Below, piece after piece: positions 1-60,165 of a stretch of DNA of 60,165 nucleotides. Source of the stretch: Thermoplasmata archaeon (GTDB lineage: Archaea; Thermoplasmatota; Thermoplasmata; Lutacidiplasmatales; UBA184); NCBI GenBank assembly GCA_021827405.1, contig JAKAVY010000006.1:1-60165 (forward strand). The letters are read 5' to 3'. Numbering within the stretch: the stretch's first letter is position 1; every line of letters starts with the position of its first letter. Both the position numbers and the translations under genes were made by a program. The notes beneath the pieces were generated by a model. That model worked only from the letters and a program-made list of their open reading frames with translations. It made no database searches and was not told the DNA's origin.

Positions 1-674
1 CGGCCCCCGCCCCCCTCCCGTCGTCCGTAGCCACCCCCGCCACGACCGTAGCCTCCCCGACCCCCAGCCCCCTCTCCCCGGGACTCCCGAGGGGGTAGGG
101 TGAACTGGTTGCCACAGGAGGTGCACGTCCCGGTCACCGACCCATCCTCGTTCGGGGTGAACCGTAGGGGGGCGCCGCACTCCCGGCATCCCCGCCGGGG
201 TGCGGCCTCTTCGCGACCCCAGCCGCCCCGCCCCTGGGGACGCGGGCGCTCCCATCCTCCGGCCCGGCGAGGCGGGGCCGGGCGGTTGAGCTGGAAGGTG
301 AACTGGGTTGAGCATTGGGAGCAGGTACCGATCACCTTCCCTTCCTCGTTCTCTTCGAACGTGAGCGCCTCCCCGCACTTCCGGCATCCTCGGGTGAAGC
401 CGCGCTCCCCCTCACCGGGCCCTTCCGGCCCGCGCGTGCGGAAGCGGGGCCGGGGGGGCCTGGGCCGCTCCTCCTCCTCGTCGCTCCCCTCGTCCCCTTC
501 CGGGGCCTCCGGGCGCGACCCGGCGTCCGGTCCAGCCCCTTCCGACGCGGGCGGGGCCCCGGCCGCCGTCACGTCAAAGGAGTTGCCGCAGACCTGGCAG
601 ACGGCGGATTGGCTCCCGTCCTCGTTCTCTCGAATGGCCAGGTCTCCGCCACAGTCCGGGCAGGTCTTCGTCAT
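1..674 (-). CDS. Triple zinc-ribbon protein with Gly/Arg-rich (RGG-like) C-terminus; partial, runs off the left edge
   Basis: Reverse-strand frame from ATG at 674: MTKTCPDCGGDLAIRENEDGSQSAVCQVCGNSF..., then CRKCGEALTFEENEEGKVIGTCSQCSTQFTF, then CRECGAPLRFTPNEDGSVTGTCTSCGNQF, then RGGYGRGGGGYGRREGGGG. Absent from the track because there is no stop inside the window. Confidence 0.85.
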   Translation of the reverse strand, partial: MTKTCPDCGGDLAIRENEDGSQSAVCQVCGNSFDVTAAGAPPASEGAGPDAGSRPEAPEGDEGSDEEEERPRPPRPRFRTRGPEGPGEGERGFTRGCRKCGEALTFEENEEGKVIGTCSQCSTQFTFQLNRPAPPRRAGGWERPRPQGRGGWGREEAAPRRGCRECGAPLRFTPNEDGSVTGTCTSCGNQFTLPPRESRGEGAGGRGGYGRGGGGYGRREGGGG

Positions 675-1001
675 GGGTGACCGAGCGGCAGACATCTGCC
701 CTACTTCATGACCACCCAACGGCCCGGAACGGGCCGGTGGGTGGGATTCCACTAGAAAGGCGCCCGGGACCGCCCATCCCCCCGGGGGCCCGGCGCGATC
801 AAGCCCCTAGACCCGAAGGGGCCCTGCCCGAAGGGGCCCTCGTCCCCCTCCTCCTCCCCTTCGTCGGCGGGGAAGGGTTGCGGGTAAGGATGGGGGGCCG
901 GGATCGGAGGGCGCGGGGGCAAGCTCCTCGACCAGGGTATCCGGGGAGGCGTTCGGTTCGCGGTCACTAGGCCCGCCGGACGCCCCCCAGGTCTTAACCT
1001 T

Positions 1002-1943
1002 GTGCTCGCCGGCAAGGCCCGCCCGGATACGAGGGCTGAAGCCCTCGCCGGTTCTCGGCCGCCCGTGCTGGCCACCGAGGACATCCTCCTCCTGGTGGCC
1101 CTCGCCGGGGGTTTCGCGCTGGGCCATTGGCATCGCATGCCCCGCCGGGGACTCTGGGCCACCCGGGCCAGCATCCTCCTCCTGGTGGGCTCCCTGGGGG
1201 TCTATCTCTCCGGAGAGGGGCCCATCAGCCCCCTGGGGGTCCTCCTCCCGTCCTTGGCGGTGGCCGCCACCCTGGTGGGAGGGACCGTCCTCTTGGTCCG
1301 CGTCCTGGCGCGGAAACGCTCCCGGGGCTCCCGTCCGGCCCGGGGGAAGCTCACCCGCTCCAGCTGGCTGTTCCCTCCCGCCATCCTCACTTCCCTCCTC
1401 CTCGGCTACGCCCTCGGCTCTTTCGTGCCCTCCCTCCGGCCGGGGGGACCTCCCGGGATCGAGGTCTTCCTCTTCGTCCTGCTCTTCCTCGTGGGGTGGG
1501 ATGCCCATGTGGACCTGCACGGCCTCAAGCAGGTGCCCCTCCCGCTGGCCGGCGCCATTCTCGGGTCGCTCCTCGCCACTCCCCTCTTGTTCCTCTTGAC
1601 CGGGGAGGCGTGGAACGTCTCGCTCGCCACCACCTTCGCCTTCAGCTGGTACACCCTGGCGGGACCGGCGGTCTCCCAGGCCGTTTCCCCCACCGCCGGG
1701 CTCATCGCGTTCCTCGTGAACTTCCTGCGGGAGGACCTGACCATGCTCTCCGCCCCCTGGCTGGGGGCCTTTGCCGGGGCGGAGGGGATCGCCGCCTGCG
1801 GCGGGGCCGCCTCCATGGACACGACCCTCTACTTCGTCACCACCTACGGCCGGAGGGACGCGGCCACGTTAGGCCTGGCCGTGGGTACGGTGCTCACCCT
1901 CCTCGCCCCGGTCCTCTTGAGCCTGTTGCTTTCCGGGATCTGA
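1002..1943 (+). CDS. LysO/DUF340 family membrane protein (putative lysine exporter)
   Basis: Multi-TM protein with LysO-like C-terminal half (VGWDAHVDL, FSWYTLAGPAVSQ, ACGGAASMDTTLYFVTTYGRRDAATLGLAVGTVLTLLAPVLLSLLL). Confidence 0.75.
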   Translation: MLAGKARPDTRAEALAGSRPPVLATEDILLLVALAGGFALGHWHRMPRRGLWATRASILLLVGSLGVYLSGEGPISPLGVLLPSLAVAATLVGGTVLLVRVLARKRSRGSRPARGKLTRSSWLFPPAILTSLLLGYALGSFVPSLRPGGPPGIEVFLFVLLFLVGWDAHVDLHGLKQVPLPLAGAILGSLLATPLLFLLTGEAWNVSLATTFAFSWYTLAGPAVSQAVSPTAGLIAFLVNFLREDLTMLSAPWLGAFAGAEGIAACGGAASMDTTLYFVTTYGRRDAATLGLAVGTVLTLLAPVLLSLLLSGI

Positions 1944-2039
1944 CGTGCCCTCGGGGAGCCGGGGGCCCGGGAGGGGCATCGTTCCCGCTTGACCGAAGCC
2001 TTTTAGCCCGGACACCGGGTGCCGTCCACCGAGGCGAAC

Positions 2040-3437
2040 ATGGTGACTTCCACCGCCCGGACGAGCCCCCCTGAGACACCCCGACCGGCGCCGAAAGCCT
2101 CCCGGGGCGTGGAGATCCACACGGAGATCCCCGGGCCGAAGGGGAAGGCCATCGTGGAGAAGGACCAGCGCTACCTGATGACCTCGACGAAGACGGCCCC
2201 CATCGTCGCGGACCATGCCCAAGGGGTCTGGGTGACGGACGTCGACGGGAACCGGTTCTTGGATTTCGCGGCCGGGGTGGGCGTGATCAACACCGGCCAT
2301 TGCCATCCGACGGTGGTGAAAGCGGTCCAGGACCAGGCGTCCCGGCTCATGCACTTCGCCGGCACCGACTATTACTACGAGGTGCAGGCGCTTCTGGCCG
2401 AGAAGCTCTCCCGCTCGGCCCCCGGCAAGGCCGAGCGCAAGGTGTTCTTCGTCAACTCGGGTACCGAGAGCGTGGAGGCCGCCCTCAAGCTCGCCCGGTG
2501 GAACACCGGCCGCCCGCTCTTCTTGGGCCTCATCGGGGCCTTCCATGGACGGACCATGGGCTCGCTCACGATGACCGCCAGCAAGGCCACCCAGCGCCGT
2601 CGGTTCAACCCCCAGGCCGGCGGAGGCTTCCACATCCCGCCTCCGAACTGCTACCGCTGCCCGTACAAGCTCGAGTACCCGAGCTGCGGGCTCTACTGCC
2701 TGAAGATCCTGGACGAGCTCTACTTCCCCAGCGTGCTCCCCCCGGAGGACGTGGCCGCCTTCGTGACGGAACCCGTCATGGGGGAGGGGGGATACATCGT
2801 CCCCCCCAAGGACTACTTCACCACCGCCGAGAAGATCCTCAAGCCCCACGGGATCCTCCACGTGGACGACGAGGTGCAGGCCGGCATGGGCCGGACGGGG
2901 AAGCTCTGGGCCATCGAGCACTTCGGTGTCGCCCCGGAGATCCTCACCTCGGCCAAGGCGTTGGGAGGCGGACTGCCCTTGGGCGCGACGGTCTTCAACA
3001 AGGAGCTCGATTACTCCTACCCCGGGGCCCACTCCAACACGTTCGGGGGGAACCCGGTCTCCTGCGCGGCCGCACTTGCCACCTTTGACGTCTATGAGCA
3101 CGAACACCTGCTGGAGAATGCCCGGCGCCAGGGCGAGTACCTGAAGAAGCGCCTGGAGGAGCTCCAGACCCGCTACGAGGTCATGGGCGATGTCCGGGGC
3201 CTCGGGCTCATGGTCGCCACCGAGTTCGTGAAGGACCGGCGGACGAAGGAGCCGGCCGCGAAGCTCAGGGACCGGGTGGAGACGGAGGCCTACCGCCGGG
3301 GATTGATCCTCCTCGGCTGCGGGACCTCGGCGCTGAGGTTCATCCCGCCCCTGGTGGTCCAGGAGGCCCACCTCGACGAGGCGGTGGAGATCCTGGAGGC
3401 TTCCCTGAAGGCGGCCCTCGCCTCCAAGGCCGCCTGA
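2040..3437 (+). CDS. Class III aminotransferase, PLP-dependent (4-aminobutyrate/acetylornithine aminotransferase family)
   Basis: FVNSGTESVEAALKLAR, GAFHGRTMGSL, HVDDEVQAGMGRTGKLWA, SAKALGGGLPLG, HSNTFGGNPVSCAAA; TTTTAG TATA-like box ~30 nt upstream of ATG 2040. Confidence 0.93.
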   Translation: MVTSTARTSPPETPRPAPKASRGVEIHTEIPGPKGKAIVEKDQRYLMTSTKTAPIVADHAQGVWVTDVDGNRFLDFAAGVGVINTGHCHPTVVKAVQDQASRLMHFAGTDYYYEVQALLAEKLSRSAPGKAERKVFFVNSGTESVEAALKLARWNTGRPLFLGLIGAFHGRTMGSLTMTASKATQRRRFNPQAGGGFHIPPPNCYRCPYKLEYPSCGLYCLKILDELYFPSVLPPEDVAAFVTEPVMGEGGYIVPPKDYFTTAEKILKPHGILHVDDEVQAGMGRTGKLWAIEHFGVAPEILTSAKALGGGLPLGATVFNKELDYSYPGAHSNTFGGNPVSCAAALATFDVYEHEHLLENARRQGEYLKKRLEELQTRYEVMGDVRGLGLMVATEFVKDRRTKEPAAKLRDRVETEAYRRGLILLGCGTSALRFIPPLVVQEAHLDEAVEILEASLKAALASKAA

Positions 3438-3462
3438 GGTCCCCTTCCGTCCAGGGAGTCCG

Positions 3463-4494
3463 GTGCGTAGCGCGCTCTTGAGCTCCGGGGGCCTCGCCCT
3501 CTCCACCCTCCCGGACCCCTCCCCCCCGCCGGGAGGCCTCCTCATCGCGCTGCGCGCCTGCGGGGTCTGCGGGACCGACCTGGAGAAGGTGCGGGGAGGG
3601 TACCGCGCCACCGGGCGCATCGGTCACGAGCCCGCCGGGGTGGTCCGGCAGGTGGGCGAGGGGGTCGAGGGCTTCCGCCCTGGGGACCGCGTCTTCGCCC
3701 ATCACCACGTCCCGTGCTATGCCTGTGACGTCTGCCGGGCCGGGGCGTACACCTTCTGCCCCACGTTCCAGTCCACGAACCTGGACCCGGGGGGGTTCTC
3801 CGAGCTGTTCACCGTCTCCCGCGCCCACCTGGACCGGGGAGCGGTCCTCCCGCTGCCGGGAACGGTCTCGGACGAGGAAGGCACGTTCGTCGAACCGCTG
3901 GGGTGCTGCTTGGAGGCCATCGCCGAGGTGGGCCCGGTGGAGGGAAGGCGCGTCCTGATCGTGGGGCTGGGTCCCATCGGGCAGATGTACCTCCGGCTCC
4001 TGAGGGCCTTCGGGGCGAGCTGGATCGGCGCGGCGGACCTTTCCCCCCGCCGACGGGCCCTCGGGGAGCGGGGGGGCGCGGACGAGACCTTCGATCCCCG
4101 GGACCCGGCGAACCTCCGCGAGCGGACCCTCCGGGCCACCCGGGGACTCGGACCCGACCTGGTGGTGGTGGCCACGGGGGCTCCCGCGGCCATCGCCGAC
4201 GCCTGCCGGATCGTCCGGCGGGGGGGGACGGTGAATCTCTTTGGCCTTCCCGAGAAGGACCGGGTCCTGGACGTGGAGCTTCAGGACCTCTACCTTCGGG
4301 GCGTCCGGCTCCTCCCCACCTATGCCACCACCGAGACCGGGACCTCCCGGGCCCTGGGCCTCCTCGCCGCCGGGCGCGTGAAGGTCTCGGACCTGGTGAC
4401 CCACCGCTTCCCGCTGGAGCAGGTCACGGAGGCCTTCGCCGTGGCGGCCCGGACCGAGGAGGCCGTGAAGGTGCTCGTGACGGCCTCCCGCTGA
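3463..4494 (+). CDS. Zinc-dependent medium-chain alcohol/sugar dehydrogenase
   Basis: GTG start; CGVCGTDLEKVRGG, GHEPAGVV, CYACDVCRAGAYTFC structural Zn lobe, VLIVGLGPIGQMYLRL Rossmann motif. Confidence 0.88.
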   Translation: MRSALLSSGGLALSTLPDPSPPPGGLLIALRACGVCGTDLEKVRGGYRATGRIGHEPAGVVRQVGEGVEGFRPGDRVFAHHHVPCYACDVCRAGAYTFCPTFQSTNLDPGGFSELFTVSRAHLDRGAVLPLPGTVSDEEGTFVEPLGCCLEAIAEVGPVEGRRVLIVGLGPIGQMYLRLLRAFGASWIGAADLSPRRRALGERGGADETFDPRDPANLRERTLRATRGLGPDLVVVATGAPAAIADACRIVRRGGTVNLFGLPEKDRVLDVELQDLYLRGVRLLPTYATTETGTSRALGLLAAGRVKVSDLVTHRFPLEQVTEAFAVAARTEEAVKVLVTASR

Positions 4495-4559
4495 GGACCC
4501 CTCCCGGGCAGCAAGCCATAAGAAACGCTCCGCCTCTGGCCCCCCCGGGGAGCAGGACC

Positions 4560-5399
4560 ATGGATTGGGGCTGGCAGAACCGGATGGCGAGGATGTTCCC
4601 GGCGCCCACGGGCCGGACCGTCATGCTGGCAGTGGACCACGGCTACTTCATGGGACCGACCCACGGCCTGGAGGTGCCCCGTCAGACCCTGGCCCCGCTC
4701 CTTGGGCTCTGCGACGCGGTGGCGCTCACCCGAGGTGTGCTGAGGACCAGCGTCCCTCCCTCCACGAACACCCCGGTCGTCCTCCGGGTCTCCGGGGGAG
4801 CCAGCGTGGTGGGGGCCGACCTCTCCCACGAGGCCCTGACCACTTCCGTGGAGGACGCCCTCCGTCTCAACGTCTCGGCGGTGGCCATGAGCGTCTTCGT
4901 GGGCTCGGCCCACGAGCACGAGAGCCTGGTGAACCTGGGCACCCTGGTGAACCAGGGGGAGGCCGTGGGTCTCCCGGTCATGGGCATCACCGCGGTGGGG
5001 AAGGAACTGGACAAGCGGGACGCCCGCTACCTCTCCCTCGCCTCCCGGATCGCGGCCGAGCAGGGGGCGCATGTGGTGAAGACCTACTATTGCGAGGACG
5101 GCTTCTCCCGGGTGGTGGAAGGTTGCCCGGTGCCCATCGTGGTGGCGGGAGGCCCCCGCCTCGAGAGCGACCGGGCCGTCCTGGAACTCGTCCACGCCTC
5201 CATCGCGGCCGGCGCCCGGGGGGTGGACATGGGCCGGAACATCTGGCAGTCCGACCATCCGGTGGCGATGCTCAAGGCGATCCGGTCCGTCGTCCACGAG
5301 GACCTCACCGTGAAGGAGGCCCTCCAGGCGCTGGAGGAGTCCCGTCGGGCCCCGGAGGCCCGGGCGGCCCGTGCCGACGCCTCCGCCGTCCGGGCCTGA
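4560..5399 (+). CDS. Class I aldolase/thiolase of the LsrF/FbaB (DhnA) family
   Basis: DWGWQNRMARMFPAPTGRTVMLAVDHGYFMGPTHGLE, KTYYCEDGF, GCPVPIVVAGG, GVDMGRNIWQSDHPVAMLKAI closely resemble remembered E. coli LsrF. Confidence 0.88.
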   Translation: MDWGWQNRMARMFPAPTGRTVMLAVDHGYFMGPTHGLEVPRQTLAPLLGLCDAVALTRGVLRTSVPPSTNTPVVLRVSGGASVVGADLSHEALTTSVEDALRLNVSAVAMSVFVGSAHEHESLVNLGTLVNQGEAVGLPVMGITAVGKELDKRDARYLSLASRIAAEQGAHVVKTYYCEDGFSRVVEGCPVPIVVAGGPRLESDRAVLELVHASIAAGARGVDMGRNIWQSDHPVAMLKAIRSVVHEDLTVKEALQALEESRRAPEARAARADASAVRA

Positions 5400-6312
5400 A
5401 GGGGCGGACCCTCCCCCGGGCCGGATCCGGGTGGAGGACCGTCCCGCCGGCAGCGTCCTCACGCGTTCCCGCCGGGGCGCCCTTCGCTATGGGTTTGCCT
5501 ACTCCGTGAACCCCTACCGCGGGTGCCCACACGCCTGTGCCTATTGCTATGCCGACTCGGTGACGCGGGACGGTCGGCCCTGGGGATCGGCCCTGGACCG
5601 GAAGGTGGGCGCCCCCCAGGTTCTGTCCCGGGAGCTCCAGACGGCTCCCAAGGGCCTGGTCATGCTCTCCTCGGCGACCGACCCGTATCCCCCCGAGGAG
5701 GTGCGCTCCCGCCTCACGGAAGGCTGCCTCCGCGCCCTGCGGGAGGCCCGCTTCCCGGTGAGCATCCTCACTCGAAGCCCGTTGGTCCTGCGGGACCTTC
5801 CGCTCCTCCAAGGGTTTCCCGGGGTGGAGGTGGGCTTCTCCTTCACTTCCTCCCGGGACCGGCCCGACCTCGAGCCCCGGGTGCCCCCGGTGGCCTCCCG
5901 GCTGCGGGCGATACGCCAGCTCTCTCGATCCGGCGTCCCGACCTTCGCTTCCGTGGCCCCGCTGCTCCCCGGTACCTCGGGGGAGGACCTCCGCACCCTG
6001 GTGGAAGCCCTGTGGGGGGCGGGGGTGCGCGCCGCCTTCGCCGACCCCCTCTCGCTTTCCTCCTACCCCGCCGCAGCGCGGCGGATGCGAGCGCTGGGGG
6101 CCCGGCCGTTCGGCCCGGGGGAGGCGGAGCACCTCTTGTCCGGCCTGGAGCTCGAGGCTGGAAAGGTGGGACTGCCGGTCTACCGCAGGCTCTTCGCCTG
6201 GAGGCCTGACGCCGTCCCTCCCCGGAGGGGCGGATCCCCTGCCTTCCGAACCGGGGCCCGATTCGACCTGCTCTCAAGACCCGAGGAGGGGCTTCCGGGT
6301 CGAGCTCAGTAG
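5371..6312 (+). CDS. Radical SAM protein, SPL/photolyase-like (Rv2578c-type) family
   Basis: NPYRGCPHACAYCYADSVT (CxxxCxxC cluster motif), SSATDPYPPEE, SILTRSPLVLRDL. Confidence 0.85.
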   Translation: MPTPPPSGPEGADPPPGRIRVEDRPAGSVLTRSRRGALRYGFAYSVNPYRGCPHACAYCYADSVTRDGRPWGSALDRKVGAPQVLSRELQTAPKGLVMLSSATDPYPPEEVRSRLTEGCLRALREARFPVSILTRSPLVLRDLPLLQGFPGVEVGFSFTSSRDRPDLEPRVPPVASRLRAIRQLSRSGVPTFASVAPLLPGTSGEDLRTLVEALWGAGVRAAFADPLSLSSYPAAARRMRALGARPFGPGEAEHLLSGLELEAGKVGLPVYRRLFAWRPDAVPPRRGGSPAFRTGARFDLLSRPEEGLPGRAQ

Positions 6313-6353
6313 GGACGTAGCCCGGGGGTCCCCCGGCCCGGTCGCGACACCGC

Positions 6354-7355
6354 TCAGGCCTTCTGGCCCGGGTCCTCCAGGGCCCGGCAGACGCCCACCA
6401 GCCTCTCGTCGGGCGCGACCACCACCCCCGGCCCGAGGACGGAGTCCTTGACGAGGGCCCCGGGCCCGATCTCCGCGGCGTCCAAGACCACCGAGTTCTC
6501 CACCCGGGCCCCCCGGCGCAGCTTGACGTTCCTCCCGAGCGTCACGTAGCGGCCCACCGTGGCCCCCTCCCCGGAGGAACCGGCTCCCACGGCGATCGGG
6601 GGGAGGACCCGGGCCCCGTCGAGGCGGCTGGGGGCGGGCAACCGGTCCGTCCGGGGGTGGTCGAAGAGGAGGGCCTGGGCATTCAGGAGCCGCGCGGGGG
6701 TCCCCGCATCTTCCCACCACGCGCGATAGCGCATTCCGAGCACCTTGCGCGGCAGAAGGCCCGGAAGGATCTCCCGCTCGAAGCTGACGGCGACCCCGGG
6801 CGGGATCGCCTCCAGCACCTCCCGCCGCCAGAGCGAGACCCCGGCATTGATCCACCGGCTGGGGGCGGCCTCCCGGGAAGGCTTCTCCACGAACTCCACC
6901 ACCCGGCCGGCGGGGTCGAACCGAGCCACCCCGTACGGGGACGGGTCCTCTACCTCCACGAACCCGAGGATCCCAAGCCCCCCCTCCTCCGTGAGGGTCC
7001 GGGAGAGCGGCTCTAAGTCGAAGCCGGCGATCACGTCGCCGTTCAGGAGGTAGAAGGGGTCGGTGGCCTCCGACGCCACGTTCTTGAGCCCGCCGCCGGT
7101 GCCCAGCGGCGTCGTCTCCCGCACGAGCTTCACCGGCCGGGGGTAGGGGTTCGCCTGAAGGTAGGCCTCGAACACCTCGGCCTTGTAGCCGCAGGCCAGC
7201 ACGATCCGGTCCACCTCCGGGGGCAAGAGGTCCAGCGCGTGGTAGAGGATCGGTCGCCCGGCGACGGGGATGAGCTGCTTGGGGACGGTGTAGGTCACCG
7301 GCCGTAGCCGCGTCCCAAAACCCCCGACCAGGACCAACCCGGTGACCCCGCCCAT
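6354..7355 (-). CDS. NDP-sugar nucleotidyltransferase (mannose-1-phosphate guanylyltransferase-like)
   Basis: LVGGFGTRLRPVTYTVPKQLIPVAGRPILYHALD; C-terminal hexapeptide repeat region (PIAVGAGSSGEGATVGRYVTLGRNVKLRRGARVENSVVL). Confidence 0.9.
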   Translation of the reverse strand: MGGVTGLVLVGGFGTRLRPVTYTVPKQLIPVAGRPILYHALDLLPPEVDRIVLACGYKAEVFEAYLQANPYPRPVKLVRETTPLGTGGGLKNVASEATDPFYLLNGDVIAGFDLEPLSRTLTEEGGLGILGFVEVEDPSPYGVARFDPAGRVVEFVEKPSREAAPSRWINAGVSLWRREVLEAIPPGVAVSFEREILPGLLPRKVLGMRYRAWWEDAGTPARLLNAQALLFDHPRTDRLPAPSRLDGARVLPPIAVGAGSSGEGATVGRYVTLGRNVKLRRGARVENSVVLDAAEIGPGALVKDSVLGPGVVVAPDERLVGVCRALEDPGQKA

Positions 7356-7468
7356 GATCGGATGGCCCCTCTCCGCGGGAGGAGGCCTCCCGCCTCTTGA
7401 CCCTTCACCGAGGGTGGGTCGGGGCTCCATAGCCATCCTTAAGAATCGACCATCGCCTCGCGGGGAGC

Positions 7469-7804
7469 ATGAGCGAAAGGTCCTCCGGTCATCCCCGCGG
7501 CGACACCGGGCACTCGGGCTCCACGCTGAAGGGGGCGGCCACCCCCGTGGGCTGCGGCATGGAGGGGTGTCACGAGACGACCCAGTTACGGTTCGTCGGC
7601 CCCTCCCCCTTCGAGGCCTTCCGCTTCGATGAGGAGGGCTGGACCGTCGTCGAGGACATGGACGATGGGCGAACCGTCTTCCTCTGCCCCAACTGCACCG
7701 AGGCCTTCGAAGAGGAGATGGAGGGGGAGGAGGAGGACGAGGACGACGAAGATGAGGAGGACGACGAGGCGGAGCTGGAGGGGCCCGCCGGGAAGGGCCC
7801 CTAG
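7469..7804 (+). CDS. Small putative zinc-binding protein with highly acidic C-terminus
   Basis: CGMEGC and CPNC Cys pairs; tail EEEMEGEEEDEDDEDEEDDEAELEG. Confidence 0.6.
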   Translation: MSERSSGHPRGDTGHSGSTLKGAATPVGCGMEGCHETTQLRFVGPSPFEAFRFDEEGWTVVEDMDDGRTVFLCPNCTEAFEEEMEGEEEDEDDEDEEDDEAELEGPAGKGP

Positions 7805-7885
7805 CCCTCCCCCGTCCGGCCGGGCCCCCTTCCCCTCCCTCCCCTTCTCCCCGGGCCTCCTCTTGTCCTTGGGGGGCCCGCCACC

Positions 7886-8689
7886 GTGCTGATCTCCCCC
7901 GAGCTCAGGTTCCTGCTCCTTCGGGAGGACCGGGCGCTGGCACTGCTCTTCGGTGGTTACGCCGTGGAGTGGCCCGGGGGCACCCTGGTGGTCAACGAGC
8001 GGGTGCCGGCCGGGCGCTTCAACTTCGTCCAGGACGTGCGCCTCGGCCCGGGACGCATCCTGGCCTTCGTGGAGAAGGCCCTGGAGCACTACTACCAACG
8101 GGCCCTGAGGCCCACCTTCGAGCTTCCCCCTGATCCGCCCCAGCCCGGGACGGTCCGGGCCCTGGCCGAGGCCGGCTACCTTCCCCTGGGACCGCACCGG
8201 TCCCGGACGCTGCTGCTCCGGGAGGGCGGGGAGCTGCCGCCGTCCGACGCCCGCTACCGTGTCCGCCCCGCCTCGGAGGAGGAGCATGGGACCTTTCTCG
8301 GTTTCCTGGCCGAGCCGCGCTACCAGATGGAACTGAACCGGTATCTCGAGGAGGATGTCTTCCACCCCCATCCGGGGGAGAGGACGGTGCCCTACCTGGC
8401 CTGGCGGGGGACGGACCCGGTGGCGGTGGCCCTCTTCCACGAGGCCGGCCCGGTCCGGGGGATCCACATCGTGGCCACCGATCCCCGGTACCGGGGCCAG
8501 AGGGCGGCCTCCACGCTGGTCACGGAGGTCCTCCGGGCCGAGGCCGGCTCTTCCCCGGGCCCCTGCGCCCTCTTCCGGGAGGGCCCGGGCGTCCCGCGTC
8601 CCCTCCGGGAACTGGGCTTCCGCGATGTCCTGTCGTTCGAGACCTACGGGTTGCCGGATCGACGCCCCTCCCCGGGGAAGGCACCGTAG
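7886..8689 (+). CDS. GNAT-like acetyltransferase domain protein
   Basis: GTG start; C-terminal GNAT-like segment VRGIHIVATDPRYRGQRAASTLVTEVLRAEA. Confidence 0.65.
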   Translation: MLISPELRFLLLREDRALALLFGGYAVEWPGGTLVVNERVPAGRFNFVQDVRLGPGRILAFVEKALEHYYQRALRPTFELPPDPPQPGTVRALAEAGYLPLGPHRSRTLLLREGGELPPSDARYRVRPASEEEHGTFLGFLAEPRYQMELNRYLEEDVFHPHPGERTVPYLAWRGTDPVAVALFHEAGPVRGIHIVATDPRYRGQRAASTLVTEVLRAEAGSSPGPCALFREGPGVPRPLRELGFRDVLSFETYGLPDRRPSPGKAP

Positions 8690-8711
8690 CGAGGGGCCAC
8701 TCCCCGAGGCC

Positions 8712-9971
8712 TCAAGGGAGGGGGACGGGGCGGTCCCGCCCCGTGGGGCTCTTGGACCAGCCGAAGAAGTGCACGTACAGGAAGACATTCCCGAAGACCG
8801 CGGCGGCGTACCCCAGGAAAGGGACCGAGAGGGCCAGATTGTCCACCGCCCAACCGGAGAAGGCGGTGGCCCCGCCGGCCGAGGCGACCCGGGCCGCCTG
8901 GTTGGCCCCGCTCCCCTCGGCCCGGTCCTCTGGTGGAAGCATGCCCATCATGGCCGAGGTCTGGGTGGGGAGGGCCACCACCCGGAGCGCCGGGAGGGTC
9001 AGGTAGATGGCCACCGAGACCGGGAAGACCCTCAGGAAGGGGAGGAGGACGGCCAGGACGGCCCCGGTCCCCCGGGTGTAGGACAGGCTGGGGACGAACC
9101 CCCAATGCCGTTCCAGCAGGGGGGAGAAGAGCAGCGCCACGGTCGCCGAGGCCCCGCTCGCCGCCGTGTAGATGGACATCTCCCCCGCGGGGAGGTGATA
9201 GACCAGGACGAAGAAGGGCACCAAAAACGGGGTGATAAGCCCCTGGGACACCCCATTGAGGATCCCCGTGGCGCTGAACTTCCGGATCACCCGTCGGGAA
9301 CCGGTGGTGGGGCGATGTCCCCGTCGGATCCGTCGGATCTCCACCGGGACGGTGATGACCAGGGCCGCCACCGAGAGCACCAGGCCGAGGGGGAAGAGCT
9401 CCCTCAACGCGACCACCGCCACCAGGAGGGCCCCCAGCGCCGCGCTCAGGCCGTTCACGAAGGAGAGGAGGCTCAGCCACCGGGTGCGTTCGGCGGGGGG
9501 TACCAGGTCCGCCACCAGGGCCGTCTGGAAGGGCTGGACGGCGCCCCCCACGCCCCCGCCGGCGAGCGAGCCGGTCGCGCTGAAGCCCCCCAAGGCCGCC
9601 CCGAGGGCCACCAAGGGGAAGCTCCCCGGGAAGGAGAGGAGGAGGCAGGAGACGGGGAGGAGGGAGAGGGCGAGGAAGTACCCCCACCGCTGATGGTAGC
9701 GGCTCCCGAAGCGCCCCAGGCTGAAGGCGAGCAACGCGGTGGAGAGCCCTCCGCCGGCGTAGAGGAGCCCCAGGACGGTGACGCTCTGGTGAAGCTGGGT
9801 GAGGATGAGGTAGGGAAAGGCGAGGTTGAGGAAACCGGCCGCCAGGCTCCGGACGACCCGGCTGGAGGTGAGGAGGGCCAGGGAGCGCTTCCAGTGGGGG
9901 AAGGGGGAGACGGTGGGGTCGAGGAGGACGGCGGGAGGGACCGGGGACCGCTCGGGTTCTGGGGTGGCCGT
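8712..9971 (-). CDS. Major facilitator superfamily transporter, probable ACG start
   Basis: 12-TM MFS-like sequence. The open frame extends upstream of the track start (9734): ...HWKRSLALLTSSRVVRSLAAGFLNLAFPYLILTQLHQSVTVLGLLYAGGGLSTAL. No ATG/GTG/TTG lies between 9734 and the in-frame stop at 9993-9995; AGGAGG lies 7 nt before an in-frame ACG at 9971. Confidence 0.8.
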   Translation of the reverse strand, partial: TATPEPERSPVPPAVLLDPTVSPFPHWKRSLALLTSSRVVRSLAAGFLNLAFPYLILTQLHQSVTVLGLLYAGGGLSTALLAFSLGRFGSRYHQRWGYFLALSLLPVSCLLLSFPGSFPLVALGAALGGFSATGSLAGGGVGGAVQPFQTALVADLVPPAERTRWLSLLSFVNGLSAALGALLVAVVALRELFPLGLVLSVAALVITVPVEIRRIRRGHRPTTGSRRVIRKFSATGILNGVSQGLITPFLVPFFVLVYHLPAGEMSIYTAASGASATVALLFSPLLERHWGFVPSLSYTRGTGAVLAVLLPFLRVFPVSVAIYLTLPALRVVALPTQTSAMMGMLPPEDRAEGSGANQAARVASAGGATAFSGWAVDNLALSVPFLGYAAAVFGNVFLYVHFFGWSKSPTGRDRPVPLP

Positions 9972-10062
9972 GCTCTTGCCTCCTTTGCTCGTTCACCGGA
10001 TCGGCGCGGGATCTTCGGTCGGAGCGCCAGCGCCCGGCCCTTTAAGACCCGGCGGACCGAGC

Positions 10063-10815
10063 TCAGAACGAGAACCAGGGTAGCCGGGCGGCCGGGGATT
10101 GGGGCTGGGCGATGAGCTCGTGGAGCGAGCCCCCCTGGTCTCCCGGGGCGTAGCCGTGTCGCTGGGCCAGTTGGTAGAGGAGGAAGAGGGCGTCCTCGGT
10201 GCTCTCCACGCCGAGGGACCCTTCCAGGTCCACGAGGAGCGTCCCCTTGAGCTCCCGGACCATCCCCGGCAGGTCCACGGTGAACCCCTCCTCGCCGCCC
10301 TCGGCCCGGGAGCGCTGGGCGAGGCCCAAGAGGGTCCCGGTGGCGAGGGTGAGCAGTTCCGCGCCACGGACCTTGTGGTGCTCCCACCGCCAGTGGGCTC
10401 GGGAGTCTTCCGGGGAGCCCGGGGAGCGGACCAGGATCCGGACGAAGAAGCGCTCGAACCGGTCGACCGGGGCGGGGCCCTCGGTGAGCCCTTCCACCAC
10501 GTGCCGGGCGGCCTCGTCGCCGTCGACGACCAGGATCGAGCCCCACGGTGTGGGGGCCCCGGCGGACCGGAGCCCCCGGGACCAGCGGGCCAGGAGGGCA
10601 GCGGGCCCCTCCGGCGCGGTGGCCCGGTCCTTGAGGGAGGAGAAGACCGGCAGTTTCCGGCCGGGGGTGCCGGGGGCGCGGACCCAGAAGTCCGCTTCCG
10701 CCGCGGGACGGCCGGCCCGGGGAGACTCTGGGCGGAAGCCCATCCCCTCGAGAACGCGTTGCACGCCGGGAGGATCGCTCGGGGAGGACGATGTCTCGGG
10801 GGCGTTCCGGGGCAT
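10063..10815 (-). CDS. Hypothetical soluble protein
   Basis: 250-aa ORF with coherent composition (SILVVDGDEAARHVVEGL, RFFVRILVRSP, TEDALFLLYQLAQRHGYAPGD). Confidence 0.65.
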   Translation of the reverse strand: MPRNAPETSSSPSDPPGVQRVLEGMGFRPESPRAGRPAAEADFWVRAPGTPGRKLPVFSSLKDRATAPEGPAALLARWSRGLRSAGAPTPWGSILVVDGDEAARHVVEGLTEGPAPVDRFERFFVRILVRSPGSPEDSRAHWRWEHHKVRGAELLTLATGTLLGLAQRSRAEGGEEGFTVDLPGMVRELKGTLLVDLEGSLGVESTEDALFLLYQLAQRHGYAPGDQGGSLHELIAQPQSPAARLPWFSF

Positions 10816-10887
10816 GGGGGCCCGGAACCCTCCCGATGGCTTAAGGTTCCGGGGAAGCGGGCCGTCGGCCGGGCGCCGCGGCGGGGC

Positions 10888-11838
10888 TCAGAGCCCGGGC
10901 CAGCGGTACACGAGCCAGTTCACGAGCATGGCGAGAGCGACCCCGGTCAGGTAGAGCCCCGAGAAGATGAAGCTCCGGAGGGCGACCGGGCGCTCCACGC
11001 TGCGGAGGAGCCCGGTCAAGAGATAGGTGAACCCGAGCCCCAGGGCCAGGGCCAGGGCGAGGAAGACCGCGTAGTCCCGGAAGAGGAGCCCGAAGGCGAC
11101 CGTGGGGAGGAGCAGGAGGGCCCCGGAGTAGAAGGTGATCCGCCCGGAGCGGAGGGGCTCCCCCGGGGCGGGGAGCATGGGCAGTTGCGCGCGTTCGTAG
11201 TCGTCCTTCAAGGCGAGCGCGAGGGACCAGAAGTGCGGTGGGGTCCAGAGGAAGACGAGGAGGGCGAGCAGCAACCCGGCGGGGTTGAAGGTCCCCAGGA
11301 CGGCGGCGCAGCCGGCGAGGACCGGGGCGCTGCCCGCGTAGCCCCCGATGACGATGTTCCAGCGGGTCCGGCGCTTCAACCAGACGGTGTAGACCCCCAC
11401 GTACACCAGCGTCCCCGAGGCCAGGGCGAGGAAGGAGAGCCACGGGAGCCACCACGCGGCCAGGGCCCACCCGAGCGCGGTGAGCCCCAGCCCGAAGGAG
11501 AGTACGGCCCCGGCGGAGAGCCGGTCGGAGGGGAGCGGCCGGAACCGGGTCCGGCGCATCACCAGGTCGAGGTCCCGGTCGTACCAGTGGTTGAGCGCGG
11601 CGGCCCCGCCGGAGGCGAGTCCCCCGGCGACCAGGAGCTCGGCCAGGCGCCACCACGGCGGCGGGTAGGCGGGGTCCCCGGCGAAGAAGCCGGCCACGGC
11701 CATGAGCAGGATGAGCCCGGTGATCCCCGGCTTGGTCAGGGCGAGATAGGCCGAGCCCAGGGAGGGGCGCTTCCGCTCCGGGGCTCCCGTGAGGCCCGGG
11801 CCGGCCGGCTCAGGGGCCGGTGGCGCGGATGGCATCAT
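10888..11838 (-). CDS. ctaB: Protoheme IX farnesyltransferase (heme O synthase)
   Basis: UbiA superfamily; ALNHWYDRDLDLVMRRTRFRPLPSDRLS, WTPPHFWSLALALKDDYERAQLPML. Confidence 0.95.
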   Translation of the reverse strand: MMPSAPPAPEPAGPGLTGAPERKRPSLGSAYLALTKPGITGLILLMAVAGFFAGDPAYPPPWWRLAELLVAGGLASGGAAALNHWYDRDLDLVMRRTRFRPLPSDRLSAGAVLSFGLGLTALGWALAAWWLPWLSFLALASGTLVYVGVYTVWLKRRTRWNIVIGGYAGSAPVLAGCAAVLGTFNPAGLLLALLVFLWTPPHFWSLALALKDDYERAQLPMLPAPGEPLRSGRITFYSGALLLLPTVAFGLLFRDYAVFLALALALGLGFTYLLTGLLRSVERPVALRSFIFSGLYLTGVALAMLVNWLVYRWPGL

Positions 11839-12358
11839 CCTCCCCGAAGAGGCTCACGCGCCAGCGGGGGGGAAGGTGGGGGATGTTCACCAGGAGGGCC
11901 ACCACCAGGATCACGGCGAAGATGAGGATGGCCACGGCGAGGTGGAGGATCACCACGATCGGGTCCGCCTGGGTGAAGATGATCACCCCTCCGAGGGCCG
12001 CCTGGAGGACCACCAGGCCCAGGGACAGGGCTCCCAGGCGCCGGACGGCCCGCCCGTTCGGCTCGTAGGCCAGCACCAGGGCCAGGAGGGCGAGGATGAG
12101 CACGGAGAGGGTGAGGGCGGCCAGCCGGTGGGAGAACTCCGCGAGCACGGCGTTGGTCAGGGCATCCGGGAAGAGCCCGTTGCCGTTGCAGGTGGGCCAG
12201 CTTGGGCAAGCGAGGCTGGAGTTCGACGCCGTCACGTCGGCCCCGATGACGATGGTCACGTACGTCCAGACGGCGGTGACCACGCTGACCACGCGGACCC
12301 ACCGGTGCCCCCGGGGGTGCGGGGCCCGGGGCGGAGAGGGCCCCTCGGTCAGGCCCAT
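11810..12358 (-). CDS. ctaA: Heme A synthase (CtaA/COX15 family), half-size
   Basis: Frame from ATG 12358: [59 protein letters not shown]..., [47 protein letters not shown]; 182 aa, about 4 TM. Confidence 0.9.
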
Positions 12359-14604
12359 GGGTCCTCCGAGGCGGGGGTCCCCCGGTACCGGCTCACCACC
12401 ATGTTGAAGATGAAGATGAGCTGAGCGATGCCGAAGATCCCGGCCCCGATGGTGGAGAGCAGGTTCAGCTGAGCGAAGTTCAGCCCGATGGGGGTGGAGA
12501 GCCCGGGGATGTAGGAGTACACCCGGCGAGGCATCCCGCCCATCCCCAGGAAGAACATGGGGAACAGGAGCATGTTCGCCCCCACGTAGCTCAGGACGAA
12601 ATGCCAGTTGGCCAGTTCCTGGTTGTACCAGCGCTTGGTCACGATGGGATAGAGGAAGTAGATGGCCGCGAAGGAGGCCATGAGGGTCCCGCCGAGGAGG
12701 GTGTAGTGGAAGTGGGCCACCACGAAGTAGGTGGCGTGGACGAGGTAGTCGATGGGGATGGACCCGAGCATGACGCCGGAAAGCCCCCCGATGAGGAACA
12801 TGGTGAAGAAGGCGATCAAGAACCAGGTGGGGGTCTCCAGCCGGACGGACCCGCCCCAGAGGGTCCCCAGCCAGTTGAACATCTTGACCCCGGTGGGGAC
12901 CGCGATGGCCATGGTGGTGAGCATGAAGGTGAACCGGACGTCGGTGGCCTCCCCGGTGGTGAACATGTGGTGCTGCCAGACCACGAAGCCCAGGATCCCG
13001 ATGGCCGCAATGGACAGGGCCATGGCGGTGTAGCCGAAGATGTGCCGGCGGACCATCTTGGGGAGGACGGTGGAGACGAGCCCGAAGGCCGGAAGGATGA
13101 GGATGTAGACCTCGGGATGGCCGAAGAACCAGAAGAGGTTCTGGTACATGAGCGGACCTCCGAGGGGGGAACCGTTCACCGCGTAGGTGAAGTGGGTCCC
13201 GAAGTTGCGGTCCGACAGGATCATGGTGAGGGCCACGGAGAGGGAGGGCATGGCGGCCAGCACCAGGAAGCTGTTGATGAACACCGACCAGACGAAGATG
13301 GGCATGTTCCAGAAGGTCACGCCCGGGGCCTTGTGCTTCATCACGGTGACGATGAAGTTCACCGCCCCGAGGATGGAGGAGACGGAGGTGATGTGGAGCG
13401 CGGCCACCCAGAGGTCGATCCCGTGCCCGGGCTCCAAGGTGGCGAGGGGGACGTAGCCGGTCCACCCGGCGTTGGCATTCGAGAGCAGAAGGATGATGGC
13501 CGCGGGAGGGAGCAGCCAGAAGGCGAGGTTGTTGATCCGGGGCATGGCCATGTCCTTCGAGCCGATCATGGTGGGGAGCAGGTAGTTCCCGAACCCGCTC
13601 ATCAGCGGCATGATGGCGAAGAAGATCATGACCGTCCCGTGCTCGGTGAAGAGCGTGGAGTACATGTCCGGGGAGATCCCGATCGAGGAGGCGGTGATCC
13701 CCAACGCGGGGACCCCCAGGTCGGTCCGGATGAGCATGGCGTAGACACCGCCCACGAAGAACATGAGGAACGCGAAGACGATGTACATCAGGCCGATGTC
13801 CTTGTGGTCGGTGGTCACCAGCCAGCGGAGCACATGGCGGCGGAACCAGTACGGGAGCGGCCGGCTCCGCGCGACCTTCTGGTAGGCCAGGTCCCGGGAG
13901 CGGTGGAGCACGTCCAGGACGTGGAAGAGGAGTCCCCCTCCCAGGGCCATGAAGGCGATGGCGAAGCCGAAGGTGCTCTCCACCCCGGGCGTGGTCAACG
14001 GGGGAAGCGTGAGGATGAAGCCGGCGAGCACCCCTTCGCCGGCGAGGACCAAGACCACCCCGGCGATGTAGTAGTCGAGCTTGCGGCTGAGGCCCTCGGG
14101 GACCTCCTCCCCGGCCGGGTAGCTCACCACGCCGGCGTAGGCGATGAAGACCCCGGCGGCGAAGGGGATAAGTCCCACTGCCCCGAGGGTCCCCTGGACA
14201 TAGCCGGTGACCGTGACCTGGATGGGGGCGGTCAGCGCGCTCGAGCTGTTCACGTAGAAGTACTGTCCGGGCGCGAGGTCGAACTGGAAGCCGTTGGACT
14301 CCCCGGCGAGGACCGCGATCCGGGGTCCCAGCGTGCTGCAGCTCGCGTCCGATCCGCAGGAGAAGACCTGGATGACGGAGTTGTTGGTGCTCCCGATCCA
14401 GCTGACGTTGTAGACCACGTCCTGGCTTAACCCGTAGGGCGTGCTGTAGCCCACCACCTGGGAGGGGTTCACCGGCTGGGGCCCGCTCCCGCCCGCGGGG
14501 GCCCCCGTGATCTGGAAGCTCCAGGAGGGGGTGGCCGGGGAGACCACCAGGGCGCCTCCGATGACGAGGAGGACGAGCCCGAGCACCAAGAGACCTCTGC
14601 GCAT
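12349..14604 (-). CDS. coxA: Heme-copper oxidase subunit I (A-type) with ~255-aa N-terminal extension
   Basis: [69 protein letters not shown]. Confidence 0.97.
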
Positions 14605-14610
14605 GTTCCC

Positions 14611-14886
14611 TCACTCGAACAGCCGGATGCGGCGGGAGAGCGGGTTACGGAGCCGGTCGAGGCGATAGACCACCCCGAGGGTGAGGTAGAGGAAGAAGAC
14701 GAAGCCGACGCTCCCGAGGACCCCCAGGACGAGCATGAGGGCGACGGACCCTCCGCCGAGCGCCGCGGCGAAGGCCTCGGCGCCGCCGATCCCGCAGGCC
14801 ATCCCGGCGAGCGCGAGCAGGGTGAGGACGACCCAGATCACCCAGGTCCGGACCCGGGGAGGTCTTTCGAGGGGCTCAGTTCCCAC
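14611..14886 (-). CDS. Small 2-TM membrane protein between coxA and cytochrome b
   Basis: TWVIWVVLTLLALAGMACGIGG ... VALMLVLGVLGSVGFVFFLYLTLGVVYRLDR; tightly packed in the operon. Confidence 0.75.
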   Translation of the reverse strand: MGTEPLERPPRVRTWVIWVVLTLLALAGMACGIGGAEAFAAALGGGSVALMLVLGVLGSVGFVFFLYLTLGVVYRLDRLRNPLSRRIRLFE

Positions 14887-16291
14887 GGGTCGACACCTCC
14901 AGGGGAGGCGCCGCCGTCGGACGGGGGGAGGGGAGCGGGCCGGCCGGGGCGGGGGCGCCTCCCGGGGCGGGTCCCTTGGTCTTGAGCTCCCGGGCCAGCA
15001 TCCGTCGCCGGTAGTTGGCCTTGTAGAGGGGATAGAGGACCAGGAGCGGGAGGGCGTTCGCGGCCACGAGGATCCCCAGGTAGGTCCCGTAGATCGTGGC
15101 CGGGATCTGCACCCCGGGCATGATGCCGCCCCAGATGGTCATGAGCACGAAGAAGGAGACCAGGAAGTTTCCCAGGAAGACCATCACGGGCCGGTCCCGG
15201 GGGTGCCGGCGCTTGCCCCCATCCAGCCAGGGGAGAATCTGGACGATCCAGGGGAGGAAGAGGATGAAGAGCAGCAACGCCGTGACGGAGCCCACGGCGA
15301 CCACGGGGGTCACGTACTGGAAGTCCGCCATCTTGTAGAGCCAGAGGAAGTACCAGTCCGGCTCGGGAGAGGCGGCTCCCGCCGTGGAGCCGTAGTAGAC
15401 CGGGAGCTGCCAGGGCCAGGCGGCCGCGATGAGGAAGAGCAGCCCGACGTAGAAGAGCGCCCACTTGGTCATGTAGAAGAAGACCCGGGGGAAGAAGCGC
15501 CCGAGCTTCCGGTCGTCGTGCTCCGTGAACTTGTTCTTCGCCCGGGGGTCGCTGGTGGCCTTCGGCGCGATCCCGTGGCTCTCGAAGAGGGAGAGGTGGG
15601 CGTAGAGCAGCCCGGCCAGGGCGAGCGGGATCACCACCACGTGGAGGGCGAACATCCGGGAGAGCAGCCCCTGGGTGGTACCGTCGGAGATGAGGAGACG
15701 GGCCGCCAGCGGGCCTAAGGTGGGGACGGAGAGGGTGAGGGAGATCCCCACGTCGGTGGCCCCCACGCTGAGCGCCGTGAAGGGGAGCAGGTAGCCGGTG
15801 AAGCCCATGCCGAGCATGGCCACCAAAAGGAGGGTCCCTACCATCCAGGAGAGCTCCCGGGGGGGTTTGTACACCCCGGTGTAGAACCCGCGGAAGAAGT
15901 GGACGAAGGCGAGGAAGATGGTGGCGTAGGCCCCGTACAGATGGGAGGAGAGCAAAAGCCAGCCCATGGGGACGCTGGTGATGATGTAGTTGGTGGAGGC
16001 CCAGGCCTCGGGGGTCCCCCCGGGGCCGGTGAGGGCCGCGGAGGGGATGTAGTAGAGGAGGAGGAGCAGGCCGGTGACCACCTGGACCAGGAAGGCGGTG
16101 GCCACGAAGGCGCCGGTCCAGTACGAGGCGTTGAAGCTGAAGGCGGGTTGGGGGCGAAGGGCCCAGGTCTTGATCCCGGCCCGGTCCTCCACGAAGTCCC
16201 AGACCCGGTCCAGGGAGCGGTTCATGGGGGAGCGCCAGGGCGGGGGCGCGCTGCCCGGAGGGGGGGGAGGTCCGGAGGGTTCGTTCGCCAT
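14876..16291 (-). CDS. Cytochrome b of a bc-type complex
   Basis: SYWTGAFVATAFLVQVVTGLLLLLYYIPS, LLLSSHLYGAYATIFLAFVHFFRGFYTGVYKPPRELSW, GYLLPF, LHVVVIPLALAGLLYAHLSLF, EPDWYFLWLYKMAD. Confidence 0.96.
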   Translation of the reverse strand: MANEPSGPPPPPGSAPPPWRSPMNRSLDRVWDFVEDRAGIKTWALRPQPAFSFNASYWTGAFVATAFLVQVVTGLLLLLYYIPSAALTGPGGTPEAWASTNYIITSVPMGWLLLSSHLYGAYATIFLAFVHFFRGFYTGVYKPPRELSWMVGTLLLVAMLGMGFTGYLLPFTALSVGATDVGISLTLSVPTLGPLAARLLISDGTTQGLLSRMFALHVVVIPLALAGLLYAHLSLFESHGIAPKATSDPRAKNKFTEHDDRKLGRFFPRVFFYMTKWALFYVGLLFLIAAAWPWQLPVYYGSTAGAASPEPDWYFLWLYKMADFQYVTPVVAVGSVTALLLFILFLPWIVQILPWLDGGKRRHPRDRPVMVFLGNFLVSFFVLMTIWGGIMPGVQIPATIYGTYLGILVAANALPLLVLYPLYKANYRRRMLARELKTKGPAPGGAPAPAGPLPSPRPTAAPPLEVSTRGN

Positions 16292-16309
16292 TCGGTTCCT
16301 TGCACCTCC

Positions 16310-17131
16310 TTACGCGGGGCACTGCTGGTTGGACGGGGTGAGGTTGGACGCCTGGGAGCGCCCGGAGACGCCCGTCCCACCGGTGAGGCTCGTGAAGTGG
16401 TCCTTCACGGGGGGGCCGATCATGCTGTAGGCGTAGATGTTCCCTTCCGCGTCGGTCTTGAGCAGCGTCTGGGGGATGGGGAGGACGGTGGGGCCGGTGA
16501 GGATGGCGGCCCCGCCCCCGTCCGAGGTCTGCGAGACGAACGGGTCGTAGGTGGACCCGTGGCAGATGCAGTGGATGATGGCCCGCCCGTTGTTGAAGTT
16601 GCCGCACTTCCCGGCCGGATAGTAGGAGATGAATGGGGGGACGCAGCCCAGGTGCTGGCAGATGGCGCTGTAGGAGACCACCCCATTGTTCGGTCCGATC
16701 CCGTTCGGGGCGGCGGACCCCAGGTAGAGCAGGAAGTTCGGCTCGTTGGTGAGCGGATAGTTGTACAGGGTCAACTCGTTGGAGTCCGGGTTGATGTGGT
16801 CGGCGATGTTGTCCACCGTGACCGCCGACCCGTCGCTGTAGAAGAGCTGGACCGTGGGGTAGCTCGCCAGCCCCTGCAGCGGCGGTTGGGCATACTGGAG
16901 GGCCCCGGCGACGGCCCCCCCGCCGGCCACGGCGGCGAGCCCGCCGATGGCCATCAGTTTCAGGATGTTGCGCTTCGCCTCGTCCACCTGGCCCTGGGTC
17001 TTCGGGTTGCTCAGGTCCGCCGGCGCCACGTGGCGGACCACGCCCGGAGGGGTCCGGTCGAAGAGGGCCAGAAAGTCCGCCAGGCGCTGATCGTAGGCTT
17101 CCTCGCTGAAGTACGACGGTGCTCCGTTCAT
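16310..17131 (-). CDS. Rieske iron-sulfur protein
   Basis: Frame from ATG 17131; box I CQHLGC, box II CICHGSTYDP; N-terminal TM helix. Confidence 0.93.
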   Translation of the reverse strand: MNGAPSYFSEEAYDQRLADFLALFDRTPPGVVRHVAPADLSNPKTQGQVDEAKRNILKLMAIGGLAAVAGGGAVAGALQYAQPPLQGLASYPTVQLFYSDGSAVTVDNIADHINPDSNELTLYNYPLTNEPNFLLYLGSAAPNGIGPNNGVVSYSAICQHLGCVPPFISYYPAGKCGNFNNGRAIIHCICHGSTYDPFVSQTSDGGGAAILTGPTVLPIPQTLLKTDAEGNIYAYSMIGPPVKDHFTSLTGGTGVSGRSQASNLTPSNQQCPA

Positions 17132-17556
17132 GGTTGCCTTCCCTCCGCTTCCCGCTCTCGCTCCTTTCTGAGCCGGAACTGAAGCTCCTCCTCCCCCGTG
17201 ACCGGGACCTCCTCGGCGTCCCCGGGAAGCTCCGCCTGGTCCGCGTCCTTGTAGACGTAGAGGATCACCATGATCCCGAAGAGGACGAGCACGAGGGTGG
17301 TCAGGTTCAGCACGAAGAGGCAGTTGAAGCTCATCCCCCCCACGCTGACCGGGGGGAGCGGGCAGGAGATGGTGGTGGGGAACCCCGGGGTGGACGGGGG
17401 GGACGAGCTCCCGTTGAGGGGGCTGGCCGCGGCCGTCGGGGCCACGGACGCGATGCCCGTCCCGCCGAGGCTCCCGCCCGGGAAGGAGAGCGCGGCCACC
17501 AACCCTACGAGGAGAACGAGGACCAACGAGACGCGGAAAGCCGTGCTGCCCCTCAA
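17128..17556 (-). CDS. Small 2-TM protein with extracytoplasmic Ser/Pro-rich loop
   Basis: Signal/TM helix, loop with two Cys (ISCPLPPVSVGGMSFNC), TM (LFVLNLTTLVLVLFGIMVILYVYKDAD); 4-nt overlap with the Rieske ATG. Confidence 0.75.
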   Translation of the reverse strand: MRGSTAFRVSLVLVLLVGLVAALSFPGGSLGGTGIASVAPTAAASPLNGSSSPPSTPGFPTTISCPLPPVSVGGMSFNCLFVLNLTTLVLVLFGIMVILYVYKDADQAELPGDAEEVPVTGEEELQFRLRKEREREAEGRQP

Positions 17557-17921
17557 GGTGCGTCCTCCAACGGGTCGTCGGGGGGGAGAGGCTCGACCCT
17601 ATGAACCTCACCCACCGACCAGACCCCGGGAGAGGAGATCGCGACGGCCGACGGGGGCGGGGGGGCCACGGGGAGCCCGGGGGAGGACCAGGCCGGGGGA
17701 GCGGGGGGGCTTCCCATGGGGGCAGAGGGGGCCCGGGTCGGGCTGCCCGGGCCGAGCTCGGTGGCGTCCCGGAGCTCCCGGAGGAACTCGTCCCGCATGC
17801 GGAGGACCTTGGCGTAGAGCCGTCCGGCGGTGCGGAAGAGCTCCCGGTTGTCCCCGCCGAGCAGCAGCAGGCCGCCGACCAGGAGAAGGATGGTCCAATC
17901 CACGTCCGAAAAGAGGCTCAT
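17553..17921 (-). CDS. TatA/TatB-like twin-arginine translocase component
   Basis: Short N-terminal TM (DVDWTILLLVGGLLLLGG), amphipathic helix (NRELFRTAGRLYAKVLRMRDEFLRELRDATE), Pro-rich tail; overlaps tatC. Confidence 0.75.
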   Translation of the reverse strand: MSLFSDVDWTILLLVGGLLLLGGDNRELFRTAGRLYAKVLRMRDEFLRELRDATELGPGSPTRAPSAPMGSPPAPPAWSSPGLPVAPPPPSAVAISSPGVWSVGEVHRVEPLPPDDPLEDAP

Positions 17922-18745
17922 GCGGTCCCTCCCAGGGGGCCGCCGCGGTAGGGGGCGCTCTCCCGGCGCTCGTGCCGCTCGGCCGCCACCATGCCCCCCA
18001 CGTAGAGGCCCATCATGGGGATCGCGATGAGCAGCATGGTGATGCCCGAGTTGTCCGGGGTGATGAGCATCCCGAAGATCAGGCAGCCGAGGACCGCGCC
18101 CCGCCAGTGCTTCCGCCAGAAGTTCGCCGGCACCAAGCGCAGCCGGCTCAAGGTGTAGATGAAGACCGGGAGCTCGAAGACCACCCCGAAGGCCACGGTG
18201 TAGAGGAGGGCGAAGGCGAGGAAGCTCCCGACGCTCAGGACCGGGGCCAGGTTCAGGGCCCCTACGTAGCGGAAGAGGAGCAGGAAGGTGAACGGGGTGA
18301 GCCAGAAGAGGGCCAGCAGGAAGCCCACGGCGAAGAGGAGCGTGGCGGGGGCGGCCACGCTTCGGATCAGGGCCCGCTCGTTGGTCCTGAGCGCGGGGAC
18401 GAGGAAGGCCCCCACCTCATGGGCGATCCAGGGGGTGGAGAGGACCAGGGAGAGGAGAAGCCCGATCTCCATCTGGGCGACCACGGAGTCCCCGACCCCG
18501 ATGTTGAGCAGGGTGACGCCCGGCGGGAGCATGTCGTGGACGAACCAGAGGAAGACCTGGGCCGTGATGTTGTAGAAGGGGCTCGGGATGGGGAGCACCA
18601 GGGGGAAGGGGAGCCCGGCCACCGGGAAGGTCTGAAGCTTGAAGAAGAGCACGAAGCCGAAGATCGGGACCACCACCCAGAGGATGCGGACGACCCGGCG
18701 TCGGAGCTCGTCCAGCACGCTGAAGAACTGGTGGAGCTCGCTCAT
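17918..18745 (-). CDS. tatC: Sec-independent translocase TatC
   Basis: HQFFSVLDELRRRVVRILWVVV, LVLSTPWIAHEVGAFLVPALRTNERAL, FAFGVVFELPVFIYTLSRLRLV-type region. Confidence 0.95.
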   Translation of the reverse strand: MSELHQFFSVLDELRRRVVRILWVVVPIFGFVLFFKLQTFPVAGLPFPLVLPIPSPFYNITAQVFLWFVHDMLPPGVTLLNIGVGDSVVAQMEIGLLLSLVLSTPWIAHEVGAFLVPALRTNERALIRSVAAPATLLFAVGFLLALFWLTPFTFLLLFRYVGALNLAPVLSVGSFLAFALLYTVAFGVVFELPVFIYTLSRLRLVPANFWRKHWRGAVLGCLIFGMLITPDNSGITMLLIAIPMMGLYVGGMVAAERHERRESAPYRGGPLGGTA

Positions 18746-18750
18746 GCCCT

Positions 18751-19359
18751 CTATCGGGACCCGGGCGGCTGGAGGACGACGCGTTGCGGGTCCTCGTGCC
18801 GGTTAAGGAAGAAGGTGACCAGGGGCTTCTCCGCGGGTCCCTCGAGCACCCGCCCGTCCCGTCCCGCGAACCGGCTGCCGCAGCGGGGGCAGGACCAGCG
18901 GTCCTCCCGGGGCTCGTAGAGCAGCGGCCCGGCGTCCCGGGGGCACAGGGTGCTGGCGCAACGGAGCCGGTCGGTGGCGGTGAGGATCGCCTCCCCCGGG
19001 GAGAGCCCGGGGCCCCGGGAGAAGAGCCCAGGCCCTCGTTGGTCCCCGAGCCAGTGGAAGGGCAGCGGGCCCTCCCTGAGCTGGCGGCGGAACTCGAAGA
19101 GGCTCAGGTAGCGCCCTCCCTGGACCAAGCGCCACTCGGCGTCCAGGAGGGGGCGGGCATCGACACCGGCGGAAGGGGGAACGAAACCGGGGGCCGGGTC
19201 GGGGGACGGGGAGGGAGGGGGTTCCAAGAACTGTCGGACGGGCCGGGGGAGCCCGAGGGCCCCGGCGGCGAGGGCCGCCCCCGCCAGGAGACCGAGGTCC
19301 GGGCGGGTCAGGGGGGCCGGCGCGTCCGTCGGGGCCTTCCGGTCAGGGCGTCCGCTCAT
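18751..19359 (-). CDS. Rieske-fold-like protein with substituted ligand residues
   Basis: RCASTLCPRDAGPLLYEPREDRWSCPRCGSRFAGRDGRVLEGPAEKPL; compare Rieske CxHxxC ... CxCHGSxFxxxGxxxxGPAxxPL. Confidence 0.7.
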   Translation of the reverse strand: MSGRPDRKAPTDAPAPLTRPDLGLLAGAALAAGALGLPRPVRQFLEPPPSPSPDPAPGFVPPSAGVDARPLLDAEWRLVQGGRYLSLFEFRRQLREGPLPFHWLGDQRGPGLFSRGPGLSPGEAILTATDRLRCASTLCPRDAGPLLYEPREDRWSCPRCGSRFAGRDGRVLEGPAEKPLVTFFLNRHEDPQRVVLQPPGSR

Positions 19360-19385
19360 CGGTCCGTCCGTTACGGTCCCGGGTT

Positions 19386-19589
19386 TCAGCGAAGTTGGGC
19401 CTGGTCCCGGGCCACGCGGGCGTTGTTCTGGGACTGGGCGAGCTCGAGCTCGGACTCAGCCTTCCCCTTCTTGAACTCCCCCACGGCCCGGCCCAGGCTG
19501 TGGGCGAGCTGGGGGATCTTGGCCGAGCCCCAGAACAGAATGGCGAAGACCACGGCAATGATGATCCAGTCGTCGATGCTGTCGAACAT
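19386..19589 (-). CDS. tatA: TatA/E family translocase subunit
   Basis: DDWIIIAVVFAILFWGSAKIPQLAHSLGRAVGEFKKGKAESE. Confidence 0.92.
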   Translation of the reverse strand: MFDSIDDWIIIAVVFAILFWGSAKIPQLAHSLGRAVGEFKKGKAESELELAQSQNNARVARDQAQLR

Positions 19590-19632
19590 GGGAGGGGACC
19601 TGCAGGGCCACGGTGACCACGCGCCTTATGGC

Positions 19633-19673
19633 GTTCGTACCGGAGGTACGAGTCAGTACGGACTGTTCGTACT
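19633..19673. promoter_or_regulatory. Clustered GTTCGTAC-type half-sites upstream of tatA
   Basis: GTTCGTACCGGAGGTACGAGTCAGTACGGACTGTTCGTACT: inverted TCGTACC-GGA-GGTACGA plus AGTACG-N7... CGTACT repeats. Confidence 0.5.
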
Positions 19674-19692
19674 CGCCGAGGGCAAGTCCGGC

Positions 19693-20733
19693 TCAGGGAC
19701 CCGGGGGTGTGCGGGACTCCCGGGGGTCTCCCGTGACCGCACGGTCCATGGCCACCTCCACCAACCCCTCGAGGTTCTTGGCCCCTTGGCGGAGGGCCGT
19801 GTTGAAGGAGAGCGGGGTACGCCCCGAGACCCTCCGGGACCGCTCGGGACGGGCGGACTCGAGCTTCCGCTGCAGGGTATGGACCTGGTCCCGGGCCGCA
19901 CAAGCGCGGGTGAGGGACGGGTGGACCAGGGCGTCCACCACCGTCTCCAACCCGGCCTGGTAGGCCTGGAGGATCTCCGCCCGGGCCGGGTTGGGGGTCC
20001 CCCGCCCCCGGGAGAGCGTGGGGAGGAGGTCCACCAGGATCCGTCCGCTCTCCCCCAGGGACTGGACCACCACGCGCCAGGAGAGGAGGTGACGGGGATC
20101 GGGGCTCCCGATCTCCCGGGCCAGGGACCAGTCCCGGCTCGCCAGCTGGAGCTGCCGGACGAGGAGGGCGTGGACCTTCCCGAGCTCCTCGGAGAGCGCC
20201 GGGGCGCGCTTGGAGCGAGAGGGGCCCTCCCGTCGGACCAGCCCCTCGGCCTCCTCCACCAGCGCGCTCAGGATCATCCGCATCCGCTGGATCATCTGGG
20301 GGAGGGAGTACTTCGACGGGTCGAGGAAGCTCTGGACCACCAGGCGGTTCGGTTCGTGGGCCACCACGCTGACGCCGAGGAGGCGGCGGGCCGCGGCCTG
20401 TACCTCCTCCACCGCCTCCAGGGTCAGGGGGACATCGGAGAGGATCTCGATGGAGTCATGGCCGGCCCGGTAGGCGCCGGCCACCAGGAACTCCAGCTCC
20501 CCGGGAGAGGCGAAGAGGGTGGCCTCCACCTGGAAGGGCGCGAGCGACCTTCCCCCGGACTTTCCCTGGGCCGGCCGGAGGTAGAGCGTACCGTCATCGT
20601 TCTGGTCGAAGACCACCATGTCCCCCGGGCGAAGGTGGAGGGCCTGGGCCCAAGGTTTCGGGAGGGTCACCGCGATGGAGGAATGCCCGGCCTTGAGGAC
20701 CCGGCGTTCCCTCGACGGTCCCCCCCACGGCAT
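19693..20733 (-). CDS. AbrB/SpoVT-like DNA-binding domain + PhoU domain regulator
   Basis: N-terminal RRVLKAGHSSIAVTLPKPWAQALHLRPGDMVVFDQNDDGTLYLRP (AbrB-like), followed by PhoU-like helical region. Confidence 0.88.
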   Translation of the reverse strand: MPWGGPSRERRVLKAGHSSIAVTLPKPWAQALHLRPGDMVVFDQNDDGTLYLRPAQGKSGGRSLAPFQVEATLFASPGELEFLVAGAYRAGHDSIEILSDVPLTLEAVEEVQAAARRLLGVSVVAHEPNRLVVQSFLDPSKYSLPQMIQRMRMILSALVEEAEGLVRREGPSRSKRAPALSEELGKVHALLVRQLQLASRDWSLAREIGSPDPRHLLSWRVVVQSLGESGRILVDLLPTLSRGRGTPNPARAEILQAYQAGLETVVDALVHPSLTRACAARDQVHTLQRKLESARPERSRRVSGRTPLSFNTALRQGAKNLEGLVEVAMDRAVTGDPRESRTPPGP

Positions 20734-20888
20734 GGTCTCCCCCGCGGAAGATGTCTCCCGCGCTGGGCGCTGACCCGGGCGGGGTATTAAAGGCCCTTGC
20801 GTGACGGGACCCGGGGGTCTTTCCCGGATCTACTGACGGTGCGGGGTCATCTGCGGGCGCGGGCAGAGCCGGGGTCCTTCCGAAACGA

Positions 20889-20906
20889 GTTCGTATACGT
20901 ACGAAC
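20889..20906. promoter_or_regulatory. Inverted repeat GTTCGTA-TACG-TACGAAC
   Basis: Perfect 7-bp arms, 4-bp spacer, between the phoU-like gene and the upstream cupredoxin gene. Confidence 0.5.
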
Positions 20907-20930
20907 CGTTCGCATGAGCGCCCGGGAGGG

Positions 20931-21668
20931 TCACGGGCTCCCCGGCTTCGCCGGGGGCTCCTCCTCGTCGTCCGGCGGCTCCTCCCGGGCCTCGGCGAGG
21001 TCCAGGGGATACGGGCGGGAGTCGTTGTAGTACTCCACCCGGCTCGTCAGGGGGGTGCCCTCCCGGGGGACCACCCCCTCCTCGGGGCTCCCTCGCTTCC
21101 CGTAGACCACGCCTAAGACGAGCGCCAGGAAGGCCAGGACGACCACGGCGATCACCACGTACCAGAACGCGGCGAAGGACGGGGCCGCTGCCGGGGCGAT
21201 GCTCTCGTCCACGTAGACCAAGCCCTGCATCCCGAGGGGATAATGGGGCCGGCAGATGAACTGGTAGGCGCCCGGCGCTCCGAACGTGACGTTCACGTAG
21301 ACCACCTGGGAGGCGTTCACCGTCCGGTCCGCGTACACGTCCCCGGGGACAAAGAAGCTCGGCCAGTTCGAATCGGTCGCCGGAGGGGCGGTCTTGTTCA
21401 CCTGGTTGGACAGGGTGAACGTGTGGGCCAGGTCGCCTCCCACATTCGAGATGATGAACTCCACCGCCTTCGTCGTCACCTGGACGTCGTCCGGGACGAA
21501 GGTGAAGGAGTTCGTCGTGGTGATGTTCACCACCGTCACCCCGTTGTGGGCGGCCGGGTGCACCAAGGTCCCGTTGGGACCCGTGGGGCCCGTCTGCGCC
21601 GCCCAGCCCAGCGCCGAGAGGGCCACCGCCACCGCGAAGAGCACTGCTGCCCAGCGTAATGCACCCAT
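20931..21668 (-). CDS. Membrane-anchored blue copper (cupredoxin) protein
   Basis: HTFTLSNQVN (His ligand), YQFICRPHYPLGMQG (Cys/His/Met ligands), C-terminal TM helix. Confidence 0.88.
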   Translation of the reverse strand: MGALRWAAVLFAVAVALSALGWAAQTGPTGPNGTLVHPAAHNGVTVVNITTTNSFTFVPDDVQVTTKAVEFIISNVGGDLAHTFTLSNQVNKTAPPATDSNWPSFFVPGDVYADRTVNASQVVYVNVTFGAPGAYQFICRPHYPLGMQGLVYVDESIAPAAAPSFAAFWYVVIAVVVLAFLALVLGVVYGKRGSPEEGVVPREGTPLTSRVEYYNDSRPYPLDLAEAREEPPDDEEEPPAKPGSP

Positions 21669-21726
21669 CGATTCCGCGCTCCCGGGGACTTCGGACCGGC
21701 TATCGCGCCTTGCTTAAGGCCGTTGC

Positions 21727-21790
21727 GTATGAACCGGCCGAAGGGAGGACCGCCCCGCTCCCCCGGTCGCAGTTCGTACGCCGGGATTAA
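21727..21790. promoter_or_regulatory. Divergent promoter region: GTATGAAC and GTTCGTAC motif copies plus ATTAAG TATA-like box
   Basis: GTATGAAC at 21727-21734, GTTCGTAC at 21772-21779, TTAAG boxes facing both genes. Confidence 0.45.
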
Positions 21791-21831
21791 GAACCTCCGC
21801 CGGGTTCCCACCGGCCGATGGAGGTCATCGC

Positions 21832-22059
21832 TTGCCTCTGACCGGGGAAGGCGTAGCGGCCTGGCTCCTCCCGGCCCTCCAGACCCCGTTCCAACTGACC
21901 TACTGGCTCCTCCTCACCATCTTCTTCATGGCGCTCGCCGTGGGTCTGGTCTTCGTGGGGCTCCTGGTCTACGGGCTCATCCACTTCCATGGTCGGGAGG
22001 TCCCCGCCCACCTGAAGAACGTCGCCCGGCCCCCTCGGTCCCCCCCTTCGCACCCATGA
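21832..22059 (+). CDS. Short 1-TM protein corresponding to the first TM segment of cytochrome oxidase subunit II
   Basis: TTG start with GGAGGT 6 nt upstream; FQLTYWLLLTIFFMALAVGLVFVGLLVYGLIHFHGR; ATGA overlap with the CuA gene. Confidence 0.8.
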   Translation: MPLTGEGVAAWLLPALQTPFQLTYWLLLTIFFMALAVGLVFVGLLVYGLIHFHGREVPAHLKNVARPPRSPPSHP

Positions 22060-22613
22060 CCGCTCCCGCTCCCTCCCGGCCCCCGCTCACCCCCCGCGAA
22101 CGGGCCCGCCGGAACAAGCGGATCGAGTGGATCTGGACCCTCATCCCGATCGTCCTGGTCATGATCGTGGCGGGGATCTCCACCCCGCTGTTGTTCAACC
22201 TCGATACCGGTCCCGCCGGGTTCGGCTCCAACCCGAACATGAACGTCGACGTGACGGGCTACCAGTGGTTCTGGGAGTTCCACTACACCGACCCCTTCGG
22301 CAAGGAACTGACCAACGGGACCGGGCAGGTCTTCTCCAACGGCACCCTCTGGGTCCCCCAGAACGCCATCGTCTGGATCAACGTCACCTCCGGCGATGTG
22401 GTCCACTCCTTCAACATCCCCCAGCTCGGGGTGCGCATCGACGCGATCCCCGGGCGGATCAACCATTACTGGTTCTCGATCCCCGCCGGTACCGCCGTGG
22501 GCACGCAGTTCCTCGCCCAATGCACGGAATTCTGTGGGGCCGGCCATTACGACATGCGGGCGGAGATCGTGGTCACCCCGGCCTCTCCCCTCCTGCATCC
22601 GATGTCGATCTGA
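22056..22613 (+). CDS. coxB: Cytochrome oxidase subunit II, second TM + CuA domain
   Basis: RIEWIWTLIPIVLVMIVAG, GYQWFWEFHY, DVVHSFNIPQLGVRIDAIPG, CTEFCGAGHYDM CuA ligands. Confidence 0.95.
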   Translation: MTAPAPSRPPLTPRERARRNKRIEWIWTLIPIVLVMIVAGISTPLLFNLDTGPAGFGSNPNMNVDVTGYQWFWEFHYTDPFGKELTNGTGQVFSNGTLWVPQNAIVWINVTSGDVVHSFNIPQLGVRIDAIPGRINHYWFSIPAGTAVGTQFLAQCTEFCGAGHYDMRAEIVVTPASPLLHPMSI

Positions 22614-22703
22614 CCCGTAGCGGGGGCTCCCGGGGAAGGACCAGAAGCCGCCCTCCGGCCCCTGTCTTTGGCGTTCCCCGTGCCCTAACGCTCGCGATCC
22701 CGA

Positions 22704-23828
22704 TCAGGGGGAGGCGGGGGCCGCTACCGGATCCGCCCCGGGCGAGAGCACCTGGGCGGTCGCCCGGGCGATCTCCAGGTCCTCCCGGGCCCGAAGGACG
22801 AAGGCCCGGACCGGGGCGGACGCCGACCCGACCTCCCGGTCCGGCTCCCCGGAACGGTTCTTCGCCGGGTCGAGCGCGAGGCCCAGGAAACCCAGCCCCT
22901 CCAGCGCCCGGGACCGGATGACCTCCGAGTTCTCCCCCACCCCTCCCGTGAAGGCGATCGCGTCCAGGCCCCCGAGCGCCGCGGCCATGCTGGCGATGCC
23001 GGCGCGCAGCCGGTGGAGGTAGACCCCCACCGCGAGCCCGGCGTCCGCGTCGCCCCGCGCCTCGGCCTCCAGCACCTCCCTGAGGTCGGCGGAGCCGGCC
23101 AGGCCCGCGAGCCCCGAGCGATGCTCGAGGGTCGCCGCCAGTTCGGAGGGGGGCATCCCGGTGTGCTCCTCGAGCCAGAGCACCAGACCGGGGTCGACGC
23201 TCCCGGATCGGGTGCCCATCACCAGCCCCTCCAGGGGGGTGAAGCCCATGGTGGTGTCCACCGAGGTCCCCCGGTCCACCGCGGCGAGGGAGGCCCCGGA
23301 GCCCAGGTGGCAGGTCACGAGACGGAGCGTGGCGAGGTCCCTCCCGAGGAGCTCTCCGACCCGCCGGGAGGCGTAGGCATGGGAGAGGCCGTGGAAGCCG
23401 AAGCGCCGGAGCCCCCAGCGTTGCCGCCACTCCCGGGGGAGGGCGTAGGTGGAGGCGGCCGGCGGCAGATGGGCGTGGAAGGAGGTGTCGAATACCGCCA
23501 CCGCGGGGACCCCCGGGAGGAGGCGTGTGACCAGGTCCAGGGCGTTCAGGGACTTGGGCTGGTGCAACGGGGCGAGATCGGTGAGGGCCCCCAGGCGCTG
23601 CCGGACGGCCTCGTTCAGGCGGACCGGTCCCAGGAACTCCGTCCCCCCGTGGACGATCCGGTGGCCCACGGCGTCCACGGGCCCGTGGTCCGAGAGGAAC
23701 TGCCGGACGGCCCCCTCCTCGGTCCGCCCCCCGGGGGTAGGGAGGGTCTGGTCGGCCCCTAGTTGCCCGTCCTTTAGGACGGAGAGCTTGAGGCTGCTGG
23801 AACCAGCGTTGACCGTGAGGATCCGCAT
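22704..23828 (-). CDS. ackA: Acetate kinase
   Basis: MRILTVNAGSSSLKLSVL, GHRIVHGG, VAVFDTSFHAHLPP, FHGLSHAYASRR, TCHLGSGASLAAVDRGTSVDTTMGFTPLEGLVMGTRSGSVDP. Confidence 0.96.
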   Translation of the reverse strand: MRILTVNAGSSSLKLSVLKDGQLGADQTLPTPGGRTEEGAVRQFLSDHGPVDAVGHRIVHGGTEFLGPVRLNEAVRQRLGALTDLAPLHQPKSLNALDLVTRLLPGVPAVAVFDTSFHAHLPPAASTYALPREWRQRWGLRRFGFHGLSHAYASRRVGELLGRDLATLRLVTCHLGSGASLAAVDRGTSVDTTMGFTPLEGLVMGTRSGSVDPGLVLWLEEHTGMPPSELAATLEHRSGLAGLAGSADLREVLEAEARGDADAGLAVGVYLHRLRAGIASMAAALGGLDAIAFTGGVGENSEVIRSRALEGLGFLGLALDPAKNRSGEPDREVGSASAPVRAFVLRAREDLEIARATAQVLSPGADPVAAPASP

Positions 23829-23840
23829 GGGTCCGACCGC

Positions 23841-26213
23841 TCAGTACGGCCAGGACCAGCCCCGGATCTCGGGCGGGTCCTCCCCGTGGGCGCGGGTGTA
23901 CGCCCGGCAGCGTACCCGCGCGTCCTCCATGTCCTGGCGCAGCCGGGCCGCGTGGGAGGCCAGGCCGGGCACCCGGTCGATCACGTCCATCACCAGGTGG
24001 AAGCGGTCCAGGTCGTTCAGCATGACCATGTCGAAGGGGGTGGTGGTGGTCCCCTCCTCGTTGTACCCCCGGACATGGAAGTTCGCGTGGTTGTTCCGTC
24101 GGTAGGTGAGGCGGTGGATGAGGGCGGGGTACCCGTGATAGGCGAAGAGCACCGGGCGGTCCCGGGTGAACAGGGAGTCGAACTCGGCATCCGAGAGCCC
24201 GTGGGGGTGCACCGAGGCCGGCTCCAGCCGCATCAGGTCCACCACGTTCACCACCCGGATCTTCAGGGTCGGGAGCTTCTGCCTGAGGAGGTCCACCGCC
24301 GCCAGGGTCTCCAGGGTGGGGATGTCCCCGCAGCAGGCCATCACCACGTCCGGGTCCCCTGCGTCGTTGGAGGCCCACTCCCAGATACCGAGACCCCGGG
24401 TGCAATGGAGCACGGCCTGGTCCATGGGCAGGTAGTTCAGCGAGGGCTGCTTCCCCGCGACGATCACGTTCACGTAGTTGCGGCTCCGCAGGCAGTGGTG
24501 GGCCACCGAGAGCAGGCAGTTGGCGTCCGGGGGGAGGTACACCCGGATCACCTCGGCCTTCTTGTTCACCACATGGTCGATGAACCCGGGGTCCTGGTGG
24601 GAGAAGCCGTTGTGGTCCTGCCGCCACACGTGGGAGGAGAGCAGGTAGTTCAGGGAGGCGATGGGCCGGCGCCAGGGGATCTCCCGGGTGGTCTTCAGCC
24701 ACTTGGCGTGCTGGTTGAACATGGAGTCGACGATGTGGATGAACGCCTCGTAGCAGTTGAACAGCCCGTGGCGCCCGGTCAGCAAGTAGCCCTCCAGCCA
24801 TCCCTGGCACTGGTGCTCGGAGAGCACCTCCATCACCCGGCCCTCCCGGGCCAGGTGGTCGTCGGTGGGAAGCCGCTCCGCCTCCCATTGCCGGTCCGTC
24901 ACCTCGAACACCGCCTCGAGCCGGTTGGAGACGGTCTCGTCGGGTCCGAAGAGGCGGAAGTGCGTGGGGTTCTGCCGGATCACGTCCCGGAGATACCCCC
25001 CCAGGACCCGGGTGGCCTCGGCGAACGTGGTCCCGGGCCGGGGGACCTCCACCCGGTACTCCGTAAAGTCGGGGAGGGAGAGCTCCTGGAGGAGCAGCCC
25101 GCCGTTGGCGTGGGGGTTCGCGCTCATCCGCCGATGGGCCCTGGGAGGCAGGGAGGCCAGTTCCGCCACGAGCGCCCCTTGCCTGTCGAAGAGCTCCTCG
25201 GGCCGGTAGCTCCTCATCCAGGCCTCCAGTTGGGTGAGGTGCTCCGGGTTCGTCCTTACCTCGGGAAGCGGGACCTGGTGGGCCCGCCACGTTCCCTCCA
25301 CCGGGAGGCCATCCACCACCTTCGGTCCGGTCCAGCCCTTGGGGGTCCGTAGCACGATGAGCGGCCAGCGGGGCCGGCCGGTGTCCGACCCGGAACGGGC
25401 GGCCCGCTGGACCCGGAGGATCTCGCCCACCGCCGCGTCCAGCGCCTCCGCCATGGCCCGGTGCATCTCCCCCGGGACCTCCCCGGAGACCCAGGTGACC
25501 GCGTACCCGTACCCCTCCAGGAGGGAGGTGAGCTCCCGGTCGCCGATCCGGGCCAGGACGCTGGGGTTCGCGATCTTGTACCCGTTCAGATGGAGGATGG
25601 GCAGGACCGCCCCGTCCTTGGCGGGGTCGAGGAACTTGTTCGAGTGCCAGCCGGTGGCCAAGGGCCCCGTCTCCGCCTCCCCATCGCCCACGATGCAGCA
25701 GACCAGAAGGTCCGGGTTGTCGAAGGCCGCCCCGTAGGCGTGGGCGAGCGAGTAGCCCAGTTCCCCTCCTTCGTTGATCGATCCCGGGGTCTCCGGGGCC
25801 ACGTGGGAGGGCACCCCGCCCGGGAACGAGAACTGGCGGAAGAGCCGTCGGAGCCCGTCTTCGTTCCGGCCGATGAGCGGGTAGACCTCCGAGTAGGTCC
25901 CCTCCAGGTAGGCGTTGGCCACCGCGGCCGGGCCGCCGTGGCCCGGGCCGATGACCAGGAGCGTGTTGAGGTCCCAGTTCCGGATGACCCGGTTCATGTG
26001 GGCGCAGATGAAGTTGATCCCCGGGGTCGTCCCCCAATGTCCCAGGAGCCGGGGCTTCACGTGCTCGGGCTTGAGGGGTTGGCGGAGCAGCGGGTTGTCC
26101 ATGAGGTAGATCTGCCCCACCGACAGGTAGTTCGCGGCCCTCCAGTACGCGTGGATCCGCGAGACCTCGTCGTCGCTGAGGGGCCGTTGCGCGGACACCG
26201 GCGAGGCGCTCAC
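23841..26213 (-). CDS. xfp: Xylulose-5-phosphate/fructose-6-phosphate phosphoketolase
   Basis: Likely GTG start at 26213 ([43 protein letters not shown]); [57 protein letters not shown]-type motif. Confidence 0.95.
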
Positions 26214-26453
26214 GGCCCGGTCCCGGCCGGGCCCGGCGGCGGGGCCCCCCGCCTGCTTCGAGGTGGGGCAGAGCCCGGTCGATCCGGCCCCTCCCCGCGG
26301 GGGCCTGGTGAAGGGAAGCCTGGCATCGGCGCAGGGGAGCGGTGTTCGCTTAAAAGTCCGTAGAAGAACGCTCCGGCGCTCGGGCGCGCCCCTCTCCGGG
26401 CTCAAGCCGACCTGAGGATACCTCTTCATAGGGCCGGGATTTTCCTCCTCGAC

Positions 26454-26999
26454 ATGCCGAGGAAGAAGCGGGCCCCCCCGCGAAGGAAACGGTCCCCTTC
26501 CCGGGACCGCCCTGCTGGCACCTCCCCCCGTCGCCGGCCGGTCCCCCGGGCCCCCGTCTCCTCCCACCTCTCCCGGGACCTCTTCGAGACCTTGGAGCTC
26601 CTGGGGGATGCCTTCGAAGAGGCGGTGGAACACGTCCTGAGCCGGCCGGCGGCTCCCGCGCTCCGCGCCGGACCCCGTCTCCCCCTTCCGCTCTCCCGCC
26701 TTCTCTCCGGATACGTCGGATGGCAGATCGAGCTGAGGGGAGAACCCAAGGGGGCTCCCTCCCCTCCCTGGGGCGTCCTCTACCTGTTGGCGAGCCCGGC
26801 CCCCGTCGGGAGGCCCGCTCCCCGGACCGGGGAGACCCCGGTGCAAGGGGTGCGTTGGAAGGAGGTCCACGCCCTGGAACTGGCCTCCGCCGGGGCCCGG
26901 CTCCTCCTTCTCGCCTGGCCGAAGGACCCGAGCGACCTCCCGCGCTTCCGGGATCTAGCCGAGGAGGTCCGGGCGGAGTTCCGCCCGGACCAGGACTGA
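26454..26999 (+). CDS. Hypothetical protein with basic N-terminus
   Basis: Coherent 181-aa [27 protein letters not shown] ... [44 protein letters not shown]. Confidence 0.65.
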
Positions 27000-27013
27000 G
27001 GCCCTCCCCCGGT

Positions 27014-28123
27014 TCAAGGGTGGGCCGGCGGGGAGGTCCCCGGGTCCCCTCCCGGAGGGGTCTCCCGCTTGCGGCGGGCGGTGTTGCTCTCGCTCATCCC
27101 CATGAGGACCAGGAAACCGGCCCCGGCGAGCACCACCGCCGCCACCACGAAGAGCCCCACCTGGACGACCTGGCCGACCACCGGCACGTTGTTCGGGGGT
27201 TGTGGCGTGACCCCCACGTAGATGTGTCCCTGCATCCCTGGGAAGTGACCGGGGACCGTGCAGACGTACTCGTACACCCCGTGGCTGGCCGGCATGGGGA
27301 TGGGGGGGGTCACCACCGGCGGAGCGCTGGGGCTCAGCGGGTCGTTCACCAGCGGAGGGTGGGCGACGAAGTAGGCGAGCAGTTGGCTGTTGGAGAAGCT
27401 GTTGGACAGGCCGGTGTCGTTGGGGATGGAGTCCAGGGTGAAGGTGTGGGAGAGCGCTCCCTGGACCCCCACCTCAAAGACGATGGGAAGCCCCGGGGAG
27501 GCGATGAGGATCGCGGGGACGAAGGTGATGGAGCCGGTGGCGTTCAGGAAGACCACCTGGTGGGGGCCGACCACGCCCGAGCCCACGTTCAGGAAGCCGA
27601 AGAGCCCGGCCTTGAACTGATACCCGCCGGAGGCGAGGGAGAGGAACTCGTAGCTGTCCCCCGACGGGCCCTTCAGGGTGTGGAAGGTGTAGTTCCAGTA
27701 CCCGACCTGCCCGGGGGCCAGGGTCAGGTTGACCAGGGAGGCGTTGGGGGGGGCGAAGAGGGCGAGGAGCTTCGCGGGGGTGATGTTCGCCGGGATCACC
27801 TGGTTGGGCGTGGCGTCCACGGTGAACGTGTGCTCCACGCTTCCCACGTTGACCAGGCGGAGGGAGAGCGTGGTGTTCGTCGAGACGTTCAGGGTGGACG
27901 GCTCGTAGCCGTTGTCGGTGACGTTGACCGTCAGGTTCTCCTGGGAGGCGGGAGAGCCTCCCGGCACGTACCGGGCGTAGCCGATGCTCTGGGGGCTGAC
28001 ATACCCGTCGAGATGGAGGAGGTAGGGGACGGAAAAGGCGCTCGCCACCATGGCGAGCACCACCACCAGGGAGAGGACTCCCCGGCGGGAACGCCCGGGC
28101 CCGCGCCTCCAGGGGGATCTCAT
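27014..28123 (-). CDS. Membrane-anchored tandem cupredoxin protein
   Basis: Two cupredoxin-like domains; C-terminal one retains SHTF ... YEYVCTVPGHFPGMQG ligands; N-terminal one has EHTF but no Cys-x4-His; C-terminal TM. Confidence 0.82.
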   Translation of the reverse strand: MRSPWRRGPGRSRRGVLSLVVVLAMVASAFSVPYLLHLDGYVSPQSIGYARYVPGGSPASQENLTVNVTDNGYEPSTLNVSTNTTLSLRLVNVGSVEHTFTVDATPNQVIPANITPAKLLALFAPPNASLVNLTLAPGQVGYWNYTFHTLKGPSGDSYEFLSLASGGYQFKAGLFGFLNVGSGVVGPHQVVFLNATGSITFVPAILIASPGLPIVFEVGVQGALSHTFTLDSIPNDTGLSNSFSNSQLLAYFVAHPPLVNDPLSPSAPPVVTPPIPMPASHGVYEYVCTVPGHFPGMQGHIYVGVTPQPPNNVPVVGQVVQVGLFVVAAVVLAGAGFLVLMGMSESNTARRKRETPPGGDPGTSPPAHP

Positions 28124-28178
28124 GGGGAAAAGCCCACGGGGCCGGCGTACATATCCCTGCGGTACTAACCGGCCCGGT

Positions 28179-29060
28179 TCAGCCCCCGGCCCGGTGTTCC
28201 TCCCGGGGGACGGGCGGACCGTGGCGGGGGAGGACCCGGGGGGCCTCCTCCCCCTCGAACCGACGGATGAGCTGGGTGGTGACCTCGATGAGGGGGTGGT
28301 GGCCCGACCGGTCGACCTCGATGTCCTCCAGGCCGACCAGGTGGTGCTCCCGGGCCAGACGTTCGAGCCCGATCTCCACCTTGTCGAAGTCCTCCGGCGT
28401 GTCGCAGACGAGCACGAAGGCCTGGAGCTGGCGGAGCCCCATCTCCCGGGCCGCGAGCGCCCGGTGGTGGCCGTCCACCAGCAGGTAGTCCTCCCCCTTG
28501 CGGATGGCCAGGACCGGCTCGGCGAACCCCCGCTCCAGTTCGTAGCGCCGTCCCTCCAGCTCGTCCTGGTAGACCTTCCACTGGGTGGGGTGCATCCGGC
28601 CCAGCGGGATGGTCATCCTCCGTAGGGAGAAGGTGAAACCGTAGCGGTCGTTCAGCAGCCGCCTGAGCGTCTCCGCCTTGAGGGGGCTCGCCCGTTCGAA
28701 GTGGCTCCGGACCACGTCCAGGTTGCTGAGGATCCCCACCAGCCGGCCGTCCTTGTCGACGACCGGGAGGTCCCGGAGCCCGTAGCGGAAGAGCACCCGG
28801 GCCGCGTCCTCCAGGTCCATCTCCGGGGTCGCCGTGTACGTCCCCGGGCGGGTGATCTGGGAGAGCGGGCGGTCCCGGTCCCCGGCGTTCCGGAGGAGCT
28901 CCTTGGCCGAGACGAACCCCACCAGCCTTCCCTGCCCATCGGTCACCGGCAAGCCGTGGTGCCGGCTCTGGGTCAGCTGGTCGATGGCCTCCCCGACCGT
29001 GGCCTCCCGGGTCACATGCTCCACCCGGAGCACCATGTAATCGCGGACCTTGTCGGCCAT
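28179..29060 (-). CDS. CBS-domain pair fused to ParB/SerK-like domain
   Basis: CBS repeats (ATVGEAIDQLTQSRHHGLPVTDGQGRLVGFVSAKEL; DLEDAARVLFRYGLRDLPVVDKDGRLVGILSNLDVV), then EPVLAIRKGEDYLLVDGHHRALAAREMG. Confidence 0.85.
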   Translation of the reverse strand: MADKVRDYMVLRVEHVTREATVGEAIDQLTQSRHHGLPVTDGQGRLVGFVSAKELLRNAGDRDRPLSQITRPGTYTATPEMDLEDAARVLFRYGLRDLPVVDKDGRLVGILSNLDVVRSHFERASPLKAETLRRLLNDRYGFTFSLRRMTIPLGRMHPTQWKVYQDELEGRRYELERGFAEPVLAIRKGEDYLLVDGHHRALAAREMGLRQLQAFVLVCDTPEDFDKVEIGLERLAREHHLVGLEDIEVDRSGHHPLIEVTTQLIRRFEGEEAPRVLPRHGPPVPREEHRAGG

Positions 29061-29091
29061 GCTGTTCCGCCGGGGAGCGGCCCCGGGGGGG

Positions 29092-29688
29092 CTACCGGCT
29101 CCGTTCGTCCCGGAAGTACGAGCAGAGCAGGTGGCCCAGGATCAGGTGGGCGTCCTCGATGTGCTGCATGTTCTGGGAGGGGACCACCACGGCCCGGTCG
29201 CAGAGGGCCTTCTGCTTCCCTCCCCCCATGCCGATGAGCCCCACCGTCACCATCCCCAACTTCCGGGCCTCCTCCAGGCCCCGGAGCACGTTGGGGGAGT
29301 TCCCGCTCCCCGAGATCCCGACGGCCACGTCCCCGGGGCGGCCCAGGTTCTTCAGCTGCTCGGCGTACACCTCGGCGTAGGCCAGGTCGTTCGCCCAGGC
29401 CAGGAGGGTGGGGACGGGGTCGGAGAGCGAGAGGCACCGGAACCTCGGCTGCCCCGGGGCGATGGTGAGCTTGGCCAGGTCGTTGGCCAGGTGGCTACCG
29501 GTGGAGGCGCTGCCACCGTTCCCGAAGAAGAAGATCGTGGACCCGTCCTTGCGGGCGCGGGAGAAGAGCTCCGTGAGCTCCCCCAGCCCCTCGAGCAGGT
29601 AGGGGGCGGTGACGGAGGCCACGGTCTCGGCCACATATCCATGGACGTATTCCTCGAGGCTCTTCCCCATCGGGCCTTCCTCCTTCAC
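29092..29688 (-). CDS. SIS-domain sugar-phosphate isomerase, GmhA-like
   Basis: FFFGNGGSASTGSHLANDLAK, VGISGSGNSPNVLRGLEEARKLGMVTVGLIGMGGG. Confidence 0.87.
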   Translation of the reverse strand: MKEEGPMGKSLEEYVHGYVAETVASVTAPYLLEGLGELTELFSRARKDGSTIFFFGNGGSASTGSHLANDLAKLTIAPGQPRFRCLSLSDPVPTLLAWANDLAYAEVYAEQLKNLGRPGDVAVGISGSGNSPNVLRGLEEARKLGMVTVGLIGMGGGKQKALCDRAVVVPSQNMQHIEDAHLILGHLLCSYFRDERSR

Positions 29689-30665
29689 CGTCCCACGAAG
29701 ACGATCCGCGACCCCTCGTTGGAGATGTGGACCGGCAAGTGGCGATGTCCTGAGAGAGCCTCGGCTACTTGAGGGCTCTTCCCGGGGGGGACCACCAGGA
29801 GGAGGAACCCTCCCCCCCCCGCCCCCGTGACCTTCCCTCCGAGAGCCCCGGCCTTCCGGGCCTTCGCGTACATGGCATCGATGTCCCCGTTGCTGATCCC
29901 GTGGCTCAGGGTCTTCTTCAGCTCCCAGCCCTCGTCGAGGAGGCGGCCGACCCCTTCGTAATCGCCGGCGAGGACGGCCTCCCGGGTCCGGACGGCCAGG
30001 TCCCGGAGCCGGTCCAGGGCCGGGGCGTTCTCCGCCGAACGGCGGTTCTGCTCCCCCAGGATCTGTCCGGAGCGCCGGGTGGTGCCCGTGTAGTACAGGG
30101 ACAGGTACGCCTCGAAGCGTTCCGTCTCCGCCCGGGAGAGGGGAAGCGGCTCCACCGAGACGCTATCGTCGGGGAGGAAGGTGTAGTGCCGGACCCCGCC
30201 GAAGGCGGCGGCGTACTGGTCTTGCTTCCCGCTGGGCTCTCCCAGCCGCTCGATCTCGATCCGGCAGGCCTCCTCGGCGAGCTCCCGGGGGCTCTTCAAT
30301 TGCCCCCGGAAGGCCCAGAGCGCGTTGAGGATGCCCACCGCGAAGGAGCTCGACGAGCCGAGGCCGGTGCCCTCGGCGGGGATGTCCGAGACCGTGACGA
30401 TCTCCACCGCGCCGGTGACGCCCGTGGTCTGCATCGCCTCCCGGATCATGGGGTGGTTAACGTCCTCCACCCGGCGGACGTACTCGGCCGTCCGGGAGTA
30501 GCTCACCCGGATGTCCTGGTCGAACTTCTCGTTCACCAGGACGTAGACGTAGCGGTCCAAGGCCGCCGAGACCACCTCCCCACCCCCCCGGGCCCGGTAG
30601 TACGAGGCGAGGTCGGTCCCCCCGCCGGCGAGGGAGACCCTGAGGGGGGTCCGGCTGATGATCAC
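29685..30665 (-). CDS. GHMP kinase, HddA-like (heptose 7-phosphate kinase family)
   Basis: MIISRTPLRVSLAGGGTDLASYY, IPAEGTGLGSSSSFAVGILNAL, GEPSGKQDQYAAAFGG; ATGA-type overlap with the SIS gene. Confidence 0.87.
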   Translation of the reverse strand: MIISRTPLRVSLAGGGTDLASYYRARGGGEVVSAALDRYVYVLVNEKFDQDIRVSYSRTAEYVRRVEDVNHPMIREAMQTTGVTGAVEIVTVSDIPAEGTGLGSSSSFAVGILNALWAFRGQLKSPRELAEEACRIEIERLGEPSGKQDQYAAAFGGVRHYTFLPDDSVSVEPLPLSRAETERFEAYLSLYYTGTTRRSGQILGEQNRRSAENAPALDRLRDLAVRTREAVLAGDYEGVGRLLDEGWELKKTLSHGISNGDIDAMYAKARKAGALGGKVTGAGGGGFLLLVVPPGKSPQVAEALSGHRHLPVHISNEGSRIVFVGR

Positions 30666-30689
30666 GAGGGCCCGGGAGGGAGGGGAGCA

Positions 30690-32840
30690 TTAAGGGTCTT
30701 CGGGGACCGGGGACCCCCCCGAGGCCGGTTCCGGGCGGTGGCGAGGGCGTGCCCCCTTCGGGATGGCCTCCGCCGGGTGGCGCCGGCCTTTGAAGATCCG
30801 CTCCACCTCGTCCCGGACCGAGACCAACGGTTTGAGGCCCGGGAGCGCGTCCGCGAACTGGACCGCCCGCCGGTCGAGGAGGATGCCCAGGCCCCGGTCG
30901 TCCTCGGAGCGGATCATCCGGCCGAGGGCCTGGAGCACGGCCCGCCGGGCGGGCGCCACCATGCCATACTCCCATCCCCGGCCGGTCAGGTGGTCCAGGT
31001 ATCGGATGAGCGCTTCCCGCCGGGCGGTGGGGCGGGGGAAGGGGATGCCCACGAGGATCACGCACTCGAGCTCTTCGTCCGGGAAGTCGATCCCTTCGGC
31101 CACGCGTCCCCCGCACACGCCGAGGAGGATCCCCGCCCCGGGGGAGCGTTTGAACCCCTCCACCAGGTTCCAGAGCTGTTCGGAAGGCATCCTACGGCTC
31201 TCCATGACCGCCCCCCGGGGGAGCTCGGAGGAGAGCCCCTGGGCCAGGAACCGGTCCAAGAGGGCGAAGCTGGGGAAGAAGGCGGCCGTCTTCACCGGCA
31301 GCTCCCTCAGGGTCCCCACGAGGGCCCGGTAGAGCCGGGGGAGCGCCTCGGGGTCCCCCTGGAGGTCCTCGTGGCGGCTGGTCACGTCGGGAACGTAGCG
31401 CAGGACCCGATGGGAGACCGGGAACGGGGAAGGCACGGTCAGCCGGGCGCTGTCCACGGGGAGCCCCAGAGTGTCCCGATATTCCTCCAGGGGCGCGAGG
31501 GTGCCGGAGAGATGGACGGAGAGGTGCGTCCCCAGGATAGGGCTCGCCGGCTCCCGGGCGTCCAGCGCGTAGGCCTCCACCGCCCGGTGGGGGCTCGCGA
31601 CGGCGGCCTTCACGTATTCCGGGGGGTCCACGCCGCCCCACGAAAGGAGGTTCTCGGCGACCGTGGCCGCGTAGGAACGGGGGAGCCGACGGGCCTGCCT
31701 CCGGCGGTCCCGGAGGCGTTCCCCCCACTCGGCAAGGGACAGGAGCATCTGGCGGAGGTCGTGGCTGGTCCCCCCCACCTCGGACAGGAGCCGGTCTTCC
31801 AGCCCGCCGGGGGGAAGGAGCCCGTCCTCCTCACCGGCGTACTCCTCCACGACCTCGGAAAGGACCTCCTCCACCTGGGTGAGGAAGGCCACGGCCGGCC
31901 GTTGGGGAAGCGGGCCCCCCGGGGCGGAGCCCACCGCCAGGAGGGGGAAGTCGCCGTGCTCCTCCACCTCCTCCCGGGCCCGGTGCACCGTCTCGAGTCC
32001 GAGCCTCAAGGTGATGCTCTCCCGGAGGTACTCGGGGAGGTTGTGGGCCTCGTCGATGACCAGGTCCACCTGGTCCAGGGAGACCCCCAACCAAGTGAGG
32101 AGCGAGGGCCGGATCCTCGGGTGGAAGAAGAACACGTAGGGGGCGACCACCACCGTCGCGTCCCGGCAGAGCCGTTTGGCGAGCTCGTAGGGGCAGAGGT
32201 TCTCCGCCGAGGCCAGGGCCTTGAACCGGTTGGAATCCGGCGCCTCCTGGGCGATCCGCTCGGCCATCCGGGGGAGGTCGGCGGCGATGAGCTGGGCGTA
32301 GTACGGGCACCCTTCCAGGTCGGTCAGTTCGAGGGTGGACTTCTTCCGGCCCCGGGCCGGCGGGCCCGCCGGGGTCGGTCCGGTCCGGTCCGGGGCGGCG
32401 GGCCGCTCGGTGGCCCGCTTGCGGTCCGCGCAGAGCTTCCCGATCTCCTCCGCGCTGGCCCCCTCCATCTCCGGCAACGCCTCGAAGAGGAGACAGCGTG
32501 CCTGTCGCCCCTCCAAGGCCAAGGCGAGCACCGGGTGCCCGGTCCGACGGGCGATGGCCCGGGTCTCGGCCAGGACCTGGGCGCTCTGGGAGTGGGTCCG
32601 GACCAGGTAGAGGACCTTGTGCCCGCTCTCCCGGGCATGGGGGATGAGCGGGGCGAGCACGGCCACCGTCTTGCCGCTGCCCGTGGGGGCATCCAGAAGG
32701 AGCGCCCCTCCGCGATGGGTCCGTTCCGTGACGGCCCGGAGGATCCCTTCCTGGGAGGGGCGGACCCGGTACGGGAAGGCCCCTCCGGCCGGCCGGGCCT
32801 TCTTTTCGGGGGGCCGGGGGAAGGAGGCGGGAGGGGGCAT
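30690..32840 (-). CDS. XPD/Rad3-family DNA helicase with Fe-S cluster cysteines
   Basis: LLDAPTGSGKTVAVLAPL, DEAHNL, Cys set in ARCLLF/KLCADR/GCPYY/LCPYELAK, QALGRMIRSEDDRG. Confidence 0.93.
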   Translation of the reverse strand: MPPPASFPRPPEKKARPAGGAFPYRVRPSQEGILRAVTERTHRGGALLLDAPTGSGKTVAVLAPLIPHARESGHKVLYLVRTHSQSAQVLAETRAIARRTGHPVLALALEGRQARCLLFEALPEMEGASAEEIGKLCADRKRATERPAAPDRTGPTPAGPPARGRKKSTLELTDLEGCPYYAQLIAADLPRMAERIAQEAPDSNRFKALASAENLCPYELAKRLCRDATVVVAPYVFFFHPRIRPSLLTWLGVSLDQVDLVIDEAHNLPEYLRESITLRLGLETVHRAREEVEEHGDFPLLAVGSAPGGPLPQRPAVAFLTQVEEVLSEVVEEYAGEEDGLLPPGGLEDRLLSEVGGTSHDLRQMLLSLAEWGERLRDRRRQARRLPRSYAATVAENLLSWGGVDPPEYVKAAVASPHRAVEAYALDAREPASPILGTHLSVHLSGTLAPLEEYRDTLGLPVDSARLTVPSPFPVSHRVLRYVPDVTSRHEDLQGDPEALPRLYRALVGTLRELPVKTAAFFPSFALLDRFLAQGLSSELPRGAVMESRRMPSEQLWNLVEGFKRSPGAGILLGVCGGRVAEGIDFPDEELECVILVGIPFPRPTARREALIRYLDHLTGRGWEYGMVAPARRAVLQALGRMIRSEDDRGLGILLDRRAVQFADALPGLKPLVSVRDEVERIFKGRRHPAEAIPKGARPRHRPEPASGGSPVPEDP

Positions 32841-33035
32841 CAGACCTCGCCGTGGGGGGCCCCGCCGGACGATAAAGCCCCCCGCCGGCCGCGGGGCGGG
32901 CCCCCGCGGGCCGGGCCATGAACGGAGAGGGACCGTCCGAAGTCCCGGAACCCTCCCCGCGCAGGGGAGAGCCCCCCGAAGCGCGCGGGGGGGGTCTGGC
33001 CGGTCCCGGGGACCCGCGTCCGTGGCGGGCCGGGC

Positions 33036-34286
33036 TCAGCGGAGCGCGCCCTTCCACGCCCCCGGGACCCGGGAAGGGTAGGTCACCCGGTCCGCTCCCA
33101 CGGCCGAGGCCAGGCGGGCCACGGCGGCCCGGATCCTCTCCCCGGTGTGCCGGTCTTGAGGGGCACCGGGTTCGGCGTGGACCGCCTGGATGTGGAGGAC
33201 ACCGGATTCCCGGTCGAGGCGCGGATCGATCCGGCCCAGGAACCGGTCTCCCCAGAGGATGGGGAGCACGTAGGTCCCGAACCGGCGCTTCTCTGGAGGG
33301 AGGAACTGCTCCCGGACGTAGTCGAAGTCGAAGAGGCGCCGGGTCCGGGGGATCTCGTAGAGCATGTTGTCGAACGGGGGTAACAGGGAGAGTCGGGGTT
33401 CCCAGCTCCCATCGCCCAGGGTCTGGAGGAGAGGCCGGTCCTCCGCGTGGAGGTAGCGCTCTTCCCGGCGCCGGGAGCCTTCGACGTTCACGGGGACGAT
33501 GGTCCCCTCCTTCCGGAGAGACTCGAGCGCCCGCGGAAGGTCCTGGTAGCGGCCTCGTGGGAAGTAGCGGTGGATCTCCCGGGGCGTGGCGATGCCGAGG
33601 GCCCGGAGGGCGCGTTGGGCCGCTTCCCGTTCGAGCTCCTCTTCCGGCAGCTCCTTCCTCTGGACCGAACCCGGCAGGAACGTATCCGTCAGTCCCCAGA
33701 CGTTCTGGCCCCCCTGGTGCGCGACCACCATCACCTTACCCTGCATGTGCAGGTGGTAGAGCATCTGGGCGACATCGCTGCTCGGGCTCCAGTCCCCGTC
33801 GCGGCGCTTCGTGGTGGGATGGTCCCGGAATCCGCTGAGCGGGAGGGGGCCGTTCCGGAGCTCGGCGAGCATCCTCCTCCTAAGGTCGGAGCGCTCGCTC
33901 AGGAAACGCTGGTACCGGGCCCGCTGCGCCCCCCACGACCGGGTCAGCGAATACGGGTATCTTCGCATCAGGGAGTAGTACAGGGGGTAATCCTCGGTGA
34001 GGACGAGGGAGGCGATGGGGGTCCAGTGGAGCATGAGGCTCTTCTCCTTCCAGAGCATCCGTTCGAGCCCCGCGGGATCGAACCTCTCCAGGCGGGCCCA
34101 CAGGGAAAGGAGGTGCGAGGGGGCCACGATGGGGACGGGGTCCCATTGTACGTAGGCCAGGTCCCGGATCACGGAGAGCGCGTCCGCGCGGGTCCCCCTC
34201 AAGAGGGGCGCACCCCCAAGGTGCTGCTTCGTCACGACCAGCCGCCGGGCGGTCTCCGCGCTGATGGACAGCGGGGTCTCGCTCAT
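33036..34286 (-). CDS. Winged-helix protein of the YcaQ/AlkZ-like (HTH_42) DNA glycosylase family
   Basis: ARRLVVTKQHLGG, VIRDLAYVQWDPVPIVAPSHLLSLWARL, LHWTPIASLVLTEDYPLY, FDNMLYEIPRTRRLFDFDYVREQFLPPEKRRFGTYVLPILWGDRFLGRIDPRLDR. Confidence 0.85.
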   Translation of the reverse strand: MSETPLSISAETARRLVVTKQHLGGAPLLRGTRADALSVIRDLAYVQWDPVPIVAPSHLLSLWARLERFDPAGLERMLWKEKSLMLHWTPIASLVLTEDYPLYYSLMRRYPYSLTRSWGAQRARYQRFLSERSDLRRRMLAELRNGPLPLSGFRDHPTTKRRDGDWSPSSDVAQMLYHLHMQGKVMVVAHQGGQNVWGLTDTFLPGSVQRKELPEEELEREAAQRALRALGIATPREIHRYFPRGRYQDLPRALESLRKEGTIVPVNVEGSRRREERYLHAEDRPLLQTLGDGSWEPRLSLLPPFDNMLYEIPRTRRLFDFDYVREQFLPPEKRRFGTYVLPILWGDRFLGRIDPRLDRESGVLHIQAVHAEPGAPQDRHTGERIRAAVARLASAVGADRVTYPSRVPGAWKGALR

Positions 34287-34562
34287 GGACGGCGCCGCCG
34301 GGGCCCGCCGGCGGAGGGCTTCCCCCATTGGAGCGGCCCTCTCGAGGCGTTCGAGACGAGCCGGCCAGCCCGAACGGCGGGCACGTCCGGGAAGCGGGAG
34401 GGCCTCCGGCTCCGGGAATCCCGAAGGCAGATCACCGGGACCCCCGCCCCGCAGATGGGGGTACGGTCCTCGGCCGCCATCCTCAGGGTCCGCGTGAGCA
34501 TGCCCGGGAGAGGTCTCGCCTCCCGATAAACGGCGCGGACGGGCCGCTGGGGAGCCGGTCCC

Positions 34563-35153
34563 TCAGCTCCCCGGGGGCTTGCGGTAGGGATGGAATTCGT
34601 CGGCGAGCAACCCGAAGCGCTCCCCCCTCCGGTACTCCCCATCGATGAGCCATTGGTCCCGGTCGAACCCCTCGGACCGGAAGCCGAGCCGGGTCAGGAC
34701 CGCCCGGGACCGTGCGTTGCCCTCGACGATCCCCGTTTCCAGGCGGTGGAGCCGCAGGGTCCCGAAGGCCTCCTCGCAGAGGCGGGAGGCGGCCTCACTG
34801 GCGTAACCGTGCCCCCAGTGCTCTCGTTCGACCCAGTATCCCAGGTGCCCGCGACGGTCGCGCAAGGACCGCACCTCGAGCCCCGCCCCGCCCACCAGCT
34901 CCCCGGTGTCGGAGAGGGTGCAGTGAAGGGGATAGCGTTCCCCCGAGGCGATACCCTTTCGCGCCCGGGCGATGAACTGGCGGGCATCGGCGAGGGTGTA
35001 CCGGGGCCAGAGAGGAAGGGTCCGGGTGATCTCCCGGTTGGAGAAGGCCTTCGCGAGGACACGGGCGTCGGAGGGGCGCGGGGCTCTCAGGAGCAACCGG
35101 GCCGTCCGAAGCGGCAACCGGATCCGGCGCAGACGGACGGGCTCGGGAGGCAT
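34563..35153 (-). CDS. GNAT acetyltransferase (RimJ/RimL type)
   Basis: LRTARLLLRAPRPSDA, GYWVEREHWGHGYASEAASRLCEEAFGTLRLHRLETGIVEGNARSRAVLTRLGFRSEG. Confidence 0.92.
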   Translation of the reverse strand: MPPEPVRLRRIRLPLRTARLLLRAPRPSDARVLAKAFSNREITRTLPLWPRYTLADARQFIARARKGIASGERYPLHCTLSDTGELVGGAGLEVRSLRDRRGHLGYWVEREHWGHGYASEAASRLCEEAFGTLRLHRLETGIVEGNARSRAVLTRLGFRSEGFDRDQWLIDGEYRRGERFGLLADEFHPYRKPPGS

Positions 35154-35289
35154 AGGCGGGAAGTCTCCAGACGGGAGATTATGCTTTTGCCGGTCCCCAG
35201 GGGGCCCGGTCTGCGCCCACAGGACCGGTCCCCCCCCAACCGAGGGTCCAGCCTCTTCCTTCCGGGGTCGATGGGGTCCTCGGTGGGGA

Positions 35290-36567
35290 TCACCTCTTGT
35301 GCGCCTCGCTCCAGCGCGTCCGGATCTCCCGGATCCGGTCCTGGTTCAGACCGAGAAGGGGATTCAGCGAGGGAAAGAGTACCGGAAGGGTCCCGACGGC
35401 CCAGACCAGCGCTAGGCCTACCAAGAGAGCCCCCAGAGCCTCGGCGGCCCCGCGGAAGGCAGGACCGCCCGCTCCTCCCGACAAGGCAAAGCCCGCGACC
35501 CCGCTGATCAGCACCGCCGAGAGGGTCCACAACATCCGTTTGGTCCACTGGTGGGAGACGCGCTGGAAAGGCGCGATCATTCCGAACCACATCAGTAGGA
35601 TGGTCAGGCCAAAGAACCCCAGAAGACCAAGCATCGCGTGGACCGGGATCTGGGTGAACCGGCCGGTGGAGAGCATCCAGAGCGCGACTGTTCCCCCGCC
35701 GATGAAGAAGGCTGCCGCCGTAACGTGGAGGACCGCTTGGGGTCGGGGGGTCTTCGCCCGTCCCGCGAGGTCGACAAGGATGACCAGGAAGGTCACCGCA
35801 AAGATCATCTCGGGAATGGCAAGAAGGGAAAGTAGACCTTCGGGGTCAGAGGAGGGGATGAGCATCCCGGCGGGGACGAGGATGGCCCCCAGGGGCCCGG
35901 TGACGGTCATCAGGCCGGTCGCGAAGGGAGGCGGATCGGCCGCGAGGGAGCGCGGGACCATCCGAAGCGAGACCGCTCCGATCAGCAAGACGACGTGCCC
36001 TAGTACGAACAGATGGACCCCCGCGATCCACCACCCGAACCCGGGGCCGGTCTGAAAGGCAGAGACCGTGAACAACAACCCCGCCCCCGCGGCAGCCACC
36101 CAGGAGGACAGGAAGAGCGGAATGGTGGAAAAGTCGGCGGGCCTTGCCGGAGGACCAGCCCCGGCAACGGGAGGGGTGCGGAAGGCGCCAGCGAACCGGA
36201 GAGAGATCACCAGGAAAGTGACGGTCAGCAGTCCAGCGGCTAACGCGAAGCCGGTGGCGGCAAAGGTCGCGGGGAGAAGCCCCGATAGCGCGATGAATCC
36301 TAGGAGGGTGCCGGTCTCGGCCACGCCCGCCATTACCGGGTCCCCGGTCCGGGGATGAAGCGGCCGCCTGGCCACGGCCGGGAAGAGATGGAGGGCGAAT
36401 CCGAGGGTCGAAAAGGCGAGGAATCCCATCAGAAGGAGCCAGAGGAAGGCGTCCCATCGAGCTCCCAGTACCCCGGTGTAGGCGATGAACGCCAGCAATC
36501 CCCCGGCGAGCGCCAGGTGTGCCAGCGCGCCGGTCAGGAAAATGCGTGAGGACGTGTGCAAGGGCAT
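35290..36567 (-). CDS. Polytopic multi-His membrane protein, NnrS/heme-copper-oxidase-like (candidate heme protein)
   Basis: About 12 hydrophobic segments with intramembrane His (FALHLFPAVARR, GVHLFVLGHVVLLIGAVSLRMVPR, VLHVTAA, VHAMLGLLGFFGL). Confidence 0.7.
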   Translation of the reverse strand: MPLHTSSRIFLTGALAHLALAGGLLAFIAYTGVLGARWDAFLWLLLMGFLAFSTLGFALHLFPAVARRPLHPRTGDPVMAGVAETGTLLGFIALSGLLPATFAATGFALAAGLLTVTFLVISLRFAGAFRTPPVAGAGPPARPADFSTIPLFLSSWVAAAGAGLLFTVSAFQTGPGFGWWIAGVHLFVLGHVVLLIGAVSLRMVPRSLAADPPPFATGLMTVTGPLGAILVPAGMLIPSSDPEGLLSLLAIPEMIFAVTFLVILVDLAGRAKTPRPQAVLHVTAAAFFIGGGTVALWMLSTGRFTQIPVHAMLGLLGFFGLTILLMWFGMIAPFQRVSHQWTKRMLWTLSAVLISGVAGFALSGGAGGPAFRGAAEALGALLVGLALVWAVGTLPVLFPSLNPLLGLNQDRIREIRTRWSEAHKR

Positions 36568-36769
36568 AGGATAGGCCCGTCCACTCTAGTTCAGGCCCCT
36601 ACCAGGAGGCGTGGGGCCTTTTGAGCTCCGGGGGTCATGGACCGGGGAGGATCGGAACCCAGGACCAGCCGCCCCCGGTCTTGGCCGGGTCTGCTTGGGG
36701 ACCGTAGGGTTGGGTCGGGAGCGGGGCAGCGCCCGGGTCCGCCTGCCGTTAAGGGGTCCCGAGGGTGTG

Positions 36770-36958
36770 TCAGGCCGCTTTCGCTTCGACAGCGTTCGCT
36801 CCCCTTTCCAGCCAAGCCCGGTACCACGCGACCCGGGCATTCAGTTCTTGGGCAAGGCGAGAAGGGTCCTCGTCCTCTGCCTCGTGCCGGCGGGCCATTC
36901 CCGGACCGTCCGTCTCCCGGGTCTTGTCCGTCTCGCGGAGCGCTCGGAAAGCCTCCAT
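36770..36958 (-). CDS. Small hypothetical protein
   Basis: MEAFRALRETDKTRETDGPGMARRHEAEDEDPSRLAQELNARVAWYRAWLERGANAVEAKAA. Confidence 0.45.
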   Translation of the reverse strand: MEAFRALRETDKTRETDGPGMARRHEAEDEDPSRLAQELNARVAWYRAWLERGANAVEAKAA

Positions 36959-37075
36959 CGGTACTCCTTTCCCCCTCTCGTTCGGGGCATCTCCATGAAC
37001 GCCCCGGTCGGGATAGGGGTCCCGTCGAAACCTTTCGGAGGGAGGCCGCACTGAGGAAGTCCCGGGGACCCGAGG

Positions 37076-37798
37076 CTAGGCCCGTCCTTCGAGGATCTTC
37101 TTCTCGATGACCGCAAGGGTCACGGAGAGGGTGGAGATGGCCACCCCTATCCGTTGGGCCAGGTCTGTCAGGGAAATGCGCCGGGGGACGTCAAAGTACC
37201 CCTCGACCATCGCGCGGTGGAGGATCTCCTGCTGTCGCGGCGTGAGCAGGGGGGACCCTCTGGGTACGGGACCGTGATGGACCGCCTCCACTCGGACCCC
37301 GCTCGCCTGACGTTGCAGCTTCTTCAGCAGCTCGCGGACCCTTCCCTCCGGTCCGACCACGGTCCATGTCGCCACGCCCTCCTGGACCGGAAAGGGGAAG
37401 TGCCGAAGCAGTTTCAGCTCCTTCAGAAGCGGGAGGAACGTCCTTCCTCGGAAGGTGACCCGAAAGATCTGTGCCCCCCCGGCGGCATCGATAAGCTCCA
37501 GGTCGTGGACGCCGGGCAGCCCACGGATCTCCTCGCTCCAACCCCGCCCCTGAGAGGGGGGGAGCTGGACCTCGAGCATGGTGAGGCCATTCCCAAGTTC
37601 CATGCGGTCCATGACCTCTGCATGGACGTCGGGATGGGCCGCGGTGAGCGCCTGGAGCCAGAGACCTGTCGGAAGGGTAACCCGGACCCGGCAGGCAAGG
37701 ATCGCCTGCTCCCGGCCCTCGGCGGCAGCTTCCTTCAAGCTTCGCGGGAGGGAGGCCTTCATCGCTCTTCCTCGGTCCCTTCGACGGGTCCCCGGCAT
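37076..37798 (-). CDS. Bat/HTH-10 family helix-turn-helix regulator
   Basis: C-terminal LLTPRQQEILHRAMVEGYFDVPRRISLTDLAQRIGVAISTLSVTLAVIEKKIL, characteristic archaeal HTH_10. Confidence 0.92.
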   Translation of the reverse strand: MPGTRRRDRGRAMKASLPRSLKEAAAEGREQAILACRVRVTLPTGLWLQALTAAHPDVHAEVMDRMELGNGLTMLEVQLPPSQGRGWSEEIRGLPGVHDLELIDAAGGAQIFRVTFRGRTFLPLLKELKLLRHFPFPVQEGVATWTVVGPEGRVRELLKKLQRQASGVRVEAVHHGPVPRGSPLLTPRQQEILHRAMVEGYFDVPRRISLTDLAQRIGVAISTLSVTLAVIEKKILEGRA

Positions 37799-37985
37799 GA
37801 TCTCTCGGAACGTGCACCCGGGGCGGACCCAGCGGGCCCACAGTCGAGGTCGACAGGCCTAATGTAACCACCGGGGCTTCCCCACGAAAGCTCTAGCCCC
37901 CTCCTCCAAGGTCTAAGAGGCATTCTTGGGGAGGGAGCCAGAGATCATGACCGCCGGAAGTGAGACCCTTCGAGGGGGGGCAACG

Positions 37986-38336
37986 ATGATCAGAACGAAG
38001 CGAGCCTATGAACGCCCTTCCCCCGAGGATGGGAAGCGGGTCTTGGTCGACCGGCTCTGGCCCCGGGGCCTTACCAAGGACCGGGCCAAGATAGACGAAT
38101 GGCGGAGGGACCTAGCTCCGAGCGAGGACCTCCGCCGTTGGTTCGGGCACGACCCGGCAAAGTTCCCGGAGTTCCGGTCCCGGTACCGGGTGGAACTATT
38201 GCGGCAACGCAACGTGTTGGCAGACCTCGTGTGCGCCGCGGAGCGAGGGGTGGTCACGTTGGTGTACGCCGCCAGGGACACCGAGCACTGCAATGCGACG
38301 GTCCTGAAGGAGCTGCTCGACGAGAGCCTCAACTGA
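37986..38336 (+). CDS. DUF488 family protein
   Basis: IRTKRAYERPSPEDGKRVLVDRLWPRGLTKDRAKIDEWRRDLAPSEDLRRWFGHDPAKFPEF, VTLVYAARDTEHCNA. Confidence 0.92.
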   Translation: MIRTKRAYERPSPEDGKRVLVDRLWPRGLTKDRAKIDEWRRDLAPSEDLRRWFGHDPAKFPEFRSRYRVELLRQRNVLADLVCAAERGVVTLVYAARDTEHCNATVLKELLDESLN

Positions 38337-38348
38337 AGGAGAGCGGAC

Positions 38349-38801
38349 ATGGAGGAAGGGCCGGCGCCGGGGGCCGGGGCGGAACCGGTCGCCCCCCTTG
38401 GCGAGCGGATGGAGAGGGATCATGACCGCCTGAACGACCTTTGGGACGAGGCGCGCCGCCTCTGGCCGGAGGACCGGGGGAGATCGACCCCGCTCTTCGA
38501 AGCCTTTCGGACCGGGCTGCTGCACCACATCCGAGAGGAGGAAGAGTTCATGTTCCCATTGTACGAGAGCCGGAACGCGGCCTCGGCGAAGTACTTGACC
38601 GACTTTCTCCGGGAGGAGCACGACCAGATCCGTTCCGAGCTGGAGTCGCTGCTGAGGAAGGTCCTGGCGGGCGTAGCGGACTTGGAGCCGGAGAACACGC
38701 GGTTGACGAACGTGCTGTGGGCCCACAACACCCGGGAAGAGGGGCTCCTCTACCCCTGGTTTGACGAAGACCGGACGGAAGGGGAACGGCTCGCCCCCTA
38801 G
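38349..38801 (+). CDS. Hemerythrin/HHE-domain protein
   Basis: ERDHDRLND, LLHHIREEEEFMFPLYE, LREEHDQIRSEL, HNTREEGLLYPWFD. Confidence 0.9.
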   Translation: MEEGPAPGAGAEPVAPLGERMERDHDRLNDLWDEARRLWPEDRGRSTPLFEAFRTGLLHHIREEEEFMFPLYESRNAASAKYLTDFLREEHDQIRSELESLLRKVLAGVADLEPENTRLTNVLWAHNTREEGLLYPWFDEDRTEGERLAP

Positions 38802-38811
38802 GGGGAAGGCA

Positions 38812-40017
38812 ATGCCCGGGGAGTCCCCAAGCCCCCTGCCGACAACCGGGCCCCTGGTGATCCTAGGGGCCGGTTACGCTGGGGTCACCCTGGCCCAGGG
38901 CGTTTGGCACAGGACCAAGGGGAGCCTACCGGTCATCCTGGTAGACCAGAGCCCGTTGCACGTGCTTCGCACGGAGCTCTACGAGATCGGGAAGATGGCC
39001 CTGGTCCAGGAGGATTCCCCCTGGGCCCTCCCTCTGGAAACGATCTTTGACCGGACCAACGTGCGCCATCAACTGGGCCGGGTCCAGGCCATCGACCTGG
39101 TCCACCGCAAGGTCAAGCTCGACTCCGCCGATGTCCCATTCGGTACGCTCGCGATCTGCCTGGGGAGCCAGCCCGCTTCTTACGGAGTGCCGGGGGCCTT
39201 GGTGCACGCGCACCAGGTATACGGGCTGGAGGGGGCCCGGCGTCTCGCGAGGGCGATCCGGGAGGTGGAGACGGCTTCGGTCCAACTCCAGGGAGAGCGG
39301 CGCCCCCGCTTCGTGGTCATCGGAGGAGGGGCCACCGGTGCTGAGTTGGCCGCGGACCTGGCCATGACGGACTGGCCCAGCGTTACCCTCCGATCCGCAC
39401 GCGCTCCTGAGATCCTGTTGGTCCCGGGGGCGCTGCCGTTCCTGCTTGGCCTTCCCCCTTCCGTGCAGCGTCGTGTCCGCGAAATGCTTCAATGCGCGGG
39501 AGTCGGCTTCCTCTCAGGGATCAATGCCACCGGTGTCGAGCCGAGGTGCGTCCTCTTGGAGGACGGGACCCGACTCGTGGCGGACCTCGTGGTCTGGGCC
39601 GCCGGTGTGGAGGCGCCCGAACTCGTGCGTGCCCTGCCCGTGCCCCATGGGAGGGGAGGGCGGATCTCGGTCAGCAGCACCCTCGAGGTCCCGGGTCACC
39701 GGGGGATATTCGCCGTCGGCGACGTGGCCGAGGTCCTCGACCCGGTCACGGGCTTGCCGGTCCCTCAGACCGCGCAGGCCGCCATCGCCGAGGCCCGCAC
39801 CGCGGCCTACAACGTGGTCGCCCTTCAAAAAGGAACGAGGCCCCGCCGTTTCCGGTATCAAGAGATGGCCTCGATCCTCGCGTTGGGGTCCGGACGTGGA
39901 GCGGCGTCGGTGAAAGGGCTCCCGCTCTGGGGACGGCCGGCCTCTTGGCTCAAGAAGCTGGTCCAAACGGAATACGCGCGATCCATCCGACGTGGAGAAC
40001 CGTCCCCGTACCTGTGA
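38812..40017 (+). CDS. Type II NADH dehydrogenase-like FAD oxidoreductase
   Basis: LVILGAGYAGVTLAQGV, FVVIGGGATGAELAADLAM, GIFAVGDVAEV, PQTAQAAIAEARTAAYNV. Confidence 0.9.
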   Translation: MPGESPSPLPTTGPLVILGAGYAGVTLAQGVWHRTKGSLPVILVDQSPLHVLRTELYEIGKMALVQEDSPWALPLETIFDRTNVRHQLGRVQAIDLVHRKVKLDSADVPFGTLAICLGSQPASYGVPGALVHAHQVYGLEGARRLARAIREVETASVQLQGERRPRFVVIGGGATGAELAADLAMTDWPSVTLRSARAPEILLVPGALPFLLGLPPSVQRRVREMLQCAGVGFLSGINATGVEPRCVLLEDGTRLVADLVVWAAGVEAPELVRALPVPHGRGGRISVSSTLEVPGHRGIFAVGDVAEVLDPVTGLPVPQTAQAAIAEARTAAYNVVALQKGTRPRRFRYQEMASILALGSGRGAASVKGLPLWGRPASWLKKLVQTEYARSIRRGEPSPYL

Positions 40018-40158
40018 GCGCTCTCTTCGCGGGACCTTCGGTCCGAGCTGCGCGGCCGAGCCTGGAAGGGGTGAGGGGGCCCTTGCGGCAGAACAGTCTG
40101 AGCAGGAGCGGGCCTACCAACGGGGTTGCCTGGACGCGCCAACCGAAGGAGGCCTTCG

Positions 40159-40398
40159 GTGCCGATAGGAGCGGTCACGGAGGGTCTCCCGAGGTCCCGG
40201 GTTGCCTTGCGGGTCTCGTTCTTCGGCTCAGAGGGATGGCACCTCCTCGCAGCCGTGGAGGGGAAGAGCCCCGATCGGATGGCTTGGGTTCCGGTGGACC
40301 GCCCGCGCCCCCCCACCCGGTCGGCTCGAGGGGGGGTCGACCTTCCGGTCCCCGGGACCCGCGGCGGGCGGGGGGACCCCTACGGCCGCTTCGGTTAG
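40159..40398 (+). CDS. Small hypothetical protein
   Basis: GTG start with AAGGAGG 6 nt upstream; VPIGAVTEGLPRSRVALRVSFFGSEGWHLLAAVEGKSPDRMAWVPVDRPRPPTRSARGG... Confidence 0.35.
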   Translation: MPIGAVTEGLPRSRVALRVSFFGSEGWHLLAAVEGKSPDRMAWVPVDRPRPPTRSARGGVDLPVPGTRGGRGDPYGRFG

Positions 40399-40516
40399 GT
40401 TCGGTACGGCTCCTTGACCTCTCCTGTGGTTGCGCAGCCGGGGCCTGAAGCGACCCGCGGGTCGAACCTTCTCCCGGCCACGTCGGAGGGTACGCGGGGG
40501 AGCGCCGGACGCCGCT

Positions 40517-41308
40517 TCACTCCTCCGATTCGCCCCAGCGATCGACAAAGATCCGGTCCCTCCGGCCTTTCAGCTGGAGGGAAAGCGCCTGCATCTGGCT
40601 GACCATCGGGTTGGACCCGCAGATGTACACGTCCGCCATGGAGAGGTCCGGGAACCGGCCGCTCACCGCTTCCTCCACATGGCCGACCGCCCCCTTCCAG
40701 GATCCGTCTGCCGGCGGCCGGGAGATCACCGGGACAAAGTGGAACGTGGGCCAGGCGGCCGAGAGCGCACGGAGCTCCGTGTGGTAGACCATCTCCGCAG
40801 CGTATCGGTTCCCGAGGAACAACCACACGGGCGTTTCCGGGCGGTCACGGCGCAACAGCTCGAGCATGGGAACAAAGGGCGCGAGGCCGACCCCCGTCGC
40901 CACGAGCACCACGATCCGACCACCAGGGTCCTGAAGGACGAACCTCCCCAACGGGGCCAGTGCCATCAGAGACGGTCTTGCCGCGGGCGAGAGCCCGCAG
41001 AGGTAGGTCGACGCGAAGCCGTGCGGGACCTCCTTAACGAGAAGCGACACCCTCTCATGACGTTCCGCGGAGGAGAAGATGGAATAGGAGCGGGTGACCG
41101 ACCGACCCTCCCGTTGCAGGTAGAATGTCACGTATTGGCCTGGAAGGAAGTAGAGCGGGTCGGTCGGTGGCAGATCGAACGTCAGCACATGGATCGCCGG
41201 CGCAACCTCCTCATTCGATACCAGGGCGAGCGACCGACGATGGGGGGGCTGACCCGAAGGCAGCGGGCCTAGGGCAGGCTGGGGAAGAGGTAGAGCATCA
41301 GCCGTCAT
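40517..41308 (-). CDS. FAD/NAD-binding oxidoreductase (ferredoxin-NADP reductase family)
   Basis: LPGQYVTFYL, SVTRSYSIFSS, VVLVATGVGLAPFVPMLELL, DVYICGSNPMVSQM. Confidence 0.93.
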   Translation of the reverse strand: MTADALPLPQPALGPLPSGQPPHRRSLALVSNEEVAPAIHVLTFDLPPTDPLYFLPGQYVTFYLQREGRSVTRSYSIFSSAERHERVSLLVKEVPHGFASTYLCGLSPAARPSLMALAPLGRFVLQDPGGRIVVLVATGVGLAPFVPMLELLRRDRPETPVWLFLGNRYAAEMVYHTELRALSAAWPTFHFVPVISRPPADGSWKGAVGHVEEAVSGRFPDLSMADVYICGSNPMVSQMQALSLQLKGRRDRIFVDRWGESEE

Positions 41309-41676
41309 CGGGATCTACCTCGCGCCCGTCGGTCATGCCCCCACACGGGAGGCGGCCCTTTCCCGAGGGCGGGGAGTGAACGTTCGTCCGCCAGAGTCTC
41401 ATGGCCCTTCCCTCCCTGGAGAGGCCACGGACTGCCCAAAGCCGATCACCGAAACGTTTCGCAGCGAGGGCATCCCCCCCGTCTGTCCTACGCCCAGGGG
41501 AGCGACGGGAGGCCGCGGCCCCCCGGGCGGGACGATGGGTCCTCTGGCCCCTTCGCGTCCGTCTTCTAGCGAAGCTCTGGTGACCCCGCGTCTCCGTCCT
41601 CTGTCCCGGCCGGGACCCGGGAAAGGTCACCAGAGCGGGTGAGGTAGATCCCCTGACCTGAGCGCGGAGGCACCCA

Positions 41677-42252
41677 CTAGGTCCGGTAGGTGCCGTCGAG
41701 GAACCGTCCAATCCTCACTTCGAGCGCCTTCCGCGTCCCCGCATGGTCTTCGAACCGGCTCTGGAGAAGCCTCTGGGCCCCCTCCGGGATCGCGGACCGG
41801 AGACAGGCGAGCGCATACGCCTCCTCGTATTGGACCGCCTCATAGTCCCGGGTCGCGAGCTCGAGGATCCCCCTTCCCACCCGAGCCTGGGCGGCCGCAT
41901 CGCCGGTGGCCCACAGACGGATGTCGCGCAGAAGCTGCTGGGCCCGGTGGCACATCTCGCTGTGATTGGTGCTCATGTGGCCCAGGTGTATGGCACAATC
42001 CCCCCGTGTCATGGGCTCCACATCGGGCCTCAGGTCCCGGTCCTCTTCCCCCACGTGGACCCGGTGCAGATAGGCGTCCAACAGCGAAACCCCGATCAGA
42101 GCGCTCCGCGGGTCCACGGGTTGTCCCGAACGGAGGCGATCGCCCATCTCCATCAACCGCTTCAACAGCGGCTGTACGAACGCGTGTTCCTGGCTGAGCT
42201 CCGCCAGAGGGCCGCGGGGCTCTGGGATCGCGGTTTCGCCTTGAGCGCTCAT
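41677..42252 (-). CDS. Hemerythrin-like/HHE-domain protein
   Basis: LSQEHAFVQPLL, LHRVHVGEEDRDLRP, HMSTNHSEM, YEEAYALACL. Confidence 0.75.
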   Translation of the reverse strand: MSAQGETAIPEPRGPLAELSQEHAFVQPLLKRLMEMGDRLRSGQPVDPRSALIGVSLLDAYLHRVHVGEEDRDLRPDVEPMTRGDCAIHLGHMSTNHSEMCHRAQQLLRDIRLWATGDAAAQARVGRGILELATRDYEAVQYEEAYALACLRSAIPEGAQRLLQSRFEDHAGTRKALEVRIGRFLDGTYRT

Positions 42253-43115
42253 GCGGGCAGTCCCCTCGAGACCCTGCGATCTAGAGAGACCAGGGAGACC
42301 CTTCTGCCTTCTTCAGCCCCATCCACCCGACCCGCTGGCTCGGCGGTCGCCCTTGGGGGCTGGCCCGCCGGATCCGGACCGTGGGGGTCCCCCTCGGGCC
42401 GCCCGACTCCCGGCTCCCCCCGGGTGGCCTCCCGGAACTCCGTGCTCCGTCCCTGCGGTGGTGCGTACGGGAAGGAGGTGCCCGCCAGGCCCGGAAGTGT
42501 TTGGGGGGTCACCGTGGCCGCATAACCCCCCTTGGCGCTGGAGGTCTGCGGCTTCGGCCCTCGCTCCCCTGGAGAGGGGGCTAGCACCCGAGCGAGCCCC
42601 CCTTCGAGCTCCTCGATCGCAGGCTGGGTCTCCCGGAACCGTTCCGCGACCAGCTCGGCCGAGTCGTCCGGAAGGACGGTCAGCAGGCAGGAGAGTGGAT
42701 AATCCCCCTCATAGACCGTGGTCTCATGGTCCTTGGTCGCGAGCCCCTCCAGGAGCTCCGCAAGATGCGCCCGGGACCCAGGGGGGTCCCGTCCATAGAC
42801 TTCCAGCGCCTTGAGCGCCTCGCTGGTCCGCCGCTGTCCTTCCTTGTGGTCCTTCAGGACCTTGTCCAGGTGCGGGAAGCATCCCTCCATGGCAACTCGG
42901 CGAGCGTAGGGCATCAGGTCCTGGTCGAGCCTCCGGGCGTGTACGGCGAGGTACTGATCGAGCCAGCGGAGCATCCCGGAGACTTCGTCCGGGGGTACGT
43001 CCGCCCCCGCTTTCAGAAGTTCGGCCACCTCGAGGATGCGCGTCAAGACGTTCACCAGGACATCGTTCTCCCGCTGAAGTTCCTCCAGCGGGTCATGGAT
43101 CTCTTGTGCGGTCAT
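42249..43115 (-). CDS. Hemerythrin-like protein with long low-complexity C-terminal region
   Basis: AVHARRLDQDLMPYARR, LKDHKEGQRR, TVYEGDYPLSCLL parallel to the adjacent ORF; ATGA overlap with 41677-42252. Confidence 0.6.
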   Translation of the reverse strand: MTAQEIHDPLEELQRENDVLVNVLTRILEVAELLKAGADVPPDEVSGMLRWLDQYLAVHARRLDQDLMPYARRVAMEGCFPHLDKVLKDHKEGQRRTSEALKALEVYGRDPPGSRAHLAELLEGLATKDHETTVYEGDYPLSCLLTVLPDDSAELVAERFRETQPAIEELEGGLARVLAPSPGERGPKPQTSSAKGGYAATVTPQTLPGLAGTSFPYAPPQGRSTEFREATRGEPGVGRPEGDPHGPDPAGQPPRATAEPAGRVDGAEEGRRVSLVSLDRRVSRGLPA

Positions 43116-43582
43116 GGTCGTGATTCCCTATCCGGGGCCTCTGGTCCAGGATAGAGGACCCCGGGCATTAGCGACTCTGGCTAGAGGCTTCGCATGCGTC
43201 GTGTGGCCCGTTGGGGGAAGGGCGTGTTAGCGGCACATCTGGGGGGATAGGGGGGGCGGCGCCATAGGGGGCGCCAAGCCCGCACGACGCGGGTCGTCTG
43301 CCTCCCATCGTTCCCCCCCAGATGGCGCTGGGGGAAAGACCGGTTCCCGAGGCGATGGAGGACGATGTGGTCAAGTTGCCTCAGGAGCCCGTCCGGGCAG
43401 GTCTCGGAAGGGTGGAGCGGAGGGAGGTCCGGCTGCGAGGCTGGGTCCGGAAGGTCATCGGAACATCCCGGGGCCAACGAAGGGCGACCGGACGTGGCGG
43501 AAGCGTCGGACCTGTCAAGGAGGGTTCCATGAGACCGTCGCCGGTACCACCCTAGCAAGTACGAGGCGGCCGGGGCATCGAG

Positions 43583-43801
43583 CTATCCAGCCGACCGGGC
43601 ATGGGAGGACCCGCAGAGCTCGGGGAGGGAGAGGGCCCACGGAAACGGGCCTCGACAGAAACCTCCTGGGGCGGGGCCGTACCGGGCGCCCTCCTCCTGC
43701 GCCAGCTGCATTTGGCAACGCGGGCAGGGACCCGGGGCGGGCGCCCCGGGTTGCCCTTCCGGGGCGGGCAGTACAGTTGTCCCTACGAGGAGTTCGCGCA
43801 A
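43583..43801 (-). CDS. Small Cys-containing hypothetical ORF
   Basis: GPCPRCQMQLAQEEGARYGPAPGGFC; lies ~25 nt downstream of the DoxD-cupredoxin gene. Confidence 0.3.
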   Translation of the reverse strand: MRELLVGTTVLPAPEGQPGAPAPGPCPRCQMQLAQEEGARYGPAPGGFCRGPFPWALSLPELCGSSHARSAG

Positions 43802-43825
43802 CAGCCGCCTGGCCCGTGCAGGTCC

Positions 43826-45208
43826 TCAGAGAACGGTGATCGTGCCGGTCATGTAACCGGGAACCCCCATAGGGGGGCCCTCGGGCGTGAGGGTCCCGCA
43901 GGGGGCCTCGCACGTCCAAGAGAACGTGCCGGTCTCGTTGAAGTACGTGGTGAAGGTGACCACGCTCATCCCGGGGCTCAGGACGTTCAGACCGAGCGCG
44001 GGCACGTCGAAGGTGTGGGCGATGTTCGAGTCGTTCAACGTGTGCAACGGTGTGCCGTTGAGTTGCTCCAGGTTCCCCACGGTACCCGTGACGGCGCACA
44101 GGCAACCCGGGAAGTACATGGGAGCGTCGTCGTCCACGATGGTGAGGCTGACCCGGCCCGACGGAACAGAGAAGTTCGCGGGGGTGTACTGGGGCCAGCC
44201 GTTCTGGAGGTTTATGGCGATGGTGAGCGTCAAGTTCGTGGAGAGGGAGGGGGCGCCGATCAGGGGGCCCGGGGCCTGCGCGCTGACGACGGAATAGGCC
44301 CCCACGCCCGCCACGGCCAACCCCAGGGCCAGCCCCAGCGCAAGAAAGCTGAGCTTGGTGTGGGCGGAGGGGTAGAGCACGCTGTAGACCGGATCGGCTC
44401 CGGGCCCTCCGGGGCCTGCTCCGGCCAGAAAGGTCGCCCCATCTCGGCCGGCCGGTCTCTCCGTCCTCAGGACCCCCCTGGGCGACGCGATCCAACGGGA
44501 GAGACGAGGGAAGCGTGCGTGTCCCGAGGCCCAGACCCAATGATCGAAAGCGAAGTACTGTCCCGCCCCTCCCAGGAACAGGATGAGGTAAATGAGGATG
44601 TAGAGCGGGTGGGGCCCTACGTCGGTCCCCGTACCATCCAAGGCGAAGGTGGAGTAGAATTGGGTGACGATGAAGAGGGAGGAGGCGATGCCTCCCACGA
44701 TACAGGCCAGACGGGTAGTGGTCCCACTGAGGAAAGCGACCGCCAGGTATCCCGTGAGGAGCGCGACACCCCAGGCAAAGACGGCGGGGTACGAGGCGGC
44801 GAGGTTGGCCAGGCCCGGACCCCCGAGCGAGCTGTTGGCGAACCCGCTCGCCGTCTGCCGGAACCCAGAGAAGAACTGATTGGAGGGGGCGAGGATAAAG
44901 ATCAGGTTCAGCGCCCAGACGATGCCGATCCCCACGCGCAGCAAGTCCACCGCCACGCCCTTGGGGTTGCTCCGCCAAGTCGCGCTGGACCGAAGGGAAC
45001 GGGCCGCCCTTGCTACCGGGTCTGGGCTGACCCGCGGCTCCGAGACCCTTCTCGTTGAGGAGGAAGAGGCGTCGGCTGGTCGGGCTCGAGCCGAGTCACC
45101 GGCGTGGGTCGATCCCCCCCGCCCAGGGGTCCCTCCCTCCCCCCCGTCTGTAGGGGGGCCTCCCTGGCGAGCGAGAGGCGGTGCTTCCGGGCCGCGTGTT
45201 GGCTCCAT
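43826..45208 (-). CDS. DoxX/DoxD-like membrane domain fused to an extracytoplasmic cupredoxin-like domain
   Basis: DLLRVGIGIVWALNLIFILAPSNQFFSGF ... LYILIYLILFLGGAGQYFAFDHWV (DoxX-like); C-terminal AHTFDVPALGLNVLSPGMSVVTFTTYFNETGTFSWTCEAPCG...GVPGYM. Confidence 0.75.
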   Translation of the reverse strand: MEPTRGPEAPPLARQGGPPTDGGEGGTPGRGGSTHAGDSARARPADASSSSTRRVSEPRVSPDPVARAARSLRSSATWRSNPKGVAVDLLRVGIGIVWALNLIFILAPSNQFFSGFRQTASGFANSSLGGPGLANLAASYPAVFAWGVALLTGYLAVAFLSGTTTRLACIVGGIASSLFIVTQFYSTFALDGTGTDVGPHPLYILIYLILFLGGAGQYFAFDHWVWASGHARFPRLSRWIASPRGVLRTERPAGRDGATFLAGAGPGGPGADPVYSVLYPSAHTKLSFLALGLALGLAVAGVGAYSVVSAQAPGPLIGAPSLSTNLTLTIAINLQNGWPQYTPANFSVPSGRVSLTIVDDDAPMYFPGCLCAVTGTVGNLEQLNGTPLHTLNDSNIAHTFDVPALGLNVLSPGMSVVTFTTYFNETGTFSWTCEAPCGTLTPEGPPMGVPGYMTGTITVL

Positions 45209-45882
45209 GGTCCTCCCCCCCCCAGGGGACGCGACCCTCTTACCAACTGGACCTAAACGGTTCGACCGGCCCTCTCCCCGAGGGTAGGTCATGTGTGGTC
45301 CTCCCATGAGATCGCTCGAGGAGAGACCTGGCGCCGCTAGGCAAGGGAGGAGACGCCCGGCCGCAGCCAGAAGCGTGCAAGACATTTCTTCGACGGAGGA
45401 AGGGGTGGGGTAGGAAAGCCCCTTTGGGGATCTCCCGGGCTTCCCCCGCTCAGATCCCTCGGTCGACGGTTGTCGGGAGGCGGAACGGCTCGGTATTCTC
45501 CGGGCTCAGGACCCGGATCCGGCGTTCGGGCGGGAGGGTTCCCGGGAATCTCCACCCCACTCGAGGGAACCCGGTCCTTCGCCGGATGCGGCGGACCTGG
45601 GCCGCGGCCAGAAACCCCCCGGACGACCAGGGCGGAGCCCGGGCACCCCTGGTCAGGAAGGAGGGTTGGCGGGGCCCCGGGCCTCGCCGGTTGGGGGATC
45701 GAGGGTAAGACGACCTCGGTGTCGGGGGCATCGCGCGACGCAGGTCCCTCCGGCTTGGGGAGCCGGCGCTAAGGGAGCCCCAAGCTCCTTCCCCCATCGA
45801 CCCCGGAGATTGCCGGGTAGCCGTAGAGGCCAAGGGCGCCCCGTCGCTCGGGTCTCTCGGAAGGCCTCGAGGGAGGCTTCCC

Positions 45883-47274
45883 TCAGGGCGCCTTCTTCAC
45901 GGCCTGGACCAGCTCGGCCACCACGTGCTGGGCGTCGCCGTAGAGCATCCGGCAGTTGTCCTTGTAGAACAGGTCGTTCTCGATCCCGGCGAAGCCCTTC
46001 CCCTGGCCCCGCTTGATGACGATGACGTTCTTCGCCTGGTCCACGTCCAGGATCGGCATCCCCTGCAGCGCGCTCCCCGTCCGCCGGGCCGCCGGGTTCA
46101 CCACGTCGTTGGCCCCGATGACCAGGGCCACGTCGGTGTGCGCGAACTCGGGGTTGATCTCGTCCCGGTCGAACAGCTTGTCGTAGGAGACGCCCGCCTC
46201 GGCCAGGAGCACGTTCATGTGCCCGGGCATCCGCCCGGCGACCGGGTGGATCGCGAACTTCACCGTGACCCCCCGGGCCTCGAGGGCGTCGGCCAGCTCC
46301 TTGACCTTCTGCTGCGCCTGGGCCACGGCCATCCCGTACCCGGGGGCGATCACCACCTGTCCGGAGTACTCCATCAGGACGGCGGCATCGGCCACGTCGA
46401 TGGGCTTGAGGGACCCCGCGACCGGGCCCCCGGTGTCCGCCCCGCTCCCGAAGGCCCCGAAGAGCACGTTCCCCAGGGAACGGTTCATGGCCCGGGCCAT
46501 GAGGAGGGTGAGGAGCGACCCGGCCGCCCCCACCAGGGTCCCGGCGATGACCATAGCGTAGCCCGCGTCCCCCAGGGGCCCGTTGACCAGGGCAAACCCG
46601 TCGAGCGCGACCGCGACCCCCGTGAGCGCGTTGAACAGGCTGATCACCACCGGCATGTCGGCTCCCCCGATCGGCAGCGTGAGGAGGATCCCGTAGAGCA
46701 AGAGGAGCCCGAAGAAGGGGAGGAGATAGAACGACTGCGTCACCAGCACGGCCACGCCGCCGAAGCCCACCCCCACGACGAGGACCGCGAAGTTCACCAC
46801 CTGGCGGGCGGGCAGGACGATGGGCTTGCCGGGCAGCCAGCCCTGAAGCTTGGAGAAGGCGATGAAGCTCCCCGCGATGGAGATGCTGCCGATGATGCCT
46901 CCCGCCAGGCTGAGCCCGGTGGTGGCGCCGGCCGAGAGGCTGGTGAGCAGTTCCACGGCCGCGATGGCCGCGGCGGCTCCCCCCCCCATCCCGTTGAAGA
47001 TGGCGACCATCTGGGGCATGTCGGTCATCTTGACCACCCGCGCCCAGTACCAGCCGGCCCCTCCGCCGATGAACACCCCGAGGGCGATGAGGGCGAAGTT
47101 CCCGAGGCCTCCCGTGGCGAAGGTGACCAGGACCGCCACCAGCATGGCCACCCCCGCGTAGAGGATCCCCCGGCGGGCGGTCTCCGGGGAGCTCATCGCC
47201 TTGAGCCCCAAGATGAAGGCGATCACCGCAACCACGTAGACCGCGTCGATGACGGTGCCGACCCAGGCGATCAT
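45883..47274 (-). CDS. pntB: NAD(P) transhydrogenase subunit beta
   Basis: GGGAGWYWARVVKMTDMPQMVAIFNGMGGGAAA, VVIAPGYGMAVAQAQ, FAIHPVAGRMPGHMNVLLAEAGVSYDKLFDRDEIN, IGANDVVNPAA. Confidence 0.97.
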   Translation of the reverse strand: MIAWVGTVIDAVYVVAVIAFILGLKAMSSPETARRGILYAGVAMLVAVLVTFATGGLGNFALIALGVFIGGGAGWYWARVVKMTDMPQMVAIFNGMGGGAAAAIAAVELLTSLSAGATTGLSLAGGIIGSISIAGSFIAFSKLQGWLPGKPIVLPARQVVNFAVLVVGVGFGGVAVLVTQSFYLLPFFGLLLLYGILLTLPIGGADMPVVISLFNALTGVAVALDGFALVNGPLGDAGYAMVIAGTLVGAAGSLLTLLMARAMNRSLGNVLFGAFGSGADTGGPVAGSLKPIDVADAAVLMEYSGQVVIAPGYGMAVAQAQQKVKELADALEARGVTVKFAIHPVAGRMPGHMNVLLAEAGVSYDKLFDRDEINPEFAHTDVALVIGANDVVNPAARRTGSALQGMPILDVDQAKNVIVIKRGQGKGFAGIENDLFYKDNCRMLYGDAQHVVAELVQAVKKAP

Positions 47275-47573
47275 GGGTGGCTCCCCGGTCGCTTGGACCG
47301 GTCGAACATGGCCAGGATCCGTTCGGTGACCACGTACCCGCCGGTCACGTTCATGGCCCCCATGATGACCGCCAGGAGGCCAATGGCCTCCTCCAGCGGC
47401 GTGGTGGCGAAGCCCAACGCCACGATCCCCCCCACGAGGACGATCCCGTGGATGAAGTTCGAGCCGCTCATCAGGGGGGTGTGGAGCAGCACCGGGACCC
47501 GGGAGATGACCTCGTAGCCGGTGAAGGCGGCCAGGATGGCGATGAACAACGCGGTCCAGACGTCGGCGGCCAT
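47271..47573 (-). CDS. pntAB: NAD(P) transhydrogenase subunit alpha part 2 (membrane)
   Basis: FTGYEVISRVPVLLHTPLMSGSNFIHGIVLVGGI, GAMNVTGGYVVTERILAMF. Confidence 0.95.
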   Translation of the reverse strand: MAADVWTALFIAILAAFTGYEVISRVPVLLHTPLMSGSNFIHGIVLVGGIVALGFATTPLEEAIGLLAVIMGAMNVTGGYVVTERILAMFDRSKRPGSHP

Positions 47574-47574
47574 C

Positions 47575-48720
47575 CTAGCTCCCTCCGGCAGAGGCCAGGA
47601 GGTCCGCCGTCCCCTTGTGGACGACCGCCCCGTCCCGGGTCACCATGCTCGCGGCCAGGATCTCATCGGTGTACTCGGTGACCCGGGCCCCCTCCTTGGT
47701 GAGGAGGAGCTCCAGGAAGGCTTGCAGGTTCTTCGCGAACATGAAGCTCGCATGGAAGGGTAGTTGGCTCGGCAGGTTCAGCGGGCCGGCGAGGGTGACC
47801 CCGTTGACCACCACCGTCTCCCCCGGTCGGGTGAGCTCGCAGTTCCCGCCCGTCTCCGCCGCCAGGTCCACGATGACGGAGCCCGGTCGCATCCGTTGCA
47901 CCATCTCCGACCGGACGAGGACGGGCGCCTTCCGGCCCGGGACCGCGGCCGTGGTCACGACAATGTCCGCGTCGGCGACCGCCTTGGCCACCATCTCCGC
48001 CTCCTGCTTCTTCTCCTCGGGGGTGAGCTCCCGGGCGTACCCTCCGCTCCCTTCCGCGTTGATGGCGAGCTCGAGGAACTTCGCTCCCAGGCTCCGGACC
48101 TGCTCGCCGGCAGCCCGGCGCACGTCGTAGCCTTCCACCACCGCCCCCATCCGGTGGGCCGTGGCGATCGCCATGAGGCCGGCGACCCCGGCCCCCAGGA
48201 TGAGGACCTTGGCGGGGCGGATGGTGCCGGCCGCTGTGGTCAGCATGGGAAGGAACTTGGGGGTGAGCTCCGCCCCGATGAGCATCGCCCGGTAGCCGGC
48301 CACGGTGGCCTGCGAGCTCAGCACGTCCATCCCCTGGGCGCGGGTGATCCGGGGCAGCAGTTCCAGCGCGAAGGAGGTGAAATTCACGTCCCGGAGGCGG
48401 GAGACGATGGGCAGGTTCCGGCTGGCGTTCAACTGGCAGACCAGGACCGACCCCGGGGAGAGCCACCCGGTCTCCTCCCCGGTGGGAGGCTGGACCTTGA
48501 GCAGGATCTCCGCCGAGGAGAACAGCGCCTTTCGGTCGGTCTCGAGCCGGGCCCCGGCAGCGGAGTACGCCGCGTCCGGATACCCCGCGGAGAGACCCGC
48601 GCCGGCTTCCACGGCCAGCGCATGCCCGGCCTTGGTGAGGCGCTGGACCACCTCGGGGACGAGGGCTACCCGCCGCTCCAGGGGCGTCACTTCCCGGGGG
48701 ACCGCGAACCTCACCGACAT
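47575..48720 (-). CDS. pntAA: NAD(P) transhydrogenase subunit alpha part 1
   Basis: VPREVTPLERRVALVPEVV, VLILGAGVAGLMAIATAHRMGAVVEGYDVRRAAGEQV, SVIVDLAAETGGNCELTRPGE. Confidence 0.95.
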   Translation of the reverse strand: MSVRFAVPREVTPLERRVALVPEVVQRLTKAGHALAVEAGAGLSAGYPDAAYSAAGARLETDRKALFSSAEILLKVQPPTGEETGWLSPGSVLVCQLNASRNLPIVSRLRDVNFTSFALELLPRITRAQGMDVLSSQATVAGYRAMLIGAELTPKFLPMLTTAAGTIRPAKVLILGAGVAGLMAIATAHRMGAVVEGYDVRRAAGEQVRSLGAKFLELAINAEGSGGYARELTPEEKKQEAEMVAKAVADADIVVTTAAVPGRKAPVLVRSEMVQRMRPGSVIVDLAAETGGNCELTRPGETVVVNGVTLAGPLNLPSQLPFHASFMFAKNLQAFLELLLTKEGARVTEYTDEILAASMVTRDGAVVHKGTADLLASAGGS

Positions 48721-48885
48721 GTCCGGCCGCTCGGGACGCGGGAGGGATTATAGGCTTACGGTCTGCTGGACTTGAGCCTGGCCTCCGGCCGGGTCCGGTC
48801 GGCAGAAACGGGGACCTGCGGGGCCGGGGCCCCTTCGATCGCCGTACGGCAGGGGAGCGGCCCTTCCCCCACCGCGACCGCAGGC

Positions 48886-49026
48886 CTACGGCAGGGGGTA
48901 AGGGACACCCGGGACGTGCGGGAGCGTGAAGGTGACCAGCACGATGGCGAGGGCGACGGCCATCAGCGCGAAGAGGAACACCCAAGGGGCCAGTTCGCTC
49001 GCCCGGCTGTGTCCCGCTCTCGTCAT
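48886..49026 (-). CDS. Small single-TM protein
   Basis: MTRAGHSRASELAPWVFLFALMAVALAIVLVTFTLPHVPGVPYPLP. Confidence 0.5.
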   Translation of the reverse strand: MTRAGHSRASELAPWVFLFALMAVALAIVLVTFTLPHVPGVPYPLP

Positions 49027-49096
49027 CTTCCCAGGAATGGAGGCTTGTCCTTCATGTGCTTTGCGCTTCCGCTCAAGGCACGGCCCGCGGGTCCCT

Positions 49097-50227
49097 CTAT
49101 CCGGTCCCAAGGAGCGGCGGCCGGGGCACGGGGCGGGGACCCGGGCCGGTGTACTGGACCTCCGGCCGCACCAGCCGGTTGTGCTGGGCCTGTTCGGTCA
49201 GGTGGGAGACCCACCCGGCGGTCCTGGCCAGGGCAAAGGTCGGAGGGAAGAGCGGGCGGGGGATGCCCGCCGCCTCCAGGACCAGGGCGGCGTAGAACTC
49301 CACGTTGAGGCCCCAGGGCCGCTCCGGGTGCTGCCGGGATAGGGCCGCGAGTCCCGCCCGCTCCACGGCCTCCGCCACCGCCATCCGCTCCGGCTTGGCC
49401 ACCGAGCGGGCCAGCTCCCGGAGCCGCCGGGCCCGGGGGTCCTCGCCCCGGTAGACCCGGTGTCCGAAACCCATGAGCCGTTCCCCCCGGGCAACGGTCG
49501 CCTCCACCTCGGGCGCGGCCCTCTCGGGCGTACCGATGCGGTCCAGGAAGTCCGCCACCAAGGACGGCGCCCCTCCATGGAGCGGGCCCTTGAGCGATCC
49601 CACGGCGGCGCTCACCGCGGAAGCGGCGTCCGACCAGGTGGAGAGGACGGACCGGGCGACGAACGTGCTCGCGTTCATCCCGTGGTCCGCCACCAGGACG
49701 AAGTAGGCCTCCAGGGCCGCCAGGCGGCGGGGATCCGGTACGGCACCGGTCAGCCGCCACAGGTAGGCGGCGGCCTGCCCCAGCCCCTCCGGCTCCGCCA
49801 AAGGGGACTGGTGGTTCCGGCGCCGCCACAGGTTGGGAAGGAAGACCGGCGGGAAGGCCAGGAGGGTCTCGAACATCTCCTCCCGGGGCGGGAAGCCGTC
49901 CCACCCCCGCCCCAAGAGGGAGAACCCGCTGCGTAGCGCCTCCATGGGGGTCGCCTCGGCCGGGATCGCCCCCACGATGGCCGCCAGGTCCCCCAAAGAC
50001 CGGCGACGCTCCGCCAGGGTCGCCCGGAGCCGGTGGGCCTCTTCCGGGCCGGGCAGTTCGCCGCGGAGGAGGAGGTAGGCCGTCTCCTCCCAACCCACCG
50101 ACTCGGAGAGCTCGGGGACGGGGTAGCCCCGATAGTACAGTTTCCCCTCCGCTCCTCGGACATCGGTGATGGAGCTCTCCCCCACCACCACCCCTTCGAG
50201 TCCGCCTCGGGGGCGGGGCTCGGGCAT
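49097..50227 (-). CDS. Citrate synthase
   Basis: GLEGVVVGESSITDVRGAEGKLYYRGYPVPEL, DHGMNASTFVARSVLST, LKGPLHGGAPSLV, LMGFGHRVYRGEDPRA, LYPPTFALARTAGWVSHLTEQ-like end. Confidence 0.95.
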   Translation of the reverse strand: MPEPRPRGGLEGVVVGESSITDVRGAEGKLYYRGYPVPELSESVGWEETAYLLLRGELPGPEEAHRLRATLAERRRSLGDLAAIVGAIPAEATPMEALRSGFSLLGRGWDGFPPREEMFETLLAFPPVFLPNLWRRRNHQSPLAEPEGLGQAAAYLWRLTGAVPDPRRLAALEAYFVLVADHGMNASTFVARSVLSTWSDAASAVSAAVGSLKGPLHGGAPSLVADFLDRIGTPERAAPEVEATVARGERLMGFGHRVYRGEDPRARRLRELARSVAKPERMAVAEAVERAGLAALSRQHPERPWGLNVEFYAALVLEAAGIPRPLFPPTFALARTAGWVSHLTEQAQHNRLVRPEVQYTGPGPRPVPRPPLLGTG

Positions 50228-50236
50228 GGCGCGGCC

Positions 50237-51184
50237 TCAGTGCCCGGGGAGCGCGGAGAGCAGCTTCAGGTCCTCGGAGACGGCCCGGGCGCTCAGGTCG
50301 AGGGCCGCGCGCTCCTCCGGTGTCAACGTGACCTCATGGATCTTCTCCACCCCGGCACGCCCGACCGTCACCGGGACGGAGAGGAAGAGGTCCCGGTACC
50401 CATACTCCCCTTCCAGGAGCACCGAGCAGGAGAGGAGCCGGTGCTCGTTCCGGGCGATGGCCGAGACCATCTCCGCCTGGGCGGCGGCCGGCGCATAGTA
50501 CGCGCTCCCGGTCTTCAGGAGGTCGACGATCTCCCCTCCCCCCTTCTTGGTCCGCTCCACGATGGACGCGAGCTTCTCCGGGGAAAGGAGCCGGGTGACG
50601 GGGATCCCGTTCACCGAACAGTGAGAGAGGACGGGGACCATGGTGTCCCCGTGGGTCCCCAGGGTGAAGCCCACCACGTCCCGGGGGGCCAGACCGAGGG
50701 CCTCGGCCACGAACCAGCGGAACCGGGCCGAGTCCAGTGTCCCGCTCTCCGCCAGCACCCGGGCCCGGGGGAACCCGGTGACCTTCCGGACCCAGTAGGC
50801 CATCACATCCACCGGGTTGGTCACCACCACGACGACCGCCTTGGGGGCATGGTCCCGGATCGCTTCGGCGTGCCCCTGGACGATCTGGGCGTTCTTCCCC
50901 AGCAGGTCCGAGCGGCTCATCCCGGGCTTGCGGGCGAGCCCGGCCGTGAGGACCACCACGTCGCTCCCGGCCACGTCCTTGAGATCCGTGGAGCCCCGGA
51001 CCCGGGTGGAGAACCCCACCACCGGGGCCGACTCCTGGATGTCGAGGGCCTTTCCCTGGGGGAGGCCTTCCACGATGTCGAGCAGCGCGAGCTCCTCGGC
51101 GACGTCCTCCTCGGCCAGGCGCTGAGCGAGCGTTCCACCGATGTTCCCGGCCCCGACCACGGAGACCTTCCCCAACCCTGCCAT
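50237..51184 (-). CDS. mdh: Malate/lactate dehydrogenase family, malate dehydrogenase
   Basis: KVSVVGAGNIGGTLAQRLAE, VVLTAGLARKPGMSRSDLLGKNAQIV, VVVVTNPVDVMAYWVRKVTGFPRARVLAESGTLDSARF, LGTHGDTMVPV. Confidence 0.95.
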   Translation of the reverse strand: MAGLGKVSVVGAGNIGGTLAQRLAEEDVAEELALLDIVEGLPQGKALDIQESAPVVGFSTRVRGSTDLKDVAGSDVVVLTAGLARKPGMSRSDLLGKNAQIVQGHAEAIRDHAPKAVVVVVTNPVDVMAYWVRKVTGFPRARVLAESGTLDSARFRWFVAEALGLAPRDVVGFTLGTHGDTMVPVLSHCSVNGIPVTRLLSPEKLASIVERTKKGGGEIVDLLKTGSAYYAPAAAQAEMVSAIARNEHRLLSCSVLLEGEYGYRDLFLSVPVTVGRAGVEKIHEVTLTPEERAALDLSARAVSEDLKLLSALPGH

Positions 51185-51315
51185 CTGGACCCATTCCCCC
51201 GGAAGACCGGTGCGGCGGGGGAGGCCTCCGGCCCTTTAAGCTGCGCCCCCGGGACCGGCCCGTGACGCCCCTCCAGAGGTGAACTTATTACGTCCCAGGG
51301 AAGTTCCCCCTCCTC

Positions 51316-51567
51316 GTGGACGTGGACGCCATCGTCGCCGGCCTGGCCGAGCGGGACCGCTGGAAGGCCCGGCTGGCCGCGCTCGAGCGGGATTGGAAGG
51401 CGCTCAAGGGTCGGCGGGCCCGGCTGGAGGCCCAGTTGGCCCGCCTGCTCCAGGAGCTCCGGGGGCTGGAGGCCATCTCCGGGGAGCTCCTCACGGCCCG
51501 AGGGATGCCCGGGGGAGGAGGGACCGGGAGCCATGAAGGTACGAGTACCTTCCGGCCTATCCGATAA
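51316..51567 (+). CDS. Small coiled-coil protein
   Basis: LAERDRWKARLAALERDWKALKGRRARLEAQLARLLQELRGLE. Confidence 0.55.
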   Translation: MDVDAIVAGLAERDRWKARLAALERDWKALKGRRARLEAQLARLLQELRGLEAISGELLTARGMPGGGGTGSHEGTSTFRPIR

Positions 51568-51760
51568 GCTCCAGGAGCTCCGGGACGGGGTCCTGGGCCT
51601 CCGGGAGGAGGTCAAGCGCCTCCGTCGGCAGGAGCGCTACCTGTTGAACCAGATGGCCCGGGCCCGACGTCAGCTCGCCTACTACGAGACGCTCCTGCGC
51701 GACTTGAGGACGCGGAACACCTCGCCCGACCGGCTCATGGAACTCCTCCAGCGGGGGTAG
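51533..51760 (+). CDS. Small coiled-coil protein
   Basis: LQELRDGVLGLREEVKRLRRQERYLLNQMARARRQLAYYETLLRDLRTR; overlaps the preceding ORF. Confidence 0.6.
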   Translation: MKVRVPSGLSDKLQELRDGVLGLREEVKRLRRQERYLLNQMARARRQLAYYETLLRDLRTRNTSPDRLMELLQRG

Positions 51761-51824
51761 GTCCCGACGGGCGAAACGGGAAATGCCCCGGTGCCTTCCC
51801 GGGGCGCTGTGAGGGGGACGTAGG

Positions 51825-52757
51825 ATGCGCCTGGTGGTCTTCGGGGCCGGAGGGGTCGGGAGCCTCTTCGGGGCCTTCCTGGCCCGGGCCGGGCATGACG
51901 TCCTGCTCGTGGGCCGCAAGGAGCATGTCCAGTCCATCGAACGGGATGGCCTCCGGGTCGAGGGCGTCACGAACATGGCCGTCCGCCCCCGGGTGGCCAC
52001 GGCGCTCCGGGCCGGGGAGCGGGCCACCATGGTCATCCTCACGGTGAAGACCTACGATACCGAGGAGGCCTGCCGGACCATCGCCCGGGCCATGTCCTCG
52101 CGCCCCATCCTCTCCCTGCAGAACGGGCTGGGGAACCTGGAGGCGATGGAACGGGGGCTCTCCGCCGGGGGATGGACCACCCCCCGGCTGAACATCGCCC
52201 TGGGGGTCCTCAGCTGGGGCGTCACCTACCTGGCCCCGGGGCACATCCTCCATGCCGGCACCGGCTCCCTGGTCCTGGGAGACCTTTCCGGGGGCCGGGC
52301 CGCCAAGCGCTTCGCCTCTCTCTTCGAGGGGGTGGGGATCCCGACCCAGTACACCGACGACGTGATCCGGGCCATTTGGCGAAAGGTGATCATCAACGCC
52401 GCGGCCAACCCGGTCACCGCCGACCACAAGGTGCTCAACGGCGAGCTCCTCACCGACCCGCTCCGCGGCCAGGCCATCTCGCTCATGCGGGAGGCGTTGG
52501 AGGTGGCGGCGGCGGAGGGATATCCCTTCCCCGAGCACGAGGTGGAGGACGAGCTCTTCCGGGTGCTCCGCCAGACCGCGCACAACCGCTCCTCGATGCT
52601 CCAGGACGTCCTTCGGGGCAAACCCATGGAACTGGAGGCGATCAGCGGGGCGCTGATCGAGCGCGGCCAGCGCCACGGGCTCCGGCTCCCGCACACGGAA
52701 AGGATCTACAAGCGGCTCCTAGCCAAGCAGCCGGCCCGGGCCCCAGCGAAAGGCTGA
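51825..52757 (+). CDS. panE: 2-dehydropantoate 2-reductase
   Basis: MRLVVFGAGGVGSLFGAFLARAGHDVLLVGR, LSLQNGLGNLE, IWRKVIINAAANPVTA, RSSMLQDVLRGKPMELEAISGALIERG. Confidence 0.94.
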   Translation: MRLVVFGAGGVGSLFGAFLARAGHDVLLVGRKEHVQSIERDGLRVEGVTNMAVRPRVATALRAGERATMVILTVKTYDTEEACRTIARAMSSRPILSLQNGLGNLEAMERGLSAGGWTTPRLNIALGVLSWGVTYLAPGHILHAGTGSLVLGDLSGGRAAKRFASLFEGVGIPTQYTDDVIRAIWRKVIINAAANPVTADHKVLNGELLTDPLRGQAISLMREALEVAAAEGYPFPEHEVEDELFRVLRQTAHNRSSMLQDVLRGKPMELEAISGALIERGQRHGLRLPHTERIYKRLLAKQPARAPAKG

Positions 52758-52781
52758 AGGCCCGTTCCCCCTCGGGCCGGC

Positions 52782-53939
52782 ATGCGCAAGCGGTCCCTCC
52801 GCGACGTGGAGGTGGAGGGACGGACCGTCCTCCTTAGGGTGGACCACAACGTTCCGCTCGACGCGGAACAGCGCGTCGCCGATGACCGGCGGATGGTGGA
52901 GTCCCTCCCCACGATCCAATACCTGAAGGAGCGGGGGGCCCGGGTGGTCCTGCTGAGCCACTTGGGGCGGCCGGAAGGCCGCCCGTCGCCCGGGCTCAGC
53001 CTCGCCCCGGTGGCGGAACACCTCTCAGAGCTCCTGGGGGAGGCCGTCCCCCTCGCCCCGGACGCGGTGGGCCCCGGGGCCATGGACGCGGTGCGCCGTC
53101 TCGCCCCGGGAGGCGTGCTCTACCTGGAGAACCTCCGTTTCCATCCCGGGGAGGAGTCCAACGACCCGGGGTTCGCCTCAGAACTGGCCCGGCTGGGGGA
53201 CCTTTTCGTGGAGGAGGCCTTCGGCACGGTCCACCGGGCCCACGCCAGTACGGTGGGCCTCCCCCGGCGGCTCCCGTCCTGCGTGGGGTTCCTGGTGGAG
53301 CGGGAGGTCCTCGAGCTCGGGCGCCTCCTGGAGCACCCTCCCGAGCCTTTCGTGGTGGTCCTGGGAGGAGCGAAAGTGAAGGACAAGCTCCCCCTGGTTC
53401 GCCACCTCAGGACCTTGGCCGATGAGATCCTGCTGGGCGGCGCCCTAGCGGTGCCTCTGCTCCGACCCCCGGCCCCGGGCGAACCGGAGCGCGACCCGGC
53501 GGTCGAGGAGCTCCTTCATCAGCGCCCGGGGGAGGCCCCTGTGGTGCTTCCCCTGGACTTCCTGGTGGAGGGGCCGGCAGGGGCCGGGGTCGCGACGGTC
53601 CCGGCCGTCCCGCTCCCCCCGGGGGCCCGACCGCTGGACGTGGGCCCGGAGACGCGGCGCCTCTTCGCGTCGCGTCTGGAGAAGGCGCGGACGGTCTTCT
53701 TCAACGGGCCCTTGGGAAAGGTGGAGGACCCGCGCTTCGCGGGGGGGACCCGGGAGGTCCTGTCCGTGCTCCGTTCCCTGTCGGGACCCCGGGTGGCCGC
53801 GGGAGGAGACTCCTCCCGGGCCCTGCAGGACCTGGGCCTGGAATCCTGCTTCAGCTACGTCTCCACCGGGGGAGGGGCCGCCCTGGAGCTGTTGGAAGGA
53901 CGCGACCTCCCCGGGCTCACGGTGCTGCCGGACGCGTAG
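52782..53939 (+). CDS. pgk: Phosphoglycerate kinase
   Basis: VLLRVDHNVPLD, VVLLSHLGRPEG, LENLRFHPGEESNDPGFASELA, FGTVHRAHASTVGLP, FVVVLGGAKVKDKLPL, FSYVSTGGGAALELL. Confidence 0.96.
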   Translation: MRKRSLRDVEVEGRTVLLRVDHNVPLDAEQRVADDRRMVESLPTIQYLKERGARVVLLSHLGRPEGRPSPGLSLAPVAEHLSELLGEAVPLAPDAVGPGAMDAVRRLAPGGVLYLENLRFHPGEESNDPGFASELARLGDLFVEEAFGTVHRAHASTVGLPRRLPSCVGFLVEREVLELGRLLEHPPEPFVVVLGGAKVKDKLPLVRHLRTLADEILLGGALAVPLLRPPAPGEPERDPAVEELLHQRPGEAPVVLPLDFLVEGPAGAGVATVPAVPLPPGARPLDVGPETRRLFASRLEKARTVFFNGPLGKVEDPRFAGGTREVLSVLRSLSGPRVAAGGDSSRALQDLGLESCFSYVSTGGGAALELLEGRDLPGLTVLPDA

Positions 53940-54351
53940 CGCCCCGGCGAGGGGGCTTCGAAGGGGCTAGGCCGGCGGCCCGGGCGGCCTCGGCGGGGTC
54001 GGAGTCCACCCCCTCCAGCACCCAACGCAGGTAGGGCTCGTCGACCCTGGCCGTCTCGGTCTCCACGAGCTCCGGGACCTCGTAAGGATGGAGGCGGCGG
54101 ATCTCCTCGAAGAGGGCCCCCACCTTCTTCGGCGACGTCTTGAAGAGGACCACCACCTCCGGGTTCTGCTCCACCTTCCCTTTCCACCGGTAGATGGAGT
54201 AGGCCGGAAGCTCGGTGGCGCAGGCGGCGAAGCCTCCCTCCACCACCCGGCGGCTCGTCTCCCGGGCGGTGCGGGAATCCGGGAAGGTGCTCCAGACGAA
54301 CCGTAGCGGGCTCGGGGGTCGGCCCTCCCCCAGCCCCGGGGCCCCCGTCAT
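53917..54351 (-). CDS. cutA: CutA1-like divalent ion tolerance protein
   Basis: WSTFPDSRTARETSRRVVEGGFAACATELPAYSIYRWKGKVEQNPEVVVLFKTSPKKVGALFEEIRRLHPYEVPELV. Confidence 0.93.
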   Translation of the reverse strand: MTGAPGLGEGRPPSPLRFVWSTFPDSRTARETSRRVVEGGFAACATELPAYSIYRWKGKVEQNPEVVVLFKTSPKKVGALFEEIRRLHPYEVPELVETETARVDEPYLRWVLEGVDSDPAEAARAAGLAPSKPPRRGATRPAAP

Positions 54352-55841
54352 GGGGTCTCCCCCCCGTCGATGCCCACGGGGGCCGGGTCGACCCGGCCCA
54401 GGAAGTCGAGGGTCCTCACCGAGCCCTGGGCCAGATCGACCAGGGTGGCCTTGGCGGGGTCCGGTCGGATGTTCCGCATCCGTTGGTACTCCGTCTCCGC
54501 CAGCCAGGTCGACGCGTTGACGAGCAGCGAACCGCGCCAGCGTTCCACGCCGTAGGTGTGGGTGTGGCCGGTGACGAAGAGGTCGGGGAGCGGGTCCAGG
54601 AGGAGCCCGTCGACGGCCCGGGGGGTCAGCGGGGTCTTCCCCCCGTAGGTGGGGCCCAGATGCCGCATGGAGAGCATCCGGCGCATGACGGGGAGGGGCT
54701 CCTCGTATCGGGCGTTCGGGATCCGGGGGATCATCTCGTCGAAGCTCCGCCCATGGTAGGCGGTCACCACGAGCCCCTCCAGGAGGAAGGTGCTGGGGTT
54801 CGGAAGGATGTGGACGTTGGGCGGGAGGGCCCGGGAGAGCTCGGGGGGAAGGGCCGGCTGAGGTTCGGCGGGGCAGACGGCATCGTGATTCCCGGGCACC
54901 GCGAGGATGTTCAGGTGGGACGGGAGCTCCCGGAGCCGGCGGCCCAGCTCGGCGTACTGCTCGACCACATCCGGGATGTCGAGGTCGGCCTCCTGGCCCG
55001 GATAGACGCCGATCCCGTCGACCAGGTCACCGGCAATGACCACATGCTCCAGTCCCTCCACCAGGTCCGGGGAGGGCCCCCGACCCCGGAGGAACTCCAC
55101 CAGGTCCTGCCAGGGCTCGGCGAGGAACCCCTTCGAACCGATGTGCAGGTCCGAGAGGAGCAGCACCCGGGAGGGGCGGGCGGCCTTCTTCGCCGTCCGT
55201 CGGGGGGGCACGTCGGGCCGGTAGATGGCCCGGGCCACGGCGAGGCCTCCTTCCTTGCGGGGGGGGAGGACCCTAAGACCGAGCACCTCGTCGGGCAGGA
55301 ACGTGTCCGCGCCCTCGGGAAGGTCCCGGGGGACGAGCACTTCGGCGCTTCCGCTCTCGTCCTCCAGGCTGAGGAGCCGGTGGTGGGACTTGCTGGTGAC
55401 CCTAAAGTCGGAGAGCATGGCGATGATGGCGACCTCCCCCTCGGCCCGGGCCAGGGCGGAGAGGGGGCGCCGGTCGGCGAGCTCGGGCCGACCTCTCAGG
55501 ATGCGGGTCAGGCGCTGGAACCGACCTTTGAGGAGCGCTTCCACCCCTTCTAACGGCCCGGAAATGCCCAGCGGGTCCGGGTCGCTCAACAGTTGGTAGG
55601 GGCGGGGGCCGTCCTCCCGGGGCCGGGGGGCGGGCGGGGTATCCATCATCCGGCGGACCATGTCCAGGGTGACGAACGGGGAGGGCCCCGGGTCCGAGGA
55701 GACCAGCGCCTGGGAGAGGTCCCAGGGCCGGGGACTTCCCAGGATCATCTCCAGGGCAGGCTCCTCCACGAGGCGGTGGTGGGTCTCGAAGTAGGCTAAG
55801 AGCTCGTCCCGCACGTTCCTTGTGAGGGGCCCCGGGTCCAC
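54348..55841 (-). CDS. polB: Archaeal DNA polymerase D small subunit (DP1)
   Basis: RVLLLSDLHIGSKGFLAEPWQDLVEFLRG, HVVIAGDLVDGIGVYPGQE, VPGNHDAVCPAEPQPALP, FVTGHTHTYG phosphodiesterase motifs. Confidence 0.94.
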   Translation of the reverse strand: MDPGPLTRNVRDELLAYFETHHRLVEEPALEMILGSPRPWDLSQALVSSDPGPSPFVTLDMVRRMMDTPPAPRPREDGPRPYQLLSDPDPLGISGPLEGVEALLKGRFQRLTRILRGRPELADRRPLSALARAEGEVAIIAMLSDFRVTSKSHHRLLSLEDESGSAEVLVPRDLPEGADTFLPDEVLGLRVLPPRKEGGLAVARAIYRPDVPPRRTAKKAARPSRVLLLSDLHIGSKGFLAEPWQDLVEFLRGRGPSPDLVEGLEHVVIAGDLVDGIGVYPGQEADLDIPDVVEQYAELGRRLRELPSHLNILAVPGNHDAVCPAEPQPALPPELSRALPPNVHILPNPSTFLLEGLVVTAYHGRSFDEMIPRIPNARYEEPLPVMRRMLSMRHLGPTYGGKTPLTPRAVDGLLLDPLPDLFVTGHTHTYGVERWRGSLLVNASTWLAETEYQRMRNIRPDPAKATLVDLAQGSVRTLDFLGRVDPAPVGIDGGETP

Positions 55842-56186
55842 CGGGTCCCAGGTGGGGGACGTCCAGGGGGCTCGGGGTCCTCTGGTCCGCCAAGCGATTC
55901 CGCGCTATTTCAACCCCCCGGGCGGGGCCCGGCCGCTCACCGGAGGTGAGCACCGCACCACGGGTCCTCCAGTGCGTCCGGGGCATCCCCCCCTGGGGGT
56001 TCGGTCCCTTGGTGAAGGCCATGTGGAACCCGACCCATCCGAGGAGCTACGCCCCCGTCAGTGATCTCGCCCTACGTCTCCCGACCCGGGAACCCGGGGA
56101 CCGGGAGAGTCTCGCTTGGGAGCGTGAGGCCCTCCCGACGCCGCAAGGAGGGCCAGAAGGGGCTGGGAACGGGGGCGACGCCCCGT

Positions 56187-56879
56187 TCAGGCCCGGTAGC
56201 TCTCCTTCGTCTCGGTGGCGCCTTTGGGGTAGTGCGCCTTCAGATGCTCCGTAAGGACGGTGGGGTCCGCCTTGAGGTGGCTGGAGTACCAGGAGACCAC
56301 GAGGTCCTTCAGGGCCTTGTGCAGGTCCCCCAGGCTCACCTCCTCCAGCGGTTCGTCGTAGAGGACGGCCTGGCGGATCACCCGCATCCACCCGGAGTAC
56401 TTGTGATAGGTCTCGCCTTCGCACCACTCGAAGATCATCCGGAGGTGGGAGCGGCCCTTGGGGTCCGGATAGTACCAGATCTTGACCGCGCTGCCGAGCC
56501 AACTGGGGGCCCGGTCCTTCAGCTCCATCACCTGCACGGCGCCGAAGTCGAACGAGTCCTTGAAGGCCCACTTCTCCGGGAACTCGGTGAAGGTGGCGAA
56601 GAGGGTCTGGGAAGGCTCGAGGGTGAGGTGTACGGAGATGTCCTCGAAGATGTTGTGGACCTCCCAGAGGTCCTGAAGGAGACGCCGGTTGAGGCTGGCG
56701 CGGCGGGAGGGGTCCTCCTCGGCCCGGGCCACCGTGGCCTGCTGGGTGTGGTTCAGTTCCTCCCTGAGGGATGCGAGGAAATCGTCCTCGGGAAGGGCCA
56801 CGGCCGTGCTGGTCGCCTCGTCCTCGTCCGGTGGGAGGGGGACCGCCGGGTCCTCCTTCTTGCCGCGTCCTCTGGGCAT
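56187..56879 (-). CDS. Conserved-looking hypothetical protein
   Basis: Coherent 230-aa ORF (EDISVHLTLEPSQTLFATFTEFPEKWAFKDSFDFGAVQVMELKDR ... IWYYPDPKGRSHLRMIFEWCEGETYHKYSGWMRVIRQAV). Confidence 0.7.
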   Translation of the reverse strand: MPRGRGKKEDPAVPLPPDEDEATSTAVALPEDDFLASLREELNHTQQATVARAEEDPSRRASLNRRLLQDLWEVHNIFEDISVHLTLEPSQTLFATFTEFPEKWAFKDSFDFGAVQVMELKDRAPSWLGSAVKIWYYPDPKGRSHLRMIFEWCEGETYHKYSGWMRVIRQAVLYDEPLEEVSLGDLHKALKDLVVSWYSSHLKADPTVLTEHLKAHYPKGATETKESYRA

Positions 56880-57247
56880 GAACTCCTCGGGCGCGCGCTA
56901 CACCCACCGTCTACAAGACCCTTGCCCCGGGTCGGAGGGGGGACCCGGGGCCCGGGGAGGTGGGGGAGCGGGGGACCCGGAGGGGGGGGCGCGCGCACCG
57001 GGCGGGTGCGAGGACGGCGCACGAGCCTTTTAATAGCCCGCCTGCGTCAATGCTACCAGGACAGCCAGGTTGAGGGAGGGAGAGATTCCCCTCGTTCCGT
57101 TTACGGGAGATGCTTATCTTATGCTCAAAGCTAAGTTGATGCACCGGCTCCGGAAACGGGCCGAAGCGAACTAGTCCTCCTGCCGCCCGTCCGTCCTTGC
57201 CGGGGCCCTGTAGGGCAGCCTGGCGCCATGCAACGAGGAAAGAGAAC

Positions 57248-58597
57248 ATGAACGTAGACCCCAATGCGACGAAATACATGATCCGCGCCCGGATCTCCGC
57301 CGACGGCGTCATCGAGAAGCCCGACGTGGTCGGGGCGGTCTTTGGCCAGACGGAAGGGCTGCTCGGGGACGAACTGGACCTGAGGGACCTCCAGAAGAGC
57401 GGCCGCGTGGGCCGGATCGAGGTGGAGATCGACTCCAAGAAGGGAAAGAGCGAGGGCGAGGTGCTCATCCCGTCCTCCCTGGACCAGGTGGAGACCGCCA
57501 TCCTGGCGAGCGGCCTGGAGACCGTGGACCGCATCGGGCCGTGCAAGGCCCGGATCGAGGTGGTCACGGTGGAGGACGTCCGGACCGCGAAGCGGGCCCG
57601 GATCGTGGACCGGGCGAAGGGCATCCTGAACAAGATGATGTCCGAGTCGAAGGACGTGGGGGCCGACCTGGCCGATGAGGTCCGCAAGTCCGTGCAGGTG
57701 GAGGAGATCACGTCCTACGGACGGGAGCGCCTCCCGGCGGGACCGAACGTGGACGCCTCCGACGCCATCATCGTGGTGGAGGGTCGCTCCGACGTGTTGA
57801 ACCTGTTGAGCTGCGGGATCAAGAACGTCATCGCGGTGGAGGGGACCTCGGTCCCCGAGACCGTCCGGGAGCTTTCCCGGGGGAAGACCGTGACCGCCTT
57901 CACCGACGGGGACCGATCGGGGGAGCTCATCCTCCGGGAGATGCTCCAGACCATGGACGTGGACTTCGTGGCCCGGGCCCCCCGCGGGACCGAGGTGGAG
58001 GACCTGACGCAGAAGCAGATCATGAAGTGCCTCCGGAACAAGATCCCCATCAACCAGTACCTGGAGATGACGGGCTTCGAGGCCACGGGAGCCTCCCGCG
58101 GCCCGATGGACGAGCGCGCGGGCCCCGGCGGCCCGCGGGAAGGGGGCGGTGGGGGTCGGCCGGACCGGCAGGGCCCGCCCGGGCCCCGCCGTGAGGCCCC
58201 GGAACCCGGGGGACCGGCACCCAACCGGATGCCTCCTCCGGCCCCGAGGCCGGTGGAGGCCCCCCGTCCCGCTCCGGCTCCGACCCCTGTGGACCCCCGG
58301 CTGGCCCGGTTCTTCGCGGACCTGAGCGCCTTGGAGAACCCGTCCCGGGCCCGGTTCCTTGGGGAGGAGGGCAACATCCTGACCGAGATCCCCGCGAAGG
58401 ACGTGGTGGAGAACCTGGTGAAGAGCGAGGGAGGGATCAAGACCCTCATCTTCGACGGGGTCGTGAGCCAGCGGCTCCTCGACGTGGCGCAGGAGAAGGG
58501 GATCCAGGAAGTGGTGGCGGTCCGTCTGGGCGCCATCGGCAAGATGCCGGACGGCATCCGGGTCTACACCCGGGCCGACCTGGAAGCCCCGGCCTAG
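57248..58597 (+). CDS. dnaG: Archaeal DnaG-type primase
   Basis: MNVDPNATKYMIRARISADGVIEKPDVVGAVFGQTEGLLG, VVEGRSDVLNLLSCGIKNVIAVEGTSVPETV, AFTDGDRSGELILREML; long Pro/Gly-rich linker before the C-terminal domain. Confidence 0.96.
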   Translation: MNVDPNATKYMIRARISADGVIEKPDVVGAVFGQTEGLLGDELDLRDLQKSGRVGRIEVEIDSKKGKSEGEVLIPSSLDQVETAILASGLETVDRIGPCKARIEVVTVEDVRTAKRARIVDRAKGILNKMMSESKDVGADLADEVRKSVQVEEITSYGRERLPAGPNVDASDAIIVVEGRSDVLNLLSCGIKNVIAVEGTSVPETVRELSRGKTVTAFTDGDRSGELILREMLQTMDVDFVARAPRGTEVEDLTQKQIMKCLRNKIPINQYLEMTGFEATGASRGPMDERAGPGGPREGGGGGRPDRQGPPGPRREAPEPGGPAPNRMPPPAPRPVEAPRPAPAPTPVDPRLARFFADLSALENPSRARFLGEEGNILTEIPAKDVVENLVKSEGGIKTLIFDGVVSQRLLDVAQEKGIQEVVAVRLGAIGKMPDGIRVYTRADLEAPA

Positions 58598-58639
58598 GGC
58601 GAAGGCTTACGCCCAGGTCGTTCGCGGGAGGCCAGGACC

Positions 58640-60165
58640 GTGACGAGCACCCCCACTTCCGGCCGGACGAGGGGAACCCCCCTCTCCCTGGAGGAGATCT
58701 CCAGCACGCTGGAGGTGCCGATCCCCTCGGACCCTCTGGAGCGGGTCATCGGCCAGGACCGGGCGGTGGAGCTGGCCCGGATCGCGGCCTACCAGCGGCG
58801 GCACCTGCTCCTGGTGGGGCCACCGGGGATCGGGAAGTCGATGACCGCCCAGGCGCTGGCGCTCCACCTCCCCCGACCGAAGCAGGAGATCCGGGTGGTG
58901 CACAATCCAGAGAACCCCGAGCGTCCCACGGTGGAGGTGGTGACCCGGGACGACGTCCTCGCGGAACGGGAGCGGGCCCGGGGCCTGGAGGGGGAGCTCC
59001 ATCGGCCCCAGGACGTCCCGAACTCCGTGGCCGAGCGGCTCGGGTACCGCTGCCCCCGCTGCGGGTTCTATTCCCTTCCCAGCGAGCGGCAGTGTCCGAG
59101 CTGCGGGAACGTGAAGCAGGTCCTGCCCAACGCCCCCACCTCGTCGGGGAATCCGTTCCGGGACCTGGTGGGAGGGATCCTGGAGGTCACGGTGGGCGGG
59201 GCCGGCGGGCTCTCTGAGGCGGTGCGGACCACCCGGTTGAAGAACGGGGTGGAGGAGGTGGTCGCCTACGAGCGGGCCGGGGAGATGATCAAGCTGTTGG
59301 ACCAGCCCGCGTTGGAGCGGCGCCGGCAGCTCCAGCGGGAGACCCCGTACAAGGTGCTGGTGAAGATCGACCGGAACCCCTTCGTCATGTCCACGGGGGC
59401 CAGTGAGACGGAGCTCTTGGGGGACGTGCGGCACGACCCGTATGGGGGTCACCCCCAGCTGGGGTCGCTCCCGTACGACCGGGTGATCCCGGGGGCGATC
59501 CACGAGGCGCACGAGGGGGTGCTCTTCATCGATGAGCTTCCCCACTTAGGTCCGCTCCAGCGCTTCATCCTCACGGCGATGCAGGAGCGGCGGTTCCCGA
59601 TCTCGGGGCGGAACCCGCAGAGCGGGGGCGCGTCGGTACGCATCGACGCGGTGCCTTGCGACTTCATCCTGGTGGCGGCGTGCAACATCCAGGACGTGGG
59701 GCGGATCCTGGCCCCCTTGCGCTCCCGGATCGCCGGGGGAGGGTACGAGACGCTGCTGGAGACGGCGATGCCGGACACCGAGGCGAACCGGCGGAAGCTT
59801 TTGCAGTTCTGTGCCCAGGAGATCGCAGTGGACGGGCGGATCCCGCCGGCGTCCCGGGGGGCGCTGGAGGAGTTCATCACCGAGGCGCGTCGGCGGGCGG
59901 AGCGGATGGACGGGCAGCGCAACGCGCTCACGCTCCGGTTGCGGGAGATGGGGGGGCTGCTCCGGGCGGCGGGGGACCTCGCCACGGTGGAGCACTCGGA
60001 GATGATCGAGGCGGCGCACCTGAAGGAGGCGATCCGCCGGGGAAGGCCCATCGAGGAGCAGATCCGGAGCCGCTACGGGTCGCTGGCCGGAGGGGTCCGT
60101 TCGGACTCCACGGAGGCTCAGCGCGAGGGCATGGGCTACTACTACTGGAACCACCAGGAGGAGAC
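58640..60165 (+). CDS. LonB-like AAA+ protease ATPase region, partial at right edge, with inserted zinc ribbon
   Basis: GTG at 58640: VTSTPTSGRTRGTPLSLEEISSTLEVPIPSDPLERVIGQDRAVELARIAAYQRRHLLLVGPPGIGKSMTAQALALHLP ... RCPRCGFYSLPSERQCPSCG ... GVLFIDELPHLGPLQRFILTAMQERRFPISGRNPQSGGASVR. Not in the track because there is no stop inside the window. Confidence 0.88.
   Translation, partial: MTSTPTSGRTRGTPLSLEEISSTLEVPIPSDPLERVIGQDRAVELARIAAYQRRHLLLVGPPGIGKSMTAQALALHLPRPKQEIRVVHNPENPERPTVEVVTRDDVLAERERARGLEGELHRPQDVPNSVAERLGYRCPRCGFYSLPSERQCPSCGNVKQVLPNAPTSSGNPFRDLVGGILEVTVGGAGGLSEAVRTTRLKNGVEEVVAYERAGEMIKLLDQPALERRRQLQRETPYKVLVKIDRNPFVMSTGASETELLGDVRHDPYGGHPQLGSLPYDRVIPGAIHEAHEGVLFIDELPHLGPLQRFILTAMQERRFPISGRNPQSGGASVRIDAVPCDFILVAACNIQDVGRILAPLRSRIAGGGYETLLETAMPDTEANRRKLLQFCAQEIAVDGRIPPASRGALEEFITEARRRAERMDGQRNALTLRLREMGGLLRAAGDLATVEHSEMIEAAHLKEAIRRGRPIEEQIRSRYGSLAGGVRSDSTEAQREGMGYYYWNHQEE

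Follow-up and report, generated by a model that had tools for sequence, protein, structure and literature searches.

Gene content of the locus

The window, a 60,165-nt stretch from the genome of an acid-mine archaeon, carries between positions 32885 and 45889 a group of genes for redox, hemerythrin-like, membrane, and regulatory proteins (Table 1). The sequence-only reading had listed an HTH-10 regulator, a DUF488 protein, at least two hemerythrin-like proteins, an NDH-2, and an FNR-like reductase, all of which were recovered in profile searches. The hemerythrin profile was matched in full by one protein (HHE1), more weakly by a second (HHE2), and below the cutoff by a third (HHE3). In HHE1, the diiron ligands H25, H60, E64, H91, H126, and E130/E131 were invariant in 22 relatives and form a complete set. 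HHE2 and HHE3 share the invariant residues E22, Y61, H66, C86, E143, and C150; in their alignment the canonical histidines are mostly lost, so that the diiron ligand set is not complete. The C-terminal third of HHE2 lacks coding bias in the window. As for a DoxD-cupredoxin fusion, also proposed from the sequence, a membrane and cupredoxin-like protein is indeed encoded, but it has no Pfam match, and the first ~143 codons of the open reading frame (ORF) lack coding bias. Its relatives match residues 112 to 306 and 313 to 519 separately.

Table 1. Features of the insertion and their positions in the window
Feature	Positions	Strand	Basis
Whole insertion (genomic island)	32885..45889	.	blastn break versus G001:C42
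AlkZ-like DNA glycosylase, passenger gene (GC3, 0.89)	33036..34328	-	PF06224, 178 bits
GNAT acetyltransferase, passenger gene	34563..35153	-	PF13302, 105 bits
12-helix membrane protein, predicted heme-copper-oxidase fold, conserved His 17/60/185/310/339	35290..36567	-	AF2, Foldseek, alignment
62-aa ORF, candidate small gene, 67 nt downstream of putative operator CGAAAGGTTTCG	36770..36958	-	
Putative operator CGAAAGGTTTCG	37026..37037	-	Motif also in relatives' promoters
HTH_10 regulator, relative of haloarchaeal denitrification regulators	37076..37798	-	PF04967, 57 bits
DUF488-N3 protein, divergent to regulator	37926..38336	+	PF22752, 141 bits; divergent pair recurs in relatives
Hemerythrin HHE1, complete conserved ligand set	38349..38801	+	PF01814, 67 bits
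NDH-2-like FAD/NAD oxidoreductase	38761..40017	+	PF07992 (Pyr_redox_2), 110 bits
FAD/NAD reductase (FAD_binding_6 + NAD_binding_1)	40517..41308	-	Profile matches
34-codon leader reading frame, stop overlapping reductase start	41298..41402	-	
Putative operator CGAAACGTTTCG, 47 nt upstream of leader ATG	41450..41461	-	Motif also in relatives' promoters
HHE3, hemerythrin-like with invariant Cys	41677..42252	-	PF01814, 19 bits, below cutoff; alignment
HHE2, hemerythrin-like with invariant Cys	42249..43115	-	PF01814, 30 bits
Membrane and cupredoxin-like protein, probable true start near 44956	43826..44956	-	Codon bias

The genes lie on a 13-kb insertion

When the window was aligned by blastn to a same-genus genome (G001:C42), a clean insertion of 13.0 kb was revealed at 32885 to 45889: the alignment stops at 32884 and restarts at 45890, the other genome holds ~325 bp at this position, and the flanks are 87% identical on both sides, as expected of an empty site. 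The left edge thus lies near 32885 and not at 35160, where it had been placed from the sequence, and for this reason the AlkZ-like glycosylase and GNAT genes belong to the insert. The helicase and pntB genes are adjacent without the island in four genomes (the same-genus genome and three others), and its distribution among family genomes is patchy, in line with the flexible island that had been proposed. There was no tRNA in the window and no integrase or transposase among the called genes, and the island ends showed no clear terminal repeats.

The mean GC3 of the eight called genes at 35290 to 45385 was 0.807, versus 0.917 (SD, 0.035) for 40 flank genes (Mann-Whitney P = 5e-7). Intergenic gaps measured 370 to 710 bp inside the stretch versus often <100 bp in the flanks. 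Among relatives, the GC3 dip of the module genes was weak against local neighbors and clear against the core genes of their genomes. In a tree, the 12-helix gene of the window joined those of other genera and not that of its own genus-mate (support, 100/99).

The gene cluster recurs in relatives

A core cluster encoding the HTH_10 regulator, DUF488, hemerythrin, the 12-helix protein, Cys-containing hemerythrin-like proteins, and the FAD/NAD reductase recurs in more than 12 relatives, often also with DUF2249, an Fe-S assembly protein, and a second membrane protein. These families lie side by side in many genomes with differing gene order and strand, and the gene set varies from one genome to another. 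A hemerythrin gene is located directly downstream of the 12-helix gene in several relatives, and G020 and G024 likewise carry the NDH-2-like gene within the cluster. The 12-helix gene and HHE2 co-occur (14 of 18 versus 3 of 19 family genomes; Fisher P = 2e-4). The window genome, which is ~91% complete, lacks DUF2249 and the second membrane protein, and no remnants of missing partner genes were found in the window.

The repeated clustering, together with an operator in common, supported the earlier proposal of a module. The sequence-only reading had named uniform codon usage, lack of co-occurrence, and lack of co-regulation as findings that would speak against it; the opposite was found in each case, for co-regulation at the level of the shared operator only.

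A regulator of the haloarchaeal denitrification kind and its putative operator

The closest haloarchaeal match found for the regulator (E = 4e-16, tblastn) lies in a nirK/nor cluster. Homologues of the regulator are located in nirK/nor/DUF2249 clusters preceded by CGAA-N4-TTCG, and in relatives the regulator gene adjoins its putative targets. Module promoters have a palindrome in common, CCGAA-N4-TTCGG, usually 44 to 75 nt ahead of the start codon, which corresponds to CGAA-N4-TTCG, the operator known from denitrification genes of haloarchaea. In Haloferax volcanii, nirK transcription requires that operator (PMC5746218), and in H. mediterranei it lies 66 to 79 nt ahead of nirK/nor/nos (PMC10062603). 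The motif was present in 33 of 117 module promoters versus 8 of 253 others (Fisher P = 9e-11, computed with 31) and in all 9 DUF2249 promoters. In one genome (G032), five of the six genome-wide sites fell in a 6.5-kb stretch of the module, and the reversed control gave 0.

The window contains three matches versus 0.58 expected, and 4 of 100 shuffles reached three. Only two of them are plausible operators; the third, at 38498, falls within the HHE1 coding sequence and was taken as chance. The 62-aa ORF downstream of the first operator had no relatives in the loci searched. Since strict CCGAA-N4-TTCGG sites numbered five across the window genome versus two in the control, which is not clearly above background, we do not claim a wider regulon in this genome.

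Predicted heme-copper-oxidase fold of the 12-helix protein

This protein had been read as NnrS-like, of which only a resemblance at the fold level stood. Profile searches gave no Pfam or NCBIfam match, and membership in the NnrS family (PF05940) was rejected, as the window protein had no match to that profile; the best of 18 relatives reached an E value of 0.017. The AF2 model had a pLDDT of 91.6, and Foldseek, run on this predicted model only, returned cbb3 and cNOR matches (E = 5e-5 to 2e-4; TMq, 0.67; TM-score, 0.6 to 0.7). Alignment and model together confined the conserved histidines of the family to helices 1, 2, 6, 10, and 11. The full set of six ligands (histidines of helices 2, 6, 7, and 10) was thus not found, and the canonical copper/heme site is incomplete because helix 7 lacks the conserved His pair and helix 10 has a single conserved His. 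One relative matched the COX1 profile (E = 6e-4). In profile-profile comparison with the second membrane protein and oxidases, hhalign probabilities were 0.2 to 10%, too low to show homology, so that the relation appears at the level of fold only. A sequence search of solved structures gave no match. The protein therefore resembles the NnrS family in its 12 helices, conserved histidines, and NO-type neighborhood but not in profile, and subunit I of the heme-copper oxidase superfamily in predicted fold but not in a complete metal site.

A probable nitric-oxide stress island

We consider that the stretch is probably a horizontally acquired nitric-oxide stress island. A response to NO stress is the best reading because the gene for the closest haloarchaeal match found for the regulator belongs to a nirK/nor cluster and the second membrane protein has bacterial relatives that adjoin norR, ytfE, NO reductase, NnrS, or hmp. 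An O2 or NO role had been suggested from the sequence, and these neighborhoods argue more for NO than for O2. Against the NO reading, an NO-consuming enzyme of proven type is absent, and so are, from the window genome, the parts most linked to NO elsewhere (DUF2249 and the second membrane protein). Searches of that genome found no NO reductase, no NnrS match, and no nirK, for which there was just a weak cupredoxin match (28.5 bits versus a cutoff of 296). Its second heme-copper oxidase (on C30) was rejected as an NO reductase candidate, as it retains the HxxxY of O2 reductases.

The main rival, which we regard as unlikely, is a low-oxygen response module in which the regulator would sense oxygen, as proposed for NarO, and the hemerythrins would store O2 or deliver it to terminal oxidases. 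NarO has been presented as the sensor of oxygen in denitrification by H. volcanii (PMC11218638), and haloarchaeal promoters bearing the motif respond to anoxia (PMC10062603). Hemerythrins bind O2, and all family genomes except one have a heme-copper oxidase. NarO and DmsR carry a cysteine motif for oxygen sensing, whereas the alignment of the module regulator with 20 relatives contained zero conserved cysteines able to hold an Fe-S oxygen sensor. The cluster also lacks an oxidase gene, and the bacterial neighbors of its partner genes are NO-response genes. It is very improbable that the genes serve electron transfer and sensing as accessories to denitrification in nitrite- or NO-respiring organisms: the regulator and operator are in common with nirK/nor clusters, but a near-full-length nirK match was found in just 1 of 61 genomes (G015), which has no 12-helix gene, and the window genome yielded no NO reductase. 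That redox genes have built up in an accessory part of the genome by chance, without joint function, would suit the unrelated passengers and the varying gene set but is hardly credible for families that adjoin in many genomes, in changing order and strand, with a common operator.

In the preferred NO stress response, the HTH_10 regulator would activate promoters with CCGAA-N4-TTCGG, which in the window genome would drive the 12-helix protein (via the upstream small ORF) and the FAD/NAD reductase. HHE1 may bind or reduce NO or repair NO-damaged iron centers, with electrons possibly coming from the reductases; HHE2 and HHE3 could be sensors or thiol/iron buffers, and the 12-helix protein an accessory membrane protein in an NnrS-like role.

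Relation to known regulons

With haloarchaeal denitrification regulons under bacterioopsin-activator (HTH_10) regulators, such as NarO of H. volcanii, the module shares a regulator similar over its full length, an operator 44 to 80 nt ahead of the start, and, in relatives, DUF2249 and cupredoxin genes nearby. It differs from them in that no nar, nor, or nos gene was seen in its loci, nirK is missing from all genomes but one, hemerythrins, DUF488, and the 12-helix protein are present instead, and the regulator has no conserved cysteines. Like the bacterial NsrR/NorR/DNR nitrosative-stress regulons (nnrS, dnrN/ytfE, hmp, and hcp; PMC1274295), the module combines a hemerythrin, a membrane heme-copper-type protein, DUF2249, an Fe-S assembly factor, and a flavin reductase, but it uses the archaeal HTH_10 regulator and operator rather than Rrf2 or sigma54 activators, and its cluster is devoid of hmp, hcp, and norVW.

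In acidic, iron-rich water, nitrite is converted to NO chemically, and NO stress is therefore to be expected there, for nondenitrifiers as well. Our literature searches found no paper on an NO response in Thermoplasmata. The findings suggest that, in these lineages, denitrification is younger or less mobile than the switch that controls it in haloarchaea. A further-reaching and doubtful proposal is that the 12-helix protein, the downstream hemerythrin, and the reductases could make up a membrane system of a new type by which acidophilic archaea remove or sense NO, the NarO-like regulator and operator being an ancient NO switch common to Halobacteria and Thermoplasmata. The locus offers a testable regulon, with regulator, operator, and targets, and adds a protein family of predicted heme-copper fold that lies outside every Pfam and NCBIfam model.

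A recurrent gene set inserted between two neighboring genes

The stretch under study is best read as a nitric oxide (NO)-stress island under an HTH_10 switch, in which hemerythrin and reductases would be the working parts; its activity, signal, and binding are drawn from gene neighborhood and kinship. The stretch is an insertion. A contig of a same-genus genome (G001:C42) aligns with the window at 87% until 32884 and resumes from 45890, with just ~325 bp between the aligned flanks; the insert thus measures 13.0 kb, and an AlkZ-like glycosylase gene and a GNAT gene lie within it. The flanking XPD-like helicase and transhydrogenase genes adjoin each other in three relatives (G002, G003, and G004). 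Searches of the insert ends and of the window, which is an entire contig (C61) of a 1.82-Mb archaeal genome in 71 contigs (~91% complete), turned up no integrase, tRNA, or clear terminal repeat.

Features of the window and of one further contig of the same genome
Feature	Position	Strand	Remark
COX1 protein	12349-14604		751 residues; long N-terminal extension ahead of oxidase domain
XPD-like helicase	30690-32840		flanks insertion
Insertion	32885-45889		
12-helix membrane protein (12-TM)	35290-36567	-	
HTH_10 regulator	37076-37798	-	
DUF488	37926-38336	+	
HHE1 hemerythrin	38349-38801	+	
NDH-2-like	38761-40017	+	
FAD/NAD (FNR-like) reductase	40517-41308	-	
HHE3, hemerythrin-like	41677-42252	-	
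HHE2, hemerythrin-like	42249-43115	-	C-terminal ~100 codons, 42249-42545
Membrane and cupredoxin-like protein	within 43826-45385	-	CxxxC motif in cupredoxin-like domain
Transhydrogenase	at 45883		flanks insertion
CGAA-N4-TTCG, well placed			67 nt 5' of 62-aa reading frame that precedes 12-TM gene
CGAA-N4-TTCG, well placed			47 nt 5' of 34-codon leader overlapping reductase start
Fused heme-copper oxidase	L179:7622-10396 (G000:C30)		~920 residues; C-terminal cupredoxin/subunit-II-like part

The genomes compared are MAGs, with genes and gene starts called by a simple codon-model caller; where relatives could be named, they belong to Thermoplasmata, and many are from sample series that are taken, from isolate names, to be acid-mine drainage. 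The sequence-only reading had held that GC3 is lower in the stretch than in its flanks, and this was borne out (0.807 for eight genes at 35290-45385 versus 0.917, standard deviation 0.035, for 40 flank genes; Mann-Whitney p = 5e-7). Of the families it had named, Pfam recovered HTH_10, DUF488, hemerythrin, the NDH-2-like protein, and the FAD/NAD reductase, while NnrS and DoxD were not supported.

The stretch is a module. Of 37 family genomes, 18 carry the 12-TM gene, 17 carry HHE2/HHE3 (E below 1e-15), and 14 have both (Fisher p = 2e-4). Families recurring around the 12-TM and HHE2 genes are HHE1 (22 loci), HTH_10 (19), HHE2/HHE3 (18), DUF488 (11), the FNR-like reductase (9), DUF2249 (9), and three further families, namely c6 (a second multi-helix protein; 11), c9 (a small membrane protein; 9), and c10 (with an FeS_assembly_P domain; 8). 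HTH_10 and DUF488 are typically divergent neighbors. Across 390 phylum genomes, the 12-TM family is essentially limited to the window's family, with a few weak matches elsewhere. The window version is a hybrid of an HTH_10-DUF488-HHE1-12TM-FNR-HHE2 set and an NDH2-HHE2-HHE3 set known from G020 and G024; DUF2249, c6, and c9 were not found across its ~91% complete genome.

The genus-mate G001 has its own module copy at another site (C9). In the tree, the window 12-TM gene falls in a clade of genera g5/g6/g3, separate from that genus-mate (support 100/99), and HHE1, HTH_10, and HHE2 group with other lineages. Module GC3 is also below core GC3 in G001 (C9; 0.79 versus 0.92), G003 (0.84 versus 0.92), and G004 (0.90 versus 0.94). 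These placements and the lower module GC3 argue that the island is a horizontally assembled mosaic. Two near-identical copies (L107, G024:C345; L108, G019:C14) come from genomes assigned to different genera, reflecting either recent transfer or bin contamination.

A shared palindrome and the HTH_10 regulator

In a blind search for palindromes enriched in module promoters over other promoters from the same loci, the top hit was CGAA-N4-TTCG (extended form CCGAA-N4-TTCGG). Of 117 module promoters, 33 carry CGAA-N4-TTCG, at 26 distinct sites since a divergent pair has a single site in common; of the 253 other promoters, 8 carry it, at 5 distinct sites. The Fisher test (p = 9e-11) was calculated with 31/117, and counts are not fully independent since some loci come from near-identical genomes. 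This putative operator precedes all nine DUF2249 genes as well as 12-TM, HHE1, HHE2, FNR, and c10 genes, mostly 44 to 75 nt from the start and often directly 5' of an A/T-rich TATA-like stretch. Genome-wide, five of six sites in G032 lie inside 6.5 kb of module and three of five in G035 on the 13-kb module contig; central bases were limited to NSSN, as taken from module sites, so these counts are no independent test, whereas the reversed-pattern control, which gave 0 in both genomes, is independent. All three window sites lie within the island (0.58 expected; three reached in 4 of 100 shuffles). The cupredoxin-like domain with its CxxxC motif has many copies across the family's genomes, sometimes with the same operator upstream (L085).

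The same palindrome is common to denitrification promoters of Haloferax volcanii and essential for nirK transcription (PMC5746218, with reference to Hattori 2016 on NarO). In H. mediterranei, nirK, nor, and nos are preceded by CGAAYATDKTYG at a distance of 66 to 79 nt, and mutating it reduces promoter activity, with a significant drop at nor and nos (PMC10062603); this denitrification response includes DUF2249 and bacterioopsin-activator genes (PMC11218638). We found that similarity to haloarchaeal regulators spans most of the window regulator. The best match (E = 4e-16) is a Halorussus protein encoded among halocyanin, heme-synthesis, cbb3-type/NOR-like oxidase, and nirK genes, and another, in Halomarina, adjoins nirK and DUF2249. 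At these loci, CGAA-N4-TTCG occurs 50 to 80 nt 5' of regulator, DUF2249, or oxidase/NOR-like genes. Alignment with relatives revealed no conserved cysteine in the window-type regulator, so its signal may arrive by another route. Neither nirK nor an NO reductase was found in the window's ~91% complete genome, which makes a detoxifying role more likely than a respiratory one.

Membrane proteins and hemerythrins of the module

The AlphaFold2 model of the 12-helix protein (pLDDT 91.6) gave top Foldseek matches that were all heme-copper oxidase subunit I (cbb3, E = 5e-5; cNOR, E = 2e-4; TM-scores 0.6 to 0.7), and one relative matched the COX1 profile; sequence profile comparison alone did not recover this kinship. 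Histidines are conserved in helices 1, 2, 6, 10, and 11, but the alignment lacks the helix-7 His pair and second helix-10 His of true oxidases. Pei et al. 2014 reportedly describes heme-copper-like families, and this one may already be mentioned there. The c6 model, of lower confidence, weakly matches the same fold. Two oxidases were also observed: the window's COX1 protein, conserved in the family, and a different, fused heme-copper oxidase found in some relatives only.

Bacterial relatives of c6 (36 to 40% identity) lie beside norR, ytfE, nitric-oxide reductase, an Fe-S assembly factor, Rrf2, DUF2249, and hemerythrin on Cupriavidus necator pHG1; NnrS, DUF2249, truncated hemoglobin, and hmp in Jiella; and NnrS, hemerythrin, DUF2249, and Rrf2 in Paraburkholderia. 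Bacterial NO regulons are built around these genes (PMC1274295). These neighborhoods independently point to NO, though indirectly for the window, whose genome is without c6. In these bacterial NO-response clusters (L264, L266, and L267), c6 is an unnamed membrane protein annotated just as hypothetical.

The HHE2 proteins of relatives end in a cysteine-rich domain that cannot be read in the window copy; the corresponding ~100 codons show no coding bias and no trace of the domain in any frame, and it seems to have been lost or decayed. HHE1 retains its full complement of ligands in 22 of 22 relatives. HHE2 and HHE3 instead share invariant Glu22, Tyr61, His66, Cys86, Glu143, and Cys150, a set suggestive of a changed metal or thiol site. 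In this family, exemplified by the adjacent window pair (41677-43115), two invariant cysteines replace most histidine ligands.
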